Assembly: GCF_000820845.2 (NCBI RefSeq)
Contig: NZ_CBXV010000008.1
Location: 1 to 60,000 of the forward strand
Reading direction: 5' to 3'
Length of the DNA: 60,000 nucleotides
From: Pyrinomonas methylaliphatogenes
Lineage (GTDB): Bacteria > Acidobacteriota > Blastocatellia > Pyrinomonadales > Pyrinomonadaceae
Below, in pieces: positions 1-60,000 of the stretch. A program made the position numbers and the translations under genes. The notes beneath the pieces were generated by a model. The model was not told the origin of the DNA. It worked only from the letters and a program-made list of their open reading frames with translations, and did not search any database. How positions within the stretch are numbered: position 1 is the first letter of the stretch; every line of letters begins with the position of its first letter.

Positions 1-922
1 TTATCACAATGTTCGTGGGTATCAACCCGTTGATTGCCGGCATGGCCCCGCCAAACATCACGTTCTCACCCGCACCTTCGAGATAATTGTTCTCGATGAT
101 GTACCGCCCCGTCCCGTTCCACCCCAAAATAGCTTGCGAGTCCTGCCCCTGAACCTTGAAACCGGCAATGTAGCTGTTGATGATTTGCGTGTCGGACGAG
201 TTCAAGGCCACTCCGCGCTTGAGTCCCTGATTTGGGAAGGCGTGTATGTAGCAACGGTCAATCACAAGATGATGGGGCACTTTGCTGAGGTCGTCTTGTT
301 GGCTGTCGCCGAAGCCGAGCAACACCAAGTCATAAATGAAAGCGTTCTCATCGACAGGGCGCATCTCCAACCCCACCAACTTGTAGTGGTGCGCACCCAA
401 CTCTGTCTGAATAGTGGGAGCAAACCCGCCTCCGGCGGAAACTATCTTCGGCATCAACGGCGCGTGCTCGGGCTTCACATAAGACTGCCAACCGAACTGA
501 TGGCGCGGAAACCGGTCCAAATTCCACAGCCCAGTTGTCGGATCGGTGGCCGCAAGTATCTCGCTCGACGTGTAGGGGGCAGTGCCTGACGGTAGCTCAC
601 CGGCGCGCGACGAGCGGATGGTGATGTAGGCTTGCTCGTCGGTCATCCCCTGCGGCACGGGTCCCTTGTTGCGCAGGATGATGGGGCCTTGGAACGTCGC
701 CCCAGCCTCGACCACTATCTCGTCGCCATAACGAGCACGATCGATCGCGCGCTGCAGATTCTCTCCGGCTTTGACGGTGATCGTCTTCGGCAATCTTTGA
801 TTGCTCGTCTCCGCCTGAGTCTCTTTTTGCGCCGTCACGCGCCGCAAGCGCTCCTGCTCTCCGGTCCAAAACAGACCGAAAGCGATCAGCACAGTCGCAG
901 ACACAATCACCATTGCTTTCAT
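1..922 (-). CDS. Right-handed parallel beta-helix protein (partial, C-terminus beyond window)
   Basis: The frame is open from an ATG at 922 to the window edge, about 307 residues. It begins MKAMVIVSATVLIAFGLFW, a signal peptide or signal anchor, followed by a short Gln/Glu-rich linker. The sequence then reads like the first coils of a right-handed beta-helix: an ITVKAGENLQRAIDRA start, then regular strands such as HHLVIDRCYIHAF and RYIIENNYLEGAGENVMFG with Asn-rich turns. Such folds are typical of secreted polysaccharide lyases and carbohydrate-binding proteins. CGGAG seven bases upstream supports the 922 start; an in-frame ATG at 946 is the alternative. It probably acts outside the cytoplasm. 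Its place beside an exopolysaccharide locus suggests glycan processing, but no catalytic residues can be assigned from this part. Confidence 0.75.
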   Translation of the reverse strand, partial: MKAMVIVSATVLIAFGLFWTGEQERLRRVTAQKETQAETSNQRLPKTITVKAGENLQRAIDRARYGDEIVVEAGATFQGPIILRNKGPVPQGMTDEQAYITIRSSRAGELPSGTAPYTSSEILAATDPTTGLWNLDRFPRHQFGWQSYVKPEHAPLMPKIVSAGGGFAPTIQTELGAHHYKLVGLEMRPVDENAFIYDLVLLGFGDSQQDDLSKVPHHLVIDRCYIHAFPNQGLKRGVALNSSDTQIINSYIAGFKVQGQDSQAILGWNGTGRYIIENNYLEGAGENVMFGGAMPAINGLIPTNIVI

Positions 923-991
923 CACGTTGCTCCGATCGAATCTCATCGAAGTTTACCACCCCTTCCGCTCTAGCGACCACTTGCGGGCAGT

Positions 992-1726
992 TTAAATTTT
1001 CGTTTCACGAGGACGATTCCCGAAAAGTGAGAAGGGAGACGCATCGAAGACGAAACGCTGCTTCAAAGATTCGTTTTGCGGAAACCATCGCCCATATTGC
1101 CAGCGATAGTAGATGATCTTCAAGTATTCCGCCGCGACGGCGCGCCAGCCGCGCAAACTCGCCCACCAAACGAACGGCGATAGCGAAGGCCGTTCGGGCG
1201 AAACGATGGTGACGCGCGTTTCACTGCCAGCGAAGATCTGATTGAAAATCCAGCGCGCACGCCTCGTGTGATAAGCGGAAGTGACGATGAGAAGCGAGCG
1301 GATCCGTCGCTCCGCGGCAAGATAGCGCAGCGCGACCGCTTCCTCGTATGTGCTCGATACTCTTTGCGGCAAAACCGCGATTCGCTCTTCCGGCACTCCA
1401 GCGCGGCGCAAAGATTCGCGAGCGCGTTCGACGAAAAAAGGATTCCGTTGCTCTTTGTTGGACCATCCTCCACGCTGTCCGTCGTTGGTCAGGAACACCA
1501 TCGGAGCGTACCCGGCGTGAAACAGTTGAGCGGCATACCGCGTGCGCTCGTCGTAGGCAGCGGAACCGGCCAAGACGACCAGCGCATCGGACGCGACCGG
1601 AACGTCGCGCACGATCAATGCCCGGGCCAACGCCCAGGCCGCAAACCAAGCGAGCGCGAGCGCGGCGGCGACTAACGCCGCACTTCTTTTGAGATTTCTG
1701 ACCGCTACCAACGCCTTAAAAATCAT
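992..1726 (-). CDS. YdcF/SanA-like DUF218 membrane-anchored protein
   Basis: A 244-residue protein with one N-terminal membrane helix at about residues 15-37, followed by a DUF218 domain. Family marks are the DALVVLAGS strand (about 47-55), the following YDERTRYAAQLF helix, and SAYHTRRARW at about 150-159, which corresponds to the conserved H-T-x-R-A region. DUF218 proteins (YdcF, SanA, ElyC) are linked to envelope integrity and polysaccharide metabolism, and their enzymatic role is poorly defined. It sits between the AlgD-like dehydrogenase and the beta-helix gene on the same strand, so it may be co-transcribed with the exopolysaccharide genes. The family call is secure; the specific job is not known. 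Confidence 0.8.
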   Translation of the reverse strand: MIFKALVAVRNLKRSAALVAAALALAWFAAWALARALIVRDVPVASDALVVLAGSAAYDERTRYAAQLFHAGYAPMVFLTNDGQRGGWSNKEQRNPFFVERARESLRRAGVPEERIAVLPQRVSSTYEEAVALRYLAAERRIRSLLIVTSAYHTRRARWIFNQIFAGSETRVTIVSPERPSLSPFVWWASLRGWRAVAAEYLKIIYYRWQYGRWFPQNESLKQRFVFDASPFSLFGNRPRETKI

Positions 1727-1780
1727 CGCAAGGCGGATGCCGCGCTCGGTCCTCGCGCCTCTTGCAGGACTAGCCGACTG

Positions 1781-3094
1781 CTACCAGCAAATCCCCTCGT
1801 ACCAATCGCCCGACTTTTTCTCTTCGAACAGCCGGACCAGATCGATGATCTTTTGCCCATCGCGCCTCATCTTCTCGATTTCACGAAACTCCGGCGAGCG
1901 ATTGCCGACGACGATCACCTCGGCTTCGTCGATCACCTCTTTCAGATCGTTGCGCATGAGCTTCGAGATGTGCGGGATCTCGCGCTCGATGTACTCCTTG
2001 TTCGCCCCGAAAAGTCGCGCCAGCGACACGTCTTTATCATAGATCGCTAGTTGCAAGCCCTTGCCAATGAGCGTTTCGATCAGCGCGACCATGGGCGATT
2101 CCCGAAGATCATCGGTGCCGGCTTTGAAGCTCATGCCGAGCACGCCGATCCTCTTCTTTCCCGTACGAAGCACCATCTCGACGGCGCGCTCGACCTGCAG
2201 CCGATTGCTCGGCAGAATGGCTGACAGCACAGGCGCTTCGACATCCAGTTCTTTGGCCTTGTACATGATCGCGCGCAGATCCTTCGGCAGGCATGAGCCG
2301 CCAAAGGCGAAACCCGGCTTCAAGTAGTAAGGCGAAAGATTGAGCTTCGTATCCCGGCAGAAGATCTCCATCACTTCGTGACTGTCGATGCCGAGCGCTT
2401 TGCAGATGTTGCCGATCTCGTTGGCGAAACTGACCTTGAGCGCATGAAAACAGTTGCACGCATATTTGACCATCTCCGCCGACTTGATGCTCGTGACGAA
2501 AAGAGGCGCCTCGATGCGCGCGTAAAGACGACTGACCATGCGCGCCGTCTCTTCGTCGTCGGCCCCGATGAGCGTAAAAGGCGGTGAGTAGAAGTCCGCG
2601 AGCGAGGATCCTTCGCGCAAGAACTCCGGATTGATGCAGATCCCGATGTCGCGCCCGACCTTTTTTCCGGAGTAAATTTCCAACGTCGGGACGACCACGC
2701 CCTCGATGGTTCCGGGAAGCATCGTGCTGCGGATGACGACCGTGTGCGGACGCGATTTGCCTTCGATGGCAGCTCCGATTTCCTCGCAGACGCGCTTGAC
2801 GTAGGTCAAGTTCAAGCTGCCGTTCGGCGCGCTCGGCGTTCCGACGCAGACGAGCGAAACGTCGGAGCTTTCGATCGCTTCTTTCGCTGCCGTCGTCGCT
2901 CGCAAGCGTCCGGCGGCAACCACCTCGGCGATCAACTCGTCCATGCCAGGCTCGACGATGGGGCTACGGCCGTCGTTGATGATTTCGACTTTGGTCGGAT
3001 TGACATCGACGCCGACGACTTCATGCCCTTCCTTGGCGAAACAAGCCGCCGAGACGCAACCGACGTAGCCAAGTCCGAACACACTCAGTCTCAT
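1781..3094 (-). CDS. algD: GDP-mannose 6-dehydrogenase (AlgD-type)
   Basis: A 437-residue member of the UDP-glucose/GDP-mannose dehydrogenase family, which oxidises a nucleotide sugar twice with NAD to give the uronic acid. The N-terminal Rossmann motif GLGYVG is at residues 8-13. The catalytic Cys lies in FAFGGSCLPKDLRAI at about 265. SFKAGTDDLRESP marks the C-terminal domain. Several stretches (IVEPGMDELI, NPEFLRE, ANKEYIEREIPH and the C-terminal EGICW) match Pseudomonas AlgD more closely than UDP-glucose dehydrogenases, so GDP-mannuronate is the likely product. The ATG at 3094 is preceded by AAGGGG. It starts divergently from the FkbM gene and would feed uronic acid into the glycan. UDP-glucose dehydrogenase is the main alternative. 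Confidence 0.82.
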   Translation of the reverse strand: MRLSVFGLGYVGCVSAACFAKEGHEVVGVDVNPTKVEIINDGRSPIVEPGMDELIAEVVAAGRLRATTAAKEAIESSDVSLVCVGTPSAPNGSLNLTYVKRVCEEIGAAIEGKSRPHTVVIRSTMLPGTIEGVVVPTLEIYSGKKVGRDIGICINPEFLREGSSLADFYSPPFTLIGADDEETARMVSRLYARIEAPLFVTSIKSAEMVKYACNCFHALKVSFANEIGNICKALGIDSHEVMEIFCRDTKLNLSPYYLKPGFAFGGSCLPKDLRAIMYKAKELDVEAPVLSAILPSNRLQVERAVEMVLRTGKKRIGVLGMSFKAGTDDLRESPMVALIETLIGKGLQLAIYDKDVSLARLFGANKEYIEREIPHISKLMRNDLKEVIDEAEVIVVGNRSPEFREIEKMRRDGQKIIDLVRLFEEKKSGDWYEGICW

Positions 3095-3225
3095 TCGTTG
3101 ATTCCCCTTATTGAAAATCTGTACAAAATCGAACGGGCAAGATTAAAATCCTCTGTGGCTGAAGCTACCTTGCGAAGACGTTCTGCGATGCCTTGCGATG
3201 GCTTCCCCTGACAGGAGAAAAAGCG
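3095..3225. promoter_or_regulatory. Divergent intergenic region between algD-like and FkbM genes
   Basis: About 130 bases separate two divergent starts, so promoters for both must lie here or overlap the genes. The stretch at 3105-3160 is AT-rich (TTGAAAATCTGTACAAAATC, ATTAAAATCC). No -35/-10 pair stands out enough to name. The position, not a motif, supports the call. Confidence 0.4.
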
Positions 3226-4038
3226 ATGATCCGCTCCATAGCGCTCGCCGTAGCGCGCAAAATACCAACACCGATCAAAGATCTCATCCATCACAATCGC
3301 CACTTAGATCGACTGGCGCGGCGCGCTTTTTCGCTGCTGGCTCGCGCCGATTCAGAGATCGTCCACATCGAATCCGGCCCGATGGCCGGGTTGCGCTTGG
3401 CGATCAGCGAACATACATCACACGCCCACATCAGCGGAACGTACGAACTTGAGACTCAAATAGCGATCGCAAGGCTCGTCAAGCCCGGTTTCGTCTGCTA
3501 TGACATAGGCGCGAGCATCGGCTATCTCTCGCTATTGATGGCCCGTCGCGCGAGCCACGTTTACGCCTTTGAACCTGCCCCACATGCTGCCGCGGAGATC
3601 GAACGGCAGGCGACAACCAACGGCTTTTCAAACATCAGCATCATTCGCCGCCCCGTGAGCGATCAAAAGCGTTCGGTGACTTTCGCCATCACGGACGTAG
3701 CATACGGATCGGCAATCGCCCGTGGCGACACCAAGTGGCCCACCATTCAGGTTGAAACGCTCACTTTGGACAGCTTCATCAAAGATCATCCGGCGCCCGA
3801 TTTCATCAAGATCGATGTCGAAGGCGAAGAGGGACGGGTGCTCGCTGGGGCGCGCGAACTTCTCCGCCATAAACGCCCGATCATCTGCTGCGAAATTCAT
3901 AACGAAGAGGCCGCACATGACGTACAAGAGATCCTCTCGCAAAACTCCTACGATGTAACCGATCTAAAAGGCAATCCTTTTCAACTGAAAGGCGCCATCG
4001 TGCCCGGAGAACTTCAGATCATCGCCTTGCCGCGTTGA
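3226..4038 (+). CDS. FkbM family methyltransferase
   Basis: A SAM-dependent methyltransferase of the FkbM family, usually O-methylating sugars or polyketides. The start is the ATG at 3226 (MIRSIALAVARK), chosen because AGGAG lies eight bases upstream; an upstream in-frame start at 3193 has no such signal. The SAM-binding motif is FVCYDIGASIGYLSLLMA, followed by YAFEPAP. The family's signature second half, DFIKIDVEGEEGRVLAGA, is present, with a late strand PIICCEIH. Length (270 residues) is normal. It is one of only two plus-strand genes in the window and is convergent with a deacetylase relic. It probably methylates a sugar of the locus glycan; the acceptor cannot be read from sequence. Confidence 0.85.
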   Translation: MIRSIALAVARKIPTPIKDLIHHNRHLDRLARRAFSLLARADSEIVHIESGPMAGLRLAISEHTSHAHISGTYELETQIAIARLVKPGFVCYDIGASIGYLSLLMARRASHVYAFEPAPHAAAEIERQATTNGFSNISIIRRPVSDQKRSVTFAITDVAYGSAIARGDTKWPTIQVETLTLDSFIKDHPAPDFIKIDVEGEEGRVLAGARELLRHKRPIICCEIHNEEAAHDVQEILSQNSYDVTDLKGNPFQLKGAIVPGELQIIALPR

Positions 4039-4062
4039 TCATCAAACTAGAATCACCTCGCT

Positions 4063-4452
4063 TCATGATGACCGTGCGCGACCCTCTAGAACCGCTTGCC
4101 TGATCTTCAAGTATGCATCTCCGCCGAGCATCTTCAGTCCCTTCTTCAGATTCCAGATCGCATATTGACTCATGCGCGGAAGCCGCTCTCCCCGCGCAAG
4201 GCGCGCGACCGCAGGGGCCGAGGTCCATCTTTGCACCGTGTAGCGCCCGAACAGAAGGCAGCCATCCACCGACCATGTTCGCGCGACCGGCTCCGACGTG
4301 AAAAGGTATCTGATGCCGGCACGCGCCGCTTCTTCGGCGACGCGCCGCGAATACTGCCCGCCGGGAATGGAAGCGACACGAACGGGCTCGCCGACGCTTC
4401 GCTCTCGCTCCTCGCATATCCTAGACAGAGCCAAGCTCACTATTTGCAACAA
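4063..4452 (-). pseudogene. Polysaccharide deacetylase, C-terminal relic
   Basis: The frame encodes what looks like the last 110 or so residues of a NodB-type polysaccharide deacetylase: PVRVASIPGGQYSRRVAEE, then AGIRYLFTSEP, DGCLLFGRYTVQRWT and a WNLKKGLKMLGG tail. The N-terminal half, which would carry the catalytic Asp (D-D) and His-x3-His metal-binding motifs, is missing. Upstream of about 4440 the sequence turns AT-rich and loses coding character. The simplest reading is a gene cut by an insertion or deletion at the edge of the AT-rich island that follows. A short functional protein is unlikely without the metal site. Confidence 0.6.
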
Positions 4453-4736
4453 CTATAGAACTGACGATCCTCCTTGCGCTTAAGAAATGTCGAATAACTG
4501 CTCGAATCCAACGAAAGACTAGCAAGAGATGCTATCCTCACCACACTCCCAATTATCTAACCAACGCCTTCAGATACTCTGAGTGCTGATTTGGATGCTT
4601 GTATTTCGTTTAGGTGATACTTAGGTTGATACGAAGATCTTCTTCGACAACCATCACGCAATGCGATATAACTCGCTTCTACTGCGACTTCCCTATAAAT
4701 AGGGGATTCTGATGCCAAGTTGATATGCTCGGATCT
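4453..4736. other. AT-rich non-coding junction
   Basis: About 280 bases with no supported gene, clearly AT-richer than the sequence to the left. It marks the boundary between the deacetylase relic and the AT-rich island. The short palindromic-looking stretch CCCTATAAATAGGGGA near 4690 is the only structure noticed. No insertion-sequence ends were recognised. Confidence 0.5.
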
Positions 4737-5678
4737 TCATGTATCCTCAGAGAAACTTCCCATAATAGTAATGCTAGATGCAGCCAATTTTTCAGGCTCC
4801 AGACCACGAAATCTCTCATGCAGTTTGAAGCCATTCTTCAATATCTGCAGCGAATTTTCATCGATGGCCTGTTGCTCTCTTATGATCTTGACTCCAGCAC
4901 ACTTAAACAACTCGATGTACTCATACGCTCGTAATCGGTTGTGGTACATAAACTGATTACCCGCGAGTTTATTCCACTCAGCTTCACCGAACTGCAGGAA
5001 ATTAATCGCTGAAATTGACTTATCGCCGTGAGAAAAATGATCAGAACAATCTATGTGATGCAAGAGCAAGCCATCCGGTTTAAGTAAACGCCGAGCTTCC
5101 AATAGGATGGCTACAATCACTTCCGGCGGGATATGCTCCATGACCGTATAAGAAATATGAAAGTCGAAACTGCCCGAATCCACACTAAGATGTGCAGCAT
5201 CAGCAGGTGATACATATTCGATTTGGGTCATACGGAGAAGGTCTGCAAGACCGCCATTAAAGTTTAACAATCTATCGAAGCGGCTCTGAAATAGACTATC
5301 TTTCTCTATACTATCGAAAATATTGATGACCTGATCCCGATGGTCGTGCAGAAACTTCAAAGATTCTTTAACTATTGTAGAGGAAAGATACCGATTTAAA
5401 TCAACCGTTAGTACTCGGGAAGCTCCACAAAGCCAAAGTCCCAATGGCAAATCAATAGCCCGTCCTGTACCAACCTCCAAGAAGCTTTTACCAGCTACGT
5501 CACGCCCATATGATCTAATCCAGTTCACCATCTGCACCGCAGCAGTCAACCACTCACGAGGATCACGTCTGCCGGGTCGTAAACTTCCCAAGCTTCGCTG
5601 CACCAGATAATAGGTCTCGTTAGAGAATGGTAACGATGCAATAATGTTTTGGACCATAGCCTTCAAACGCCAACCCAT
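4737..5678 (-). CDS. Class I SAM-dependent methyltransferase
   Basis: A 313-residue protein with a methyltransferase core in the middle. Motif I is KSFLEVGTGRAIDLPLGLWL at about residue 65, followed by RVLTVDLN. A later SFDFHISYTVMEHIPPE carries the post-I acidic/aromatic region, and ARRLLKPDGLLLHHID is the typical strand before the last helices. The long C-terminal part (YEYIELFKCAGVKI onward) looks like the usual beta-hairpin of this class. One base separates it from the upstream glycosyltransferase stop-to-start, so the two are probably one operon. Codon use is AT-richer than the surrounding locus, consistent with transfer. The substrate is unknown, probably a sugar or lipid-linked glycan. 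Confidence 0.75.
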   Translation of the reverse strand: MGWRLKAMVQNIIASLPFSNETYYLVQRSLGSLRPGRRDPREWLTAAVQMVNWIRSYGRDVAGKSFLEVGTGRAIDLPLGLWLCGASRVLTVDLNRYLSSTIVKESLKFLHDHRDQVINIFDSIEKDSLFQSRFDRLLNFNGGLADLLRMTQIEYVSPADAAHLSVDSGSFDFHISYTVMEHIPPEVIVAILLEARRLLKPDGLLLHHIDCSDHFSHGDKSISAINFLQFGEAEWNKLAGNQFMYHNRLRAYEYIELFKCAGVKIIREQQAIDENSLQILKNGFKLHERFRGLEPEKLAASSITIMGSFSEDT

Positions 5679-5679
5679 G

Positions 5680-6876
5680 TCAGCTTCCTCCTATGTCCTT
5701 TCGAGAGCGCTCCGTTGCAGACAGACGACAAGGCCGGCGGAACAGCCCTAGAAGAAAACTGCCTCCCCAAACAAAATGGAGTACGAAAAAGATTATTGGA
5801 AGCAAAAAAACTAAACGAAACTCGTTAACCTTTCGTGAGAGGCTTACGGCACAAAGAAGCGCGAGCAAAACGTACAAGCCGATGGCAAAGAGGAGCCCCA
5901 CTTGAGCAGGAGACCAAAAGAGCCCGGACACAAGTGTAATAATCATGTATGCGACAAAAAGGGGGGCGATTATGTGCCGCCATCTTAGTGAACGCGGATG
6001 TCGTTTGATCATCTGCGCTTTCCAACTCCCATAACGAGCGTACTGCCGGGCTAGATCCTTAATGGTAGCACGAGCGAAGTAGTCACAGTGGGCTGCTGGA
6101 TCCAGCAAAACACGCCCACCACGTAGGCGTGCACGATAGTTAAAGTCGTAATCTTCGTTCGTTAGCAAGTCCTCATTAAATCCACCGAGTTCGTACCACA
6201 ACTCCTTGCGGAATGCGCCGAAAGGAACCGTGTCAACAATTTGTTCAGAGCAAAGCGAATCTATCAATCGATATTTAGCATCACCTATGCCGAAGGGGTG
6301 AGATACAGCCAACGCGATAGCTTGAGCTGTCAGGGTTTCCGCCCCAGCGCGAATACACCACGGCATTCCGACGATGGCCACGTCCCCGCGCTGTAACACC
6401 TCAACACAACGGCGGATATAATTATTTGAGGCGATAGAATGAGCGTCCAGTCTTACGATGATATCGCCACGAGCCGCTTTAATACCAATATTAAGCGCAA
6501 CAGGAATATTCCTCGCATGATTATCAATCAAGCGTATTTTTATATCCGGGTGAGAACTTTTGAACTTTGCGACTATCTCGCGCGTGCAATCATCAGACAT
6601 TCCATCAACTATTATGATTTCATAATATCTGCTATCATATTGCTTCGCAAGATTTTCAAGGACTTCACCAATGAAACGCTCTTCGTTGTAGCAAGGGATG
6701 ACTACCGAAACAAAGGGGGGCGCCGCGTCAATTGTAGCAAAGAGCTTTTGAGGTGCCTGTGCGGCATTATCCTCTCTCAAATCTTCCCATCTGTCATTCT
6801 GTATCGCGCCTTCCATATCCTCTTCTAAATCGCTGGAAACGAACTCATGAGTACTGCGAGATAAATTTCCGTCCAT
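5680..6876 (-). CDS. Glycosyltransferase family 2 with C-terminal membrane helices (ExoA-like)
   Basis: A 398-residue GT2 enzyme. The GT-A core starts near residue 55 with VSVVIPCYNEERFIGEVLE. It continues with IIIVDGMSDD and DIIVRLDAHS, where the DxD-like motif is D-A-H, then TVPFGAFRKELWYELGGFNE and NEDYDFNYRAR (an ED acceptor-site motif). The last 90 residues hold three or so hydrophobic helices (FVAYMIITLVSGLFW, LLFAIGLYVLLALL, LVFLLPIIFFVLHF). This arrangement resembles ExoA-type enzymes that add sugars to undecaprenyl-linked intermediates at the cytoplasmic face. About 55 acidic residues precede the catalytic domain. It is the first gene after the AT-rich GT4 gene and close-packed with the downstream methyltransferase. 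Confidence 0.82.
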   Translation of the reverse strand: MDGNLSRSTHEFVSSDLEEDMEGAIQNDRWEDLREDNAAQAPQKLFATIDAAPPFVSVVIPCYNEERFIGEVLENLAKQYDSRYYEIIIVDGMSDDCTREIVAKFKSSHPDIKIRLIDNHARNIPVALNIGIKAARGDIIVRLDAHSIASNNYIRRCVEVLQRGDVAIVGMPWCIRAGAETLTAQAIALAVSHPFGIGDAKYRLIDSLCSEQIVDTVPFGAFRKELWYELGGFNEDLLTNEDYDFNYRARLRGGRVLLDPAAHCDYFARATIKDLARQYARYGSWKAQMIKRHPRSLRWRHIIAPLFVAYMIITLVSGLFWSPAQVGLLFAIGLYVLLALLCAVSLSRKVNEFRLVFLLPIIFFVLHFVWGGSFLLGLFRRPCRLSATERSRKDIGGS

Positions 6877-6894
6877 TTTCGCTTTAAATAAGCA

Positions 6895-8133
6895 TTACCC
6901 TAAAATTTCCAGACTATTACCCGACCGGGCTTTAATTGCATATTCGCAAAGCTCGGCAAACTTTCTGGCTACATTCGCCCAACCGAATTGTTCACGTACT
7001 AGCATCGCTCCGCGCCGTCCTAATTCTCGTGCAAACTCCCTATCAAATAAGAGCCGTACAGTGGCCGCAGCAAATGATTCCGGATCATCCGCAAGTAGCA
7101 AATGCAAACCGTCTCTCACAGGCAACCCTTCCGCACCAACTGTTGTTGAAACAATTGGCATTTCCATTGCCATCGCTTCGTAGATCTTCAATCTCGTCCC
7201 TCCCCCAATACGGATTGGTACTACATAGACAGCGGCACGCTCCATGTACGGGCGTACGTCATCTACACGACCTGTGACGATCACAGAAGGATCGCGTTGA
7301 CTGAGTTCAATGAGACTCGGGTACGGATTGCGTCCGACAACAGTCAAAGTTACGTCGGGCACGATTCTCTTAATAAGAGGCATGATATTTTCAGTAAAGT
7401 ATTTGATTGCATCCTCATTCGGCAACCAATCCATTGAACCAGTAAACACAAGGTTGTGTGGCTCGCGGCAGGCGTTATTGCGTGGCCTGAAGTATTCCGT
7501 ATCAACGCCAGTTGGCACGTACGCAACCGCTTTTATGCCGTACTCATGCTTCATCAATTCGGCGTCTTCATGAGATACGGCAACGACAAAATCAAATCGT
7601 TGACAAGCTGCACGTTCATAAGCTCGAGCCTTTAACCACTGACCATATAAATAAGCTTTCTTTATAAGATCCTGCTGCACCTGATAATGCCGTTTCCAGA
7701 TCACCGCCTCGACATTGTGTTGGAAGAGTACACTCGCACAATTGAGTTGCGATGGCACGTTAATGCTTGGTTGCAAGAAATCGCATACGAGCACATCGTA
7801 ACGTTTACTAGAAAGTAAACGTTCGATCTCGTGCCGCATCTTTTCTGATGCATATTTCTTTATAAAGTAAGGGAGCGACGAAAAAAGGTTGATTGCAAGT
7901 TCAAAGTAAAAGCCTAAGGTGAACTTGGCGTGCGTTCGATGCGGGACGACGACGAGATCATGACAGTATTCAAACGCTTGCGCGCGCGCCCTCTCGCCCC
8001 CTGAACCATCATCGAGCGTGAGATAGGTGATGCGATGCTCGCGTTTGAGTTCGCGCAGCATCTGATAGGTGCGTATCTTGCCGCCTTTATCGACCGGATG
8101 AAGTAGTTCCGTCTTGAGCCATAGAATATGCAT
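6895..8133 (-). CDS. Glycosyltransferase family 4
   Basis: A GT-B fold retaining glycosyltransferase of about 412 residues, started at the ATG at 8133 (MHILWLKTELLHP); a TTG two codons upstream is possible. The N-terminal domain has HPVDKGGKIRTYQMLREL, the acceptor-side loop of this family. The hinge region is YVPTGVDTEYFRPR and the donor domain has LVFTGSMDWLPNEDAIKYF. The family's E-x7-E element is seen in RIGGGTRLKIYEAMAMEMPI. The pattern matches GT4 enzymes from exopolysaccharide loci with PEP-CTERM-like organisation, though no exosortase is in the window. It lies in the AT-rich island, between an FkbM methyltransferase and the ExoA-like GT2. Confidence 0.83.
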   Translation of the reverse strand: MHILWLKTELLHPVDKGGKIRTYQMLRELKREHRITYLTLDDGSGGERARAQAFEYCHDLVVVPHRTHAKFTLGFYFELAINLFSSLPYFIKKYASEKMRHEIERLLSSKRYDVLVCDFLQPSINVPSQLNCASVLFQHNVEAVIWKRHYQVQQDLIKKAYLYGQWLKARAYERAACQRFDFVVAVSHEDAELMKHEYGIKAVAYVPTGVDTEYFRPRNNACREPHNLVFTGSMDWLPNEDAIKYFTENIMPLIKRIVPDVTLTVVGRNPYPSLIELSQRDPSVIVTGRVDDVRPYMERAAVYVVPIRIGGGTRLKIYEAMAMEMPIVSTTVGAEGLPVRDGLHLLLADDPESFAAATVRLLFDREFARELGRRGAMLVREQFGWANVARKFAELCEYAIKARSGNSLEILG

Positions 8134-8170
8134 CTTCAAAACCCGGCTTGAATACCTACGACTTGATCCA

Positions 8171-9079
8171 TCAAAAAGATTTTCCTAAACGAGCCATCTT
8201 CGCTTGCGGAACAGCCAAGATATTAGAATGTATAGGATGCGGTTTTTCGATTGGTGATAACCTTCCTCCCTCTTGAATCTCAAAGAATTTAAATCGAGCC
8301 GAGCTCATCCCCTCCAAGAACTCTTTAGCACTCGAGACAGTTAGGCCAAAACCGCGTGTTGTGTGTACGTTAGCTTCGAAGAGGATTATGGGAGCGTCTT
8401 CACGATTGAGCGTTTGCACTCCCCCTTCAAACACCATTAATTCGGCTCCCTCAACATCACATTTCACAAAATCAGGCAAAGGTATTGTGCCGTCCGAGAC
8501 GAGATCATCCAATCTAACTTGCTTACAAACAATCTCTTTCACATCTTTAAAGATCTCGGCCCAATTTACCAAACTCGCGGTAGAATGGTCTTTAGGAACA
8601 AACAACACTGTTTCCGAAGATTGATTGGATAGGGCAAAAGGGTAGAGCTCTGCGTTGCCTGCCTCTTCGACAGTTCGACTGAGAATTGGAAGGAGATCAA
8701 GATTTGGCTCGAATGAATAGACTCTTCCTCTAGGCCCAACAAGCTTCGATAACAACAAAGTATACAATCCTATGTTCGCGCCGATATCGAAAACCTTATC
8801 ACCCTCTTTGACGATACGACATATAACCTTCTGCTCATCGATTTCGCGAGGGCAACTATCCCAAGGCGCCCCTTGTAACCATTCGTGCAAGCTAGCGTCC
8901 CGCAAGTCGATATACAAAGGCGACCAATCAGCGATATTTACCGGAACGGCTTGCAAACATTTGCATTTATGTGCGAGGAGAATAGTTACACGATAGCTCC
9001 CCCTCAAACCACTACGAAGATACCATCTGATTAGCTTTGCCATTAGTGGAAGCTTAACTTTTCGCGTGGTCGCCTTCAT
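8171..9079 (-). CDS. FkbM family methyltransferase
   Basis: A 302-residue FkbM methyltransferase. The SAM site is DKVFDIGANIGLYTLLLSK, followed by RVYSFEPNLDLL. The signature DFVKCDVEGAELMVFEGG appears in the second half and PIILFEANVH later. An N-terminal extension of about 90 residues precedes the fold and holds a short hydrophobic stretch. It differs clearly from the FkbM gene at 3226, so it is not a recent duplicate. No strong ribosome binding site precedes either possible ATG (9079 or 9043). It belongs to the AT-rich island and probably O-methylates a sugar of the glycan. Confidence 0.82.
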   Translation of the reverse strand: MKATTRKVKLPLMAKLIRWYLRSGLRGSYRVTILLAHKCKCLQAVPVNIADWSPLYIDLRDASLHEWLQGAPWDSCPREIDEQKVICRIVKEGDKVFDIGANIGLYTLLLSKLVGPRGRVYSFEPNLDLLPILSRTVEEAGNAELYPFALSNQSSETVLFVPKDHSTASLVNWAEIFKDVKEIVCKQVRLDDLVSDGTIPLPDFVKCDVEGAELMVFEGGVQTLNREDAPIILFEANVHTTRGFGLTVSSAKEFLEGMSSARFKFFEIQEGGRLSPIEKPHPIHSNILAVPQAKMARLGKSF

Positions 9080-9266
9080 AAAAAACTAGAAGTCATCCGA
9101 AAGATGTTCGCAAGAGGATCCCGTAGCATTCGAGTAGAACAAAACCAAGGCAGTTCTAGTGGAACCAAGCTTCCCAACTTAAATCATTCAAGTTATAGAC
9201 TCCAACGAAGCTGCTGGTGCCAATGAAGATTTAGTGATTCGAATCCCACCGCAAACCAGTATCACC

Positions 9267-9923
9267 CTATCGCGCGCCGATCCATTCATCGAACGCGAGC
9301 AACGCTTGTAATTCCCCTTCACGCCGTAAACGCTCAAGAAATCCTGTCACCGCCTCGCTCGTCAGCACGGGCAATGCTTGACTTCGCTCGACCTCCTCAT
9401 ACCCCACACCCCGCAACACAAACATTCTCAACCGCTGCCCATCGTAACGCCAGACCTCGGGCACTCCCAGCGCCACATAGATCGACAGCTTCTCCTCTGA
9501 GCTATGATGCACATCGATCTCAACGGCAACATCGGGCGGTGGATCATGCTCGAAATCTAACTGCACCCGATTGCCTAACTCCTCAGCCCGCTGCACGTAA
9601 AAACAGGCGTCGGGTTCAAGACCCTTCCGTTGACTCGGCCTTTTGATCGTCGCCGCCCCGAAAGAGAGGATAACGATGCGCTTTTTTAGGCTCAAAACCG
9701 TCAAAAGCTTTTCTATGAAACGCGCGTATTTTTCACGTTCTGTGCCGAGAGTCATCGCCGTCAAGATCCCATCGTCGTAGCTCAGCCGCAAACCGCTCGC
9801 CTCGCCCACCTGTGCTAGCAACTCCTCGTAATCTTCCCACCCGACGTGCCGAAAAACCACCACCGCGTCGGCTGGCAGCCGCGTCACGATCTCAAAATAG
9901 TTTGTCGCCGTTTGGGTAGTCAT
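9267..9923 (-). CDS. Uma2 family (DUF820) putative restriction-endonuclease-fold protein
   Basis: A 218-residue Uma2 family protein. These have a PD-(D/E)XK nuclease-like fold and occur in many copies in cyanobacteria and some acidobacteria. Visible marks are LRLSYDDGILTAMTLGTE, LEPDACFYVQR (the P-D of the nuclease core), PPDVAVEIDVHHSS (the E-x-D/K region) and GVPEVWRYDG. The expected active-site residues are therefore broadly present, but DNA cleavage by this family is not generally shown. It is a stand-alone gene with gaps on both sides and has no clear link to glycan synthesis, so it is probably a mobile passenger between the AT-rich island and the amidotransferase block. Confidence 0.82.
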   Translation of the reverse strand: MTTQTATNYFEIVTRLPADAVVVFRHVGWEDYEELLAQVGEASGLRLSYDDGILTAMTLGTEREKYARFIEKLLTVLSLKKRIVILSFGAATIKRPSQRKGLEPDACFYVQRAEELGNRVQLDFEHDPPPDVAVEIDVHHSSEEKLSIYVALGVPEVWRYDGQRLRMFVLRGVGYEEVERSQALPVLTSEAVTGFLERLRREGELQALLAFDEWIGAR

Positions 9924-10191
9924 AGGCGCTAATTTCGCTCTTCCAGAGCGATTTTCTTCCGTTATGTTACGCTATCTCGCTTCGCGCGCAAATATCCAAC
10001 CGAAGCCTCCGGATCGAAAACCGTCCCTAATTGTAGCGTGATGCATTTTCCTCGCCGCAATCGCCGCTTATGCCGGAGAGAGTTTCAGCGGCAGAGGCAG
10101 GCGAACACACAGAATACTACCGAACTCTCTGAACTATTCATCGACAAAACGCAAGGGCCCTTTCTTCAAGACCACGGCGGGCCGTTTAGAT

Positions 10192-12138
10192 TTATGCTGC
10201 GGCCTCCACCGAAACGGGAAGATGCGTTTCGACGATCTCACCATCCAAAAACCTGCGTTGCCATACCTCGAAATTGACGAGCGCCCACAAGCGCTCTTCG
10301 TGATTTGCGCCCGCTTCGTGTTCGGCGACCAAGCGGCGGACGAAATCCGGTTCGAACAGACCGCGACCGAGCGCGCGTTCGCTCAAAACGTACTCATCGA
10401 CGATGTGACGGAACGGCCCGCGAAACCATTGTCCCACGGGCACGGGGAAACCCATCTTGCGACGCGACAGAATCTCTTCAGGCAGAATGCCTTTCATGCT
10501 TCGTCGCAAGACGTACTTCGTCGTCCAACCGCGCAACTTCAACCTTTCGGGCAACCGCGCCGTAAACTCCACCAGCTTGTAGTCCAGAAACGGCACGCGA
10601 CTTTCGATCGAAGCGGCCATGCTCATCTGATCCTGCTTCATCAGAAGTTCGTGCAAATAAGTTTTCACGTCCACATAAAGCATGCGACCAAGCAAATCTG
10701 AGTTACTAGCGCGCTCGTAGTAGTCACGCATAATGCGGTAAGGATCAATAGTGCCAACACGTTCTTTTGTTTGCTGGGTCAGCATCTTGCTTTGCATCGT
10801 ACGCGGGAAGACAGAAAAATTATCGAAGTAAAGCGTCTCTAAATCAGGTTCAAGAGAAAGGAAAGTGCGACGAAGCTTCTGTCCCACTTTCGACTGTGGC
10901 GGTAGGTGCTCAATATAGCAGCGAACCAAGTGGCGTAATGCAGTAGGCGTTAGCGAATGGTAGATCGTGCCAAATCGAAGTAGATAAAGTGCTTTTCGAT
11001 AACGTTCATAACCGGCGAGCAATTCGTCGCTTCCCTCGCCCGTCAAGACGACCTTGACGTGCCGCTCGGCGAGCGCGGAAACGAAATAGAGCGCGACGCT
11101 GCTCGGATGCGCGATCGGTTCGTCTTCGTGCCATACGAGCTGAGGAAGCACGTCGAAGAACTGCGTCGGCGTGACGACGATTTCGTGATGATCGGTCTTG
11201 AACTTCGCGGCGACCAAACGCGCGTAATGCAACTCGTTCGCTTCGCGTTCGGCGAACGCGACCGAAAAGGTCTTGATCGGCTCGGCGACCATCCCGCTCA
11301 TCACGGCGGCGATGGCCGATGAATCGATGCCGCCCGAAAGGAACATGCCGAGCGGCACGTCGGCCATCAAGCGCAGTCGCACGGACGTGCGGAAAAGTTC
11401 GAACCACTCCGCGATCAGGTCCTCTTCTTTGCGATGCGCAAACTCTTCGCTCGGCGCGAAGTCAACCTCCCAGTATTTCCGTATTTCGATCCGGCCATCG
11501 CGCCACAGGAGCGTGTGACCCGGGAGCAATCTTTTTACGCCGCGAAAGAGCGTCTCTTCGCCCGACGGCGCATGGTTGGCGAGATAATCGGGAAGCGCAG
11601 CGAAGTTGATCTCCGGTTTGACGAGGCCCGATTCGAAGAGCGACTTGATCTCCGAAGCGAACGCGAGCGAACCATCGTCCGCGTGGAAGTAATAGAGCGG
11701 TTTGACGCCCAATCGATCGCGCGCAAGGAGAAGCTCTTCTTTTCGTCGGTCCCAAATCGCAAAAGCGAACATGCCGCGCAGGCAGTGCACGCAATCCGCG
11801 CCGCGCTCTTCATAAAGGTGGATGATCGTTTCCGTGTCGCAGCGCGTTCGATACCGATGTCCACGCGCTTCGAGTTCAGCGCGATAATCCGCGTGGTTGT
11901 AGACCTCGCCGTTGTAAACGATCTGCACCGAACCATCTTCGTTCGCCATCGGTTGATGACCGGCGGCGACATCGACGATGCTCAACCGGCGATGGCCGAG
12001 TCCGACGCCATCTTCGATGAACAGACCGCAATCATCCGGCCCGCGATGCGTGAGCACGTCGCGCATCTGCACGAGCGTCGCTTCGTTCACGCGCCGCTCC
12101 ACGCGCTTCGGGAAGACTATTCCGCAAATGCCGCACAT
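10192..12138 (-). CDS. asnB: Asparagine synthetase (glutamine-hydrolysing) type amidotransferase 1
   Basis: A 648-residue two-domain enzyme. Cys2 of MCGICGIVFP is the glutaminase nucleophile, and HRGPDDCG and GHRRLSIVD belong to the class II glutaminase domain (about 1-210). The synthetase domain has the PP-loop FLSGGIDSSAIAAV at about residue 265. It releases ammonia from glutamine and transfers it through an ATP-activated carboxylate. In polysaccharide loci such enzymes often amidate uronic acids rather than make free asparagine, and the AlgD-like gene nearby would provide a uronic acid. This is the first of three paralogues in the window. Sequence alone does not separate asparagine synthesis from glycan amidation. 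Confidence 0.85.
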   Translation of the reverse strand: MCGICGIVFPKRVERRVNEATLVQMRDVLTHRGPDDCGLFIEDGVGLGHRRLSIVDVAAGHQPMANEDGSVQIVYNGEVYNHADYRAELEARGHRYRTRCDTETIIHLYEERGADCVHCLRGMFAFAIWDRRKEELLLARDRLGVKPLYYFHADDGSLAFASEIKSLFESGLVKPEINFAALPDYLANHAPSGEETLFRGVKRLLPGHTLLWRDGRIEIRKYWEVDFAPSEEFAHRKEEDLIAEWFELFRTSVRLRLMADVPLGMFLSGGIDSSAIAAVMSGMVAEPIKTFSVAFAEREANELHYARLVAAKFKTDHHEIVVTPTQFFDVLPQLVWHEDEPIAHPSSVALYFVSALAERHVKVVLTGEGSDELLAGYERYRKALYLLRFGTIYHSLTPTALRHLVRCYIEHLPPQSKVGQKLRRTFLSLEPDLETLYFDNFSVFPRTMQSKMLTQQTKERVGTIDPYRIMRDYYERASNSDLLGRMLYVDVKTYLHELLMKQDQMSMAASIESRVPFLDYKLVEFTARLPERLKLRGWTTKYVLRRSMKGILPEEILSRRKMGFPVPVGQWFRGPFRHIVDEYVLSERALGRGLFEPDFVRRLVAEHEAGANHEERLWALVNFEVWQRRFLDGEIVETHLPVSVEAAA

Positions 12139-12193
12139 CTTTCGTCTGGGCGACGATGCTCCGACATCGCCCTTTCTTACTCCGCCTATCGCC

Positions 12194-14566
12194 TCATTCA
12201 GCGACGAGTTGTGACGGAATTCCCTTTCCGGCAGAGGATCTTCGAAAATCGGACGTATAGAAACGATCCTCTACCGAGAAGCGCCGATCACCATCCACCG
12301 TCAACTCGCTGCCTGCCACTAGAACCACTTCTGCCAACTCCTCGCCCACAAACCGCAGCCAAGCCCAGCGGCAATCGGTCTCCATTCTCCTCCCATTGGT
12401 TGAAACTTTCAATCGTTCGGCTTCTCCGATCAACACGACGTCGCGTTTCGCGTCGCTGACGATCTCGAAAGCGCGTCCTCCGTGACACTCCACCTCGCGG
12501 ACGATGGAACGCTCTTCGGTCTGCGGGATAAGCAAGGTCACGAGTTCGACTCCGTCGCGAATGCGCGCTTCGAACCGCACCGTCTTCGCTCGCTCGCGTG
12601 CGCCGTAACAACGCGATACCCAGCTATCTTCGCAGCGCAACTCGCCTTCGGCGCCGAAGATGAATATTTCGATTCCCGCTCGCCCACGAGCGCTTTCGCG
12701 AATGACAAACGCATCACCTTCGCGCTCTACAGTGGGCGAAGCGTCCGGCACGAAGTGGAAGTGGAGCGCGCAGAGGTGATCGCCAGCCGCACTCACCAGA
12801 TCGCGCATGATCCAGTAATCGCCCTTGAGAAAGAACACACTGCGCCGATGTTGAGCGCCGACCGATTCGTACCCATCGTGCTCGCCTTCGAAAAGATCGA
12901 ACCGCTGATCGCTGATCCACTCGATGGCGCGCGCCCGCGCGATGCTCTTCCATGTGAAGGGACCGTCCGGCTCCGATGAAGAGAGTCCATCGATGGTGAG
13001 CGCATTGTGCATCGCGGAAGAGCGAAAACGCCGGCGCTCAAGATCGGAGCCGGTGTAGGTGTAGGTTCCCGGATCGACCAGAAGCGTGCGCCCGCGCGCC
13101 GCGAGATCGAAAGCGAGCACATCTGCGTGCGCGTGGCCGCAATTGAGGACGCCGTGCGGCCCGCAATCGATGAGCATGTAGTTTGCATCTTGCGTCCAGC
13201 CGTCACGCAGAACGTAGTAGCCGCCCGAGGTGAAAGCGCGCGACGTCCCTTCAGGCGCGTGTGGCTCTAAGCGATCGACAGCACGTAGGCCTTCCGGCCC
13301 TAGTAACCACAGCGTCTCTTCGGCTGCTTCGCCCGCGACGAACTTGTAATCGCCGCGCCCGAAGATCGCCGCGCCGTTCGACAGAGCCGAACGGAAGTCA
13401 TCCGGCGCGCGCTGGTCCAGAATCAAAAGCCTCCCGCCGTCGTCGTCGCCGAAAAGCGGCGTCGTCCCATCGGGCCGCGTGATGGCCATCAAATGGTCCA
13501 GCAATGCGGTCAATTTCTCTTCCAAAATGGCCGGCACCTTTTCGCCGTTTCTCTTTTTGAGCAACAGGAAGTGCGTGTAAAAGTCCGTCGTGTAACGATG
13601 ATAGTAACTCGATTGCTCGAAATAGACTCCGTCGGGCCGGACGTGCCGATCCAGCTCCCGCATCAGTATCGCTTCACCTTTCGCTTTCCACCGCGCGGCG
13701 CAAGAGAATTCAGGTAGCAACGTGCCGAGGTAGAAAAGGCCCAGCGCTTCGCCCGTCAAGTGCGTGTTTGGGCTGAAGTAGGTCGAAAGGTAGGTTTCGA
13801 TGTGGCGTCCGTGCAGGTAGAGGTATTTGAGCGTGCGCGCGAACAGATCCGGCGTCAACGACGGAGAGTCTTTGAAGAAGTGGAGCGCCCACAGCCACGA
13901 GATGGCGCGAAAAGCGACCTCCAGACTACTGGCCCAGTTGATGCCGATCTTGGGCGGATTCGCTTCCATCCATGAAGTGAGATGCTTGACGAAGGTTTGC
14001 GCGAAGATCTCATCGCGAGTGAGCCAGTAAGCGCGCCCGAGCACGGCGAAATACTGGTGCCGGTTCAACTCCCAAGTGATCTTCTTGTCGCCGGCGACGG
14101 AAGCATCCAAGTAATCTATTTTGCTCCAGTGCACGCGCGGCGCACGCTTGCCCGACGACGGTTCGAGGTGCCAGTCGGGCGGATCGCCGAAATTCAAATC
14201 GCGGTGGCCGAGAAGATCGAACCGCCCGGCAACGATCCTTCGCGCCCGCGCGATCGCCTCTTCCTCTTTTTGCGGCCAGCGCCGCCGAAACTCGGCGACT
14301 GTTTCTTCTGGGCATTCGAAAGCCGCGAAGAATCGAGGGACGCGCGACGTTTTGAAACGGCTTAACAGATTCTCCGTTGAACGGATCTGACCGCTAGTTT
14401 CCCCATTGAGCGCGCGGATCAACTGTCTATCGCTCGGCAAACGCGCATGCGAGGATAGCCCCCAACGCTCCGATAGAGCAGCCAGATACTGAGCTGCACG
14501 CCCGCGCAGCTCGTTGGGACTCTTTCCCCGTACTTTCTTCAGTTTATTGAAGCGCAAAACGATCAT
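12194..14566 (-). CDS. Heparinase II/III family protein
   Basis: A 790-residue protein with an alpha/alpha-toroid N-terminal domain (about 60-400: WHLEPSSGKRAPRVHWSKID, QSSYYHRYTTDFYTHFLLL) and a C-terminal beta-sandwich domain. The family core is HGVLNCGHAHADVLAFDL then LLVDPGTYTYTGSDLERRR. In characterised members a His of the GHAHAD segment and nearby Tyr residues take part in uronic-acid elimination. Members encoded in capsule and exopolysaccharide loci are common and may act on the locus product during assembly. The ATG overlaps the stop of the upstream GT4 gene by four bases, so translation is coupled. There is no classical signal peptide, so a cytoplasmic or unconventional location is possible. 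Confidence 0.83.
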   Translation of the reverse strand: MIVLRFNKLKKVRGKSPNELRGRAAQYLAALSERWGLSSHARLPSDRQLIRALNGETSGQIRSTENLLSRFKTSRVPRFFAAFECPEETVAEFRRRWPQKEEEAIARARRIVAGRFDLLGHRDLNFGDPPDWHLEPSSGKRAPRVHWSKIDYLDASVAGDKKITWELNRHQYFAVLGRAYWLTRDEIFAQTFVKHLTSWMEANPPKIGINWASSLEVAFRAISWLWALHFFKDSPSLTPDLFARTLKYLYLHGRHIETYLSTYFSPNTHLTGEALGLFYLGTLLPEFSCAARWKAKGEAILMRELDRHVRPDGVYFEQSSYYHRYTTDFYTHFLLLKKRNGEKVPAILEEKLTALLDHLMAITRPDGTTPLFGDDDGGRLLILDQRAPDDFRSALSNGAAIFGRGDYKFVAGEAAEETLWLLGPEGLRAVDRLEPHAPEGTSRAFTSGGYYVLRDGWTQDANYMLIDCGPHGVLNCGHAHADVLAFDLAARGRTLLVDPGTYTYTGSDLERRRFRSSAMHNALTIDGLSSSEPDGPFTWKSIARARAIEWISDQRFDLFEGEHDGYESVGAQHRRSVFFLKGDYWIMRDLVSAAGDHLCALHFHFVPDASPTVEREGDAFVIRESARGRAGIEIFIFGAEGELRCEDSWVSRCYGARERAKTVRFEARIRDGVELVTLLIPQTEERSIVREVECHGGRAFEIVSDAKRDVVLIGEAERLKVSTNGRRMETDCRWAWLRFVGEELAEVVLVAGSELTVDGDRRFSVEDRFYTSDFRRSSAGKGIPSQLVAE

Positions 14567-15762
14567 CTTTCTTGAAAGCTGGCAACCTCTTCGCTTTCCA
14601 TTCCCTTGCTTTTCCGCAGGACCTCTCCGTATCCCGCTAACCTTTCATAGAGATTCAACCAATCATGCCGCACGTTCTCCCATACATATTTGCGACATTC
14701 ATCACGGGCGTTGGCGATGATGCGCGAAGCCAGCTCTTGATCTTCGATCAATCGGATGGCGGAAGCTGCCAGTTTTTCATGATCGTTTTTCGGAACCAGC
14801 AATCCGGTCCGCTCGTGCGTGACTATGTACGGGATGCCGCCAGCATCTGTGGTGACCACTGGCGTGCCAGCCGCGAAGGCTTCGATTATTGAGTTGGGCA
14901 TGTTATCCACATTAGGACTGTTCAGGAAAATGTGCGCCCGATCGTACAATTCCGGCATGCGGTGCGGCGGCACAGCTCCTAAGAATTCGACATTGCGCAG
15001 GCCCAAGCTGACAGCCAAATCATGCAAACGATCCCGTTCGCTTCCGTCTCCGGCGATTATCAACAAAGCTTCAGGAAATCGCTTTTGTATGAGCGAGAAC
15101 GCGCGCAATGTACAAGCGACGTTGTAGTGTGGCTCGAAATTTCGGTTCGACAGGAAGATTGGCCGCAAAGGACTCCGCTCCCGGAAGATGAAGCGCTCCG
15201 TCTCCACCGTATTGTAGATCGCCCTCGCTTTCAAACCGAATTCGCTGAACACATCTACTAAATACGAAGAAGGCACGACTATTTCATCGGCGAGCTTGAT
15301 CGTCGGGATTGCAGTCCGTCTCCAACGTCGAAGATGGTCTTTAGCTTGACCACTACGATAGTTGAGTACAACTTTTTTGCCGTAGAGCTGTGCAATGAGG
15401 ATCGCTGGCGTCGGAGCCAAAACGAATGAAAAGTATGATGCGGAAAAAATATGCACTATGTCATAGTGTGGAATTCGTCGCAGCAACTCAGTCACGTAAA
15501 GAATAGATGTCAAGATCGTGCGTAGGTACTTAACTCTTTCTTGCAATCTTCCTATTGTTCCTGGAAACCGCGGATTGATTGGCAGAAAATCCACCTCTAT
15601 ATCGGGCTCTCGGCGAAGGTTATTCAATAATCTTTGCGCTTGCACGGCTTGCCCACCGAGTATGCCGAGCGAAGGAGCGATCAACAGGACACGCACCGCT
15701 TTCGCACTTATGCTTTCTTTGCTGCTGCGACTGGTCGAATCTCGGTTCAGGTCGCCTTTCAT
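14563..15762 (-). CDS. Glycosyltransferase family 4
   Basis: A GT4 enzyme. The core starts with AVRVLLIAPSLGILGGQAVQAQ, with the family's G-G acceptor-loop motif. YGKKVVLNYRSGQAKDHL and LFLSNRNFEPHYNVACTLRAF come later, and the donor site reads PNSIIEAFAAGTPVVTTDAGG. I chose the ATG at 15762 (MKGDLNRD), preceded by GACGAGGCG. The frame stays open upstream into the neighbouring gene, but that extension has no homology-like character. Its 3' end overlaps the heparinase-like start by four bases. It sits directly after another GT4 gene, so the two probably add consecutive sugars. Confidence 0.82.
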   Translation of the reverse strand: MKGDLNRDSTSRSSKESISAKAVRVLLIAPSLGILGGQAVQAQRLLNNLRREPDIEVDFLPINPRFPGTIGRLQERVKYLRTILTSILYVTELLRRIPHYDIVHIFSASYFSFVLAPTPAILIAQLYGKKVVLNYRSGQAKDHLRRWRRTAIPTIKLADEIVVPSSYLVDVFSEFGLKARAIYNTVETERFIFRERSPLRPIFLSNRNFEPHYNVACTLRAFSLIQKRFPEALLIIAGDGSERDRLHDLAVSLGLRNVEFLGAVPPHRMPELYDRAHIFLNSPNVDNMPNSIIEAFAAGTPVVTTDAGGIPYIVTHERTGLLVPKNDHEKLAASAIRLIEDQELASRIIANARDECRKYVWENVRHDWLNLYERLAGYGEVLRKSKGMESEEVASFQER

Positions 15763-15790
15763 CGCCTCGTCAACCGTTGAGTCTTCGGAG

Positions 15791-16978
15791 TTAACGGAAA
15801 GAGCTTTCGTGAGACAAATCTTGCAATGAGTTAATGAAGCTGCCTTTATGCCTTGCCAGCAACTTTTCGTACAAATCTTCCACACATTGAAGCTGTGATT
15901 CGGCAGAGAACTTATCCCTCACTCTAGCGCGCCCGCGCTCGCCCATTCGCTTTGCTTTCTCCGGATCACGGAGCAGCTCGATGATCCTTTCAGCCATCGC
16001 GGCATCATCTCCGGGTCGAACCAAGTATCCCGTTTCACCTTCAATGATCGCCTCGCGCGCGCCGCCGACATCGGTCGCCACCACCGGCTTTCCGGCAGCC
16101 ATATATTCGAGTATCGAATTAGAAAAGCCTTCCGCGCGCGAACTCAACACACACACGTCGGAGATGGCGAGTAGCTCCGCCACGCGCTCGCATCTTCCGA
16201 GGAAGAAAGCTCGCCCTTGCAGACCAAGCTGCGACGCATACTCTCTGAGTGAGTCCATCAGTTCGCCTTCACCTGCGAGCGCGAATCCGACATCAGGCAC
16301 CGCCTCGGCCACGCGCCGTGCTGCACGCAAGAAGGTCCGGTGATCTTTCACCTCGTTGCGCATGTTAGCAACAATCGAAACGAACCTCATGCCATTCGGA
16401 AGCCCTAAAGCTAGCAGCACACGCTCTGGCGAGAAGTCTTCTGGGATCGCAACCCTGCGTAGATCTAAGCCATTGTGGATAACGGTTATCTTGTTCGCCG
16501 GCACGCCTTCCTCGATCAACTTTTCTCGCACCGCTTCGGCGTTGGCTACCACTGCATGGGCGAGACCGAAGACTCGACGCTCGACCCACTTTTGGGCCGG
16601 GGTGCGAAAACCCTCCGTTTCTCTCTTGGCAGCTATTCTGACCGGCACTCGAGCCAGCGTCGCCGCCAGCATACCGAATACGTTCGTGTAGAAATCAAAG
16701 GTCTGTACGATCTCAATCCTGCGCTCGCGCATGAACTTTGCCGCGCGACGAAGTTGCCGCGCCATGTTCAGATCGTAGAAGCTCGATAATTTGAATTCCG
16801 GTATTTCTCCTAGACCCAATTTCTCGACCTCGGCGCGCAACACACCACGCCCATCAAGGCAAGCGACGCTGAGGTCGTAACGACCGCTCTCGTGCAAAAG
16901 GCGCGCAAGCTGCACCGCTTGGCGTTCGGAGCCGCCCTGATCGAAGCTTCCGATGAAGAGCAAAACTCGCCGTTTCAT
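15791..16978 (-). CDS. Glycosyltransferase family 4
   Basis: A 395-residue GT4 enzyme starting MKRRVLLFIGSFDQGGSERQ, the typical G-G-x-E/R acceptor-side loop. The central region has VIHNGLDLRRV, a strong family marker. The donor domain holds LSSRAEGFSNSILEYMAAG and KPVVATDVGG, with the conserved E at the phosphate-binding helix. It is thirteen bases from the amidotransferase stop upstream and close to the next GT4, giving a tight operon. The likely product is a glycosidic bond on a lipid-linked intermediate; donor and acceptor sugars are not readable. The length is normal and no lesion is seen. Confidence 0.85.
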   Translation of the reverse strand: MKRRVLLFIGSFDQGGSERQAVQLARLLHESGRYDLSVACLDGRGVLRAEVEKLGLGEIPEFKLSSFYDLNMARQLRRAAKFMRERRIEIVQTFDFYTNVFGMLAATLARVPVRIAAKRETEGFRTPAQKWVERRVFGLAHAVVANAEAVREKLIEEGVPANKITVIHNGLDLRRVAIPEDFSPERVLLALGLPNGMRFVSIVANMRNEVKDHRTFLRAARRVAEAVPDVGFALAGEGELMDSLREYASQLGLQGRAFFLGRCERVAELLAISDVCVLSSRAEGFSNSILEYMAAGKPVVATDVGGAREAIIEGETGYLVRPGDDAAMAERIIELLRDPEKAKRMGERGRARVRDKFSAESQLQCVEDLYEKLLARHKGSFINSLQDLSHESSFR

Positions 16979-16991
16979 CAGTGAAGTTCAC

Positions 16992-18908
16992 TTACAAGCT
17001 TTGAGCCGTTTCTGAAGCGACCACCTCGCTGTGCTCGATGTCTTGTTGCCGCTCGCGCCGCAACCAAAATTCAAGCACGAGCAGATACCAGAGTTGATTG
17101 GGAGCAAGGCCCACCTTTACGGCCCTCCTCAACTGATCGATCACGGAAGCGGCTCTGATCCATCCCTCGCGTTCGAGAACGGAATCGCTGAAGACCTCTT
17201 CCATCAGCGCGCGCCAACGCCCGACCAACCATCTTCCGACGGGTATACTGAACCCTCTCTTCTTTCCACGCGCAACTCGCTCGTCGATGTGACGGCGAGC
17301 TAGCTCGCGAAGCACAGCTTTCAGAGTCCAGCCATGTAACCTTATTTCGAAAGGCAAAGATGACGCGAATTCCCACAGTTGATGATCCAAGAAAGGAGAA
17401 CGGGCTTCGATCGCGTAGTGCATCGTCGCTCCATCCACTTTGGTCAAATACTCTCCGGTGAATCGGGTTCGACGATCATAGCGCAAGAATTCTTCGAGCA
17501 GATCGCGCGCTGAGTCGAGCGAGCGTGGCAGTTGGCGTTGAGGAAGACGTTGGCCGATCAGCCGCTCGCCTAGAATCCCGTGAATCTCATAAAAGGGCAG
17601 CCCGTCACGAACGCATGCGACCGCCCCCAAGCCTCCAGTCGCGTAATCGAGAAAAGAGCCTGCGCGCTTGATGATCCCCGTTCGTGGCAACAGAGGCTTC
17701 ATCTTCTTCCATAGATCCGGCGCTGAAGACGGAAGATGACGAGCTATCCTTTGCGCGGCGTAGAAGTTCAGGTGTTCGGGATAACCGAGGAAGACATCGT
17801 CTCCGCCGTCGCCCGTCAGCATCACGGTCGCCGATTCGGCGAAAGCGCGCGAGATGCGCAGCATTCCAAGGGCCGAAGCGGCGCTGAAAGGCTCGGAAAA
17901 AGCTTCAGTCAACTCATCGACGGTGGGCGAATCGTCTGGCGACAATTCGAGTATCTCATGCTTGATCCCGAGACGACGCGCAGTCGCTTTCGCATCCGCC
18001 GATTCATCCGACGGATCGTTGGGCGTCGCGACGGTGAAAGCCGTCACGTCTCCGCCGAGCTTCGTGATCGCCCAACAGACTAGACTTGAGTCAACTCCGC
18101 CGCTCAGCAACGCGCCGACCGGCACGTCGGCTTGCAACCTCTTTTCGACTGCGCGCAAGAAAAGCTCTTCCGTGCGCTTCACGGCTTCCGCGAACGAGAT
18201 GCCTTTCGCCTCGTTGTCCTTCGGCGTTGGAAGATGCCAGTACTCGCGCGTCACGCAAGTTCTATTTGCGCCGTTCCACTCGAGGATGGTTGCGGCGGCG
18301 ACCTTTTTTACTTCCTTGTAGATCGAACGAGCGTCGGTGATGAAGCCGAACTCCAAGAATTCAAGAACGGCGCCGTCGTCGATCTCGTCGGCGAATCCTC
18401 CGAAACGCAACGCGCGTGCAGTGGAAGCGAAAGCGAGCGAACCATCCGGCCCGACATGGTAGAACAAGGGCTTTACGCCCAAACGATCGCGCACGAGGAA
18501 AAGTTTCTGCGCGTCTTCGTCCCAGAGGCCGAAGGCGAACATGCCGTGTATGCGCTCGACCAATCCATCGATTCCCCAGGCACGATACCCATGCAACAAG
18601 ACTTCGGTATCGGTGCGACTTTTGAACTTAAAACCCAAATTTTCAAGTTCGCGCCGCAGGTCCATGAAGTTATAGATCGCGCCGTTGAAAACGACGCCGA
18701 GTCTACGATCCGCAGTTACCATCGGCTGCCGCCCAGCTTCGCTTAGATCGAAGATGGCCAATCGCCGATGTCCCAAAACGGCGTTCTGCCATAGCTCCAA
18801 CCCGGCGCCGTTCGGGCCTCTTCGTTCGAGCGCACGCCTCATCCGAACGACCGCGCAGTGCGCGGCCCGCCTATCTTCGAAACCGACCACTCCGGCTATC
18901 CCGCACAT
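16992..18908 (-). CDS. asnB: Asparagine synthetase (glutamine-hydrolysing) type amidotransferase 2
   Basis: A 638-residue amidotransferase with Cys2 in MCGIAGVVGFED, RRGPNGAG and GHRRLAIFDLSEAGRQPM in the glutaminase half, and the PP-loop LLSGGVDSSLVCW in the synthetase half. The second half also has TGDGGDDVFLGYPEH, the SxGxDE-like loop of asparagine synthetases. It differs from the other two copies in the window by an N-terminal insertion and in the linker, so it is an older paralogue rather than a recent copy. It is transcribed just before two GT4 genes. Amide formation on a sugar acid is the favoured role; free asparagine synthesis cannot be excluded. Confidence 0.84.
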   Translation of the reverse strand: MCGIAGVVGFEDRRAAHCAVVRMRRALERRGPNGAGLELWQNAVLGHRRLAIFDLSEAGRQPMVTADRRLGVVFNGAIYNFMDLRRELENLGFKFKSRTDTEVLLHGYRAWGIDGLVERIHGMFAFGLWDEDAQKLFLVRDRLGVKPLFYHVGPDGSLAFASTARALRFGGFADEIDDGAVLEFLEFGFITDARSIYKEVKKVAAATILEWNGANRTCVTREYWHLPTPKDNEAKGISFAEAVKRTEELFLRAVEKRLQADVPVGALLSGGVDSSLVCWAITKLGGDVTAFTVATPNDPSDESADAKATARRLGIKHEILELSPDDSPTVDELTEAFSEPFSAASALGMLRISRAFAESATVMLTGDGGDDVFLGYPEHLNFYAAQRIARHLPSSAPDLWKKMKPLLPRTGIIKRAGSFLDYATGGLGAVACVRDGLPFYEIHGILGERLIGQRLPQRQLPRSLDSARDLLEEFLRYDRRTRFTGEYLTKVDGATMHYAIEARSPFLDHQLWEFASSLPFEIRLHGWTLKAVLRELARRHIDERVARGKKRGFSIPVGRWLVGRWRALMEEVFSDSVLEREGWIRAASVIDQLRRAVKVGLAPNQLWYLLVLEFWLRRERQQDIEHSEVVASETAQSL

Positions 18909-18946
18909 ATCGAATCAGCCAGCTCCGTGTTCACCCTCGCCGCCCT

Positions 18947-20884
18947 TCACCCTGAACTCGCAACCGGCGCAAAACGCTCAAAGGACGCCCGCGCCCGATC
19001 ACCTTCCCCATCAACGAACAAACGCGCCCACTTCTCAAGCATGAATAGCGCCCACAACCGCGTGGAATGATCACGCCGCCCGTTTTCATGCTCTTCGAGA
19101 AGAGTTTGCACGTAGCTCAGTGAAATGTAACCGCGCTGCCGCGCGCGCGATGACATCAGCGTGTCGCGAATCTGTTCGCGCAATTGCGCGTTGATCCACT
19201 CATCGATGGGCACACCGAACCCTTGCTTCGGGCGATGAAGTATCTCCGGCGGGACGATCCCCTCCACCGCACGCTTGAAGATGTATTTCAGCTTTCCGTC
19301 CTTGAGCTTCAGTTCGGGTGGGATGCGTCCGACGAGCTCGATCAAACGATGATCGAGCAATGGCGCGCGCGCTTCCAGCGAGACCGCCATGCTCATCCGA
19401 TCGACCTTGACGAGTATGTCACCGGGCAGATAGGTCTTGCTATCCAAATAGAGCAATCTGTTGATCGAATCATCCGCGCACATCTTCGCCGCGCGCTCCC
19501 GGAAAAGAGCGGTCGCATCGGCACCAGCTTGTCGCAATCTGGCTTTTAGATCATCACTGTAAAGCTTTTCTTTCGCGAGTGCCGTAAAAACCGAGACGTT
19601 GTCGATGTACCGGTCCAGAGAGTCTAGCGCGATGTTGTACAAATAATTTCGCCCCCAAAAACCGTGAGGGAGAAACCGGCTGACGGGCTGCATCACACCG
19701 CGCCGCAAAGGTCGCGGCAAACGTTCGAAAACGGCGCGTCTACTATCGACCGCGTAGCGCGTATAGCCAGCGAAAAGCTCATCGCCGCCATCGCCCGACA
19801 ACACAACCGTTACGTAATCGCGCGCCATCTTCGACACCATGTAGGTCGGGATGGCCGATGAATCGGCGAAAGGCTCATCGAAATGCCACGCGAGATCATC
19901 GACTATCTGGCAGATGCTCGGCGTGACGATGAACTCGTGATGATCGGTCTCGAAGCGTTTCGCCGCGAGGCGCGCGTACTTCAACTCGTTGTAGCTGTCT
20001 TCATTGAAACCGATGGAGAAGGTTTTGACGGGACGCACGCCAGCGCGTGCCATCAAACCGACCACCGTGCTCGAATCGACCCCGCCCGAAAGGAAAGCTC
20101 CGAGCGGCACATCGGCGATCAATCGAACTCGCACCGCATCTTCGAGACACGCGCGAAGCTCCTCGATCCACTCCTCTTCGCTTCTCCCTTCAATGGGGCA
20201 GTAATCGAAATCCCAGTATTGCTCGATTTTTATCTCACCGTTCGCGAAGATCAGGCGGTGGCCTGGCGGCAATTTCCGCACGCGACGAAAGATGCAAAGC
20301 GGGTCTGGAACATAGCCGAAGGTCAAATATGCATCGAGAGCCGCGTAGTCAATCTCGCGCTCGACTTCCGGATGTTCCAGAAGAGCCTTCAATTCGGAGC
20401 CGAAGATCAAGCTTCTCTGCGGCGTGAGCGTGTAGTAGAGCGGCTTCTTTCCGACGCGATCGCGCGCGATGAAAAGCCGCCGCGCCCGCTCATCCCAGAT
20501 GGCAAAGGCGAACATGCCGCGAAAATGATCGACGCAATCGAAGCCGTACTCTTCGTAAGCATGGACGATGGTCTCCGTATCGGAGTTGGTGCGAAAACGA
20601 TGGCCGCGCGCCTCGAGTTCGCGTTTGATCTCGCGGTAGTTGTAGATCTCGCCGTTGAAGATGACCGCCACCGTTCCGTCTTCGTTGAAGATGGGCTGAT
20701 GCCCGCCAGCGAGATCGATGATCGAAAGACGCCGCATCCCCAAGGCCACTTGATCGGTCACCAGCACGCCTTGATCGTCCGGGCCGCGATGCGTGATGAC
20801 GCGACACATGCGATCGAGCGTCTGCGAAGCTTCGGCGCGATCGAAGCCATTCTGTAGATTGACGAATCCGGTGATGCCGCACAT
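18947..20884 (-). CDS. asnB: Asparagine synthetase (glutamine-hydrolysing) type amidotransferase 3
   Basis: A 645-residue amidotransferase: Cys2 in MCGITGFVNLQNGF, HRGPDDQGVLVTD, MRRLSIIDLAGGHQPIF, and the PP-loop FLSGGVDSSTVVGL. LSGDGGDELFAGYTRYAVD carries the conserved GDGxDE loop. Its glutaminase half is closer to copy 1 (10192) than to copy 2. The start follows about 840 bases without a gene, so this enzyme probably heads a transcription unit that runs to copy 1. All catalytic landmarks are intact. The function is the same as for the other copies: glutamine-dependent amidation, either to asparagine or on a sugar acid. Confidence 0.85.
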   Translation of the reverse strand: MCGITGFVNLQNGFDRAEASQTLDRMCRVITHRGPDDQGVLVTDQVALGMRRLSIIDLAGGHQPIFNEDGTVAVIFNGEIYNYREIKRELEARGHRFRTNSDTETIVHAYEEYGFDCVDHFRGMFAFAIWDERARRLFIARDRVGKKPLYYTLTPQRSLIFGSELKALLEHPEVEREIDYAALDAYLTFGYVPDPLCIFRRVRKLPPGHRLIFANGEIKIEQYWDFDYCPIEGRSEEEWIEELRACLEDAVRVRLIADVPLGAFLSGGVDSSTVVGLMARAGVRPVKTFSIGFNEDSYNELKYARLAAKRFETDHHEFIVTPSICQIVDDLAWHFDEPFADSSAIPTYMVSKMARDYVTVVLSGDGGDELFAGYTRYAVDSRRAVFERLPRPLRRGVMQPVSRFLPHGFWGRNYLYNIALDSLDRYIDNVSVFTALAKEKLYSDDLKARLRQAGADATALFRERAAKMCADDSINRLLYLDSKTYLPGDILVKVDRMSMAVSLEARAPLLDHRLIELVGRIPPELKLKDGKLKYIFKRAVEGIVPPEILHRPKQGFGVPIDEWINAQLREQIRDTLMSSRARQRGYISLSYVQTLLEEHENGRRDHSTRLWALFMLEKWARLFVDGEGDRARASFERFAPVASSG

Positions 20885-21728
20885 TTCATCAAACCCTGTC
20901 TTCTAAACTGAAACCAGAAACGGAATTCGCCGTGATCGCACGCCGCGCCTTGTACCGCGTCCATCCGAACGCAGCCCCTTCGGGGAGAAAAATTCCGAGA
21001 ACACGACGACACGCAGATTGTCGCGATCGCCGCGCCCATTCGCCCTCCTCTCGCCTGAGGTTCCACGCTTTCCCGTAAATGCGCACGACCGCGCCACTTT
21101 GAGCGATGCAGAAGCGTTTCGCAAAAGGCATGTCAAGGTTGGTCCATCACACTTCCGACGCATCTCCAATCCCCACTTCGTAATAAATGTCAATCAGGAG
21201 ATCTCTTCCAGCGGCGCTTGCAGTCCGTCGTTCGCTTCGGCCACGAATTTCAAAAACATCGGCGGGAGTTATCGCTGTGCTCTCCTTATAACGCTTGAAG
21301 TCCTGTGCGCCGAAGGTCAGCAGGTGATGCCGTGTGTTCACATCACAACCACGACGTGCGCATCGTAGGCTTAACCCCTTGGAACCTTGCATTCGGCCAC
21401 TAAACGTCACCACCTCGTGTAAATTCTCGCATCGTTGAGCAATAATGAGAACAAGATTTCGAGAGGGCGGCTTCTTGCTCGGTCTGTTAGTGATGGATGC
21501 CTCCCTGACGCCCCCGCTCGAAAGAAAGATAACATATCGAAGCAGCCAAAGTTAACGTTCAAATCCACTTTCGCAAAGGGTTTGAGAAGATTTGGGAAGA
21601 TTCGGCCAAGAAGCTCCGCCGACCTGTTAATACGAAAGGTTGATGATCTAATCCCCAACTGCCCGTCAAAACGAAGGATCGAAGATTTTCTTATGAGGCA
21701 TTCAAGATCTTCGCTGGCGATCACGGGA
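20885..21728. other. Gene-free region upstream of amidotransferase 3
   Basis: About 840 bases with no gene I can support. Open frames exist on both strands but none shows a recognisable motif, a good ribosome binding site and a normal length together. Minus-strand fragments such as LLTFGAQDFKRY near 21290 and NVNFGCFDMLSFF near 21530 could be scraps of a decayed gene. The region probably holds the promoter for the amidotransferase-GT4-heparinase unit. No repeats or RNA genes were noticed. Confidence 0.45.
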
Positions 21729-22787
21729 TCACTTTTTCGGAGTCTCCGCTTCGCCGCTTCTTCCGGTCCGGCTGCTGAGCAACGAACGCGCAAATCGCAG
21801 CGCTTCGGCGAGTGCACCGCGTTCCCGTTGCGCCGCGTACTCGGCCCGTCGCTGCTGGAAGAAGCCCCAGCAGAAGCGCAACTGGCACTCGTGCCAGAAA
21901 GCTTCCGCCTCATCGCGCGCGAGCGTCTGCCGCAACCATCCCCAAGCGTGTCCCATCGCTTGGCGGTAAAGATGCGACGGAACGTCGAACAATCGCGCCT
22001 TGGAACGCTCGAAATCCTCATCGCGCATGATGGCGTAGAACCTACCATGTCCCGTATGCCAGCGACGATGATACCGCTTGGTCAAACGGCCCGCGCCGAC
22101 CTTGTGGTAGAAGTATATGTGCGGAAGATAAATACCTTTCCGCCCAGCTTTCCATAGCCGTTGCAAAACTTCCAAATCTTCTGTTCCACCGATCATGTCT
22201 TTGGAGACGCCCAACGCAGTGGAATAACCGCCAACGGCGCGTACATCCGCCGTTTTAAAAGAACATGCCAGCAAACAGATCTGCCGTTCCGCGTCTGCGT
22301 AAAACGGCTCGTCGCCGTAATCCGCCATCGCTATCACCGACCAATGCTTTTGAGTCAACCAAGATGGCGGTTCAGCTTCCCAGTGAGGGAGGACTTTGCC
22401 GCTGACGCAGGAGACTTCCGGGTGATCGCGAAAAGCCTGAAAGATCTTCAGTAACCAGTCATGCGGCAGCAAAAAGTCATCGTCGGCGATCGTATATATC
22501 CAACCCCGAGCAGCCTCGAGTCCGGTATTGAGCGCGTACGATTTGCCTTGCCTGCTTTCGAAGATATAACGGACATTATCATGTCCTGCATCGATGAACG
22601 ACTGAACTGTCTGACGGGTTTGATCAGTCGAATTATTATCGACAACAACCACCTCGAACGTGAAGGCGCCTTGAGTCTGCTGCGCAAGCGCCGTCTCAAG
22701 CATCTCGCGCAGATCCCGACAACGGTTGAACGTGCAAGTGAGCAGCGTGATGTCTACCGCCTCTTGGAATCTCATTTTGTGAGTCAA
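21729..22787 (-). CDS. Glycosyltransferase family 2
   Basis: A GT2 enzyme with DITLLTCTFNRCRDLREML, VVVVDNNSTDQT, then GWIYTIADDDFLLPHDWL, where D-D-D is the metal and donor site, and MIGGTEDLEVLQRLWKAG, the ED acceptor motif. The C-terminal 120 residues are Arg- and Glu-rich helices without membrane segments. The start is not certain: the TTG at 22787 has AGGAG six bases upstream, the ATG at 22775 has no close signal, and a TTG at 22850 directly after the preceding stop has GGAAG. I used 22787. The adjacent upstream gene is a frameshifted methyltransferase. Confidence 0.8.
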   Translation of the reverse strand: MTHKMRFQEAVDITLLTCTFNRCRDLREMLETALAQQTQGAFTFEVVVVDNNSTDQTRQTVQSFIDAGHDNVRYIFESRQGKSYALNTGLEAARGWIYTIADDDFLLPHDWLLKIFQAFRDHPEVSCVSGKVLPHWEAEPPSWLTQKHWSVIAMADYGDEPFYADAERQICLLACSFKTADVRAVGGYSTALGVSKDMIGGTEDLEVLQRLWKAGRKGIYLPHIYFYHKVGAGRLTKRYHRRWHTGHGRFYAIMRDEDFERSKARLFDVPSHLYRQAMGHAWGWLRQTLARDEAEAFWHECQLRFCWGFFQQRRAEYAAQRERGALAEALRFARSLLSSRTGRSGEAETPKK

Positions 22788-22851
22788 CGCGAACTCCTGG
22801 CTTTTGCTCGCTGCCTGACTGGTGGCTTTATCCGCCGTTCCCTTTACCAAG

Positions 22852-23792
22852 TCACATCTTCCTCAACCAAATGCTCTGCGCAGAAGTCGGCATCATGCTG
22901 TAACTTGAATGCTTGGTGCATAGCGGCATGTGATGAGCGAAGAAGTCGCGGTGGAACTTTTCCAGAAAAGAATTGAAAAGCACTATTTCGAACTCGTTGT
23001 TGTATTGCAAAAATGCCCTCAACATATAAGCCTCGTTCCATGCACGCCCTTGATAGACCCATTCTTTGGGATACTCGAAGGGATAAAAGACGTCGTGAAA
23101 GTGAACATATACGCCCTCGTTGAGGACTGGCAGAACCTTGAAAAAGATGTGATTCACATCACTGCCCGTTTTAGCTACATGCGAGGAATCGACGAACAGG
23201 ATATCATTTGCTTCCAACTCGCGGAACAGACTCACATCCACATCTTGTATTTTGCTCGCCAAAATAGTCGTTCTATTCTTATCCTCGTCTTTGAGCAAAG
23301 ATATCAGCAAGTCCGGATATGGCTCGATGAAAGTCAGCGAAATAGAATTGCCAAGGAAGCGCTCATCAGTATCTAGGAAAACGCATGACGAATATCCGCA
23401 ACCGACTTCGATCACCCTCTTGGGCCGCAGGTATCGTAGCATAGAGTACAACAATATGGCATCGAAATAACTGAAAGCACTATTCTCGAAGAAATACCGA
23501 CAATCATCCCGCTTCTGCTCTGGGAAGGGTTGTTCAGCGTAGTACTGTTTCAAAATCTCAAGCAAGGCCAGTTGTTCGTTCTCGTTCAGATCGACGCCGC
23601 CGAGTTCTCGCGACTTAGCATCGAAGAGTCTCTTTCGTACTTTCTCACCTCTTCGATGGAAGGTATTGGCGAGTAGAAGTGACCCGGCAATTCCCACAAT
23701 TGATTCACGATGGCTCTTAGCTCATCTCTTTGAACGTAGGCTTTACCGATCAAAGGTATCCCCTTCGCAATCCGTCGCAGCCGATCTTTCAT
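22852..23792 (-). pseudogene. Class I SAM methyltransferase with a frameshift
   Basis: The reading frame from the ATG at 23792 (MKDRLRRIAKGIPLIG), preceded by GGAG at eight bases, runs through ELPGHFYSPIPSIEEVRKYE, a typical family N-terminus, and then falls out of frame near 23628. The rest, FDAKSRELGGVDLNENEQLA onward, is in another frame and carries the SAM motif KRVIEVGCGYSSCVFLDT, the FIEPYP strand and DILFVDSSHVAKTGSD. One base added in GACTCTTCGATG would restore a single continuous protein of about 312 residues. It is either a real lesion or a sequencing error. If translation begins inside the second frame (23697), a shorter protein lacking the N-terminal helix could still be made. Confidence 0.65.
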
Positions 23793-23995
23793 CGTGCGAT
23801 CTCCGAAAACGTGCAATTGACCCAATCACCCGAGAGCCTCAAGCAGGCTTGAACTGCAAAGAATTCTATGCAAGCAAAGAAATGGCAACCAAAGCCACGC
23901 TTTTTCCAAATCATGCATAGTTCGCTGCCAGCCCCAACTGTTCAGCCATGGGTAGAGATAACTGACCACAACAACGCCTCAAAGATCCTCTGGCC

Positions 23996-25033
23996 TCAAA
24001 CATAGAACATATCGAAAAGTTGCCGATCGAATTCTTCGCCATCCCAATCGAAGACGAACAACCGCGGCAACATGTATGGGTTCGTGTTCTTTCGGACCAA
24101 CCCAGAACCTGTGCTGCAAGCGCAATCGAAACCGGTGCTCTTGACCGCAGAGATCGTCTCTTCCGCATACGCGCCGTATGGATAGGCAAAACTGCGAACG
24201 CGACGCCCGCTCAACTCTTCCAAAAGGCGCTTGCTGCTGCTTATCTCTGCGCGCTGCGCTGCGTCGTCCAACGCCACAAGCAAAGGATGCGTTTCGGTAT
24301 GCGCCCCTATCTCGATCAACTCGCAATCAGCCAAGGCGGCAACCTCTGGCGAAACAATGAACTTATGAGTCCGGCGACATTCCGGCATCGAACCGATCTG
24401 TTTATGCAACTCGTCGAGTGCTCGTCTTTGCTCCGCTGCCGACAATGGTTGCAGCAGACGGTAAAGCTCCAGGTAAAGGGCATGGCGGGCGTGTGGCGGC
24501 GGCTCGCGCCAAGCGTCCCAAGAACGATGATGCTCATGCTCCTCTTCCGTGTAGAGCGCTCCCTCACCCAAATTCCATTCGCGGACTTCACCTTTGAGAC
24601 TCAGACGCAGCACCTGTGGCAAAACGCCCGGATGCAATAACATCTTTTCCAGCTCATCCCACCAAGCCTCGCGCTCGTTCTTCATCAAGCCGGTGGCGAT
24701 GAAAAAAGTCGCCGGCACATCATGCTTTTCGAGCAGAGGTTTTACGCAGTGCAAGTTATCTTCATAACCGTCATCGAACGTGATGACCACCGACTGCCGC
24801 GGCAAACGACCGTAGGCAAGGCCATCGGCGATCCGCCGCAGCTCTGACACCCTGTAATGGCGACGAAGAACTTCCAGATGTTCGGCGAAGTGCCGCGGCG
24901 CGACGGCCAACTTCCAAGGGTCCACGTCTAGTTCCGTGACGCGATGGTAGACCAGTATGAGCGCCTCGCGACGACTGTGCAGATAAAACCTCTTCGCCGT
25001 TCGTTTGAAACTTCGCAAACTGAACATTCTCAC
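23996..25033 (-). CDS. Polysaccharide deacetylase family protein
   Basis: A 345-residue NodB-homology protein. ALILVYHRVTE opens the domain, and VVITFDDGYEDNLHCVKPLL gives the catalytic and metal-binding D-D pair at about residue 100. The H-x3-H metal motif is IGAHTETHPLLV at about 255, and SFAYPYGAYAEETI completes the later active-site groove. It should remove N-acetyl or O-acetyl groups from a glycan. No signal peptide is evident, although residues 1-30 are basic and may be membrane-proximal. The GTG at 25033 overlaps the preceding stop (GTGA); an ATG two codons later is an alternative. Unlike the relic at 4063-4452, all catalytic motifs are present. Confidence 0.85.
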   Translation of the reverse strand: MRMFSLRSFKRTAKRFYLHSRREALILVYHRVTELDVDPWKLAVAPRHFAEHLEVLRRHYRVSELRRIADGLAYGRLPRQSVVITFDDGYEDNLHCVKPLLEKHDVPATFFIATGLMKNEREAWWDELEKMLLHPGVLPQVLRLSLKGEVREWNLGEGALYTEEEHEHHRSWDAWREPPPHARHALYLELYRLLQPLSAAEQRRALDELHKQIGSMPECRRTHKFIVSPEVAALADCELIEIGAHTETHPLLVALDDAAQRAEISSSKRLLEELSGRRVRSFAYPYGAYAEETISAVKSTGFDCACSTGSGLVRKNTNPYMLPRLFVFDWDGEEFDRQLFDMFYV

Positions 25034-26709
25034 TTCACAGCTCTCACCGCAACGATGACTGGATAGTGAGGGTCATAGGCTTCCAGTTCTTCGCGCCGCA
25101 ACTCCTCTTCGGCCAAACCGTAGAGGAACGCCGTCGCCGCCAGCACATTACCGTAGGAGCATACTTCCAAACGCTCCGCGCTGAAGATCTCTTCAAAGAG
25201 CTTCTCCGCCGACAACGTAGTTAAAGACCAATACCAAGAGCTTTTCCATTCGTAGCGGTCTATCCGACTGATCCCCGGGAAGGTGGCAAGCAAAACACCG
25301 CCCGGTTTTAGGATCCGGTACAAGGTCTTGACGGCAGCCCGCATGTCGTAGATCAAATGGAGCGTCTGCGTCAAGATTATGCAGTCGAACGCATCCGAAG
25401 GGATGTGATCTGCGCTGGTCAAATCGCCAACGATCGTTGCCCGCGGGTTGGCATCTGACACATGCAAGATGTCGCTCTGCGCGACGCGCGATCCACCATA
25501 GCGCACGGTATAAGCGTTATCGCCAATCTCCAACACGCGCCCCTTTATGTCGGCGGCATGCTGAGCGAGGAAGTTCTCTATGTAGTAACGGTCAACCGGT
25601 CTTCCGCGACCGAAACCGAAAGATTCGTCTATTGGCTCTGTGCGCCGCAAGTCGCCTAAGTTTACGCTCCCCAGCGGCGGTACATCATCGGATTTTCCGA
25701 GCAGATGCAGTTTGATCCATCGCCGCGCGCCGACCGGCAGGAGAACGCGTGCCACGCTTTTTGCAAACTCTTTGACACCCGGCGATCGCTTCTTCTGCGT
25801 GCCTTCACCATCGCTCATCGTCTCACGCAAAGCGGACCAGATATGTGGATCTTCGACTCCGCGAGCGATCAGATAATCTTGGCACCAGCTCAGATAGAAG
25901 AGACGAATCTCATGATACTTCAGCCTCGCGCGGGCCATGCAGGACGCATCGTGCACCCGATATTTCGTCCACGTTCGACTCGAAAGATAAACGGGCCACC
26001 TCAGATAGATTTTGGTCAAAAAGGCTTGATCCTCGTAAAGCTGATATGGACCATCAAAGCTCTCTTCAAATCCGCCCACGCTCTCTATGGCCTCTTTGCG
26101 CAAGAGCAGATCCGAAGGGCAGGGAGCATGCTCTTTCCCCAAAGGATATAGCGCCGTCAGCAGCGCGGGCGGATCAAATGATGCGTCTAGCGCGATTCCG
26201 TATGCGGGCACATAATCGCGCGCTGAGCTTTCTGCATCGCCCGCCCAACTGTGCCAGTAGAGACTGCGTCCAGCGACCATGCCAACTTGCGGATTCGCCC
26301 GCATGATTGAAATCTGCTCTTCCAGCTTCCGCGGAAGCCACACATCATCGCCGTCGAGAAGCGCGACGAACTCGCCGCGCGCTCGTCGCACCCCGAGATT
26401 CCGCGAGGCGCAAACGCCCCGATTGAGGTGTCCTTCATGCTCCAGGTAGAAGATCTGTTCCGGGTATTTGGCCGCATAGCTTCGCGCGATCCTCGTGCTC
26501 TCGTCGTTCGAACCATCATCGATCAAGAGCAACTCCCAATAACTATAAGTCTGCGCCAGCACGCTCTCGATCGCTTCGCTGAGGAAACGCCCGGCGTTGA
26601 AGAAAGGCGTGATGATTGAAACTAGCCGCCCGTCGCTCCCATCCATAGATGCACTGAGTGTGCTTGAACCCTGCCAACTTTCACCGGTGCGGTCGAATCC
26701 CCTGTTCAC
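25030..26709 (-). CDS. Fusion of glycosyltransferase family 2 and a SAM-dependent methyltransferase
   Basis: A 559-residue two-domain protein. Residues about 28-290 form a GT2 catalytic domain: VSIITPFFNAGRFLSEAIE, LLLIDDGSNDES, GEFVALLDGDDVWLPRKLEE (DGDD metal site), and YQLYEDQAFLTKIYL as acceptor motif. After a linker (TQKKRSPGVKEFAKS), residues about 390-555 form a class I methyltransferase: GRVLEIGDNAYTVRYGG, AFDCIILTQTLHLIYDM and LYRILKPGGVLLATFPG. It could add a sugar and then methylate it or its neighbour, a common way to cap a chain. The frame is continuous with no start signal between the domains. It overlaps the downstream deacetylase by four bases. Confidence 0.82.
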   Translation of the reverse strand: MNRGFDRTGESWQGSSTLSASMDGSDGRLVSIITPFFNAGRFLSEAIESVLAQTYSYWELLLIDDGSNDESTRIARSYAAKYPEQIFYLEHEGHLNRGVCASRNLGVRRARGEFVALLDGDDVWLPRKLEEQISIMRANPQVGMVAGRSLYWHSWAGDAESSARDYVPAYGIALDASFDPPALLTALYPLGKEHAPCPSDLLLRKEAIESVGGFEESFDGPYQLYEDQAFLTKIYLRWPVYLSSRTWTKYRVHDASCMARARLKYHEIRLFYLSWCQDYLIARGVEDPHIWSALRETMSDGEGTQKKRSPGVKEFAKSVARVLLPVGARRWIKLHLLGKSDDVPPLGSVNLGDLRRTEPIDESFGFGRGRPVDRYYIENFLAQHAADIKGRVLEIGDNAYTVRYGGSRVAQSDILHVSDANPRATIVGDLTSADHIPSDAFDCIILTQTLHLIYDMRAAVKTLYRILKPGGVLLATFPGISRIDRYEWKSSWYWSLTTLSAEKLFEEIFSAERLEVCSYGNVLAATAFLYGLAEEELRREELEAYDPHYPVIVAVRAVK

Positions 26710-27660
26710 CTATGAGAACAGGAACCTGTTCAGCTTCTCCTCGATCGGGAAGATCAACTTTCTTTCCAAAGGTTCGGCTCTTCGACCAGCAAGCCGCTCC
26801 AGCCGCCAAAGTATTGGCAACAAGGACAGGCGGCGATATTCGCGCCACCACTCCACTTGATAGTATCCGACCTCGACTTTTCTCTTCTCGCCGAAAGCTT
26901 TCATGCTCTCTTCCCCCCAAGCGTCGGACCAGCGGAGCAAGAAATAGGGGAGATCGGACAAAGTGACCCGCGGCGGCTTCCGAAACATTATCCTCGATTT
27001 CGGCTCAAGGTAGATCGTTCCGCCAGCTTCAACCACGCTCATGCAGAAATCGACGTGTTCCAGAACGCTCTTCAGTCTTTCATCCAAGGGGCCGATCTTT
27101 TGAAAGACGTCTCTGCGCACCAAGACAGTGTGAAACTCTATCAGATCACACTGAATTCGGCTTCGCGGCACTTCAGGATCATCCACGCGCCGCTCATATG
27201 ATGAGTGTTCCTCGACGAAGATGCGCTTGCCATCCTCTTCCGTTATTCGCCACCATCCGCCGGCCATGTGAACGCGCGGATCTTCCCACGACCCTTCGAG
27301 ATACAACGGCGCGACAACCCACGCATCTGTCTCTTCAGCACACGCAACGAGATTCTCCAGCCAACCTGGGGCGACTAGCACGTCGTTGTCAACGAAGACC
27401 ACGTATTTCGCGTCAGCGTGCTGAAGCCCGATGTTGCGCGCTTCATTAGGAGCGAGGTAACGATCAAACCTGACCAACTTGAATCCTTTATCGGCGGCCT
27501 CTCGCTCCAACCAGCGCCTGATCCCGCGCGGTGAATTCCCATCAACGTAAATCAATGAGAACGGGTACTGTGTGTTTTCATAAATGCTCTGTAGCGAAGT
27601 CCCAGCTCGACAGAAGCATTCGCGCGGCACGACGATGATGTTGACTTGTGAGCCGGTCAT
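26710..27660 (-). CDS. Glycosyltransferase family 2
   Basis: A 316-residue GT2 enzyme of the less typical group lacking the usual VSVIIPTYN start; it opens QVNIIVVPRECFCRAGTSLQ. The core strands are PFSLIYVDGNSPRG, then LAPNEARNIGLQHADAKYVV and FVDNDVLVAPGWLENL, where D-N-D is the metal site. AGGWWRITEEDGK and VLEHVDFCMSVVEAGG follow, the latter with the acceptor-site acidic residue. The start is secure: AAGGAGGTG, a near-perfect ribosome binding site, sits six bases from the ATG, the best one in this part of the window. It ends exactly where the fusion gene begins, so both are co-translated. Confidence 0.8.
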   Translation of the reverse strand: MTGSQVNIIVVPRECFCRAGTSLQSIYENTQYPFSLIYVDGNSPRGIRRWLEREAADKGFKLVRFDRYLAPNEARNIGLQHADAKYVVFVDNDVLVAPGWLENLVACAEETDAWVVAPLYLEGSWEDPRVHMAGGWWRITEEDGKRIFVEEHSSYERRVDDPEVPRSRIQCDLIEFHTVLVRRDVFQKIGPLDERLKSVLEHVDFCMSVVEAGGTIYLEPKSRIMFRKPPRVTLSDLPYFLLRWSDAWGEESMKAFGEKRKVEVGYYQVEWWREYRRLSLLPILWRLERLAGRRAEPLERKLIFPIEEKLNRFLFS

Positions 27661-27716
27661 TTAGCACCTCCTTTCGGCAATGTCCACTTATTCGCACGTG
27701 TTTCGATTACTGTTCC

Positions 27717-28598
27717 TCACCACAGAAAGCGAATAGCCTGCTTCGGAGCGCAACGAAAAAGATCGAAGATCCGGCGCAAAGCGCTCGAATCCATCCCCCT
27801 TCTCCTTACATCATCCTTTATCTCGCGAACGCACAGTTGGCCGTAGTATCGGCGACAAAGATCCAATCCGCAATCCAACGCCCGCTGTAGATGGGGCTCG
27901 TCCCGCACATGCTCATCCTGATGTTCGAACACCTTCAAGATCGCGCGAAGCATCTTCAACGAATCGGATGACATGTTCGCGTGATGCATTCTGTACTCCG
28001 CCACAACGCTGGCGTGGCAACGAACGGGCCATCTTCTAGCGAGCCGCAGATAGAGCTCGTAATCTTCCGCTGGAGTGAAATCTGCATTGAAACCGCCGGC
28101 AGTCTCGAGCGCGCTTCGACGGAACATGACGATCGCCGTATGCCATATCGGACAGGCGTATTCGAGTAAAAAGGCGTAATAGTTTTCGATGTTCTCGGAT
28201 TGGAACTGCGCGGGCGTCGGGATCGGTTGCCCACTGGCATCGATATACCGGCACTTGCCAAAGACGAAGGCGCAATCGGGATCGACAGCCATCGCCTCCA
28301 AACCTAGTTTCAAGGCTTGCGGCAGTAACCGGTCGTCGGCATCGAGAAAGACGACGTATTCCCCGCAACTGGCTTCTAATCCGGCATTGCGCGCCATGGA
28401 GACTCCGCGATTCTCCTGCCTGATCAACTTCACCGCGGAGTAACGCGATGCGACTTCCGCTGTTTCATCCGGCGAGCCATCATCGACGACGATCACCTCG
28501 ACGCGCCGATGAGTTTGCCCGAGTGCGCTTTCGATGGCTTCAGACAGAAATCGAGCCTGTTTATAGCAAGGGATGACGATCGAAATCTGCTCGCTCAT
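27717..28598 (-). CDS. Glycosyltransferase family 2 (tandem paralogue 1)
   Basis: A GT2 enzyme starting at the ATG at 28598 (MSEQISIVIPCYKQARFLSE). The core has VEVIVVDDGSPDETAEVASR, IRQENRGVSMARNAGLEAS and EYVVFLDADDRLLPQALKL, whose D-A-D-D is the donor and metal site. FTPAEDYELYLRLARRWPV carries the acceptor-side ED. Three genes to the right (28796, 31541 and 32764) share this layout and many identical stretches, so this is one of a small amplified set. A frame extending to 28667 exists, but the homologous copies start at the MSx position. Composition is closer to the host than that of its neighbour at 28796. Confidence 0.82.
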   Translation of the reverse strand: MSEQISIVIPCYKQARFLSEAIESALGQTHRRVEVIVVDDGSPDETAEVASRYSAVKLIRQENRGVSMARNAGLEASCGEYVVFLDADDRLLPQALKLGLEAMAVDPDCAFVFGKCRYIDASGQPIPTPAQFQSENIENYYAFLLEYACPIWHTAIVMFRRSALETAGGFNADFTPAEDYELYLRLARRWPVRCHASVVAEYRMHHANMSSDSLKMLRAILKVFEHQDEHVRDEPHLQRALDCGLDLCRRYYGQLCVREIKDDVRRRGMDSSALRRIFDLFRCAPKQAIRFLW

Positions 28599-28795
28599 AG
28601 CCAATCGGATGCTAAGCCAATCTATCTGAATTTGAATTTTCGCCTTGTAGGACAATTGGCGCGTCATCCAACCTTAGACGCTTATTCATAAAGCCTAAGT
28701 CTAATTGTGATCTGATTAGAACTTTACGACTTTCTTCCGCCCCTCCACTCTTTCTCACAAGCTCAAATAAGCACACTGCTCGTGAGACTAAAAAA

Positions 28796-29722
28796 TCATA
28801 TGAGTTTTTCCATGAATGTACATCTTATTTTGCGGCAACCGTGATCTATAATCCCCTGTGGATAATAACGAAGCAGAACGAATAATCGCCCGAGCGATTG
28901 CACTAGTCCTAAATAACCGTAATCCCTAAACCGACATCTGATTTCTTCAACCACTCGCTCACCATATAGTTCTCGCCATCCTCTTATCCCGGCCTCATAA
29001 GCCTTTTGGTATTGCTCTTTCCCTTTAATGAATTGCCGTTGCAAATGCAATGCACGAATGGCCGATTTCAACATAAGACTGCTGTCGCGCGACAAAGATT
29101 CAGCATGTAGGCGATATTCCGCAACCAAATTGTCGTGCTTTCCTATCGGGAATTGCCGGCAAATGCGAAGATATAATTCATAGTCTTCGCAAACCATGAA
29201 TGTCTCATCGAATCCATAGAGCCGCTCAAGAACTTCTCTCCGGTACATTACCGTACCGTGCATGCCGATGAAATTTCGAACGAGCATCTCCTCATAACTA
29301 TCCCCACAGTCCTCAACGGAAACGGATCCTTGCTGTCCCTGCGGAAGCGGAGCGCCATTTACATCTATGTAGCGATAGCGACCATAAACAAAGGCCCACT
29401 CCTGATTTAGATCGAGTTGGCGTGAGCCAATCTCCAGTGCCCCTGGTAGAAGACGATCATCCGAATCTAGGAAGGTCACGTACTCCCCACAGCTCGCCGC
29501 TAACCCTCTATTACGAGCCCCGGCCAATCCACGATTGCTTTGCCTGATTAAGCGCACACGATCGTAACTAGCAGCAACATCAGACGTCTCATCTGTTGAG
29601 CCATCATCTACAACGATCAGCTCAAATCGCGGATGCTCTTGATACAGGACGCTCTCGATGGCTTCCCGCAGAAACTTAGCCTGGTTGTAGCAAGGGATGA
29701 TCACTGATACCAGCTTAAGCAT
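28796..29722 (-). CDS. Glycosyltransferase family 2 (tandem paralogue 2)
   Basis: A 308-residue GT2 enzyme: LVSVIIPCYNQAKFLREAIE, LIVVDDGSTDETSDVAAS, RQSNRGLAGARNRGLAAS, then EYVTFLDSDDRLLPGALE with the D-S-D-D metal site and MVCEDYELYLRICRQFPI. It aligns from end to end with the genes at 27717 and 31541, including the C-terminal region after about residue 230. It is AT-richer than 27717. About 400 bases without a gene precede its start, so it probably begins a transcription unit with its own promoter. It has no membrane segment, which suggests a soluble or peripheral transferase at the cytoplasmic face. Confidence 0.84.
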   Translation of the reverse strand: MLKLVSVIIPCYNQAKFLREAIESVLYQEHPRFELIVVDDGSTDETSDVAASYDRVRLIRQSNRGLAGARNRGLAASCGEYVTFLDSDDRLLPGALEIGSRQLDLNQEWAFVYGRYRYIDVNGAPLPQGQQGSVSVEDCGDSYEEMLVRNFIGMHGTVMYRREVLERLYGFDETFMVCEDYELYLRICRQFPIGKHDNLVAEYRLHAESLSRDSSLMLKSAIRALHLQRQFIKGKEQYQKAYEAGIRGWRELYGERVVEEIRCRFRDYGYLGLVQSLGRLFVLLRYYPQGIIDHGCRKIRCTFMEKLI

Positions 29723-30119
29723 TTTGACCTTTCCCTTGAAGTACCTAGAAGTTATCTAAAAAATAGCAGAAGCTGAGATGAACTGAGTGGTAAACGCTAT
29801 TATGAGATAGCTTCTAGATTATTTTTGAAGAACACTTGGATCTAATTTACCTTATTCGCTGAGATAGAGTTAAGACCGACGTCATTCACGAAGTCAAGGT
29901 TTCTATACCTAGCCTAACAGTCCGTTCATTCTCCCTCTTTTGCATTCGCCGATAACGCGCATCAGCTTTCGAGTTGGCAAACCTCAACTTCAATTTATCA
30001 CTATCAATCACGCCTGTATCTATTACTCCGAGTTATATTTGATTGTTTCAAGCTTATCAGCTTAGATTCTTAAAATTCTTAACGTCGAAATCTCAGGATC
30101 GAAATTAGTGAACTAGCCC
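29723..30119. other. AT-rich gene-free region
   Basis: About 400 bases with no supported gene and a much lower GC than the glycosyltransferase genes around it. Stop codons are dense in all frames. It separates the GT4 gene at 30120 from the GT2 gene at 28796 and may hold the latter's promoter. No hairpin with a T-run, insertion-sequence end or RNA gene was recognised. Confidence 0.45.
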
Positions 30120-31421
30120 TCACCCCTTGTGAGGACAGGTTTTTAGTGCCGAGTTCGTCCGTATCCCGAAATATCTACTTAGACACCCTGCCAACGTTGA
30201 AGCAACGACAGCGCGACTTTGGTGAGTGACGTAGAAATCTCGCCCTTTCCTTGAAAGCTCATCGAGAATATTCGGGGAATGTAGCAATCGAGACAGCTGG
30301 GCGACAAATTGCTCAGCATCATCAGCAATTAAGAGATGCTCATTGGGTTGTAGCCCAGCAATACCGCGCGCCCCAATCGAGGTACTTAAAACCGGCAGGC
30401 CATAGGCAAAAGATTCGATAATTCTAGTGCGTAACCCAGCGGCATCAGTGGATGCAACGAGTTGCAAGTCACAAGCCTTGTAATATGGGGTAATATCTTC
30501 AACGAAACCAATGAAAGACACGTTCTTGTAAGCCGAGGCCAGAGCCAACACTCTTCTCGACCGCTCGTCATCATCTATTTTCCCTACTACATGCACCGCA
30601 ATTCGATCTAACACTTGCGGAGGCAACAACGGGAACACGTTCTCGAAAAGAAACTCGAGCGAACGGTAGCTGGGCAAGTGGCTCAACCGACCCAAATGTA
30701 ACAAGTGCAAGCGTCCATCTTGCATCCAATTACCTACCTTCCTGTCACCGCCGTCGCCCGGAATACTCATAGGAAGATACTCTACGCGGCAAGATGGAAT
30801 TTCTGAACGTAAAAGGTCCCGGTCATAAGCTGAAATGCACAGTATCAATGGAGCACGTCTTGCCATCAAGCGTTCCGCCCGTTTAGAGAACCTCAACTCT
30901 CTCTTTTCAGCCACACTCAGGGGACGACGATCGATCTCGCAAGCGATTTTGGCAGTAGCTTTAACAACTGCCGAGGGTAAGTCGTGAAGACTCCAAACAA
31001 CGCGCGCCCTCCTATAAACCCAAGGAATAATGTTGGCCAACGATTCGCCTTCGAACTGATGAATTGCCTCTGGATGCAATCTATATCGAGCGGCAAACTC
31101 GCGGGCGACAGTGTCATGATAAGGGAAATAGTGGCGCATAGCAGAGCGATACGGGAAACCTACTCTGAACATTAGCCGCCCAAGGAGCGAATACCTCCCG
31201 TTCTCTCTAGGTACACGAACCCAACTAATGGGGCGAAGATCATCGGAAGGTATGGATTCATCAGCAGCGCTAGCTATATGAATTAGTTCTACCTCAAAAC
31301 CCAGATCTAAGTAAGCTTGTATATTCGAGTAGAAGCGAAGGCTGGCACCGCTCCCTTGTTTTTGCGGCATCGTCTCAAGATAAATAAACACCCGACGTGA
31401 CGATTCAGTAACAGAACGCAT
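30120..31421 (-). CDS. Glycosyltransferase family 4
   Basis: A 433-residue GT4 enzyme. The N-terminal domain includes VFIYLETMPQKQGSGASLRF with a G-S-G acceptor loop, AIHQFEGESLANIIP and VVWSLHDLPSAVVKA. The donor domain has LHLLHLGRLSHLPSYRSLEF and then ESFAYGLPVLSTSIGARGIA, with the conserved E of the sugar-phosphate site in IIESFAYG. A basic region (RELRFSKRAERLMARRA) forms the linker. It lies in the AT-rich part of the locus, flanked by gaps on both sides, so it may have arrived separately. Product not assignable. Confidence 0.8.
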   Translation of the reverse strand: MRSVTESSRRVFIYLETMPQKQGSGASLRFYSNIQAYLDLGFEVELIHIASAADESIPSDDLRPISWVRVPRENGRYSLLGRLMFRVGFPYRSAMRHYFPYHDTVAREFAARYRLHPEAIHQFEGESLANIIPWVYRRARVVWSLHDLPSAVVKATAKIACEIDRRPLSVAEKRELRFSKRAERLMARRAPLILCISAYDRDLLRSEIPSCRVEYLPMSIPGDGGDRKVGNWMQDGRLHLLHLGRLSHLPSYRSLEFLFENVFPLLPPQVLDRIAVHVVGKIDDDERSRRVLALASAYKNVSFIGFVEDITPYYKACDLQLVASTDAAGLRTRIIESFAYGLPVLSTSIGARGIAGLQPNEHLLIADDAEQFVAQLSRLLHSPNILDELSRKGRDFYVTHQSRAVVASTLAGCLSRYFGIRTNSALKTCPHKG

Positions 31422-31540
31422 GAGCAGCCACCTTTACAGACTGTGTATTAAGAACCGAACTGATGCTGTTTCAACACAGAACCACTAAAGCTACGTAGGG
31501 CTTCAAGGATCAAGACCTACTGAGACAAGATGTTAAGTGA

Positions 31541-32545
31541 TTAACTATCAAGGTCATTCCTAGCTATCTCTTCGATTGATCCCTGATTACGAGATATCGT
31601 TGAGCTAGAGTACAAACTGTCTATGTCGCTTGGAATTCCAGCAATCAAGCAATAGATTTTCCGAAAAACGTGTTTAGGGATGCTTTGTGGATACCACCGC
31701 AGTAAAGCATACAAGCCTTGAGCTACTACCTTCCAATCATGCTTTCGCAAGCCGCATCTGATGCTGTTTACCACCCTCTCTCCATATATCTCTTTAGCAC
31801 TTCTCCAACCAATACCAAACGCTTCTTTCAATCTTCTATCTTTTTGAACATATTTTTTCTGAGACTTCAGGGCAGCTAAAGCCCCTTGAAACATCAAGCT
31901 GGCTTTGGTACTCATACTTCCCTCATAAATACGATACTCTATAACATCCTGATGATGACATAAAATCGAAAACTGTCGTGCTATTCTTAGATACAACTCC
32001 CAATCTTCAACCGCGTGCTGGGACTCATTGAAAAAACCAACTTCATCTAACACTCCACGCCGAAACATCACCGCTCCTGGGGGATATATGTAACAACTCT
32101 GCAACAAGTGAAAGTAATGATCTTCCTCCGGACAGCGAGGTTTACTCTGCGGCGATATCTGCGATCCGTCTAGGGCCATCAATCTATGGTGCCCATAAAC
32201 AAAAGCACACTCCGGATGTTTCAGCAAACACTCAAGATGGCTTTCAAGCGCATGGGGCAGCAGCCTATCGTCTGCGTCCAGAAAGACCAGATATTCGCCT
32301 TTGCTCTCTGCTATCCCGCGATTTCTCGCTCCGGACAAGCCGCGGTTCTCTTGTCTGACGCACTTCACCTCGGCGTATCTCGCAGCCACTTCCGAAGTAT
32401 TGTCAGGCGATCCGTCGTCGATGACGATCGTCTCCACATTGCGGTACGTTTGACGGAGCACGCTTTCGATCGCTTCGCTTAGAAAATGAGCCTGCTTGTA
32501 GCAAGGGATGATGACCGAAACCAATGGATTTTCCTTATCGCTCAT
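31541..32545 (-). CDS. Glycosyltransferase family 2 (tandem paralogue 3)
   Basis: A GT2 enzyme with NPLVSVIIPCYKQAHFLSEA, TIVIDDGSPDNTSEVAAR, RQENRGLSGARNRGIAES, then EYLVFLDADDRLLPHALES (D-A-D-D) and HAVEDWELYLRIARQFSI. The start is the ATG at 32545, preceded by CGGAGAG at the right distance; a longer frame reaches 32593. It is the closest relative of 28796 and 27717 in the set, with the N-terminal half nearly collinear. The C-terminal 30 residues after CLIAGIP do not match the others. Low GC in its second half suggests mixed ancestry. Confidence 0.83.
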   Translation of the reverse strand: MSDKENPLVSVIIPCYKQAHFLSEAIESVLRQTYRNVETIVIDDGSPDNTSEVAARYAEVKCVRQENRGLSGARNRGIAESKGEYLVFLDADDRLLPHALESHLECLLKHPECAFVYGHHRLMALDGSQISPQSKPRCPEEDHYFHLLQSCYIYPPGAVMFRRGVLDEVGFFNESQHAVEDWELYLRIARQFSILCHHQDVIEYRIYEGSMSTKASLMFQGALAALKSQKKYVQKDRRLKEAFGIGWRSAKEIYGERVVNSIRCGLRKHDWKVVAQGLYALLRWYPQSIPKHVFRKIYCLIAGIPSDIDSLYSSSTISRNQGSIEEIARNDLDS

Positions 32546-32763
32546 AGCAACTCTCCGAGGAGAAGATGATTTGCAATTCAGCAGTGCTGCCACTGAACTG
32601 CTGGTGTTTCTATACAGAGTTAGACAGAGTCATAGAAACTCTTCAAGTCATCGTCGCTTCTCTCGACGCCGAGAAGTATGCAACGACATTTGCGAAACAC
32701 ATGGCGAATGAATCCATGAGGATATAAACGAACCAGCGTCGGCAGATCTTTGCCGATCTGACG

Positions 32764-33567
32764 TCAATGCTCGTTTCTCCAAGCGCGTCTGATGTCGTTG
32801 ACCAACTCCTCGCCATACAATTTGTGAAGTCGATCGTACCCGGCTTTGTAAGCTTTTCTTAAAGTTTCATCCTGTCTCACATACTTCCACTGATCGACCA
32901 TAACCTTGTGTGCTTGAACAAACAACAGCGCCGTCTTCCGGCTGCTATTCATCCCATGAATTCTGTATTCGGCGACTATGTGATCGTGAAAGACCACCGG
33001 ATATGAACGAGCGATGCGCAGATACATCTCCCAATCTTCCGCCGGGGCATAGCGTCCATCGAACAAGCCAACTAAATCGAAAACGCCTCGACGGTACATG
33101 GCCATAGCGGGCATGAAGATGCTGTTGCCTTTGAGCAAATATTCATAGGGTGTACCATCAAGACTTTTTCTAGTGTGGACCTCAAACACCTCGCCATTTT
33201 TGTTGATCATTCTAGCAAGTCCGGCGACGATCATGGCTTCTGGATGAGAGCCGAACTGCTTCAATCCGATCTCGACAGCATCCGGCAAAAGGCGATCATC
33301 TCCATCCAACAAAACGATGAATTCGCCGGAACAGGCGCGCACTCCGGTGTTTCTCGCTGCAGCGACGCCCTGGTTTTTCTGCTTGATGTACTTGATCCCG
33401 CTGAATCGGGCTGCCACCTCTTCTGATCCGTCAGTCGATCCATCATCTATCACAAAGATCTCCAGATTGCGGTGACTTTGCCCCAGCGCGCTCGCGATCG
33501 CTTCGCCGAGATACGGCGCTTGGTTATAGGTGGTGATAATGATGGAGACTTTCGAATCTTTAAACAC
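32764..33567 (-). CDS. Glycosyltransferase family 2 (tandem paralogue 4)
   Basis: A 267-residue GT2 enzyme: VSIIITTYNQAPYLGEAIAS, LEIFVIDDGSTDGSEEVAAR, then EFIVLLDGDDRLLPDAVEI (D-G-D-D) and YAPAEDWEMYLRIARSYPV. It is shorter than the other three related genes, ending soon after YGEELVNDIRRAWRN, so the C-terminal 40 residues seen in them are absent. The start appears to be GTG (33567), with only a weak purine-rich signal upstream. It is next to the ABC transporter genes. Soluble cytoplasmic transferase; donor and acceptor unknown. Confidence 0.82.
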   Translation of the reverse strand: MFKDSKVSIIITTYNQAPYLGEAIASALGQSHRNLEIFVIDDGSTDGSEEVAARFSGIKYIKQKNQGVAAARNTGVRACSGEFIVLLDGDDRLLPDAVEIGLKQFGSHPEAMIVAGLARMINKNGEVFEVHTRKSLDGTPYEYLLKGNSIFMPAMAMYRRGVFDLVGLFDGRYAPAEDWEMYLRIARSYPVVFHDHIVAEYRIHGMNSSRKTALLFVQAHKVMVDQWKYVRQDETLRKAYKAGYDRLHKLYGEELVNDIRRAWRNEH

Positions 33568-33640
33568 CGCGATCTTTCTGCGAGCAGTTTTCTCGGGGCG
33601 CTTTTAAATGAGCGCGCCAAGAGCTACCTGCCGGATGCTT

Positions 33641-34837
33641 TCAAGACTCAGCGAATATCTTTCCAGTTACAGCTTCTTCCACTTTCTCCACGAAGCGCCA
33701 TGTGTGAGGCAGGTAGAACCGTCCGCGGAAACTCTTTCCGGGATCAACACGAAACGTCGCGCAACGGAACTTCCAATCTTTGTCGAACGTCACATCTATA
33801 AAGTACATTCCGGGAGCAAGACCCAACTCCGGACAGTGGAATTCAACATACCCCTCACTCTGCTCCGCAAAGACGCTCCTATCGGTGAAAAGTTGGCTGG
33901 TTAGCTCCCCCTCAGGAGTGTAGAAGAAAACTTCAATCGAACTTTCGACGGGTTTGCAATAGACTCGGTATTTAACTTTGACGATCAAAGCATCTCCCGT
34001 TTGTAGTGAAGCAACGAGATCTCCTTTTTCGTTGTGAAAAGACACGGAGACGATTTCAGCTCCGCTTTTCTGAGCCCCCTTCTGCCCAGTCAATGCCACG
34101 AGATCGGCCGCTCTTCTTTGATATTCCGCAATCACCTCGCGCGGTTCACCTTCTGCGACCAAACGGCCCCGCTCCATCAACAGCACGCGATCGCACAACC
34201 TCTCGACCGCCGCCAAATCATGCGAGATGAAGACGATGGTTTTGCCGCTTTCGCGCAGTTCGCGCACGCGCTGTAAACACTTCGCTTGAAAGCTCGCGTC
34301 TCCGACGGCGAGCACTTCGTCGAGAAGCAGCACGTCCGCATCCAAGTGCGCGGCGATGGCAAATCCCAATCGCACATACATCCCGGAAGAGTAGCGTTTG
34401 ACGGGAGTATCGATGAACTCCCGCACGCCAGCGAACTCGATGATTTGATCGAGCTTGGCTTCGATCTCGCGCCGCTTCATCCCCAAGATCGAACCGCTCA
34501 AGAAGATGTTCTCGCGCCCGGTGAGTTCCGGATGGAACCCCGAGCCGACTTCGATCAGAGCGGCCAATCGCCCGTTGATCGTGATCTCGCCTGAAGTCGG
34601 CGTCGTTATATTAGATAGAAGCTTCAATATGGTGCTCTTTCCAGCGCCGTTATGCCCGATGATGCCGAGCGCCTCGCCGCGCTTGACTTCGAAAGAGACG
34701 TCGCGCAGCGCCCAGAAGTCTTCCGACCGCGTGCGTAACCGGTTCCACGCCCGAACGAGCGGGTTACGCGAAACCGTGCCGTCTTCGTGGCGTATGCGGT
34801 AACGCTTGGATACCTTATCGAAACGAAGATCTATCAT
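33641..34837 (-). CDS. wzt: Polysaccharide ABC transporter ATP-binding protein (Wzt-type)
   Basis: A 398-residue ATPase for polysaccharide export. Walker A is IIGHNGAGKSTILKLL at about 60-75. The signature is YSSGMYVRLGFAIA, Walker B is DVLLLDEVLAVGD, and the switch His is in IVFISHDLAAVERLC. After the ATPase domain (about 1-245), a C-terminal beta-sandwich (SGAEIVSVSFHNEKGD to the end) resembles the Wzt carbohydrate-binding domain that recognises the finished, capped chain. Such a domain implies export of a complete polymer to be read at its non-reducing end. The permease follows 23 bases downstream in the same operon. A terminal modification such as methylation is expected; several methyltransferases are in the locus. 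Confidence 0.9.
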   Translation of the reverse strand: MIDLRFDKVSKRYRIRHEDGTVSRNPLVRAWNRLRTRSEDFWALRDVSFEVKRGEALGIIGHNGAGKSTILKLLSNITTPTSGEITINGRLAALIEVGSGFHPELTGRENIFLSGSILGMKRREIEAKLDQIIEFAGVREFIDTPVKRYSSGMYVRLGFAIAAHLDADVLLLDEVLAVGDASFQAKCLQRVRELRESGKTIVFISHDLAAVERLCDRVLLMERGRLVAEGEPREVIAEYQRRAADLVALTGQKGAQKSGAEIVSVSFHNEKGDLVASLQTGDALIVKVKYRVYCKPVESSIEVFFYTPEGELTSQLFTDRSVFAEQSEGYVEFHCPELGLAPGMYFIDVTFDKDWKFRCATFRVDPGKSFRGRFYLPHTWRFVEKVEEAVTGKIFAES

Positions 34838-34860
34838 CCCCTCACCGACCGATACGGAGA

Positions 34861-35712
34861 TTAAACCACATCAGCCAAAGTCGCTTCCAAACGTTTGAAG
34901 AAAACGTAGGCCACGGGAAGCAACGCGAAAGAGACCAAAGCTGCCACGATCAAGGCGTAAAGATCAGGCGCCGCGCCTTGAAGGACAACGCGCCGGAAGT
35001 TCTCGACGATCCCGGCCATCGGATTCAAAACGTAAAAGGGATACAACCTTGCTGGCACAGCGCTCAGCGGATAGACGACGGGCGAAGCGAAGAGCCACAG
35101 TTGCATCAGAAGCGGCATCGCCATGCCGATGTCGCGAAAGTAGACTTGAAGCGCCGAGAGCACCAGCGTCACGCCGAGCATGAAGACGGTCAGCACAGCA
35201 ACGATGGGCACGACCCAAAGGATCAACAGGGTCGGCACGATCCCGTAGTAGATCATCATCACCGCCAGCACGCTCGCTCCAACCGTCAGGTCGAAGAGCG
35301 AAGCGACGACATAGGTCGCTGGCAAAATCTCGCGCGGGAAATAGACCTTTGTCACAAGGTGCGAGTGACTGACGAGCGAGTTAGTGCCGCTCGTCAACGC
35401 GTTCGAAAAACTGGTCCACGGAAGCAGCGCGGCGTAAGCGAAGACGGCATAGGGCATCCCTTCGCTTGGCATGCGCGTGACGATCGAGAAGATCAGCGTG
35501 TAGATCAACATCAAGGTGAACGGTTGCACGATGGCCCAGGCGAAGCCGAGCATGGACTGTTTGTAACGCACCTTCACCCGATGCGCGCTCAGCGTGTAGA
35601 ACAGATCCCGGTATTCGACGAGCGCGCGGACGCTTTGCCACAAGCCGCGCCACGAAAGCGACGGCGCGCGGATGACCTTGATGCGTCGTTTATCCTCGGC
35701 CAATTCAAGCAT
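34861..35712 (-). CDS. wzm: Polysaccharide ABC transporter permease (Wzm-type)
   Basis: A 283-residue ABC-2 permease. A cytoplasmic N-terminus with HRVKVRYKQSMLGFAWAIVQ, the family marker before the first membrane helix, precedes about six helices: FTLMLIYTLIFSIV, AVFAYAALLPWTSF, TVGASVLAVMMIYYG, LTVFMLGVTLVLSAL, LMQLWLFASPVVYPL and LIVAALVSFALLPVAYVFF. The PFYVLNPMAGIVENFRRVVL stretch is the conserved C-terminal signature of these permeases. With the ATPase encoded downstream it moves a lipid-linked glycan across the inner membrane. Length is typical. The stop is followed by the ATPase start within 25 bases. Confidence 0.9.
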   Translation of the reverse strand: MLELAEDKRRIKVIRAPSLSWRGLWQSVRALVEYRDLFYTLSAHRVKVRYKQSMLGFAWAIVQPFTLMLIYTLIFSIVTRMPSEGMPYAVFAYAALLPWTSFSNALTSGTNSLVSHSHLVTKVYFPREILPATYVVASLFDLTVGASVLAVMMIYYGIVPTLLILWVVPIVAVLTVFMLGVTLVLSALQVYFRDIGMAMPLLMQLWLFASPVVYPLSAVPARLYPFYVLNPMAGIVENFRRVVLQGAAPDLYALIVAALVSFALLPVAYVFFKRLEATLADVV

Positions 35713-35740
35713 TCGACAGACCCCTCTTCCCTGAAAGCCT

Positions 35741-36922
35741 CTACGCTCTCTTCAACTCAACGCCGCACTCGCAAGAGCCCCTAGCTGAATCTTTCAAGCC
35801 CAACGCCCGGCTGTAAACGGCGATCATATCACGAGCGAAGCGGTCTTTGCTCCATCTCTCCCTCACTTCGCGCTGCGCTGCCGCTCCCATCCGCTGCCGG
35901 CGGCCATCGTCACGCAAAAGATCGAGCATCTGCTCTGCAAACGTTTCAGCGTCGCCGTGAGCGTGCAACAAGCCTGTCACGCCATCCTTGACGATCTCCG
36001 GCAAACCGCCGACGGCAGTTGCGATCACAGGCTTGCCATGCGCCATGGCTTCCAGCACGACGAGCGGGAGCCCTTCACCGTGTGTGGAAAGGACGAAAAG
36101 GTCCATCGCGGCCAACAAGCGAGCAACGTCGCGGCGGAAACCGGTGAAGATGAACGCGCCATCGAGCCCCTGTTCGCTCAGCATCTTTTTGACCAACGCA
36201 TAGTGCGCGCGATAAGCAGGCAGGCTCTCATGATCCCCGACGATCAAAAATGTGACTTTGCCGTATTCGGCGATGACCTTGACTGCGGCTTTCGCAAGAG
36301 TTGAGAAGTCTTTCGCCGGCGCGACGCGCGACACCATACCGATGATCTTGTGATCGTCTGGAATACCAAACTCGCGCTTGACTTCGTCCGCTCGCGCGTC
36401 CGCGCGTGCGCAGTCTATGCCGTCATAGACGACCGTGCCGCGTCGTTCATCGACCTTGTGAGCGAATCTTCGCCACGTATCCCTTGAGACGAAGATAAAG
36501 CTGTCGATGGGCCACAGGAAGCTGCGATCACGCCACGACAACTCGTCGAAAGCGCACCGAATATGGCACACAACGGGCAGCCAGGCCATCTTTCCGGCGA
36601 GCGCGGCGTAGTACGCGGCGAGCAGATCGGCGCAATGGACCAGATCGATCTTGCTTCTTCTGAACTCGCGTGCCAACTGCCACGAGTAACGAAGGAAAGG
36701 CCAAGCGCGTCGGTAGCTGTGCTCGACAGGGTGGTAGGAGACCGTCTCGAATCCGGCGGTGGCGAACATCTCGTGCACGGGCGACTTCTCGCCGGGGCAA
36801 AAAGCTACGCTCTCGAAACCGTACGGGCGCACCGCTTCGGCGATGCGCAGCGTAGCCTGCTCCGTGCCGCCGACGGTCGGCCAAGGCATGATGTGCGCCA
36901 CTCTGTAGTTTCGCTCCCGCAT
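35741..36922 (-). CDS. Glycosyltransferase family 4
   Basis: A 393-residue GT4 enzyme. The N-terminus is VAHIMPWPTVGGTEQATLRI with the G-G-x-E loop. It also has LLAAYYAALAGKMAWLPVVC, VVYDGIDCARADARADEV, IIGMVSRVAPAKDFSTLAKA for the donor domain, and LSTHGEGLPLVVLEAMAHGK with the two Glu of the donor site. KPVIATAVGGLPEIVKDG follows. It lies between the ABC permease and a GT2 gene in the same direction. It probably adds one of the last sugars before export, but order in the operon does not prove order in the pathway. Confidence 0.85.
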   Translation of the reverse strand: MRERNYRVAHIMPWPTVGGTEQATLRIAEAVRPYGFESVAFCPGEKSPVHEMFATAGFETVSYHPVEHSYRRAWPFLRYSWQLAREFRRSKIDLVHCADLLAAYYAALAGKMAWLPVVCHIRCAFDELSWRDRSFLWPIDSFIFVSRDTWRRFAHKVDERRGTVVYDGIDCARADARADEVKREFGIPDDHKIIGMVSRVAPAKDFSTLAKAAVKVIAEYGKVTFLIVGDHESLPAYRAHYALVKKMLSEQGLDGAFIFTGFRRDVARLLAAMDLFVLSTHGEGLPLVVLEAMAHGKPVIATAVGGLPEIVKDGVTGLLHAHGDAETFAEQMLDLLRDDGRRQRMGAAAQREVRERWSKDRFARDMIAVYSRALGLKDSARGSCECGVELKRA

Positions 36923-36934
36923 GGGTCGATAAAT

Positions 36935-37933
36935 TCATGCATCTGCGAACCGCGGCATGAGCCGCTGACGCGCCCTGTACAGGACATGGAGCAAGCGTGG
37001 CGCGAGCCTCAACCCGGCGAGCACGCAGGAGAGTTTTCGGCTGCGGTAGAAAGCGTTGGCCCTCTCTATCTCCGCCGCCGCTGTCTGATAGTCGCCGCTG
37101 GCAAAGGCCCTTTTGCCGCGCTCAAGCGCGACCGTCGCCGCACAACGTTCGAGTTGCGCATCGATCAGACGGCTGAGGCGCTCGTCGGGATTCAGGATCA
37201 CCTTCAGCTTGCGATAGACGTTCGCTTGCCCTTCGAACAAGCGCGTCGAATCGTAAGCCAAACTCACTCGATGTATGCGGTGCCGCGCAAGCTGGCGGCG
37301 CGTGTACTTTATTCGTCCCCCACGGCGCGCGACGCGCACCCATAGATCGAAATCCTCCGAATGATAGAACTGCGGATCGAAAGCCCCGGCCTTGACGAGC
37401 GCGCTCTTTCTGGCAAGGATGCCGGAAGTGACGAGCACGCTCTCGACGCCGAGCAAGCTTTCGAGCGTCACGGGTTCGCGCGTCGGCACCCTTTCGAAGA
37501 ACGTCTTACCGGCAAGCGGCGAGTCGCCGAAAAGAAGCGCGTCGGCGCAGACGATGTCGAGCGCCGGATCGAGCATGAGCGCTTCCGTCTGCACGTCGAG
37601 GAACTCCGGCTCCCACGCGTCATCTCCATCAAGGAAGCCGACATACTCGCCGCGCGCGTGATTTAATCCGGTGTTGCGCGCTCCGCCGGGACCGCCGTTC
37701 TTCGCGTGTTTGATGTAAACGACGCGCTCGATGCAAGGTTCGATCGCCCGTTCCAGCTCCGGCGTATCGGGCGACGCATCGTTTATCACGATCGTCTCAT
37801 AGTCGCCGAATGTTTGCGCGAAAACGGAAGCGAGCGCTTCTTGAATGTACGGAGCGACGTTGTAGGCCGGGATGATGACGCTCACGAGCGGATCGGCCTT
37901 GACCAATGCTCCCTTGTGAACGGACGTGATCAA
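36935..37933 (-). CDS. Glycosyltransferase family 2
   Basis: A 332-residue GT2 enzyme: PLVSVIIPAYNVAPYIQEAL, TIVINDASPDTPELERAI, GGPGGARNTGLNHARGEYV, GFLDGDDAWEPEFLDVQ (D-G-D-D metal and donor site), and FYHSEDFDLWVRVARRGGRI as the acceptor motif. The C-terminal 90 residues are a basic helical tail (EIERANAFYRSRKLSCVLAG). It is not part of the tandem set at 27.7-33.6 kb. The start is a TTG at 37933 preceded by a G-rich stretch; an internal TTG nine codons later is possible. Confidence 0.8.
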   Translation of the reverse strand: MITSVHKGALVKADPLVSVIIPAYNVAPYIQEALASVFAQTFGDYETIVINDASPDTPELERAIEPCIERVVYIKHAKNGGPGGARNTGLNHARGEYVGFLDGDDAWEPEFLDVQTEALMLDPALDIVCADALLFGDSPLAGKTFFERVPTREPVTLESLLGVESVLVTSGILARKSALVKAGAFDPQFYHSEDFDLWVRVARRGGRIKYTRRQLARHRIHRVSLAYDSTRLFEGQANVYRKLKVILNPDERLSRLIDAQLERCAATVALERGKRAFASGDYQTAAAEIERANAFYRSRKLSCVLAGLRLAPRLLHVLYRARQRLMPRFADA

Positions 37934-37976
37934 CTCTGTCCCCCCCTTTTTGCAACCGAGGGTCTATTTTGAATAT

Positions 37977-39506
37977 TCAATTGCTCGCTTCGCTTTTCTT
38001 TACTGCACTATCCTGTGCCTCTTGTGAGATAATATAGATGCGGCGCAAAGCGATAGAATAACCTATTATGTAGTATATATACCATTGATAGGCAACCGAA
38101 CCGAAAAAACTACTGACCATGTACGCAATAATACTAGCTTGCAATCCAACAGTTAGGTGGTAGAAGCATGAGGTGCGTCGGTCCGCAAAAGTCCTCTGTT
38201 CTATCTGCCACAGCTTTTTGAGTGGTGCCACAATGAAGCCAATGTACAGAATGAGGGCTGGGAAACCAAGCTCAGCAGCGACTTGCGTATAAGCGTTGTG
38301 GCTCACTAATTCATGGGAAGATACGATATGAAAGTTTTCCATTCCGACGCCGAATATTGGATTATGCAATGCGACAAAGAGCGAACGCCAAAGAAGATCC
38401 CTACGAGCAATGGATGAACCGACTGGATCAAGTTCAGGGATGAAGATTGAAAGCAATCTGAGACCGTAATTGCCCGGCGCAAAGATCAGAAAGAGCAGTA
38501 AGACCAACAGGGCAACGGCCATCACGCTGAAGCGTTGGCGTCGTCCGAGCTTCCACATCAAGACCAAAAAAGAGACGACAAATCCTAAAAAGGCGCCGCG
38601 CGAGTAGGTGACGACCATCGCCATCGTCATCAACGCGGCGCACGCGGCATAGAGGATTTTGCGGACGGGGTTGCGCGTACCGAAAAAGAGCGCGACGGCA
38701 ATAGGGATCATCATCACCAGATGAAGCGCCATGTCGTTGGGGTTGCCGAACATGCCGCCGAGCGCGCCTTTCACACGGAAACCGTTCACCGTCAAATTCC
38801 CGCTCTGAAAATCGCTGATCGCACGGTAGCTCAAAAAGACGCCGACGCCGAGCGATAACCACATCAAACCTTTGAGCCGCCGTTCGGTGCGCACCACGTT
38901 GACCAGCACGATGAACATCAGGACGACTTTGATGAAGGAGTCGCTGAAGGCCGCCCAAGCCTCGCCCGGATTGATGGCCAGTGGCATCCCCAGAAGCGCC
39001 CACAGGCAGAAGAGGAGCAAAAAGTTGACTTCGCGCGGGCGCGCCGTCAGATTCCCTTCGAGCGCGAATTGCGTCGGGATGAAGACGACCAGCGTGAAGG
39101 CGGCGAGCCAGAAGGCGAGCGAAGTCAGCGACGAAAACGCTGGGATCCACTCATAGGGGCGAAAATAGAGAACGGCGGTGAAAAGAAATAGCCCAATGTA
39201 ACTGATCGCATGGCCGCGCCGCGCCAACCATGGTTCGCCCTTGCCGATCTCCTCGGAACTCTTCCCGCGATCTGCAACCTCCAGAGAAGGGTGAGCCTCA
39301 ATTTTCGACCCGCTTTCGGCAGATGCTGCGCCCGACTCCGAATGCGAAAAAGGGAGAGTTTCCCCTCCCAGCTCATCTTGCGCTTTTAGTGATCGAGGCG
39401 GCCTGATCGCCTCATCGTCGCCACCCGCCCGCGAGAGATCCTTTCCCGCTGGCGTGATCGTCTCGTAATCAAGCACCGGACCGAATTGATCTTCGCCCCT
39501 GTTCAT
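37977..39506 (-). CDS. O-antigen ligase/polymerase family membrane protein (Wzy_C type) with long N-terminal tail
   Basis: A polytopic membrane protein of about 509 residues from the ATG at 39506 (MNRGEDQFG), chosen because GGAAG lies five bases upstream. The first 100 residues are acidic and polar, with no membrane segment, then around ten helices follow (YIGLFLFTAVLYF, AFWLAAFTLVVFI, VVLMFIVLVNVV and others). The Wzy_C-type motif is FHIVSSHELVSHNAYTQVAA, with the conserved His and H-N-x-Y, in a periplasmic loop. Proteins of this superfamily ligate O-antigen to lipid A or polymerise repeat units. The hydrophilic N-terminal tail is unusual. It is the second-largest glycan enzyme downstream of the ABC exporter. 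Confidence 0.82.
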   Translation of the reverse strand: MNRGEDQFGPVLDYETITPAGKDLSRAGGDDEAIRPPRSLKAQDELGGETLPFSHSESGAASAESGSKIEAHPSLEVADRGKSSEEIGKGEPWLARRGHAISYIGLFLFTAVLYFRPYEWIPAFSSLTSLAFWLAAFTLVVFIPTQFALEGNLTARPREVNFLLLFCLWALLGMPLAINPGEAWAAFSDSFIKVVLMFIVLVNVVRTERRLKGLMWLSLGVGVFLSYRAISDFQSGNLTVNGFRVKGALGGMFGNPNDMALHLVMMIPIAVALFFGTRNPVRKILYAACAALMTMAMVVTYSRGAFLGFVVSFLVLMWKLGRRQRFSVMAVALLVLLLFLIFAPGNYGLRLLSIFIPELDPVGSSIARRDLLWRSLFVALHNPIFGVGMENFHIVSSHELVSHNAYTQVAAELGFPALILYIGFIVAPLKKLWQIEQRTFADRRTSCFYHLTVGLQASIIAYMVSSFFGSVAYQWYIYYIIGYSIALRRIYIISQEAQDSAVKKSEASN

Positions 39507-39710
39507 TTCAGCTTCCGCGCTGCACGGTGTCCAGATCCGTACCGACGCAGCCATCTTCCTTCACGCGCCTCCATGCGCCCAACCTCTATCCTCATCCCCT
39601 CGACGCAGTTACCCCTTCGCCTCGCGCATCACGCTCGAAACGAGCGAAGGCGGGATCTGGATTGAAGGCGCTTTTCTGGCCTTCAGCTAAAACGGCCTAT
39701 GCCACCCCTC

Positions 39711-40886
39711 TCAGACGGCGACGCTCTCCTCGTCATAGACGATGGCCCGCACCCTCTCGCGCAAGGCGATCTCGAATTGGCGCGCCTCTTCGACTTCGGT
39801 AAAAGCTAGGGCGCGCAACTGCTGTTCTATGCGCCGCCGATAATCCGAAACGAGCGAATCGGAGACGCCCAAACGCGCCGCCGCCTCAAGTTGCGTGATA
39901 TGTTCCGGGCTCAAGTAGCAGTACCACAAAACGCCAAGAATGCGATTGTACTGTTTGCTCTTGCCGCGCACGGCTTCGTACAACCCCTGAAGGAAACGAT
40001 CGACACAACGGGCCGCTTCTCGCTCAGCCTCGCGACGCAACAGTCCCTGCTCAGGGTTATCGCGCCCATCCACCGGCTCGAAAGGACGCCCGCCATCCTC
40101 CACCTCATCGCTCCCGAGCGGGACCAAGTAGATGTCCATGACGGGCAGACGCGACATGACGAGACTGCGCAAGGTTCGAACATCGACCGGAGAATCGACC
40201 GCTTCGAGGACAGAAACGATCAGATCTTCCAGATCCGAGTTGCTGATGATGATCTGCGCGTCTCCCGTACACCCGACCATGCGCGTATCGCGTTGGCGCA
40301 CTGGGACCATCTGCACGCGCTGCTCCAACTCATGCGTCGGACGGCGCGCTTTACTATCGGGCCATTCGCGCAACCCGTAGACGCGATCGCCCAATCGACG
40401 ATAGGGGTCATCGGAGCCTGCCCCATCGAATCGGCGGAAATTCGGACTCGACTGGATGATGGTCGAAATCCGCCGCGCCAAGCGGTAAGATTCCGGATGT
40501 CGTTTGCGCAATTCCGCGGTCAATATATTGGTCAGTTCGATCTGCCCGATCTCACACTCGATCTCCGCATCGCTCATCCCGGTGTCGAGATAGTGCTGAA
40601 AACGACCTTTGCTCAATAAGGCGACGAAGAGCTCTTGTGTTAAATCCGTATAAGCGCTGGCGCGTCCCTCACCTTCCGTAAGCAGACCGGCGCTTTGCGA
40701 AGCTCTGACTAGCGGATGCTGACAAACGATGCGATGCAACTCGGTCCATAATCGCCCGACATCGGAACGGGTCAGCCAGTCGCGCCATTGGCCCGGCTGA
40801 CGCGCCCCACCCTCCCCTGCGCTGTACTTGTTGCTGGTCGCAGAGTGCTCTGAATGGTCGTTGTGCTCGGCAGATATGACAACCAT
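39711..40886 (-). CDS. Sigma-70-like regulatory protein
   Basis: A 391-residue soluble protein. An N-terminal half contains LTQELFVALLSKGRFQHYL and ESYRLARRISTIIQSSPNFR, and the C-terminal quarter has a helix-turn-helix stretch ITQLEAAARLGVSDSLVSDY then RRIEQQLRAL, like sigma-factor region 4. The middle, with an insertion of polar residues and a predicted effector-like region, is not recognised. I infer a sigma-70-related or response-type transcription regulator; no DNA target is known. It is divergent from the zinc-finger gene at 41606, a common arrangement for a sigma factor and its partner. No strong ribosome binding site precedes the ATG. Confidence 0.45.
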   Translation of the reverse strand: MVVISAEHNDHSEHSATSNKYSAGEGGARQPGQWRDWLTRSDVGRLWTELHRIVCQHPLVRASQSAGLLTEGEGRASAYTDLTQELFVALLSKGRFQHYLDTGMSDAEIECEIGQIELTNILTAELRKRHPESYRLARRISTIIQSSPNFRRFDGAGSDDPYRRLGDRVYGLREWPDSKARRPTHELEQRVQMVPVRQRDTRMVGCTGDAQIIISNSDLEDLIVSVLEAVDSPVDVRTLRSLVMSRLPVMDIYLVPLGSDEVEDGGRPFEPVDGRDNPEQGLLRREAEREAARCVDRFLQGLYEAVRGKSKQYNRILGVLWYCYLSPEHITQLEAAARLGVSDSLVSDYRRRIEQQLRALAFTEVEEARQFEIALRERVRAIVYDEESVAV

Positions 40887-41605
40887 ATTTGACGATGAAA
40901 TCCCTTGAAGGCTCAGCTAGGCATGATCTATACGAACAGCGACGTGCAAGCTGGATTTAGGTCAAAGCCTTGTGAGAGGTTCTCGCCGAGGGTTCGGGGT
41001 CCTCGCGCCTCCAAAAACCTTTGAACAGCAGCAAACATCGAGAGCGATCCTCGTCGTTAGCCGCCTTCCATATCTCGCGCCTTCACACCAAATCCTTTAT
41101 TAAAGATTTTCAACGAAGCACCGCTCTAGGTAGGGTCTCGTCTGGCTAGAGCGATACCTGTCTGATGTTCCGAGGAGAGCGGCGTTTGACGGAACTCTTC
41201 GCTTTCAAGCCCCGCTATCTCCGCTCAAGGTCCGCGCCCAACAGCCGCAAAGGGGAAAGGGAGCGACTCACTAACTGGGGAGCCGAAAGGGCGCGGGCCC
41301 CCACGACGCGAAAGATGTTACCAATAAATCCCCAAATGAGCAACATTTTTTTACACCAATCGCGCCGAGAGAGTTGACTGGGGGCGAAATGGACCAGCGT
41401 TCCGCTATTTTCGCCCGAGATTATGGAAATGGGTGCGCATTAGTTTTTTCTATCTGTTGGCGGAACGAAGCGCGTCTATTGTGCTCGCGGCTAACACTTG
41501 TCTGTCCCCCTTAGCTACAGCCACACAGGCGGCGCGTGGTTTGGGTTCTGCCTTTAAGGCCTGCGTCTTGCGACCTATTAAAGAGTCCTCGGGGAGAGAC
41601 TAAAG
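40887..41605. promoter_or_regulatory. Long divergent intergenic region between the sigma-like gene and the zinc-finger gene
   Basis: About 720 bases lie between two divergent genes. No protein-coding gene with a good start or motif was found here. The inverted repeat at 41122-41153 is the main structure seen. Promoters for both genes must be inside, but no -35/-10 or sigma-54 type element stood out. A T-rich stretch (CATTTTTTTACACC) lies near 41345. Nothing resembling a known riboswitch class was recognised. Confidence 0.45.
41122..41153. repeat. Perfect 8-base inverted repeat with 16-base spacer
   Basis: CGCTCTAG at 41122-41129 and CTAGAGCG at 41146-41153 are exact reverse complements across 16 bases. 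It could be a hairpin in RNA or an operator for a dimeric regulator. There is no T-run after it on the plus strand, so it is not a simple terminator. Confidence 0.5.
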
Positions 41606-41944
41606 ATGCGCCCTTTTAAAACGGCGGCGTTTTGCAAACAACGGACGTGCCCTTCTACGGATGCTCTGCTCTCATACATAAATGATGCGCTCTCTCCGGA
41701 AGAGGGGGCGGAAATCGCTAAGCACGTATCGACCTGCGATTTTTGCGGCGCGGAACTACACCTTTTGAAGCGCTTCCCCCCAAAATCGAGAACCGCTGCC
41801 GATAATTGTCAGCAGAATCCGATCCCTCTCTATCTGCGCATCTATGCTGAGCGGCAACTGCGACCGGAAGCGGAGCTAGTGGTGAGTCGATCTCACTTGC
41901 TCGAATTTTCCGAGCATGATTCGCTGATCCTCCTAGAGACGTGA
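41606..41944 (+). CDS. Small zinc-finger protein, putative anti-sigma-like
   Basis: A 112-residue protein with DALLSYINDALSPEEGAEI and then KHVSTCDFCGAEL, a His-x3-Cys-x2-Cys arrangement as in zinc-finger anti-sigma domains. An upstream Cys pair (FCKQRTC) may add to metal binding. GGGGAGAG eight to ten bases before the ATG is the ribosome binding site. There is no membrane helix, so it would act in the cytoplasm, perhaps on the sigma-like protein encoded divergently. That partnership is inferred from position and motif only. Confidence 0.55.
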   Translation: MRPFKTAAFCKQRTCPSTDALLSYINDALSPEEGAEIAKHVSTCDFCGAELHLLKRFPPKSRTAADNCQQNPIPLYLRIYAERQLRPEAELVVSRSHLLEFSEHDSLILLET

Positions 41945-42011
41945 GCGCCTCGGGGCGAAAGCAGGGGCTTCCTGATCGGGATGGCCACCGGAGCCATGAG
42001 ATTATCACGCA

Positions 42012-43829
<1,818 letters not shown>

Positions 43830-44117
43830 GATTTGCGCCCCCTTCGCGACTCGTTCAGCAGGATTAGGGCGAGCTTCCGCTTCATCCTACAATTAGCCGC
43901 GACCAAATGGGAAGCGCGAGGAGATCGATCTTGAACTTGAGGAAGGCGCGCCGCCCTCAGAGGTGAGATGATCGGCACATCCGCGGTCACATGGCGGCCT
44001 TATGGTCGCTCTCCGTCCTTGGACAGATGATGAACCGTTCGCCTTCCCAATCTTTCCGGATTCCGCTTCGGGAACGAGGAGGTGTGCGGCACGGCGCTGC
44101 GCGATTCGACGGGCGAT

Positions 44118-45068
44118 TTACGCCCGTCTTTCGCGGTCGATGCGTTCGGCGAAATAGGCGATCGTCTTCTGCAAGCCTTCCCGAAGAGGCACGGTCGGCC
44201 TCCAACCGAGAAGCCGCTCCGCGCGCGTGATATCGGGGCGACGCTGTCGAGGATCGTCCTGCGGCAATGGGCAGTACCGGACGCGCACTTCGCGACCGCA
44301 CAGGCGAGCCACTTCTTCGGCCAGCTCGCGGATGGTGAACTCGCCCGGATTGCCGAGGTTGACGGGAAGATGTATGTCTTCCGCTTCGGTGTTCATCAAA
44401 CGGATTAAACCCTCGACGAGATCATCCACGTAGCAGAAAGAGCGCGTCTGCGCGCCCGAACCGTAAACGGTGAGCTCCTCGCCGCGCAGAGCCTGCACGA
44501 TGAAGTTCGAGACGACGCGCCCATCGTTCTCCAACATGCGCGGGCCGTAGGTATTGAAGATTCGCGCGATGCGCGTATCGACCTTGTTCTGTCGATGGTA
44601 GTCCATCATCAACGTTTCGGCGACGCGCTTCCCTTCGTCGTAGCAACTACGGACTCCGATCGGATTGACATTTCCCCAGTAGTCTTCCGTCTGCGGGTGG
44701 ACCTGCGGGTCGCCATAAACTTCCGAAGTCGAAGCCTGAAGGATGCGCGCTTTGACGCGCTTGGCCAGCCCGAGCATGTTGATCGTGCCCATCACGTTGG
44801 TCTTCACCGTTTTGACCGGATTGTATTGGTAGTGCACGGGCGAGGCGGGGCAGGCTAAGTTGTAGATCTGATCGACTTCGAGCAGAATCGGCTGGACCAC
44901 GTCGTGCCGAATCACTTCGAAGCGCGGGTTACTCATCAAGTGATAGATGTTCTCCTTGCGCCCGGTGAAGAAGTTATCAAGACAGATGACCTCATGACCT
45001 TCGTTGAGCAATCGTTCGCACAGATGCGAACCGATGAACCCCGCGCCGCCGGTGACGAGTATTCTCAT
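44118..45068 (-). CDS. UDP-glucuronate decarboxylase (UXS-type SDR)
   Basis: An extended SDR enzyme of about 316 residues that converts UDP-glucuronate to UDP-xylose. The start is the ATG at 45068 ([10 protein letters not shown]), since GAAGG lies four bases upstream and the 18 codons before it add nothing. Marks: [15 protein letters not shown] (NAD site), [20 protein letters not shown], and [13 protein letters not shown] (Y-x3-K). The [11 protein letters not shown] and [11 protein letters not shown] stretches are typical of UXS rather than 4-epimerases. No UDP-glucose dehydrogenase is in the window, so its substrate must come from elsewhere. It feeds a pentose into the glycan or into another pathway. 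Confidence 0.85.
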
Positions 45069-45118
45069 TTTGCCTTCGCCTCTCTGATTTTGAAAGAGAT
45101 GTTCGCCGTGGACCCATT

Positions 45119-46669
45119 TCAAACGCTCGCTGCCACCTCGCCCGATGATTCAATCGATCGCGCGTCGCTTTCAGCCTTTGCCTGTTCGAGCGCCTCCGCA
45201 GAACTCGAACGGCGTCGGCGGCGCCGCTTCTTCTTTTTGGGGGCCTCTTCGACGCGCCCGTTGACAGTAGCCAGCGCCGCCAGCAGCAGGAACAAGAGCG
45301 CGTTAGCCGTCGTGTGGAGCGTGAAATCGAAGAAGCTGTGGACCAGCACGGCGAAGCAACCGGTCATCGCGCCCGTCGCCACGGCGCGGCGGAAAGGATC
45401 GCGCGATTGTCGCCTGATGAAACCGAGCCGAAAGAGAGCGATGATGAAGACGAGGCCGAGCGCCGCGCCGACTATTCCGGCATCGGAGAGTATCTGCAGA
45501 TAATCGTTGTGCGCCTGTTCGACGCGGAACTGACCGCCGCGCGTATCATACCGCGTGTAAGCGAGGCTGTAAGCGCCGAGCCCCGCGCCGAGCAACGGAT
45601 GATCGCGGATGATTTCGAGCGTGACGCTCCAGAAATGGGCGCGCCCCGTGGTCGGATCCTGCGAATTGACCGTTCCGAAGAAACGGCTCAAAGACTCTTC
45701 GCCGCCGTACAGGAGCGATCCGAAGACGATGGCGAGGAGCAGCGCGAAGGCCAGACCGAGCCTGATCGCGACGGGGCGCAAGCCGGATCGCTCTTCAGTC
45801 GCGTCGCCCTCCTTTCGCGCGCGGAACTCCGTCAACGAGATGAGGAAGACGATCTCGGCGACGAGGCTGACGAGCCCGCCGCGCGAATTGGTCATGATCA
45901 ACGCGATCCCCATCAATCCGGCAGCGAATCCGTAAAGGAGCCTTCGGTCGGCTTCGACCGCGCCGCCGGCGAGCGCCAGCGCCAGCGGCAGAGCGAGCGC
46001 CAACTCCATATAACCGGCGAAATGGTGCCGGTTGATGAACGGTCCGAACGGGATCGCATCCTTCAATTCAGCGACCCAGAAGATCTTCCCCTGACTCGTG
46101 AACGCCTGCATCATGCTGAAGAGCGCGAGCAGGAAACCGAAGATCGTGATCGTGCGGACCATTAGCCGCAAACGGCGCGGGCTATCGACGAAGGCGAGCG
46201 TCGCGGCGAAGTAGATCGTCAGCGAAACTATCTGGATGATGGCGATGCGCGTCCAGAAAGGATCGAGCGAAAGCGTTTTGACCGGTTCGACCGACAGCGC
46301 GTCCGTCCCGATGGCCGCGCCGATCGGCAACAACTGGACCAGTCCGATCAAAGCCAAGCCGATGAGCGGCAGTTGCAGCGCGTTGCGACTTACGCGCAAC
46401 CAGCCGGTCCGCCAAGCGTCAACGGCCCAGAAGAAGACGATCGCCGCCGCGCCCGCTTGAAAGAAGGCGAGCGACCAGGTGTGAACCGTGCCGTAGGCGA
46501 GGGTCGAAAGGACCATCGCCAGACAGATGATGAGGATGACGAAGCGGCTCGCGATCGTATGCGGCAGTTCGGCGACCAACTCCAGTTTAACCGGCGCTTC
46601 TGCCGCCACCGCTTCTTCTTTCGCCAGAGCCTCCGCTGTTGCCGATCTGTTCAAGGATGAACTTGTCAT
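45119..46669 (-). CDS. O-antigen ligase/polymerase family membrane protein (Wzy_C type), second copy
   Basis: A 516-residue polytopic protein: about 40 polar residues, then more than ten membrane helices ([33 protein letters not shown]-like segments, [19 protein letters not shown]). The periplasmic loop motif is [20 protein letters not shown] with the family's H-N-x-Y/His. The C-terminus is a highly basic tail with runs of Lys and Arg ([12 protein letters not shown]) followed by Ser/Glu. It is not closely similar to the copy at 37977 outside the helix pattern. Its start lies 83 bases inside the 3' end of the TPR gene; a GTG further in would shorten the overlap. It either ligates or polymerises the glycan. 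Confidence 0.82.
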
Positions 46670-47972
46670 ACCATATCTTCCCGAAAATCGGACACACGGC
46701 TGAAAAACATGGTTCGCGCACGATGCGCACGGTGACCGCTTCGGTCTGCGGCGCGGTGGTGAAATCGAGCGTCACGGGTTGCCATTCGTTCGTCCCGTCG
46801 GGCACGGGGGCTGATTCGGCGAGCACGCGATCGGGATTGCCCGCATCGACCACCTGGGTGACGAGCGTGCTCGCGCTCTTCAGAGCTTCGGTGCGGAAGA
46901 AGTAGGTCAGACGGTAGCGCGTCGCCGGTTCGACGACGATGAATTGCGAGACGCCGCGAAACTCGATCGTCTTCGGCGCGTTGAAAATGAGCCGGAGACT
47001 CCGCTCCCCGCTATAAGCGACGCGCGCGTCGAGGCGGATCTGCGGCTGCGAGGTTTGGGCCACCTGCCACCCGAAAAGGTCCGCGCCGTAAGTGGCGACA
47101 TCTTCCTCGAAATCCCCGTTGAGCAATCTGCCCACCGCCGCCGGCGATTCGGGTTCGAGCGCGCGATGAATATCGAGCACGAGCCTAAAGCGCTTGGCTT
47201 CAAATGACGATCTGATCAGCGCTTCCCCGGCCTCGCGTTGGTCGCGTTTTTCGTCGGCGCTCAAACTATTCCATAGCTGCAAAGCATCATCGAGCCGCCG
47301 CAATCCCAGCAGATACTGGACCAGTTGCGCGCGCGCGCCAGCGGAGCTGCCGACCTTCGCGATCACCGTCGGGATATCGCCATCGTAAACGTGCCATGCG
47401 AGGTTGAAGATCTGCGGGCGCAAGGTCGGATCGGCTTCGCCAGCGACCTTCAACTGCTCGAACGCCTCGTCCGTCCGCCCCTGTCGCAGCAGGAGGTTCC
47501 CCAGCATCCAACGCGGTTGCGCGTAGTGAGGGGCGAGTTCAACCGCGCGTTTCAATGCCCGCTCGCCGCCCGAAGGATCGCCCGCTTGTTCGCGCGCGCG
47601 CCCAAGTTCCACCCACAGGCGATAATCGTGCGGCGAGAGCGCGACCGCTCGTTCGTAATCCTCAAGCGTTGCGGCGATCTCTTCGGTCGTGAGCGCTTCG
47701 CGCGAGCTTCGCACGGCGAGGCTGTAGTAAGGCTGCGGATCGAACGGCACGAGCCGCGCGGCGATGCGCGCCGTTTCCGAGTCGGGAGCGCGTTCGGCCA
47801 TCGTGTGGCCGATGCACCAACGCGCGACGATCCACGCTGCCGCGAGCGCGCCCAAGCTCAGCAGGATGAGCGATGCGCGCCGCCACGCCGGCAACACGTT
47901 GATCAGAACGAGTCGATCGGAAGACATCTTCTCCGGTCCGTGGTTCGAGCTTGACGAATTATCCATCAACAT
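46587..47972 (-). CDS. TPR protein with single N-terminal membrane helix and beta-sandwich C-terminus
   Basis: About 460 residues, started at the ATG at 47972; a TTG at 47987 and an ATG at 47966 are alternatives. A membrane helix (ASLILLSLGALAAAWIVAR) lies near the N-terminus, then TPR repeats: YERAVALSPHDYRLWVELGR, ALKRAVELAPHYAQPRWMLG and QLKVAGEADPTLRPQIFNLA. The last 170 residues (LNGDFEEDVATYGADLFGWQ onward) look like a carbohydrate-binding-type jelly roll, with SLRLIFNAPKTIEFRGVSQF. It probably sits in the periplasm, anchored in the inner membrane. It is next to the ligase/polymerase and may assemble a complex with it. Confidence 0.72.
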   Translation of the reverse strand: MLMDNSSSSNHGPEKMSSDRLVLINVLPAWRRASLILLSLGALAAAWIVARWCIGHTMAERAPDSETARIAARLVPFDPQPYYSLAVRSSREALTTEEIAATLEDYERAVALSPHDYRLWVELGRAREQAGDPSGGERALKRAVELAPHYAQPRWMLGNLLLRQGRTDEAFEQLKVAGEADPTLRPQIFNLAWHVYDGDIPTVIAKVGSSAGARAQLVQYLLGLRRLDDALQLWNSLSADEKRDQREAGEALIRSSFEAKRFRLVLDIHRALEPESPAAVGRLLNGDFEEDVATYGADLFGWQVAQTSQPQIRLDARVAYSGERSLRLIFNAPKTIEFRGVSQFIVVEPATRYRLTYFFRTEALKSASTLVTQVVDAGNPDRVLAESAPVPDGTNEWQPVTLDFTTAPQTEAVTVRIVREPCFSAVCPIFGKIWYDKFILEQIGNSGGSGERRSGGGRSAG

Positions 47973-47996
47973 GCCGCGCCGCTTCAAATGGGAAGC

Positions 47997-49808
47997 TCAT
48001 TCATCATCATCGCTTATCTGTTCGATCTGAATCCGCAAGCGCTTCAACTTGACGCGCGCCTCTTCGCAATCGCGCTTGATTTGGCGCACGCGCTCCTCCG
48101 AGATCTTGCGACTCGAGATCAAAACCTCTTCGATCCCTCGCTCTTTGCAGATCGCCCCCAACATGCCGTTTCCACCGAAGACCGGAAGGCCGTGGATCAC
48201 CTTCCCCTTCTTCAACGGATCGTCATCGACGAATCCGATCGGCGCGTAATTGAGTTCGGGGTTGTTGAGTATCTCGCGCAGAAGCAACTCGCCGGCATCG
48301 CCCGCGCCGTAGATCAACACGCGCCTTCCCTGACGCGCGCGCGGCGCCGGCAACAGGCGGCGGAAGAGGCGAAAGGTCAAACGGCTTCCGGCAAGCATCA
48401 AGAAGAGCAGCAGACCGTCGAGCGCAAAGACGGCGCGCGAGAATCCGGCGAAACGATAGACGCCGAGGATCGCCAGCACGCTCGCCACCGAACCGAGGAT
48501 GACGGCCTTGGCGAAAACGACCAGATCATTCAAGCTCGTGTAGCGCCAGATGCCGCGATAGACGCCCATGACGAGAAGAGCGGCCATCTTGACGAAGACG
48601 ATGATCGGCAGCGTCTGCAGAAAGAGGCGCCAAGCGCCGCTTCCCGTAAACGGCCCGAACATCATCGCGTAAGCGCTGTAATAAGCGAGGATGATGAGCA
48701 ACAGATCGAGCAGCACCTCGAAGATGCGCCGCTTGTAAGAGAGATCGACGAGGAAGGCGAAGATGGCGCGTTCGCGCGCCGCCTTGATCTCCTCCTCGTC
48801 GTAAACTTGCACGCGCGCTAAATAGACGCCGAGCAGCGTGAGGATGACCGTAAAACCGAGCGTCACGGCGATGCTCACATCCAGCTTGAGATCGCGCGCA
48901 AGCAAGGCGAGCGTCCCGGACAAGGCGGCGAAACCGTAAAGCATCAGCACCGCGCGCCTTTCCGAAAGACCCAGCGCGACCAAGCGATGTGACGTGTGAT
49001 CGCGCCCGCCCTGCGATGCCGCGCGTCCGAAGAGTTTGCGCACGATGGTCACCAGCGTCGTATCGAAGATCGGGATGAACAGGATCAGGATGGGAACGCC
49101 GAGCACGGCGAACAGACTGCGCGAACGCCCACCGGCAGCGCTCATCAACGCCGCGCTCGCCAGAAAGAAACCGATGAAAAGCGACCCGCAATCGCCCATG
49201 AAGATGGAGGCCGGATTGAAGTTGTAGACGAGGAATCCCAGCAGCACGGCGGCGAAGATCGCCAGCATCAGCGCCTCCGCCTGTTGCCCATTCGCATGAA
49301 AACTGGCCGCGAGGAAGATCGCGGCGATCGCCGCCACCCCAGCCGCCAACCCATCCATGTTATCGAGCAGATTGAGCGCGTTCGTGATCCCGATCAACCA
49401 GAAGATCGTGAGCGCCATGTTGATCGTCGCCGAACCGGTCCAGGGGAGTTGCAATCCATAGTAAACGACGAGCGTCGCGCCCATCACTTGCCCGATCAGC
49501 TTTTGATAGGGCTTGATGTGCAAGAAATCATCAACCAGGCCGACGGCGAACAGAAAGGCGCTCGCCGAGATCACGACCCATCCATAGGTCGTCGGCGGGA
49601 CGAAGAGCGCGTAGGCGATGAGGACGCTCGCGAAGATCGCCACTCCGCCCAGCATCGCCGTCGGCTTCTTGTGCCATCGATCGGCCTTCGGCTGCGCGAC
49701 GATGCCGCGATGGCGCGCGAAAGTCCGTACAGCGAGGGTGGCGGTCAACGCCAAACCGAAAGATATCGCGATCGCCGCGAAGAGATACGTTCCGGGGAAC
49801 ATATCCAT
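47997..49808 (-). CDS. Fusion of WecA/MraY-type phosphoglycosyltransferase with CapD-like N-terminal module
   Basis: A 603-residue polytopic protein. Residues 1-330 resemble polyprenyl-phosphate N-acetylhexosamine-1-phosphate transferases: LVDDFLHIKPYQKLIGQ with the Asp pair, NALNLLDNMDGLAAG, MGDCGSLFIGFFLA and GGRDHTSHRLV with the His motif. Residues about 350-600 resemble the N-terminal part of CapD/PglF/FlaA1 proteins: four membrane helices, then a Rossmann module RRVLIYGAGDAGELLLRE, IGFVDDDPLKKGK and EEVLISSRKISEERV. The C-terminal SDR dehydratase domain of those proteins is missing. So the priming enzyme and the membrane-anchored nucleotide-binding module are joined. It probably starts the glycan on undecaprenyl phosphate. 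Confidence 0.82.
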   Translation of the reverse strand: MDMFPGTYLFAAIAISFGLALTATLAVRTFARHRGIVAQPKADRWHKKPTAMLGGVAIFASVLIAYALFVPPTTYGWVVISASAFLFAVGLVDDFLHIKPYQKLIGQVMGATLVVYYGLQLPWTGSATINMALTIFWLIGITNALNLLDNMDGLAAGVAAIAAIFLAASFHANGQQAEALMLAIFAAVLLGFLVYNFNPASIFMGDCGSLFIGFFLASAALMSAAGGRSRSLFAVLGVPILILFIPIFDTTLVTIVRKLFGRAASQGGRDHTSHRLVALGLSERRAVLMLYGFAALSGTLALLARDLKLDVSIAVTLGFTVILTLLGVYLARVQVYDEEEIKAARERAIFAFLVDLSYKRRIFEVLLDLLLIILAYYSAYAMMFGPFTGSGAWRLFLQTLPIIVFVKMAALLVMGVYRGIWRYTSLNDLVVFAKAVILGSVASVLAILGVYRFAGFSRAVFALDGLLLFLMLAGSRLTFRLFRRLLPAPRARQGRRVLIYGAGDAGELLLREILNNPELNYAPIGFVDDDPLKKGKVIHGLPVFGGNGMLGAICKERGIEEVLISSRKISEERVRQIKRDCEEARVKLKRLRIQIEQISDDDE

Positions 49809-49823
49809 TCCAACTGCCGCACG

Positions 49824-50804
49824 CTAATCGCCGTGCGCGGTTGTCCGTCCAGCATAGAAGTCGATCACCGTCTGCAATATCTCATCCAACGATTTCGTCG
49901 GACGAAAACCGACCAGAGCGTTGATCTTCGAGATGTCGGGCACGCGCCGCGGCATATCCTCAAACCCTTGCTCGTAAGCCTCATCGTATGGCACGAAGAC
50001 GATCTCCGAAGGCGAGCCGGTTAGTTTGCGCACGCGCTCGGCCAGTTCCAAGATCGTCACCTCTTCGTTCGACCCGATGTTGAAGACTTCGCCGACCGCC
50101 TGTGGATGCTCCATCAAACGCATGAGCGCGCCGACGACGTCGCTCACGTGGCAAAAGCAGCGCGATTGACGCCCGTCGCCGTAAACGGTGATGGGGCGCC
50201 CGGCGAGCGCCTGTTTGACGAAGGTCGGGATGACCATGCCGTACTGGCCCGTTTGCCGCGGCCCGACCGTGTTGAAGAGCCGCACGATGATGGTCGGCAA
50301 TCGCTTCTCGCGCCAATAGGCGAGCGCGAGGAACTCATCGATCGCTTTCGAACAGGCATAGCTCCATCGCCCTTTGGTCGTCGCCCCGAGGACCAGACAC
50401 CCATCTTCGCGAAACGGCACGTCGGCGCTCAGGCCGTAGACTTCCGAGGTCGAAGCGATCAGCACCTTCTTCTTCTTCTTGTTCGCCTGGGCGAGCACGA
50501 CCTCCGTCCCGTGCACGTTGGTTTCGATCGTGCGCACGGGACTTTCGACGATGAGACGGACGCCGACGGCGGCGGCGAGATGAAAGACGACATCGCACTG
50601 GTCCACCAGCTCGGCGACTATAGGTGCGTTGTGGACGCTATCGATCGTGTAATGGAAGCGCGGATGGGCCTTCAGATGCTTGATGTTCTCGATGCTGCCC
50701 GTGGACAGATCATCGATGATGTAGACTTCATCTCCGCGTTCGATATAAGCATCGGCAAGGTGCGATCCGATGAACCCTGCTCCTCCTGTGATCAAAACGC
50801 GCAA
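49824..50804 (-). CDS. NAD-dependent epimerase/dehydratase (extended SDR)
   Basis: A 326-residue extended [23 protein letters not shown] binds [23 protein letters not shown] follows, YACSKAIDEFLALAYWR supplies Y-x3-K, and RLFNTVGPRQTGQYGMVIPT is the typical late motif. It resembles 4-epimerases and GDP-mannose- or UDP-sugar-modifying enzymes, so an epimerase or dehydratase of a nucleotide sugar is likely. Substrate cannot be told from motifs alone. It follows the fusion priming enzyme by 15 bases in the same operon. Confidence 0.82.
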   Translation of the reverse strand: MRVLITGGAGFIGSHLADAYIERGDEVYIIDDLSTGSIENIKHLKAHPRFHYTIDSVHNAPIVAELVDQCDVVFHLAAAVGVRLIVESPVRTIETNVHGTEVVLAQANKKKKKVLIASTSEVYGLSADVPFREDGCLVLGATTKGRWSYACSKAIDEFLALAYWREKRLPTIIVRLFNTVGPRQTGQYGMVIPTFVKQALAGRPITVYGDGRQSRCFCHVSDVVGALMRLMEHPQAVGEVFNIGSNEEVTILELAERVRKLTGSPSEIVFVPYDEAYEQGFEDMPRRVPDISKINALVGFRPTKSLDEILQTVIDFYAGRTTAHGD

Positions 50805-50830
50805 AGCTCAATGCTCCTTTCAGCGGAAGT

Positions 50831-52123
50831 TCATGCGCGCCGTTCTTCCCGCGCGCAAGCCGCGCTTCGCTCCTCCGCCAGCAACTCGGCGTAAAGGCGC
50901 GCGACATCGGCCAGAAGCCTGTCGAGCGAGTGGGCGCGTTCGACGAACAGGCGCGCGCGATATCCCAACTCGCGCCTCAACGCCGCGTCCTCGATCAGCC
51001 GATCGAGCGCGAGGCTGAAGCCCTGCTCGTCATCCGGTCGAACGAGCACGCCACGCTCGCATATCTTGTATCCCTCTTCGCCAAGTTGCAAGTCGCGCGC
51101 CGTCCCGAGGAGATCGCCTACGCCGCCGACCTCGGTGGCGACGACCGCCCGCTCGCACGCCATCGCCTCGATGAGCGTCAACGGCGTCCCCTCGTTGCGC
51201 GAAGTCAAAGCGACGATATCGAGTGCCGCGTAGAAATTCTCCGGATCGTTGCGCGTGCCCGTGAAATGGACCGCCGGACCGATGCCGAGCGCACGCGCCT
51301 CATCCTCAAGATCGCGCCGTAGATGCCCATCGCCGATGATGATGAACCTCACGTCGCTCCGCCGCTCGCCGCGACACAAGGCCAAATAGCGCGCCGCCGC
51401 GCGAAGGAAAAGGCGATGATTTTTTATCTCGGTCAAACGCCCCACGATGCCGACGAGCAGAGCGTCTGCCGCCGCCCCGCTTCTTAATAGCAACTCGCGT
51501 CGCGCCCCTTCACGTCGCGCGCTCCAATCGGCGAAGGCGCCGAGATCCAATCCGAGCGGAATGATGGCGAACTGTTCGGCACGCCCGACGCCAAAACGCT
51601 CGTGTATCTCACGACGCTGCTGCGGACTGATGACGATGATCCGATCCGTCGCCCAACGGGCCAGCGCGCGCTCGATCGCGAGAAAAAGGCGCGTCTTCGC
51701 TGGACCGTAATAGCTATGGAAGATGTGCCCGTGATAGGTGTGGACGAACCGGCAACGACGCGGCCTTCCGATCAACGCGGATGGCGTCAAGTACCGATAG
51801 AGCAGACCGGCAACGCGCCCCACCGTTCCCGCCTTGGCCGTATGCGTGTGCACGATATCAGGCCGCACGCGACACAGCAGGCGATAGAGCTTCCAGATCG
51901 AGATGAGATCTTTCGGCGAGATCTCGCGACTCATCTCCGGAATGCGGACCGGCTCGACGCCGAGCGCGCGCGCAAATTCGCTCATATCATCTTCGCCGGG
52001 CGGCACCGTTCCGCAAACGAGCGTCGAATCGTACCCGTACCTCCCCAGTCCAGCCGTCAACCACGCGACGTGACGCGCCGGCCCACCCACGTTCAATCGA
52101 GCGATGACGCGAACGATCTTCAT
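50831..52123 (-). CDS. Glycosyltransferase family 4
   Basis: A 430-residue GT4 enzyme. KIVRVIARLNVGGPARHVAW is the classic N-terminus with the acceptor loop, RPDIVHTHTAKAGTVGRVAG is the conserved His-Thr-His region, and IIVISPQQRREIHERFGVG precedes the hinge. The donor domain has LLVGIVGRLTEIKNHRLFLR and LTSRNEGTPLTLIEAMACER with both Glu. It lies at the end of the nucleotide-sugar block and 26 bases from the epimerase stop-to-start. A common role is to add the first or second sugar after priming. Confidence 0.86.
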   Translation of the reverse strand: MKIVRVIARLNVGGPARHVAWLTAGLGRYGYDSTLVCGTVPPGEDDMSEFARALGVEPVRIPEMSREISPKDLISIWKLYRLLCRVRPDIVHTHTAKAGTVGRVAGLLYRYLTPSALIGRPRRCRFVHTYHGHIFHSYYGPAKTRLFLAIERALARWATDRIIVISPQQRREIHERFGVGRAEQFAIIPLGLDLGAFADWSARREGARRELLLRSGAAADALLVGIVGRLTEIKNHRLFLRAAARYLALCRGERRSDVRFIIIGDGHLRRDLEDEARALGIGPAVHFTGTRNDPENFYAALDIVALTSRNEGTPLTLIEAMACERAVVATEVGGVGDLLGTARDLQLGEEGYKICERGVLVRPDDEQGFSLALDRLIEDAALRRELGYRARLFVERAHSLDRLLADVARLYAELLAEERSAACAREERRA

Positions 52124-52147
52124 TGGATCTTCGATGAAGACCGGGCG

Positions 52148-52348
52148 TCAAAGCACCGGCCCTTCCGTTTCCGGGGATGGCTTTTCGGGAAGATCCTCCG
52201 ATGGAACCTCCTCGACATCCTCGAGTTCGGGCACTGTCTGCGTCGCGCCCCACTCATGCCCTCGTTCGCGCTTTACTCCCGTATCGCCTGCCACATCTTC
52301 AGCCGGTTTCGGATCCTTCTCCTCTCTCATCCCCTCGCCCCCCAACAC
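52148..52348 (-). CDS. Small acidic hypothetical protein
   Basis: A 66-residue frame (MLGGEGMREEKDPKPAEDVA...) rich in Glu, Pro and Asp with no motif, membrane helix or recognised homologue. It fits between the pgpA-like gene and the GT4 gene on the same strand. It could be a real small protein or a chance frame. The composition is low-complexity. Confidence 0.3.
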   Translation of the reverse strand: MLGGEGMREEKDPKPAEDVAGDTGVKRERGHEWGATQTVPELEDVEEVPSEDLPEKPSPETEGPVL

Positions 52349-52358
52349 AGAAGATCGT

Positions 52359-52919
52359 TCACCACAGATGCCAGAAGGGAAGCGCCCAGAGCGCCGCTCC
52401 CGCGTAAAGGCCCGCGATCAGATCGTCCGCCATGATTCCTGTGCCTGACGCTAGACGTTCGACGCGCCGTATCGGATAGGGCTTCCACGTGTCGAAGAGG
52501 CGGAACAGAATGAATCCGGCTAGCGCCATCCGCCAATCAACCGCTCGCGCCGCGAAAAGGAAGACGACGAGCTGGCCCACGACCTCATCGATCACGACCG
52601 GTCCGGGATCCTTTCGCTTGAGGATCGCTTCGGTTTGCGTCGCCGCCCATCTACCGACGAAAGCCAAGACGATGATGAGCGACACAAGGATGACTCGCGC
52701 CACCTTAGCGCCACATGCCACCTCAGAAGCCTGCACGGCGAAGTAGAGCGCAACCCCGAGAGCCGATCCCCATGTCCCTGGCGCGAGTGGAATGAATCCG
52801 ACGCCGCAACTTGCGATCGCCAGCGCGACCGCGTCGCGCGGCCCACGCCAGCTCATTGCGCGTTCGCCATCCTCGGCGCCTCGCGCAAACGACACATCGC
52901 TCGTCTCTTCGACCTTCAT
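52359..52919 (-). CDS. pgpA: Phosphatidylglycerophosphatase A
   Basis: A PgpA-family membrane phosphatase of about 186 residues from the ATG at 52919 (MKVEETSDVS), preceded by GAGAAG. Marks: FIPLAPGTWGSALGVALYF (motif APGTxGS), VIDEVVGQLVVFLFAA (the D-E-x2-G active-site region), LFRLFDTWKPYPIRRVER and GTGIMADDLIAGLYA. It removes the phosphate from phosphatidylglycerol-phosphate to make phosphatidylglycerol at the inner membrane. It is four bases from the rimO stop, so likely in one transcript with it. The N-terminal 30 residues before the fold are polar and acidic. Confidence 0.88.
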   Translation of the reverse strand: MKVEETSDVSFARGAEDGERAMSWRGPRDAVALAIASCGVGFIPLAPGTWGSALGVALYFAVQASEVACGAKVARVILVSLIIVLAFVGRWAATQTEAILKRKDPGPVVIDEVVGQLVVFLFAARAVDWRMALAGFILFRLFDTWKPYPIRRVERLASGTGIMADDLIAGLYAGAALWALPFWHLW

Positions 52920-52952
52920 AGCTTCTCGAACTTTCGAACCCTGGCACACGTG

Positions 52953-54296
52953 TTAGACGATGCGACCGACCAGATCATGCGGGTGCGCATCGGTGATCTC
53001 TACGGTGACGAACTCGCCCGGCTGCGGTCTGCACCCATCGGGCGCTTCGTTGATCAGCACGCACCCATCTATCTCCGGCGCTTGCGTCTCCATCCTCCCT
53101 TGCCACAGAAGATCCGTCTCCGATGATCTTCCCTCGAAAAGGACGCGGACGGTCGAGCCGATGCGCGCGCGATTCTTTCGCAGCGAGATGCGCGCTTGCT
53201 CGCGCATCAGACGCGCTCTTCTTCGCTTCGCAACGCGCGCGGCGACCTTGTCAGGTAGTGAGTAAGCCGGCGTGCCTTCCTCATCAGAGTAGGTGAAGAC
53301 GCCGACGCGATCGAATTCGACGCTTCTGACGAAATCGAGCAGTTCGGCGAAGTCCTCCTCCGTTTCACCCGGAAAGCCGGTGATGAAAGTCGTGCGGATG
53401 GCGATGCCGGGGACGCGCCGCCGCACGCGCTCGATCAATCGCTCGAGGCTGCGGCGCGTCCCACCGCGCCGCATCAGTTTCAAGATGCGCGCCGAAGCGT
53501 GCTGCAAAGGCAGGTCCAAATATTTGACCGCTTTCGGCTCCTCGGCCATCACGTCAAGGAAAAGATCGCTGATGTGCGTCGGGTAGGCGTACATCACGCG
53601 CACCCACTCGACCCCATCGAGCCGCGCGAGCGCACGCAGTAACTGGGCCAGTCCATCCTTCATTCCCAGATCCTCGCCGTAACGCGATGAGTCCTGAGCG
53701 ACGAGGATCAGCTCTTTGACGCCGCGCGCGATGAGCTGTTCCGCCTCGCGCAAAACTGAGCCGAAGCGGCGGCTGCGAAATCGACCGCGCATCCGCGGAA
53801 TGGCGCAGAAAGCGCACGGTCGATCACATCCTTCGGCGATCTTGATGTAAGCGAAATGCTTCGGCGTGGCAAGCAAGCGCGGCGTCTCATCATCGTAGAG
53901 ATAAGAGATCTCGCCCATCGGCAGAACCGGCAAGGCGCGCGAATTCGCCCGCTCATCGCAAACGGCGATGATATCGCGCACTTGATCCGTCCCGATGAAG
54001 GCATCCACTTCGGGCAATTCGGCAGCGAGCTCAGCGCGATAGCGCTCGACCAAACAGCCCGCGACGATGACGCGACGACAAACCCCTTGCTCCTTCAAGC
54101 GAATCGCTTCCAAAATGGCCTCGATGGACTCCCTCTTCGCCTCTTCGATGAAACCGCAAGTGTTGACGACAAGGGTCTCCGCCTGCGCCGCTTCGTTCGT
54201 GATCTGGTAACCAGCCGCGCTGAGCTGGCCCATCATCACTTCGCTATCGACCAAGTTCTTCGGACAGCCTAAGCTGATAAATCCGACCTTCTTCAT
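52953..54296 (-). CDS. rimO: Ribosomal protein S12 methylthiotransferase RimO
   Basis: A 447-residue radical-SAM methylthiotransferase. KKVGFISLGCPKNLVDSEVM is the hallmark UPF0004 N-terminus with the first cluster Cys, and NTCGFIEEAKRES and VAGCLVERY supply the other two. The radical-SAM cluster is EGCDRPCAFCAIPRMRGRF (C-x3-C-x2-C). A C-terminal TRAM domain (about 385-447: GSTVRVLFEGRSSETD) binds RNA or protein. It modifies Asp of ribosomal protein S12. Length and motifs are normal. The stop lies within four bases of the transglutaminase-like gene's unit, in a compact housekeeping block. Confidence 0.93.
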   Translation of the reverse strand: MKKVGFISLGCPKNLVDSEVMMGQLSAAGYQITNEAAQAETLVVNTCGFIEEAKRESIEAILEAIRLKEQGVCRRVIVAGCLVERYRAELAAELPEVDAFIGTDQVRDIIAVCDERANSRALPVLPMGEISYLYDDETPRLLATPKHFAYIKIAEGCDRPCAFCAIPRMRGRFRSRRFGSVLREAEQLIARGVKELILVAQDSSRYGEDLGMKDGLAQLLRALARLDGVEWVRVMYAYPTHISDLFLDVMAEEPKAVKYLDLPLQHASARILKLMRRGGTRRSLERLIERVRRRVPGIAIRTTFITGFPGETEEDFAELLDFVRSVEFDRVGVFTYSDEEGTPAYSLPDKVAARVAKRRRARLMREQARISLRKNRARIGSTVRVLFEGRSSETDLLWQGRMETQAPEIDGCVLINEAPDGCRPQPGEFVTVEITDAHPHDLVGRIV

Positions 54297-54300
54297 TCGA

Positions 54301-56484
54301 TCACCTCAAATCGCGCCTCGCCGCGATGATGCTCAAACCTTTACCCACAACCAACTCCTCTTCGAGCCTTCGAAGCCAGTTTTCGACCTGCGCCTCCTCT
54401 TCCGCGCTCAGACCGCGCCCGCCATAACGCACGCGATTGTAGGCTCGCGTGAGCATGACCGCTTCCGGCATCCCGATTTCGGCGGCAAACTCGAGCGGCG
54501 TCTGATGCGGCGTGCGTTTATAACCGCGCTGCGCCAAGATTTTCGTCATGCGATCGTAGAAGTCGATCGTCGTCCGTTCGCCGCGACGCGCCTTCCACCA
54601 TCTCGCGATCCGCAACAGGCCTCGCCCTTTGAAAGCCGCCAGAGCGATAAACATCAACAAGACTACCATCCACAACGCGCGCCGCGCCTGCGCATCGGTC
54701 CTCATTCGACGCAGAACCTCATCGCCCCACGCCGCCAGATCGTCGCGCCCGTTGCGAAGCTTCCTGTTTAGGACGCGCGCCAATTGGCGTTGCTCCTGCT
54801 GATCATAACCGATGACATATTGCCACCAGAGCAGGTCCAACGCCTCCGCGTATTTCCGCAGATCGCTCGACCAACTGCCGCTCGGCGCCCCATCTTGAAA
54901 AGGGACGAAAGGCGTCGGATCGAAACTGGCCCAGAAGTTGGCCGTCGGGAAATAGACCTCGACCCACGAGTGCGCATCGCGCTGGCGGACGACGTAGACA
55001 TCCGCCGCGTCGTTATACTCGCCCCTCTTGAAGCCGTTGACGACGCGAGCGGCGATCCCTTGTGTTCGTAACATGATGGTCATCGCCGACGAGAAATACT
55101 CGCAGTGTCCGGCGCGCACGCGGAAGAGGAAATCGGCGAGCGGATCCGGCCCGCTCGCCCTCATCTCCAACGAGTAACGGTAATTCGTCTGCAAATAGCT
55201 CTCGATCGCGCGCGCCGCATCATAAACGTTTTGAGCGCCCGCTTGCTTTATCACCGTACGCGCCAAAGCCGCAATGCGCGGGTCGAGATTGGCTGGAAGC
55301 TGTAAATACCGCGCATAGCCGGCGGGATAGTCGAGCGCGCCGAGCTTGTCCGCGCGTAAGGTTTGCGCGTCCGGTTCTTCCACATCCGAATAGACGCGGT
55401 AGGTAAGGCGTTCGAACGGATGGGCCAAACTCGACAGCCCGCCTTCGGCATCGACGCGCACAAAAGGCAAAGCCCCTTGGACGGCCACCACCCGCGGCGC
55501 GGCGAAGAGCACCGAGGTATCGATCGGCTCTAAGAAGAACGTCTCCGTCGTCAATTGATGTAACGACTCGACCGTCCCCAACTGGAAGAGATTGCGCTCG
55601 CTCCCACGCACAATGAGCGCCGCGGTCGAAGAACGAGTCCAATCGGTGCCATCGAATCGGTCCAGTGCCACGCCGCGCCAGCGCAGCGGCGTAAGGCGTT
55701 GCCCACCCCCCTCTACCCTGACGCGCATGACGATGCGATCGCTCTGCTGTAGTCGCCCTATATCGCCGAGCCGCATCCCCTCGGCGAAACCGACGAACCC
55801 GGCAATCCCACCTCCCGCACGCGCGAACGCGCCCGCTTCAAAGCGCGGAACGAAGAAGAAGATGGGCAACGCCAACGCGAAGATCAGAACCGATAGGGCA
55901 GAGGCGACCGCCAGTAGACTCCAACCGTTGACGCCCCCCAGTAAGCGCCCTCCCCTCCGATCCATTCGATAGAGTAACTCTGTGCCATCACGCCAACCGC
56001 GCCGCTTTGCGCTTCCGAGTTCGAAACAGATGGCCGCCATCAACGCCGCTAGGATGTAAAGGCAGAAGATGGCGAGAAAGGCAGGGCGCGTCGTCAACCC
56101 GGCGGCGAGGAAAACCTCGAAGAACGAGATGAGATAGAGGAAGATCCAATCCCGATTCCGTTTCTTCTGCAGGAGCCTGATCGCCGAGAGAGAGAGCAGA
56201 AGGTGAACCAATACTCTCATCCCAGCCGCTCGCTCGTCGCCCTCGACGATGGCCATCTGCTGCCGCCAATCGAGATAGAGGAGAGGGAGGACGATGAGGA
56301 GCAACAATAGCCCCATGCGCTCGGAGAGCTGCCAGCGGCGCCCCTCGAAAGATATGGCGATGCCGAGAAGGGCCATGAAGATCAAGCTCAATTCCCATCC
56401 GATGGCCCCGGATAGAAGCAAAGCGACGCTTCCCAAAAGGACCATCGCATAGGATGAGATTTTAAACGGCCTCTCGAGCATCAA
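54301..56484 (-). CDS. Transglutaminase-like membrane protein (TgpA type)
   Basis: A 727-residue protein: about seven membrane helices at the N-terminus (VALLLSGAIGWELSL, LFYLISFFEVFLAAG and others), then a periplasmic transglutaminase core AGHCEYFSSAMTIMLRTQGI with the catalytic Cys and DAHSWVEVYFPTANFWASFD with the His and Asp. A C-terminal membrane helix (ALWMVVLLMFIALAAF) and a DUF4129-like cytosolic tail follow (YDRMTKILAQRGYKRT). It matches the TgpA family, whose role in envelope maturation is only partly known. It overlaps no neighbour and lies just upstream, on the same strand, of rimO. Confidence 0.85.
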   Translation of the reverse strand: MMLERPFKISSYAMVLLGSVALLLSGAIGWELSLIFMALLGIAISFEGRRWQLSERMGLLLLLIVLPLLYLDWRQQMAIVEGDERAAGMRVLVHLLLSLSAIRLLQKKRNRDWIFLYLISFFEVFLAAGLTTRPAFLAIFCLYILAALMAAICFELGSAKRRGWRDGTELLYRMDRRGGRLLGGVNGWSLLAVASALSVLIFALALPIFFFVPRFEAGAFARAGGGIAGFVGFAEGMRLGDIGRLQQSDRIVMRVRVEGGGQRLTPLRWRGVALDRFDGTDWTRSSTAALIVRGSERNLFQLGTVESLHQLTTETFFLEPIDTSVLFAAPRVVAVQGALPFVRVDAEGGLSSLAHPFERLTYRVYSDVEEPDAQTLRADKLGALDYPAGYARYLQLPANLDPRIAALARTVIKQAGAQNVYDAARAIESYLQTNYRYSLEMRASGPDPLADFLFRVRAGHCEYFSSAMTIMLRTQGIAARVVNGFKRGEYNDAADVYVVRQRDAHSWVEVYFPTANFWASFDPTPFVPFQDGAPSGSWSSDLRKYAEALDLLWWQYVIGYDQQEQRQLARVLNRKLRNGRDDLAAWGDEVLRRMRTDAQARRALWMVVLLMFIALAAFKGRGLLRIARWWKARRGERTTIDFYDRMTKILAQRGYKRTPHQTPLEFAAEIGMPEAVMLTRAYNRVRYGGRGLSAEEEAQVENWLRRLEEELVVGKGLSIIAARRDLR

Positions 56485-56619
56485 GCGCCTCTTATCGGCG
56501 AATTTACGAGGAGTATAATCAGCGAATCGTGCCAGACAAAATTGACGCCATCGCGAATAGGGCGCACCTTTAGGGCAAGCAGCCTCGAGTTAGTCTCCGA
56601 GGAGATCCGCTCTGTCGCT

Positions 56620-56659
56620 AAAAACGACGAAAGCCTACGCCGCGAAGCGTAGGCTTTCG
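56620..56659 (-). terminator. Rho-independent terminator after 5S rRNA
   Basis: CGAAAGCCTACGC (56628-56640) and GCGTAGGCTTTCG (56647-56659) are perfect 13-base complements around a six-base loop. Read on the minus strand the hairpin ends in a short U-run (UCGUUUUUAG), immediately downstream of the 5S gene. Confidence 0.85.
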
Positions 56660-56666
56660 ATTCAAG

Positions 56667-56784
<118 letters not shown>

Positions 56785-56872
56785 GAACTTTTCAAATCTC
56801 GTTTGAAGCCCTTTGAGAATCGAATAGCGCGCAATTCTAGCCGTAGCGCGGCATTGCTAGCGAGTAAATTCG

Positions 56873-57311
<439 letters not shown>

Positions 57312-57350
57312 CACCATGCCTCCAGTTACCTGAAGGGGCAGACTATATCT

Positions 57351-58022
57351 TCACCCCAACTCAAGGTCGGGGGCGCGGCGTCTTGACTCCATACCGGAGT
57401 CCTCGGGCAACTCGCCCTCAGTCGTTACGGGGTCAAGAGGAGTTTTGTACTTCATGCTCTCGATGACATGCTCGCCGATGATGGCATGCAACCGAGCAGT
57501 TTCTGACCGAGGGAAATACAGGCAAGGGTGACCCCTTTTGTAAATCAGCTTTGGTTCTACGCCGAAGTTCAGGCCAAGAGCTTTACATAACCTCGATAGC
57601 TCTTCCTCTGTGTAGTTCGGCAAATAGATGAAAGCGACCTTATCTCGCGCATAGTAATGCCCGTCATCCATGTACCAAACCGCCAGAGAGAGCGGCGATC
57701 TGAGCAGTTTTTCGATCTGCTCTGGCACCCGCTTTCTGCCCGCTTCGTCGTAGAAGTATCGCCTGTATTTTCCCAACGTCGGACTCGAGTGCGATTGGCA
57801 GCGATAGTACACGTAAGTTTTGTTGAATCTCGGATTGAAACGCTCGATTCGCTTTGGCTGATCTTGCATCAGGTTCTTCAGCTCTTCGTACTTCCAGAAG
57901 ATGTAATCCTTCTGTTTTTCCGAGTGCTCCAATCGGAGCCGAGCGCTTCTTCTCCCTGTGCGCTGCAGCCAAGCGTCCCCGAGAATCGTTCCAATCAGGA
58001 TCTCACGCTGCCTTTTTAACAC
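57351..58022 (-). CDS. I-SceI-like LAGLIDADG homing endonuclease
   Basis: A two-motif single-chain LAGLIDADG protein of about 223 residues. Motif 1 is ILIGTILGDAWLQ (residues about 8-20, catalytic Asp 16); motif 2 is LAVWYMDDGHYY (about 113-124, second Asp at 120). It parallels yeast I-SceI along its length: GLILGDAYI vs GTILGDAWL, MSLAYWFMDDG vs LSLAVWYMDDG, then similar EEV/EEL...LGLNF-type and YKLP/YKTP segments. It should make a double-strand break in an intronless 23S gene around GGGGATAACAGGCTGAT. The GTG at 58022 is preferred: AGAGGAG lies six bases upstream. Open-frame sequence continues to a TTG at 58130, but that part is P2-P4 of the intron core. The 3' end of the gene overlaps P7, P3' and P8. 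Confidence 0.88.
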   Translation of the reverse strand: MLKRQREILIGTILGDAWLQRTGRRSARLRLEHSEKQKDYIFWKYEELKNLMQDQPKRIERFNPRFNKTYVYYRCQSHSSPTLGKYRRYFYDEAGRKRVPEQIEKLLRSPLSLAVWYMDDGHYYARDKVAFIYLPNYTEEELSRLCKALGLNFGVEPKLIYKRGHPCLYFPRSETARLHAIIGEHVIESMKYKTPLDPVTTEGELPEDSGMESRRRAPDLELG

Positions 58023-58028
58023 TTGGTG

Positions 58029-58039
58029 CTCCTCTAGAC
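58029..58039 (-). promoter_or_regulatory. Ribosome binding site of the endonuclease, inside the P6 helix
   Basis: AGAGGAG at 58035-58029 is the best ribosome binding site for the endonuclease GTG (58022). The same bases form the 5' strand of P6 with CUCCUCUUGAC at 57442-57432, with only one mismatch in 11. In the folded intron the site would be paired, so translation may be blocked unless the intron is unfolded or being transcribed. Confidence 0.6.
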
Positions 58040-58138
58040 TTCCCACGGTATTATCCCCAGCCTCCCAAGCTGAGGACTCCACCGTTATAAGCCGCGAACT
58101 AGATCCCATGTTACCATGGGATCGGGACAACTTTCGTT

Positions 58139-60000
<1,862 letters not shown>

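Follow-up and report, generated by a model that had tools for sequence, protein, structure and literature searches.

Does the protein that joins a family 2 glycosyltransferase (GT2) to a class I methyltransferase in the genome of Pyrinomonas methylaliphatogenes cap the chains of a surface glycan before export, or does it belong to another kind of glycan modification? The question is raised by a stretch of 60,000 nucleotides (hereafter the window), in which the fusion gene (positions 25030-26709) lies within a minus-strand locus of glycosyltransferases and of the Wzm and Wzt subunits of an ABC exporter. Our analysis indicates that the fusion is real, widespread and, as far as we searched, uncharacterised, and that it is a variant of known glycan-finishing enzymes.

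Architecture and distribution of the fusion

The fusion is encoded by a single uninterrupted ORF (25030-26709, minus strand) that specifies 559 amino acids from a GTG start, with the GT2 domain at about residues 28-290, a linker at about 291-344 and the methyltransferase-fold domain at about 345-559. Both domains were recognised by Pfam, the former through PF00535 (residues 31-149, E = 4.2e-29, 102.1 bits against a cut-off of 23.3) and the latter through Methyltransf_11 (residues 422-474, E = 1.7e-8, 35.4 bits against a cut-off of 21.2), which bears out the original prediction of a GT2 domain and a class I methyltransferase fold in one 559-residue chain. No kinase domain was found in the fusion, and a hydropathy scan gave no membrane segment for the fused GT2. 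The GTG codon at 26709 comes directly after the stop of an upstream GT2 gene (26710-27660, minus strand). An ATG at 26646-26644 (codon 22) may be the true start, giving 538 amino acids in vivo, because residues 1-24 have pLDDT values below 50 in the AlphaFold model of the whole chain and because the homologues encoded on plasmids of Indioceanicola and Novosphingobium align from residues 31 and 30 onwards, respectively. In the same model (pLDDT 86.9, pTM 0.58) the orientation of the domains is unsure and the linker, at a low pLDDT of about 50-67, contains helices of 18, 11 and 10 residues and no long helix; a longer charged linker, with a coiled-coil look as judged by eye, was seen in two relatives (L023 and L026).

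A sequencing or assembly artefact was ruled out as the source of the fusion, since homologues over 95% of its length sit in the plasmids of Indioceanicola (43.7% identity) and Novosphingobium (35.9%), the latter annotated simply as 'glycosyltransferase'. Both plasmid homologues are followed by a deacetylase gene and have a one-chain ABC gene near. A pattern search of the genome collection gave 529 matches, of which 522 were relatives of the methyltransferase domain; the best 80 of these 522 yielded 79 loci, a sample that for this reason leans towards close relatives of the query and holds several near-copies (Scytonema, Brasilonema and Pontibacter). The GT2-methyltransferase fusion was present in 52 of these 79 loci, which rules out that it is unique to the window. 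Directly upstream of the domain, the 27 unfused loci had a GT2 gene (14), an ABC gene (4), a contig edge (3) or something else (6). The 79 loci belong to Bacteroidota, Cyanobacteriota, Chloroflexota, Planctomycetota, Pseudomonadota and other phyla. Within the phylum of the window the domain occurs in 16 of 396 genomes (E <= 1e-10), and among closer relatives in 7 of 60, the window's own genome, which carries one copy, being counted in both cases.

On a quick tree of 108 domains, many forks of which are weakly supported, a minimum of 18 changes is required to explain the fused state, so the fused and split forms seem interchangeable. This number is approximate because some labels are unsure: three loci counted as unfused (L061, L076 and L097) begin where their contig does, and L028 entered the tree as unfused though GT2 domains were later found in its chain (L135). 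Alignment A2 excluded L026 (masked stretch), L036, L037, L068 and duplicate copies. No description of a GT2-methyltransferase-deacetylase cassette was found in the literature searched, which covered few subscription papers.

Catalytic residues of the two domains

The prediction that both catalytic cores are intact holds for the GT2 domain and only in part for the methyltransferase. The GT2 residues D64-D65, the DxDD motif at 119-122, E226-D227 and H253 are all present in the window; the fusion alignment comprises 60 sequences, that of the window among them, and 57 to 60 of these retain them. The protein has the GT-A domain above cut-off, the DxD motif and the general-base region of glycosyltransferase family 2. 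In the methyltransferase core the motif E/DxGxGxG was absent from all 108 sequences, though the predicted fold is right.

The methyltransferase-fold domain (25033-25689, minus strand) carries the signature RGxPxDRYYIExFL...EIGDxxYTxxFGG...FDCxILTQTL...GNVLxAxAFLxG, which is without GxGxG; in METHYLTRANSFERASE, the predicted fold is as expected and the cofactor loop is deviant. The AlphaFold model of this domain, built on an alignment of 108 sequences, reached a mean pLDDT of 93.4, with 2gs9_A as its best structural match (Z 14.9, rmsd 3.1, 178 residues aligned), and 983 of 1000 pre-selected chains matched it at Z >= 8, the best ones being SAM methyltransferases. The model thereby predicts a seven-stranded Rossmann-like class I methyltransferase fold, and a shared fold by itself says nothing on function.

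Canonical motif I was found in none of the 108 family members (the window and 107 aligned relatives). In the window the corresponding stretch reads E394-I-G-D-N-A-Y400. The third glycine of the motif falls at position 400, which is occupied by Tyr in all 108 sequences, and the second at position 398, where 47 sequences have Asn and 27 have Asp. Seven of the 108 contain a GxG at another place between residues 385 and 412. The missing SAM motif had gone without mention in the original prediction. Moreover, the profile matches to PDB chains with E < 0.01, 14 in number, all start past the motif I loop. NodS, WbdD and WsaE were absent from these 14 matches and from the 50 structural matches listed, an absence that excludes nothing.

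Ten residues are invariant in the 108 sequences (P359, G365, G369, D373, Y400, C443, L474, W494, G520 and G531), and the polar or aromatic R368, D373, Y376, Y400, D429, W494 and N521 are invariant or nearly so among sequences that share as little as 36% identity with the window, the motif-III-like Asp429 being kept in 106 of 108. Because the copy in the window agrees with every column conserved at 90% or more, the domain is sound when judged within its own family, and it is unusual among class I methyltransferases.

Deacetylase partner and exporter context

The gene after the fusion (23996-25033, minus strand), whose start overlaps the fusion stop by 4 bases (GTGA), encodes a NodB-type polysaccharide deacetylase (PF01522, 91.6 bits against a cut-off of 23.1) that holds the NodB-homology motifs TFDDG, HTETHP and FAYPYG and in which a hydropathy scan showed no membrane segment or signal peptide. 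An assignment to the NodB of Nod-factor synthesis (TIGR04243) was rejected at 38.3 bits against an equivalog cut-off of 240. Such a deacetylase is the steadiest partner of the fusion: its start lies within 300 bp of the domain end in 62 of the 79 loci, it is fused in one more, and 68 of the 79 have it no more than 1.5 kb downstream when tandem copies are allowed. Eleven loci had no deacetylase within 1.5 kb past the domain, and none was in reach by HMM in 6 of 79, among them L104, where the start of a deacetylase is visible and cut by the contig end. This most constant partner had been passed over in the original prediction.

In the phylum of the window, PF01522 was found in 15 of 20 domain regions versus 6 of 40 GT2 control regions taken from those genomes (Fisher p = 8e-6), the controls being hand-picked from the PF00535 list rather than random and the PF01522 and Wzt_C counts being made by eye from match lists. 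Our own deacetylase HMM gave 15 of 20 versus 2 of 40, and the PF01522 count is the fairer one because this HMM was trained on genes from these loci. The controls with PF01522 were L140, L143, L159, L163 (at the edge), L173 (weak) and L178, and L173 itself has a match to the methyltransferase-family HMM. Regions shorter than 20 kb comprised six controls and five of the 20 domain regions (L123, L124, L125, L132 and L135); among the five domain regions in which no deacetylase was found, L123 and L125 run into the contig end after about 1 kb or less, which L124, L127 and L138 do not. The 20 fetched regions contain 21 of the 24 own-phylum places outside the window, with one on G231:C210 and two on G328:C11 left out.

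In some loci the three domains are united in one chain, namely L084 (1019 amino acids), L032/L128 and L023/L130, as well as L135 with the different order GT2, deacetylase, methyltransferase, and this single-chain three-domain architecture was seen in four genomes. Judging from sequence, deacetylation is most likely cytosolic because no hydrophobic segment was found in L084, in the L032 stretch or in 63 of 65 deacetylase domains taken with 40 residues upstream (fused ones included), and the enzyme would therefore meet the glycan before export. The motifs TFDDG, H[ST]xxHP and FAYPxG were present in 62, 55 and 46 of the 65 homologues, respectively. A periplasmic deacetylase of the PgaB/IcaB kind was ruled out because 63 of the 65 domains lack a signal or membrane segment and because fusions to GT2-methyltransferase chains occur. 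Since the fusion is widespread and the deacetylase is its steadiest partner, the fusion probably belongs to a set of three enzymes that complete a surface sugar chain in the cell prior to export.

The exporter genes of the window are on the minus strand like the glycosyltransferases and encode Wzm, an ABC-2 type membrane subunit (PF01061, 34861-35712), and Wzt, an ABC ATPase (33641-34837). Between Wzt and the GT2 neighbour of the fusion lie four GT2 genes (at 27717, 28796, 31541 and 32764) and a GT-B-type glycosyltransferase gene (at 30120), together spanning 27717-33567. As had been claimed for the locus, Wzt has a C-terminal Wzt_C domain (PF14524, E = 2.4e-9, 37.8 bits against a cut-off of 30.4), and two further Wzt_C proteins are encoded elsewhere in this genome. 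A Wzm gene upstream of Wzt and on its strand was found in 30 of the 79 loci, 18 of which are Bacteroidota (18 of the 24 Bacteroidota loci), and Wzt_C was matched in 23 of the 32 Wzt proteins examined, that of the window included (E < 0.01). A phmmer search with the C-terminal piece of the window Wzt found no Wzt_C in relatives, a result that was discarded because Pfam did find the domain there.

Exporters were counted in the 48 loci flanked on each side by 7 kb or more of sequence, 33 fused and 15 unfused. In support of the original prediction, the same fusion stands beside Wzm and Wzt in other genomes: both were present in 16 of the 33 fused loci and one of them in 2 more; a further 12 had a one-chain ABC exporter with no Wzm/Wzt found. 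That prediction had also named fusions without ABC exporters as counting against it, and three such loci were seen (L054, L098 and L108), L098 having nearby a 259-residue ABC ATPase below our length rule. The 15 unfused loci comprised six with Wzm and Wzt, one with one of them, one with a one-chain ABC exporter and seven with none. Counting both kinds of ABC exporter and partial ones, 30 of 33 fused versus 8 of 15 unfused loci had an exporter in reach (Fisher p = 0.006), a difference that gives a weak hint only because correction for relatedness leaves 2 independent pairs (p = 1). In the phylum of the window, Wzt is no commoner near the domain than near other GT2 genes: Wzt_C was found in 1 of 20 domain regions versus 2 of 40 control regions (L141 and L142) and, by HMM, Wzm in 1 of 20 versus 5 of 40 and one-chain ABC exporters in 3 of 20 (two as partial frames) versus 3 of 40. 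Three one-chain exporters that were scanned have the ABC_membrane and ABC_tran domains and no Wzt_C.

Candidate roles and known counterparts

We lean, by a little, towards the reading that the GT2 domain, the methyltransferase-fold domain and the NodB-type deacetylase form a cassette that finishes a lipid-linked glycan in the cytosol before ABC export. The GT2 domain would add an N-acetylated sugar to the glycan, the deacetylase would then free the amine of that sugar, the methyltransferase-fold domain would modify the same residue, most simply by methylation, and an ABC exporter would then move the finished glycan out. The observed basis of this reading comprises the architecture, the recurrent gene order, the cytosol-compatible sequences, the fold as predicted and the motifs conserved in the GT2 and in the deacetylase; from such anatomy and co-occurrence we infer the chemistry, namely that the three enzymes act on one residue, which donor and acceptor sugars they use, that the third domain uses SAM and where in the chain the residue lies. 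The deacetylase could also act on another residue of the glycan, and several findings speak against the cassette: the absence of canonical motif I from all 108 members, the loci and own-phylum regions in which no deacetylase was found, and the deacetylase motifs missing from part of the homologues. The proposed order, deacetylation before methylation, is borrowed from Nod factors, in which chitooligomers are N-methylated only after NodB has deacetylated the non-reducing end (PMC5080398).

Several known systems resemble this one in part. WsaE of the S-layer glycan of Geobacillus stearothermophilus likewise joins glycosyltransferase and methyltransferase in one soluble protein beside wzm-wzt, and methylation of the chain end is discussed there as termination (PMC2943079). 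In contrast to the fusion, WsaE has its methyltransferase at the N-terminus with two glycosyltransferase domains behind, and the portion available mentions no deacetylase partner such as the window fusion has (PMC2943079). Klebsiella O7 ORF6 (PMC11231755) and E. coli WbdD (PMC3482155) also hold a methyltransferase domain within a multidomain protein and are terminators of ABC-exported O antigens; however, they are methyltransferase-kinase enzymes (PMC11231755, PMC3482155), whereas no kinase domain was found in the window fusion, which has a deacetylase partner. O7 ORF6 moreover has a coiled-coil ruler and the usual SAM-binding glycines (PMC11231755); the window fusion has no GxGxG, and its linker, modelled at low confidence, shows no long helix. 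A Wzt with a C-terminal carbohydrate-binding domain, as in loci of the WbdD and O7 ORF6 type, is present in the window and is not general in the family. NodC, NodB and NodS represent the same three activity classes as the cassette, a GT2, a NodB-type deacetylase and a methyltransferase (PMC5080398), but the cassette is not a member of that system, given the score of the window deacetylase below the NodB cut-off and the fused GT2 free of membrane segments. No NodA-type acyltransferase was found among the window ORFs scanned with Pfam. Finally, HepA-family exporter loci of cyanobacteria have a counterpart in L049, L060, L066 and L069 (Nostocales, Tolypothrix and Scytonema), which show the short block GT2, one-chain ABC exporter, GT2-methyltransferase and deacetylase; the exporter is not taken as HepA itself because the one protein scanned (L049) had HepA as its best NCBIfam match at 586 bits, below the cut-off of 725.

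The probabilities of the cassette and of its alternatives overlap, as a cap or a decoration of repeat units could each be the work of the cassette. Decoration of a residue in every repeat or in a side branch, as in the usual tailoring of exopolysaccharides and without a part in termination or export, is possible though doubtful. Because the cassette occurs beside Wzm/Wzt in some loci, beside one-chain ABC exporters in others and in some with neither, it is not tied to one export route, which agrees with such tailoring; the greater frequency of exporters near fused loci points the other way, weakly and not beyond relatedness. We consider it unlikely that the fusion is a chain-stopping cap enzyme, in which the GT2 domain would add the last sugar, the methyltransferase would methylate it and the C-terminal domain of Wzt would read the end as a permit for export. 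This capping role, put forward in the original prediction, draws on WsaE, for which a role in a 2-O-methyl cap is described (PMC2943079), and on the Aquifex Wzt, which binds a 3-O-methyl cap (PMC9445017), and it agrees with the Wzm and Wzt of the window and of half or so of the 33 well-covered fused loci. However, the loci with one-chain exporters or with none, the lack of Wzt_C in the scanned one-chain exporters (one of them HepA-like below cut-off) and the missing long helix in a linker of low confidence argue against it, and it leaves the deacetylase unexplained. A cap is thus possible for the window, yet it is not what defines the fusion, since Wzt_C is not enriched in this phylum and other exporters stand at fused loci.

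Two further readings concern the third domain, and both seem improbable to us. According to one, it would be a methyltransferase fold without SAM catalysis, serving as a sugar-binding or assembly module that joins the GT2 and the deacetylase. The uniform loss of motif I, the invariant Tyr in its loop and the profile matches that start only past it are consistent with such a module, but the many near-invariant polar and aromatic residues look like an active or ligand site and the motif-III-like Asp429 is retained. The other, which extends the cassette reading and is about equally improbable, makes the cassette a non-symbiotic counterpart of NodC-NodB-NodS: an N-acetylhexosamine would be added and deacetylated and its amine N-methylated, with SAM held by a new E-x-G-D-x-x-Y-T loop instead of GxGxG, and in Wzm/Wzt loci the C-terminal domain of Wzt would recognise this N-methyl amino sugar, a cation, as the mark of the chain end.

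Overall, if the cassette makes a deacetylated and methylated sugar, a chemical mark on many uncharacterised surface glycans would become predictable, and there would be a testable case of what the cap-binding domain of Wzt can read. Besides, a methyltransferase-fold family without the usual SAM glycines poses a clear question for structural work.

Additional genes of the window

Besides the methyltransferase-fold domain of the GT2 fusion, the sugar cluster of the window carries two additional methyltransferases, namely a Methyltransf_24 protein (22852-23697), which directly follows the gene of the NodB-type polysaccharide deacetylase, and an FkbM-type protein (8171-9079). Three asparagine-synthase-like proteins (10192-12138, 16992-18908, and 18947-20884) are also encoded within this single cluster. 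Near the ABC exporter genes Wzm and Wzt, two Wzy_C/O-antigen-ligase-type proteins were identified (37977-39554 and 45119-46669), the first of which is similar to the exosortase-associated ligase model TIGR03097, with a score below the model cut-off. Additionally, a protein of 603 amino acids (47997-49808) carries both a CoA_binding_3 domain and a PF00953 domain of the polyprenol-phosphate sugar transferase type.

Domain content and order in related proteins

In the genome G328, a carbohydrate-binding domain (CBM_4_9) lies between the GT2 and methyltransferase domains at locus L032 (2203-3648), and a similar arrangement of GT2, carbohydrate-binding domain, and methyltransferase was judged by eye at locus L035. 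A different locus, L135, contains one open frame of 1654 amino acids (3-4964) with the domain order GT2-GT2-deacetylase-methyltransferase.

Tandem methyltransferase-family genes in cyanobacteria

Methyltransferase-family genes or domains were paired in tandem and followed by the deacetylase in six cyanobacterial loci (L050, L052, L054, L064, L070, and L072), which suggests two methylations or two acceptors.
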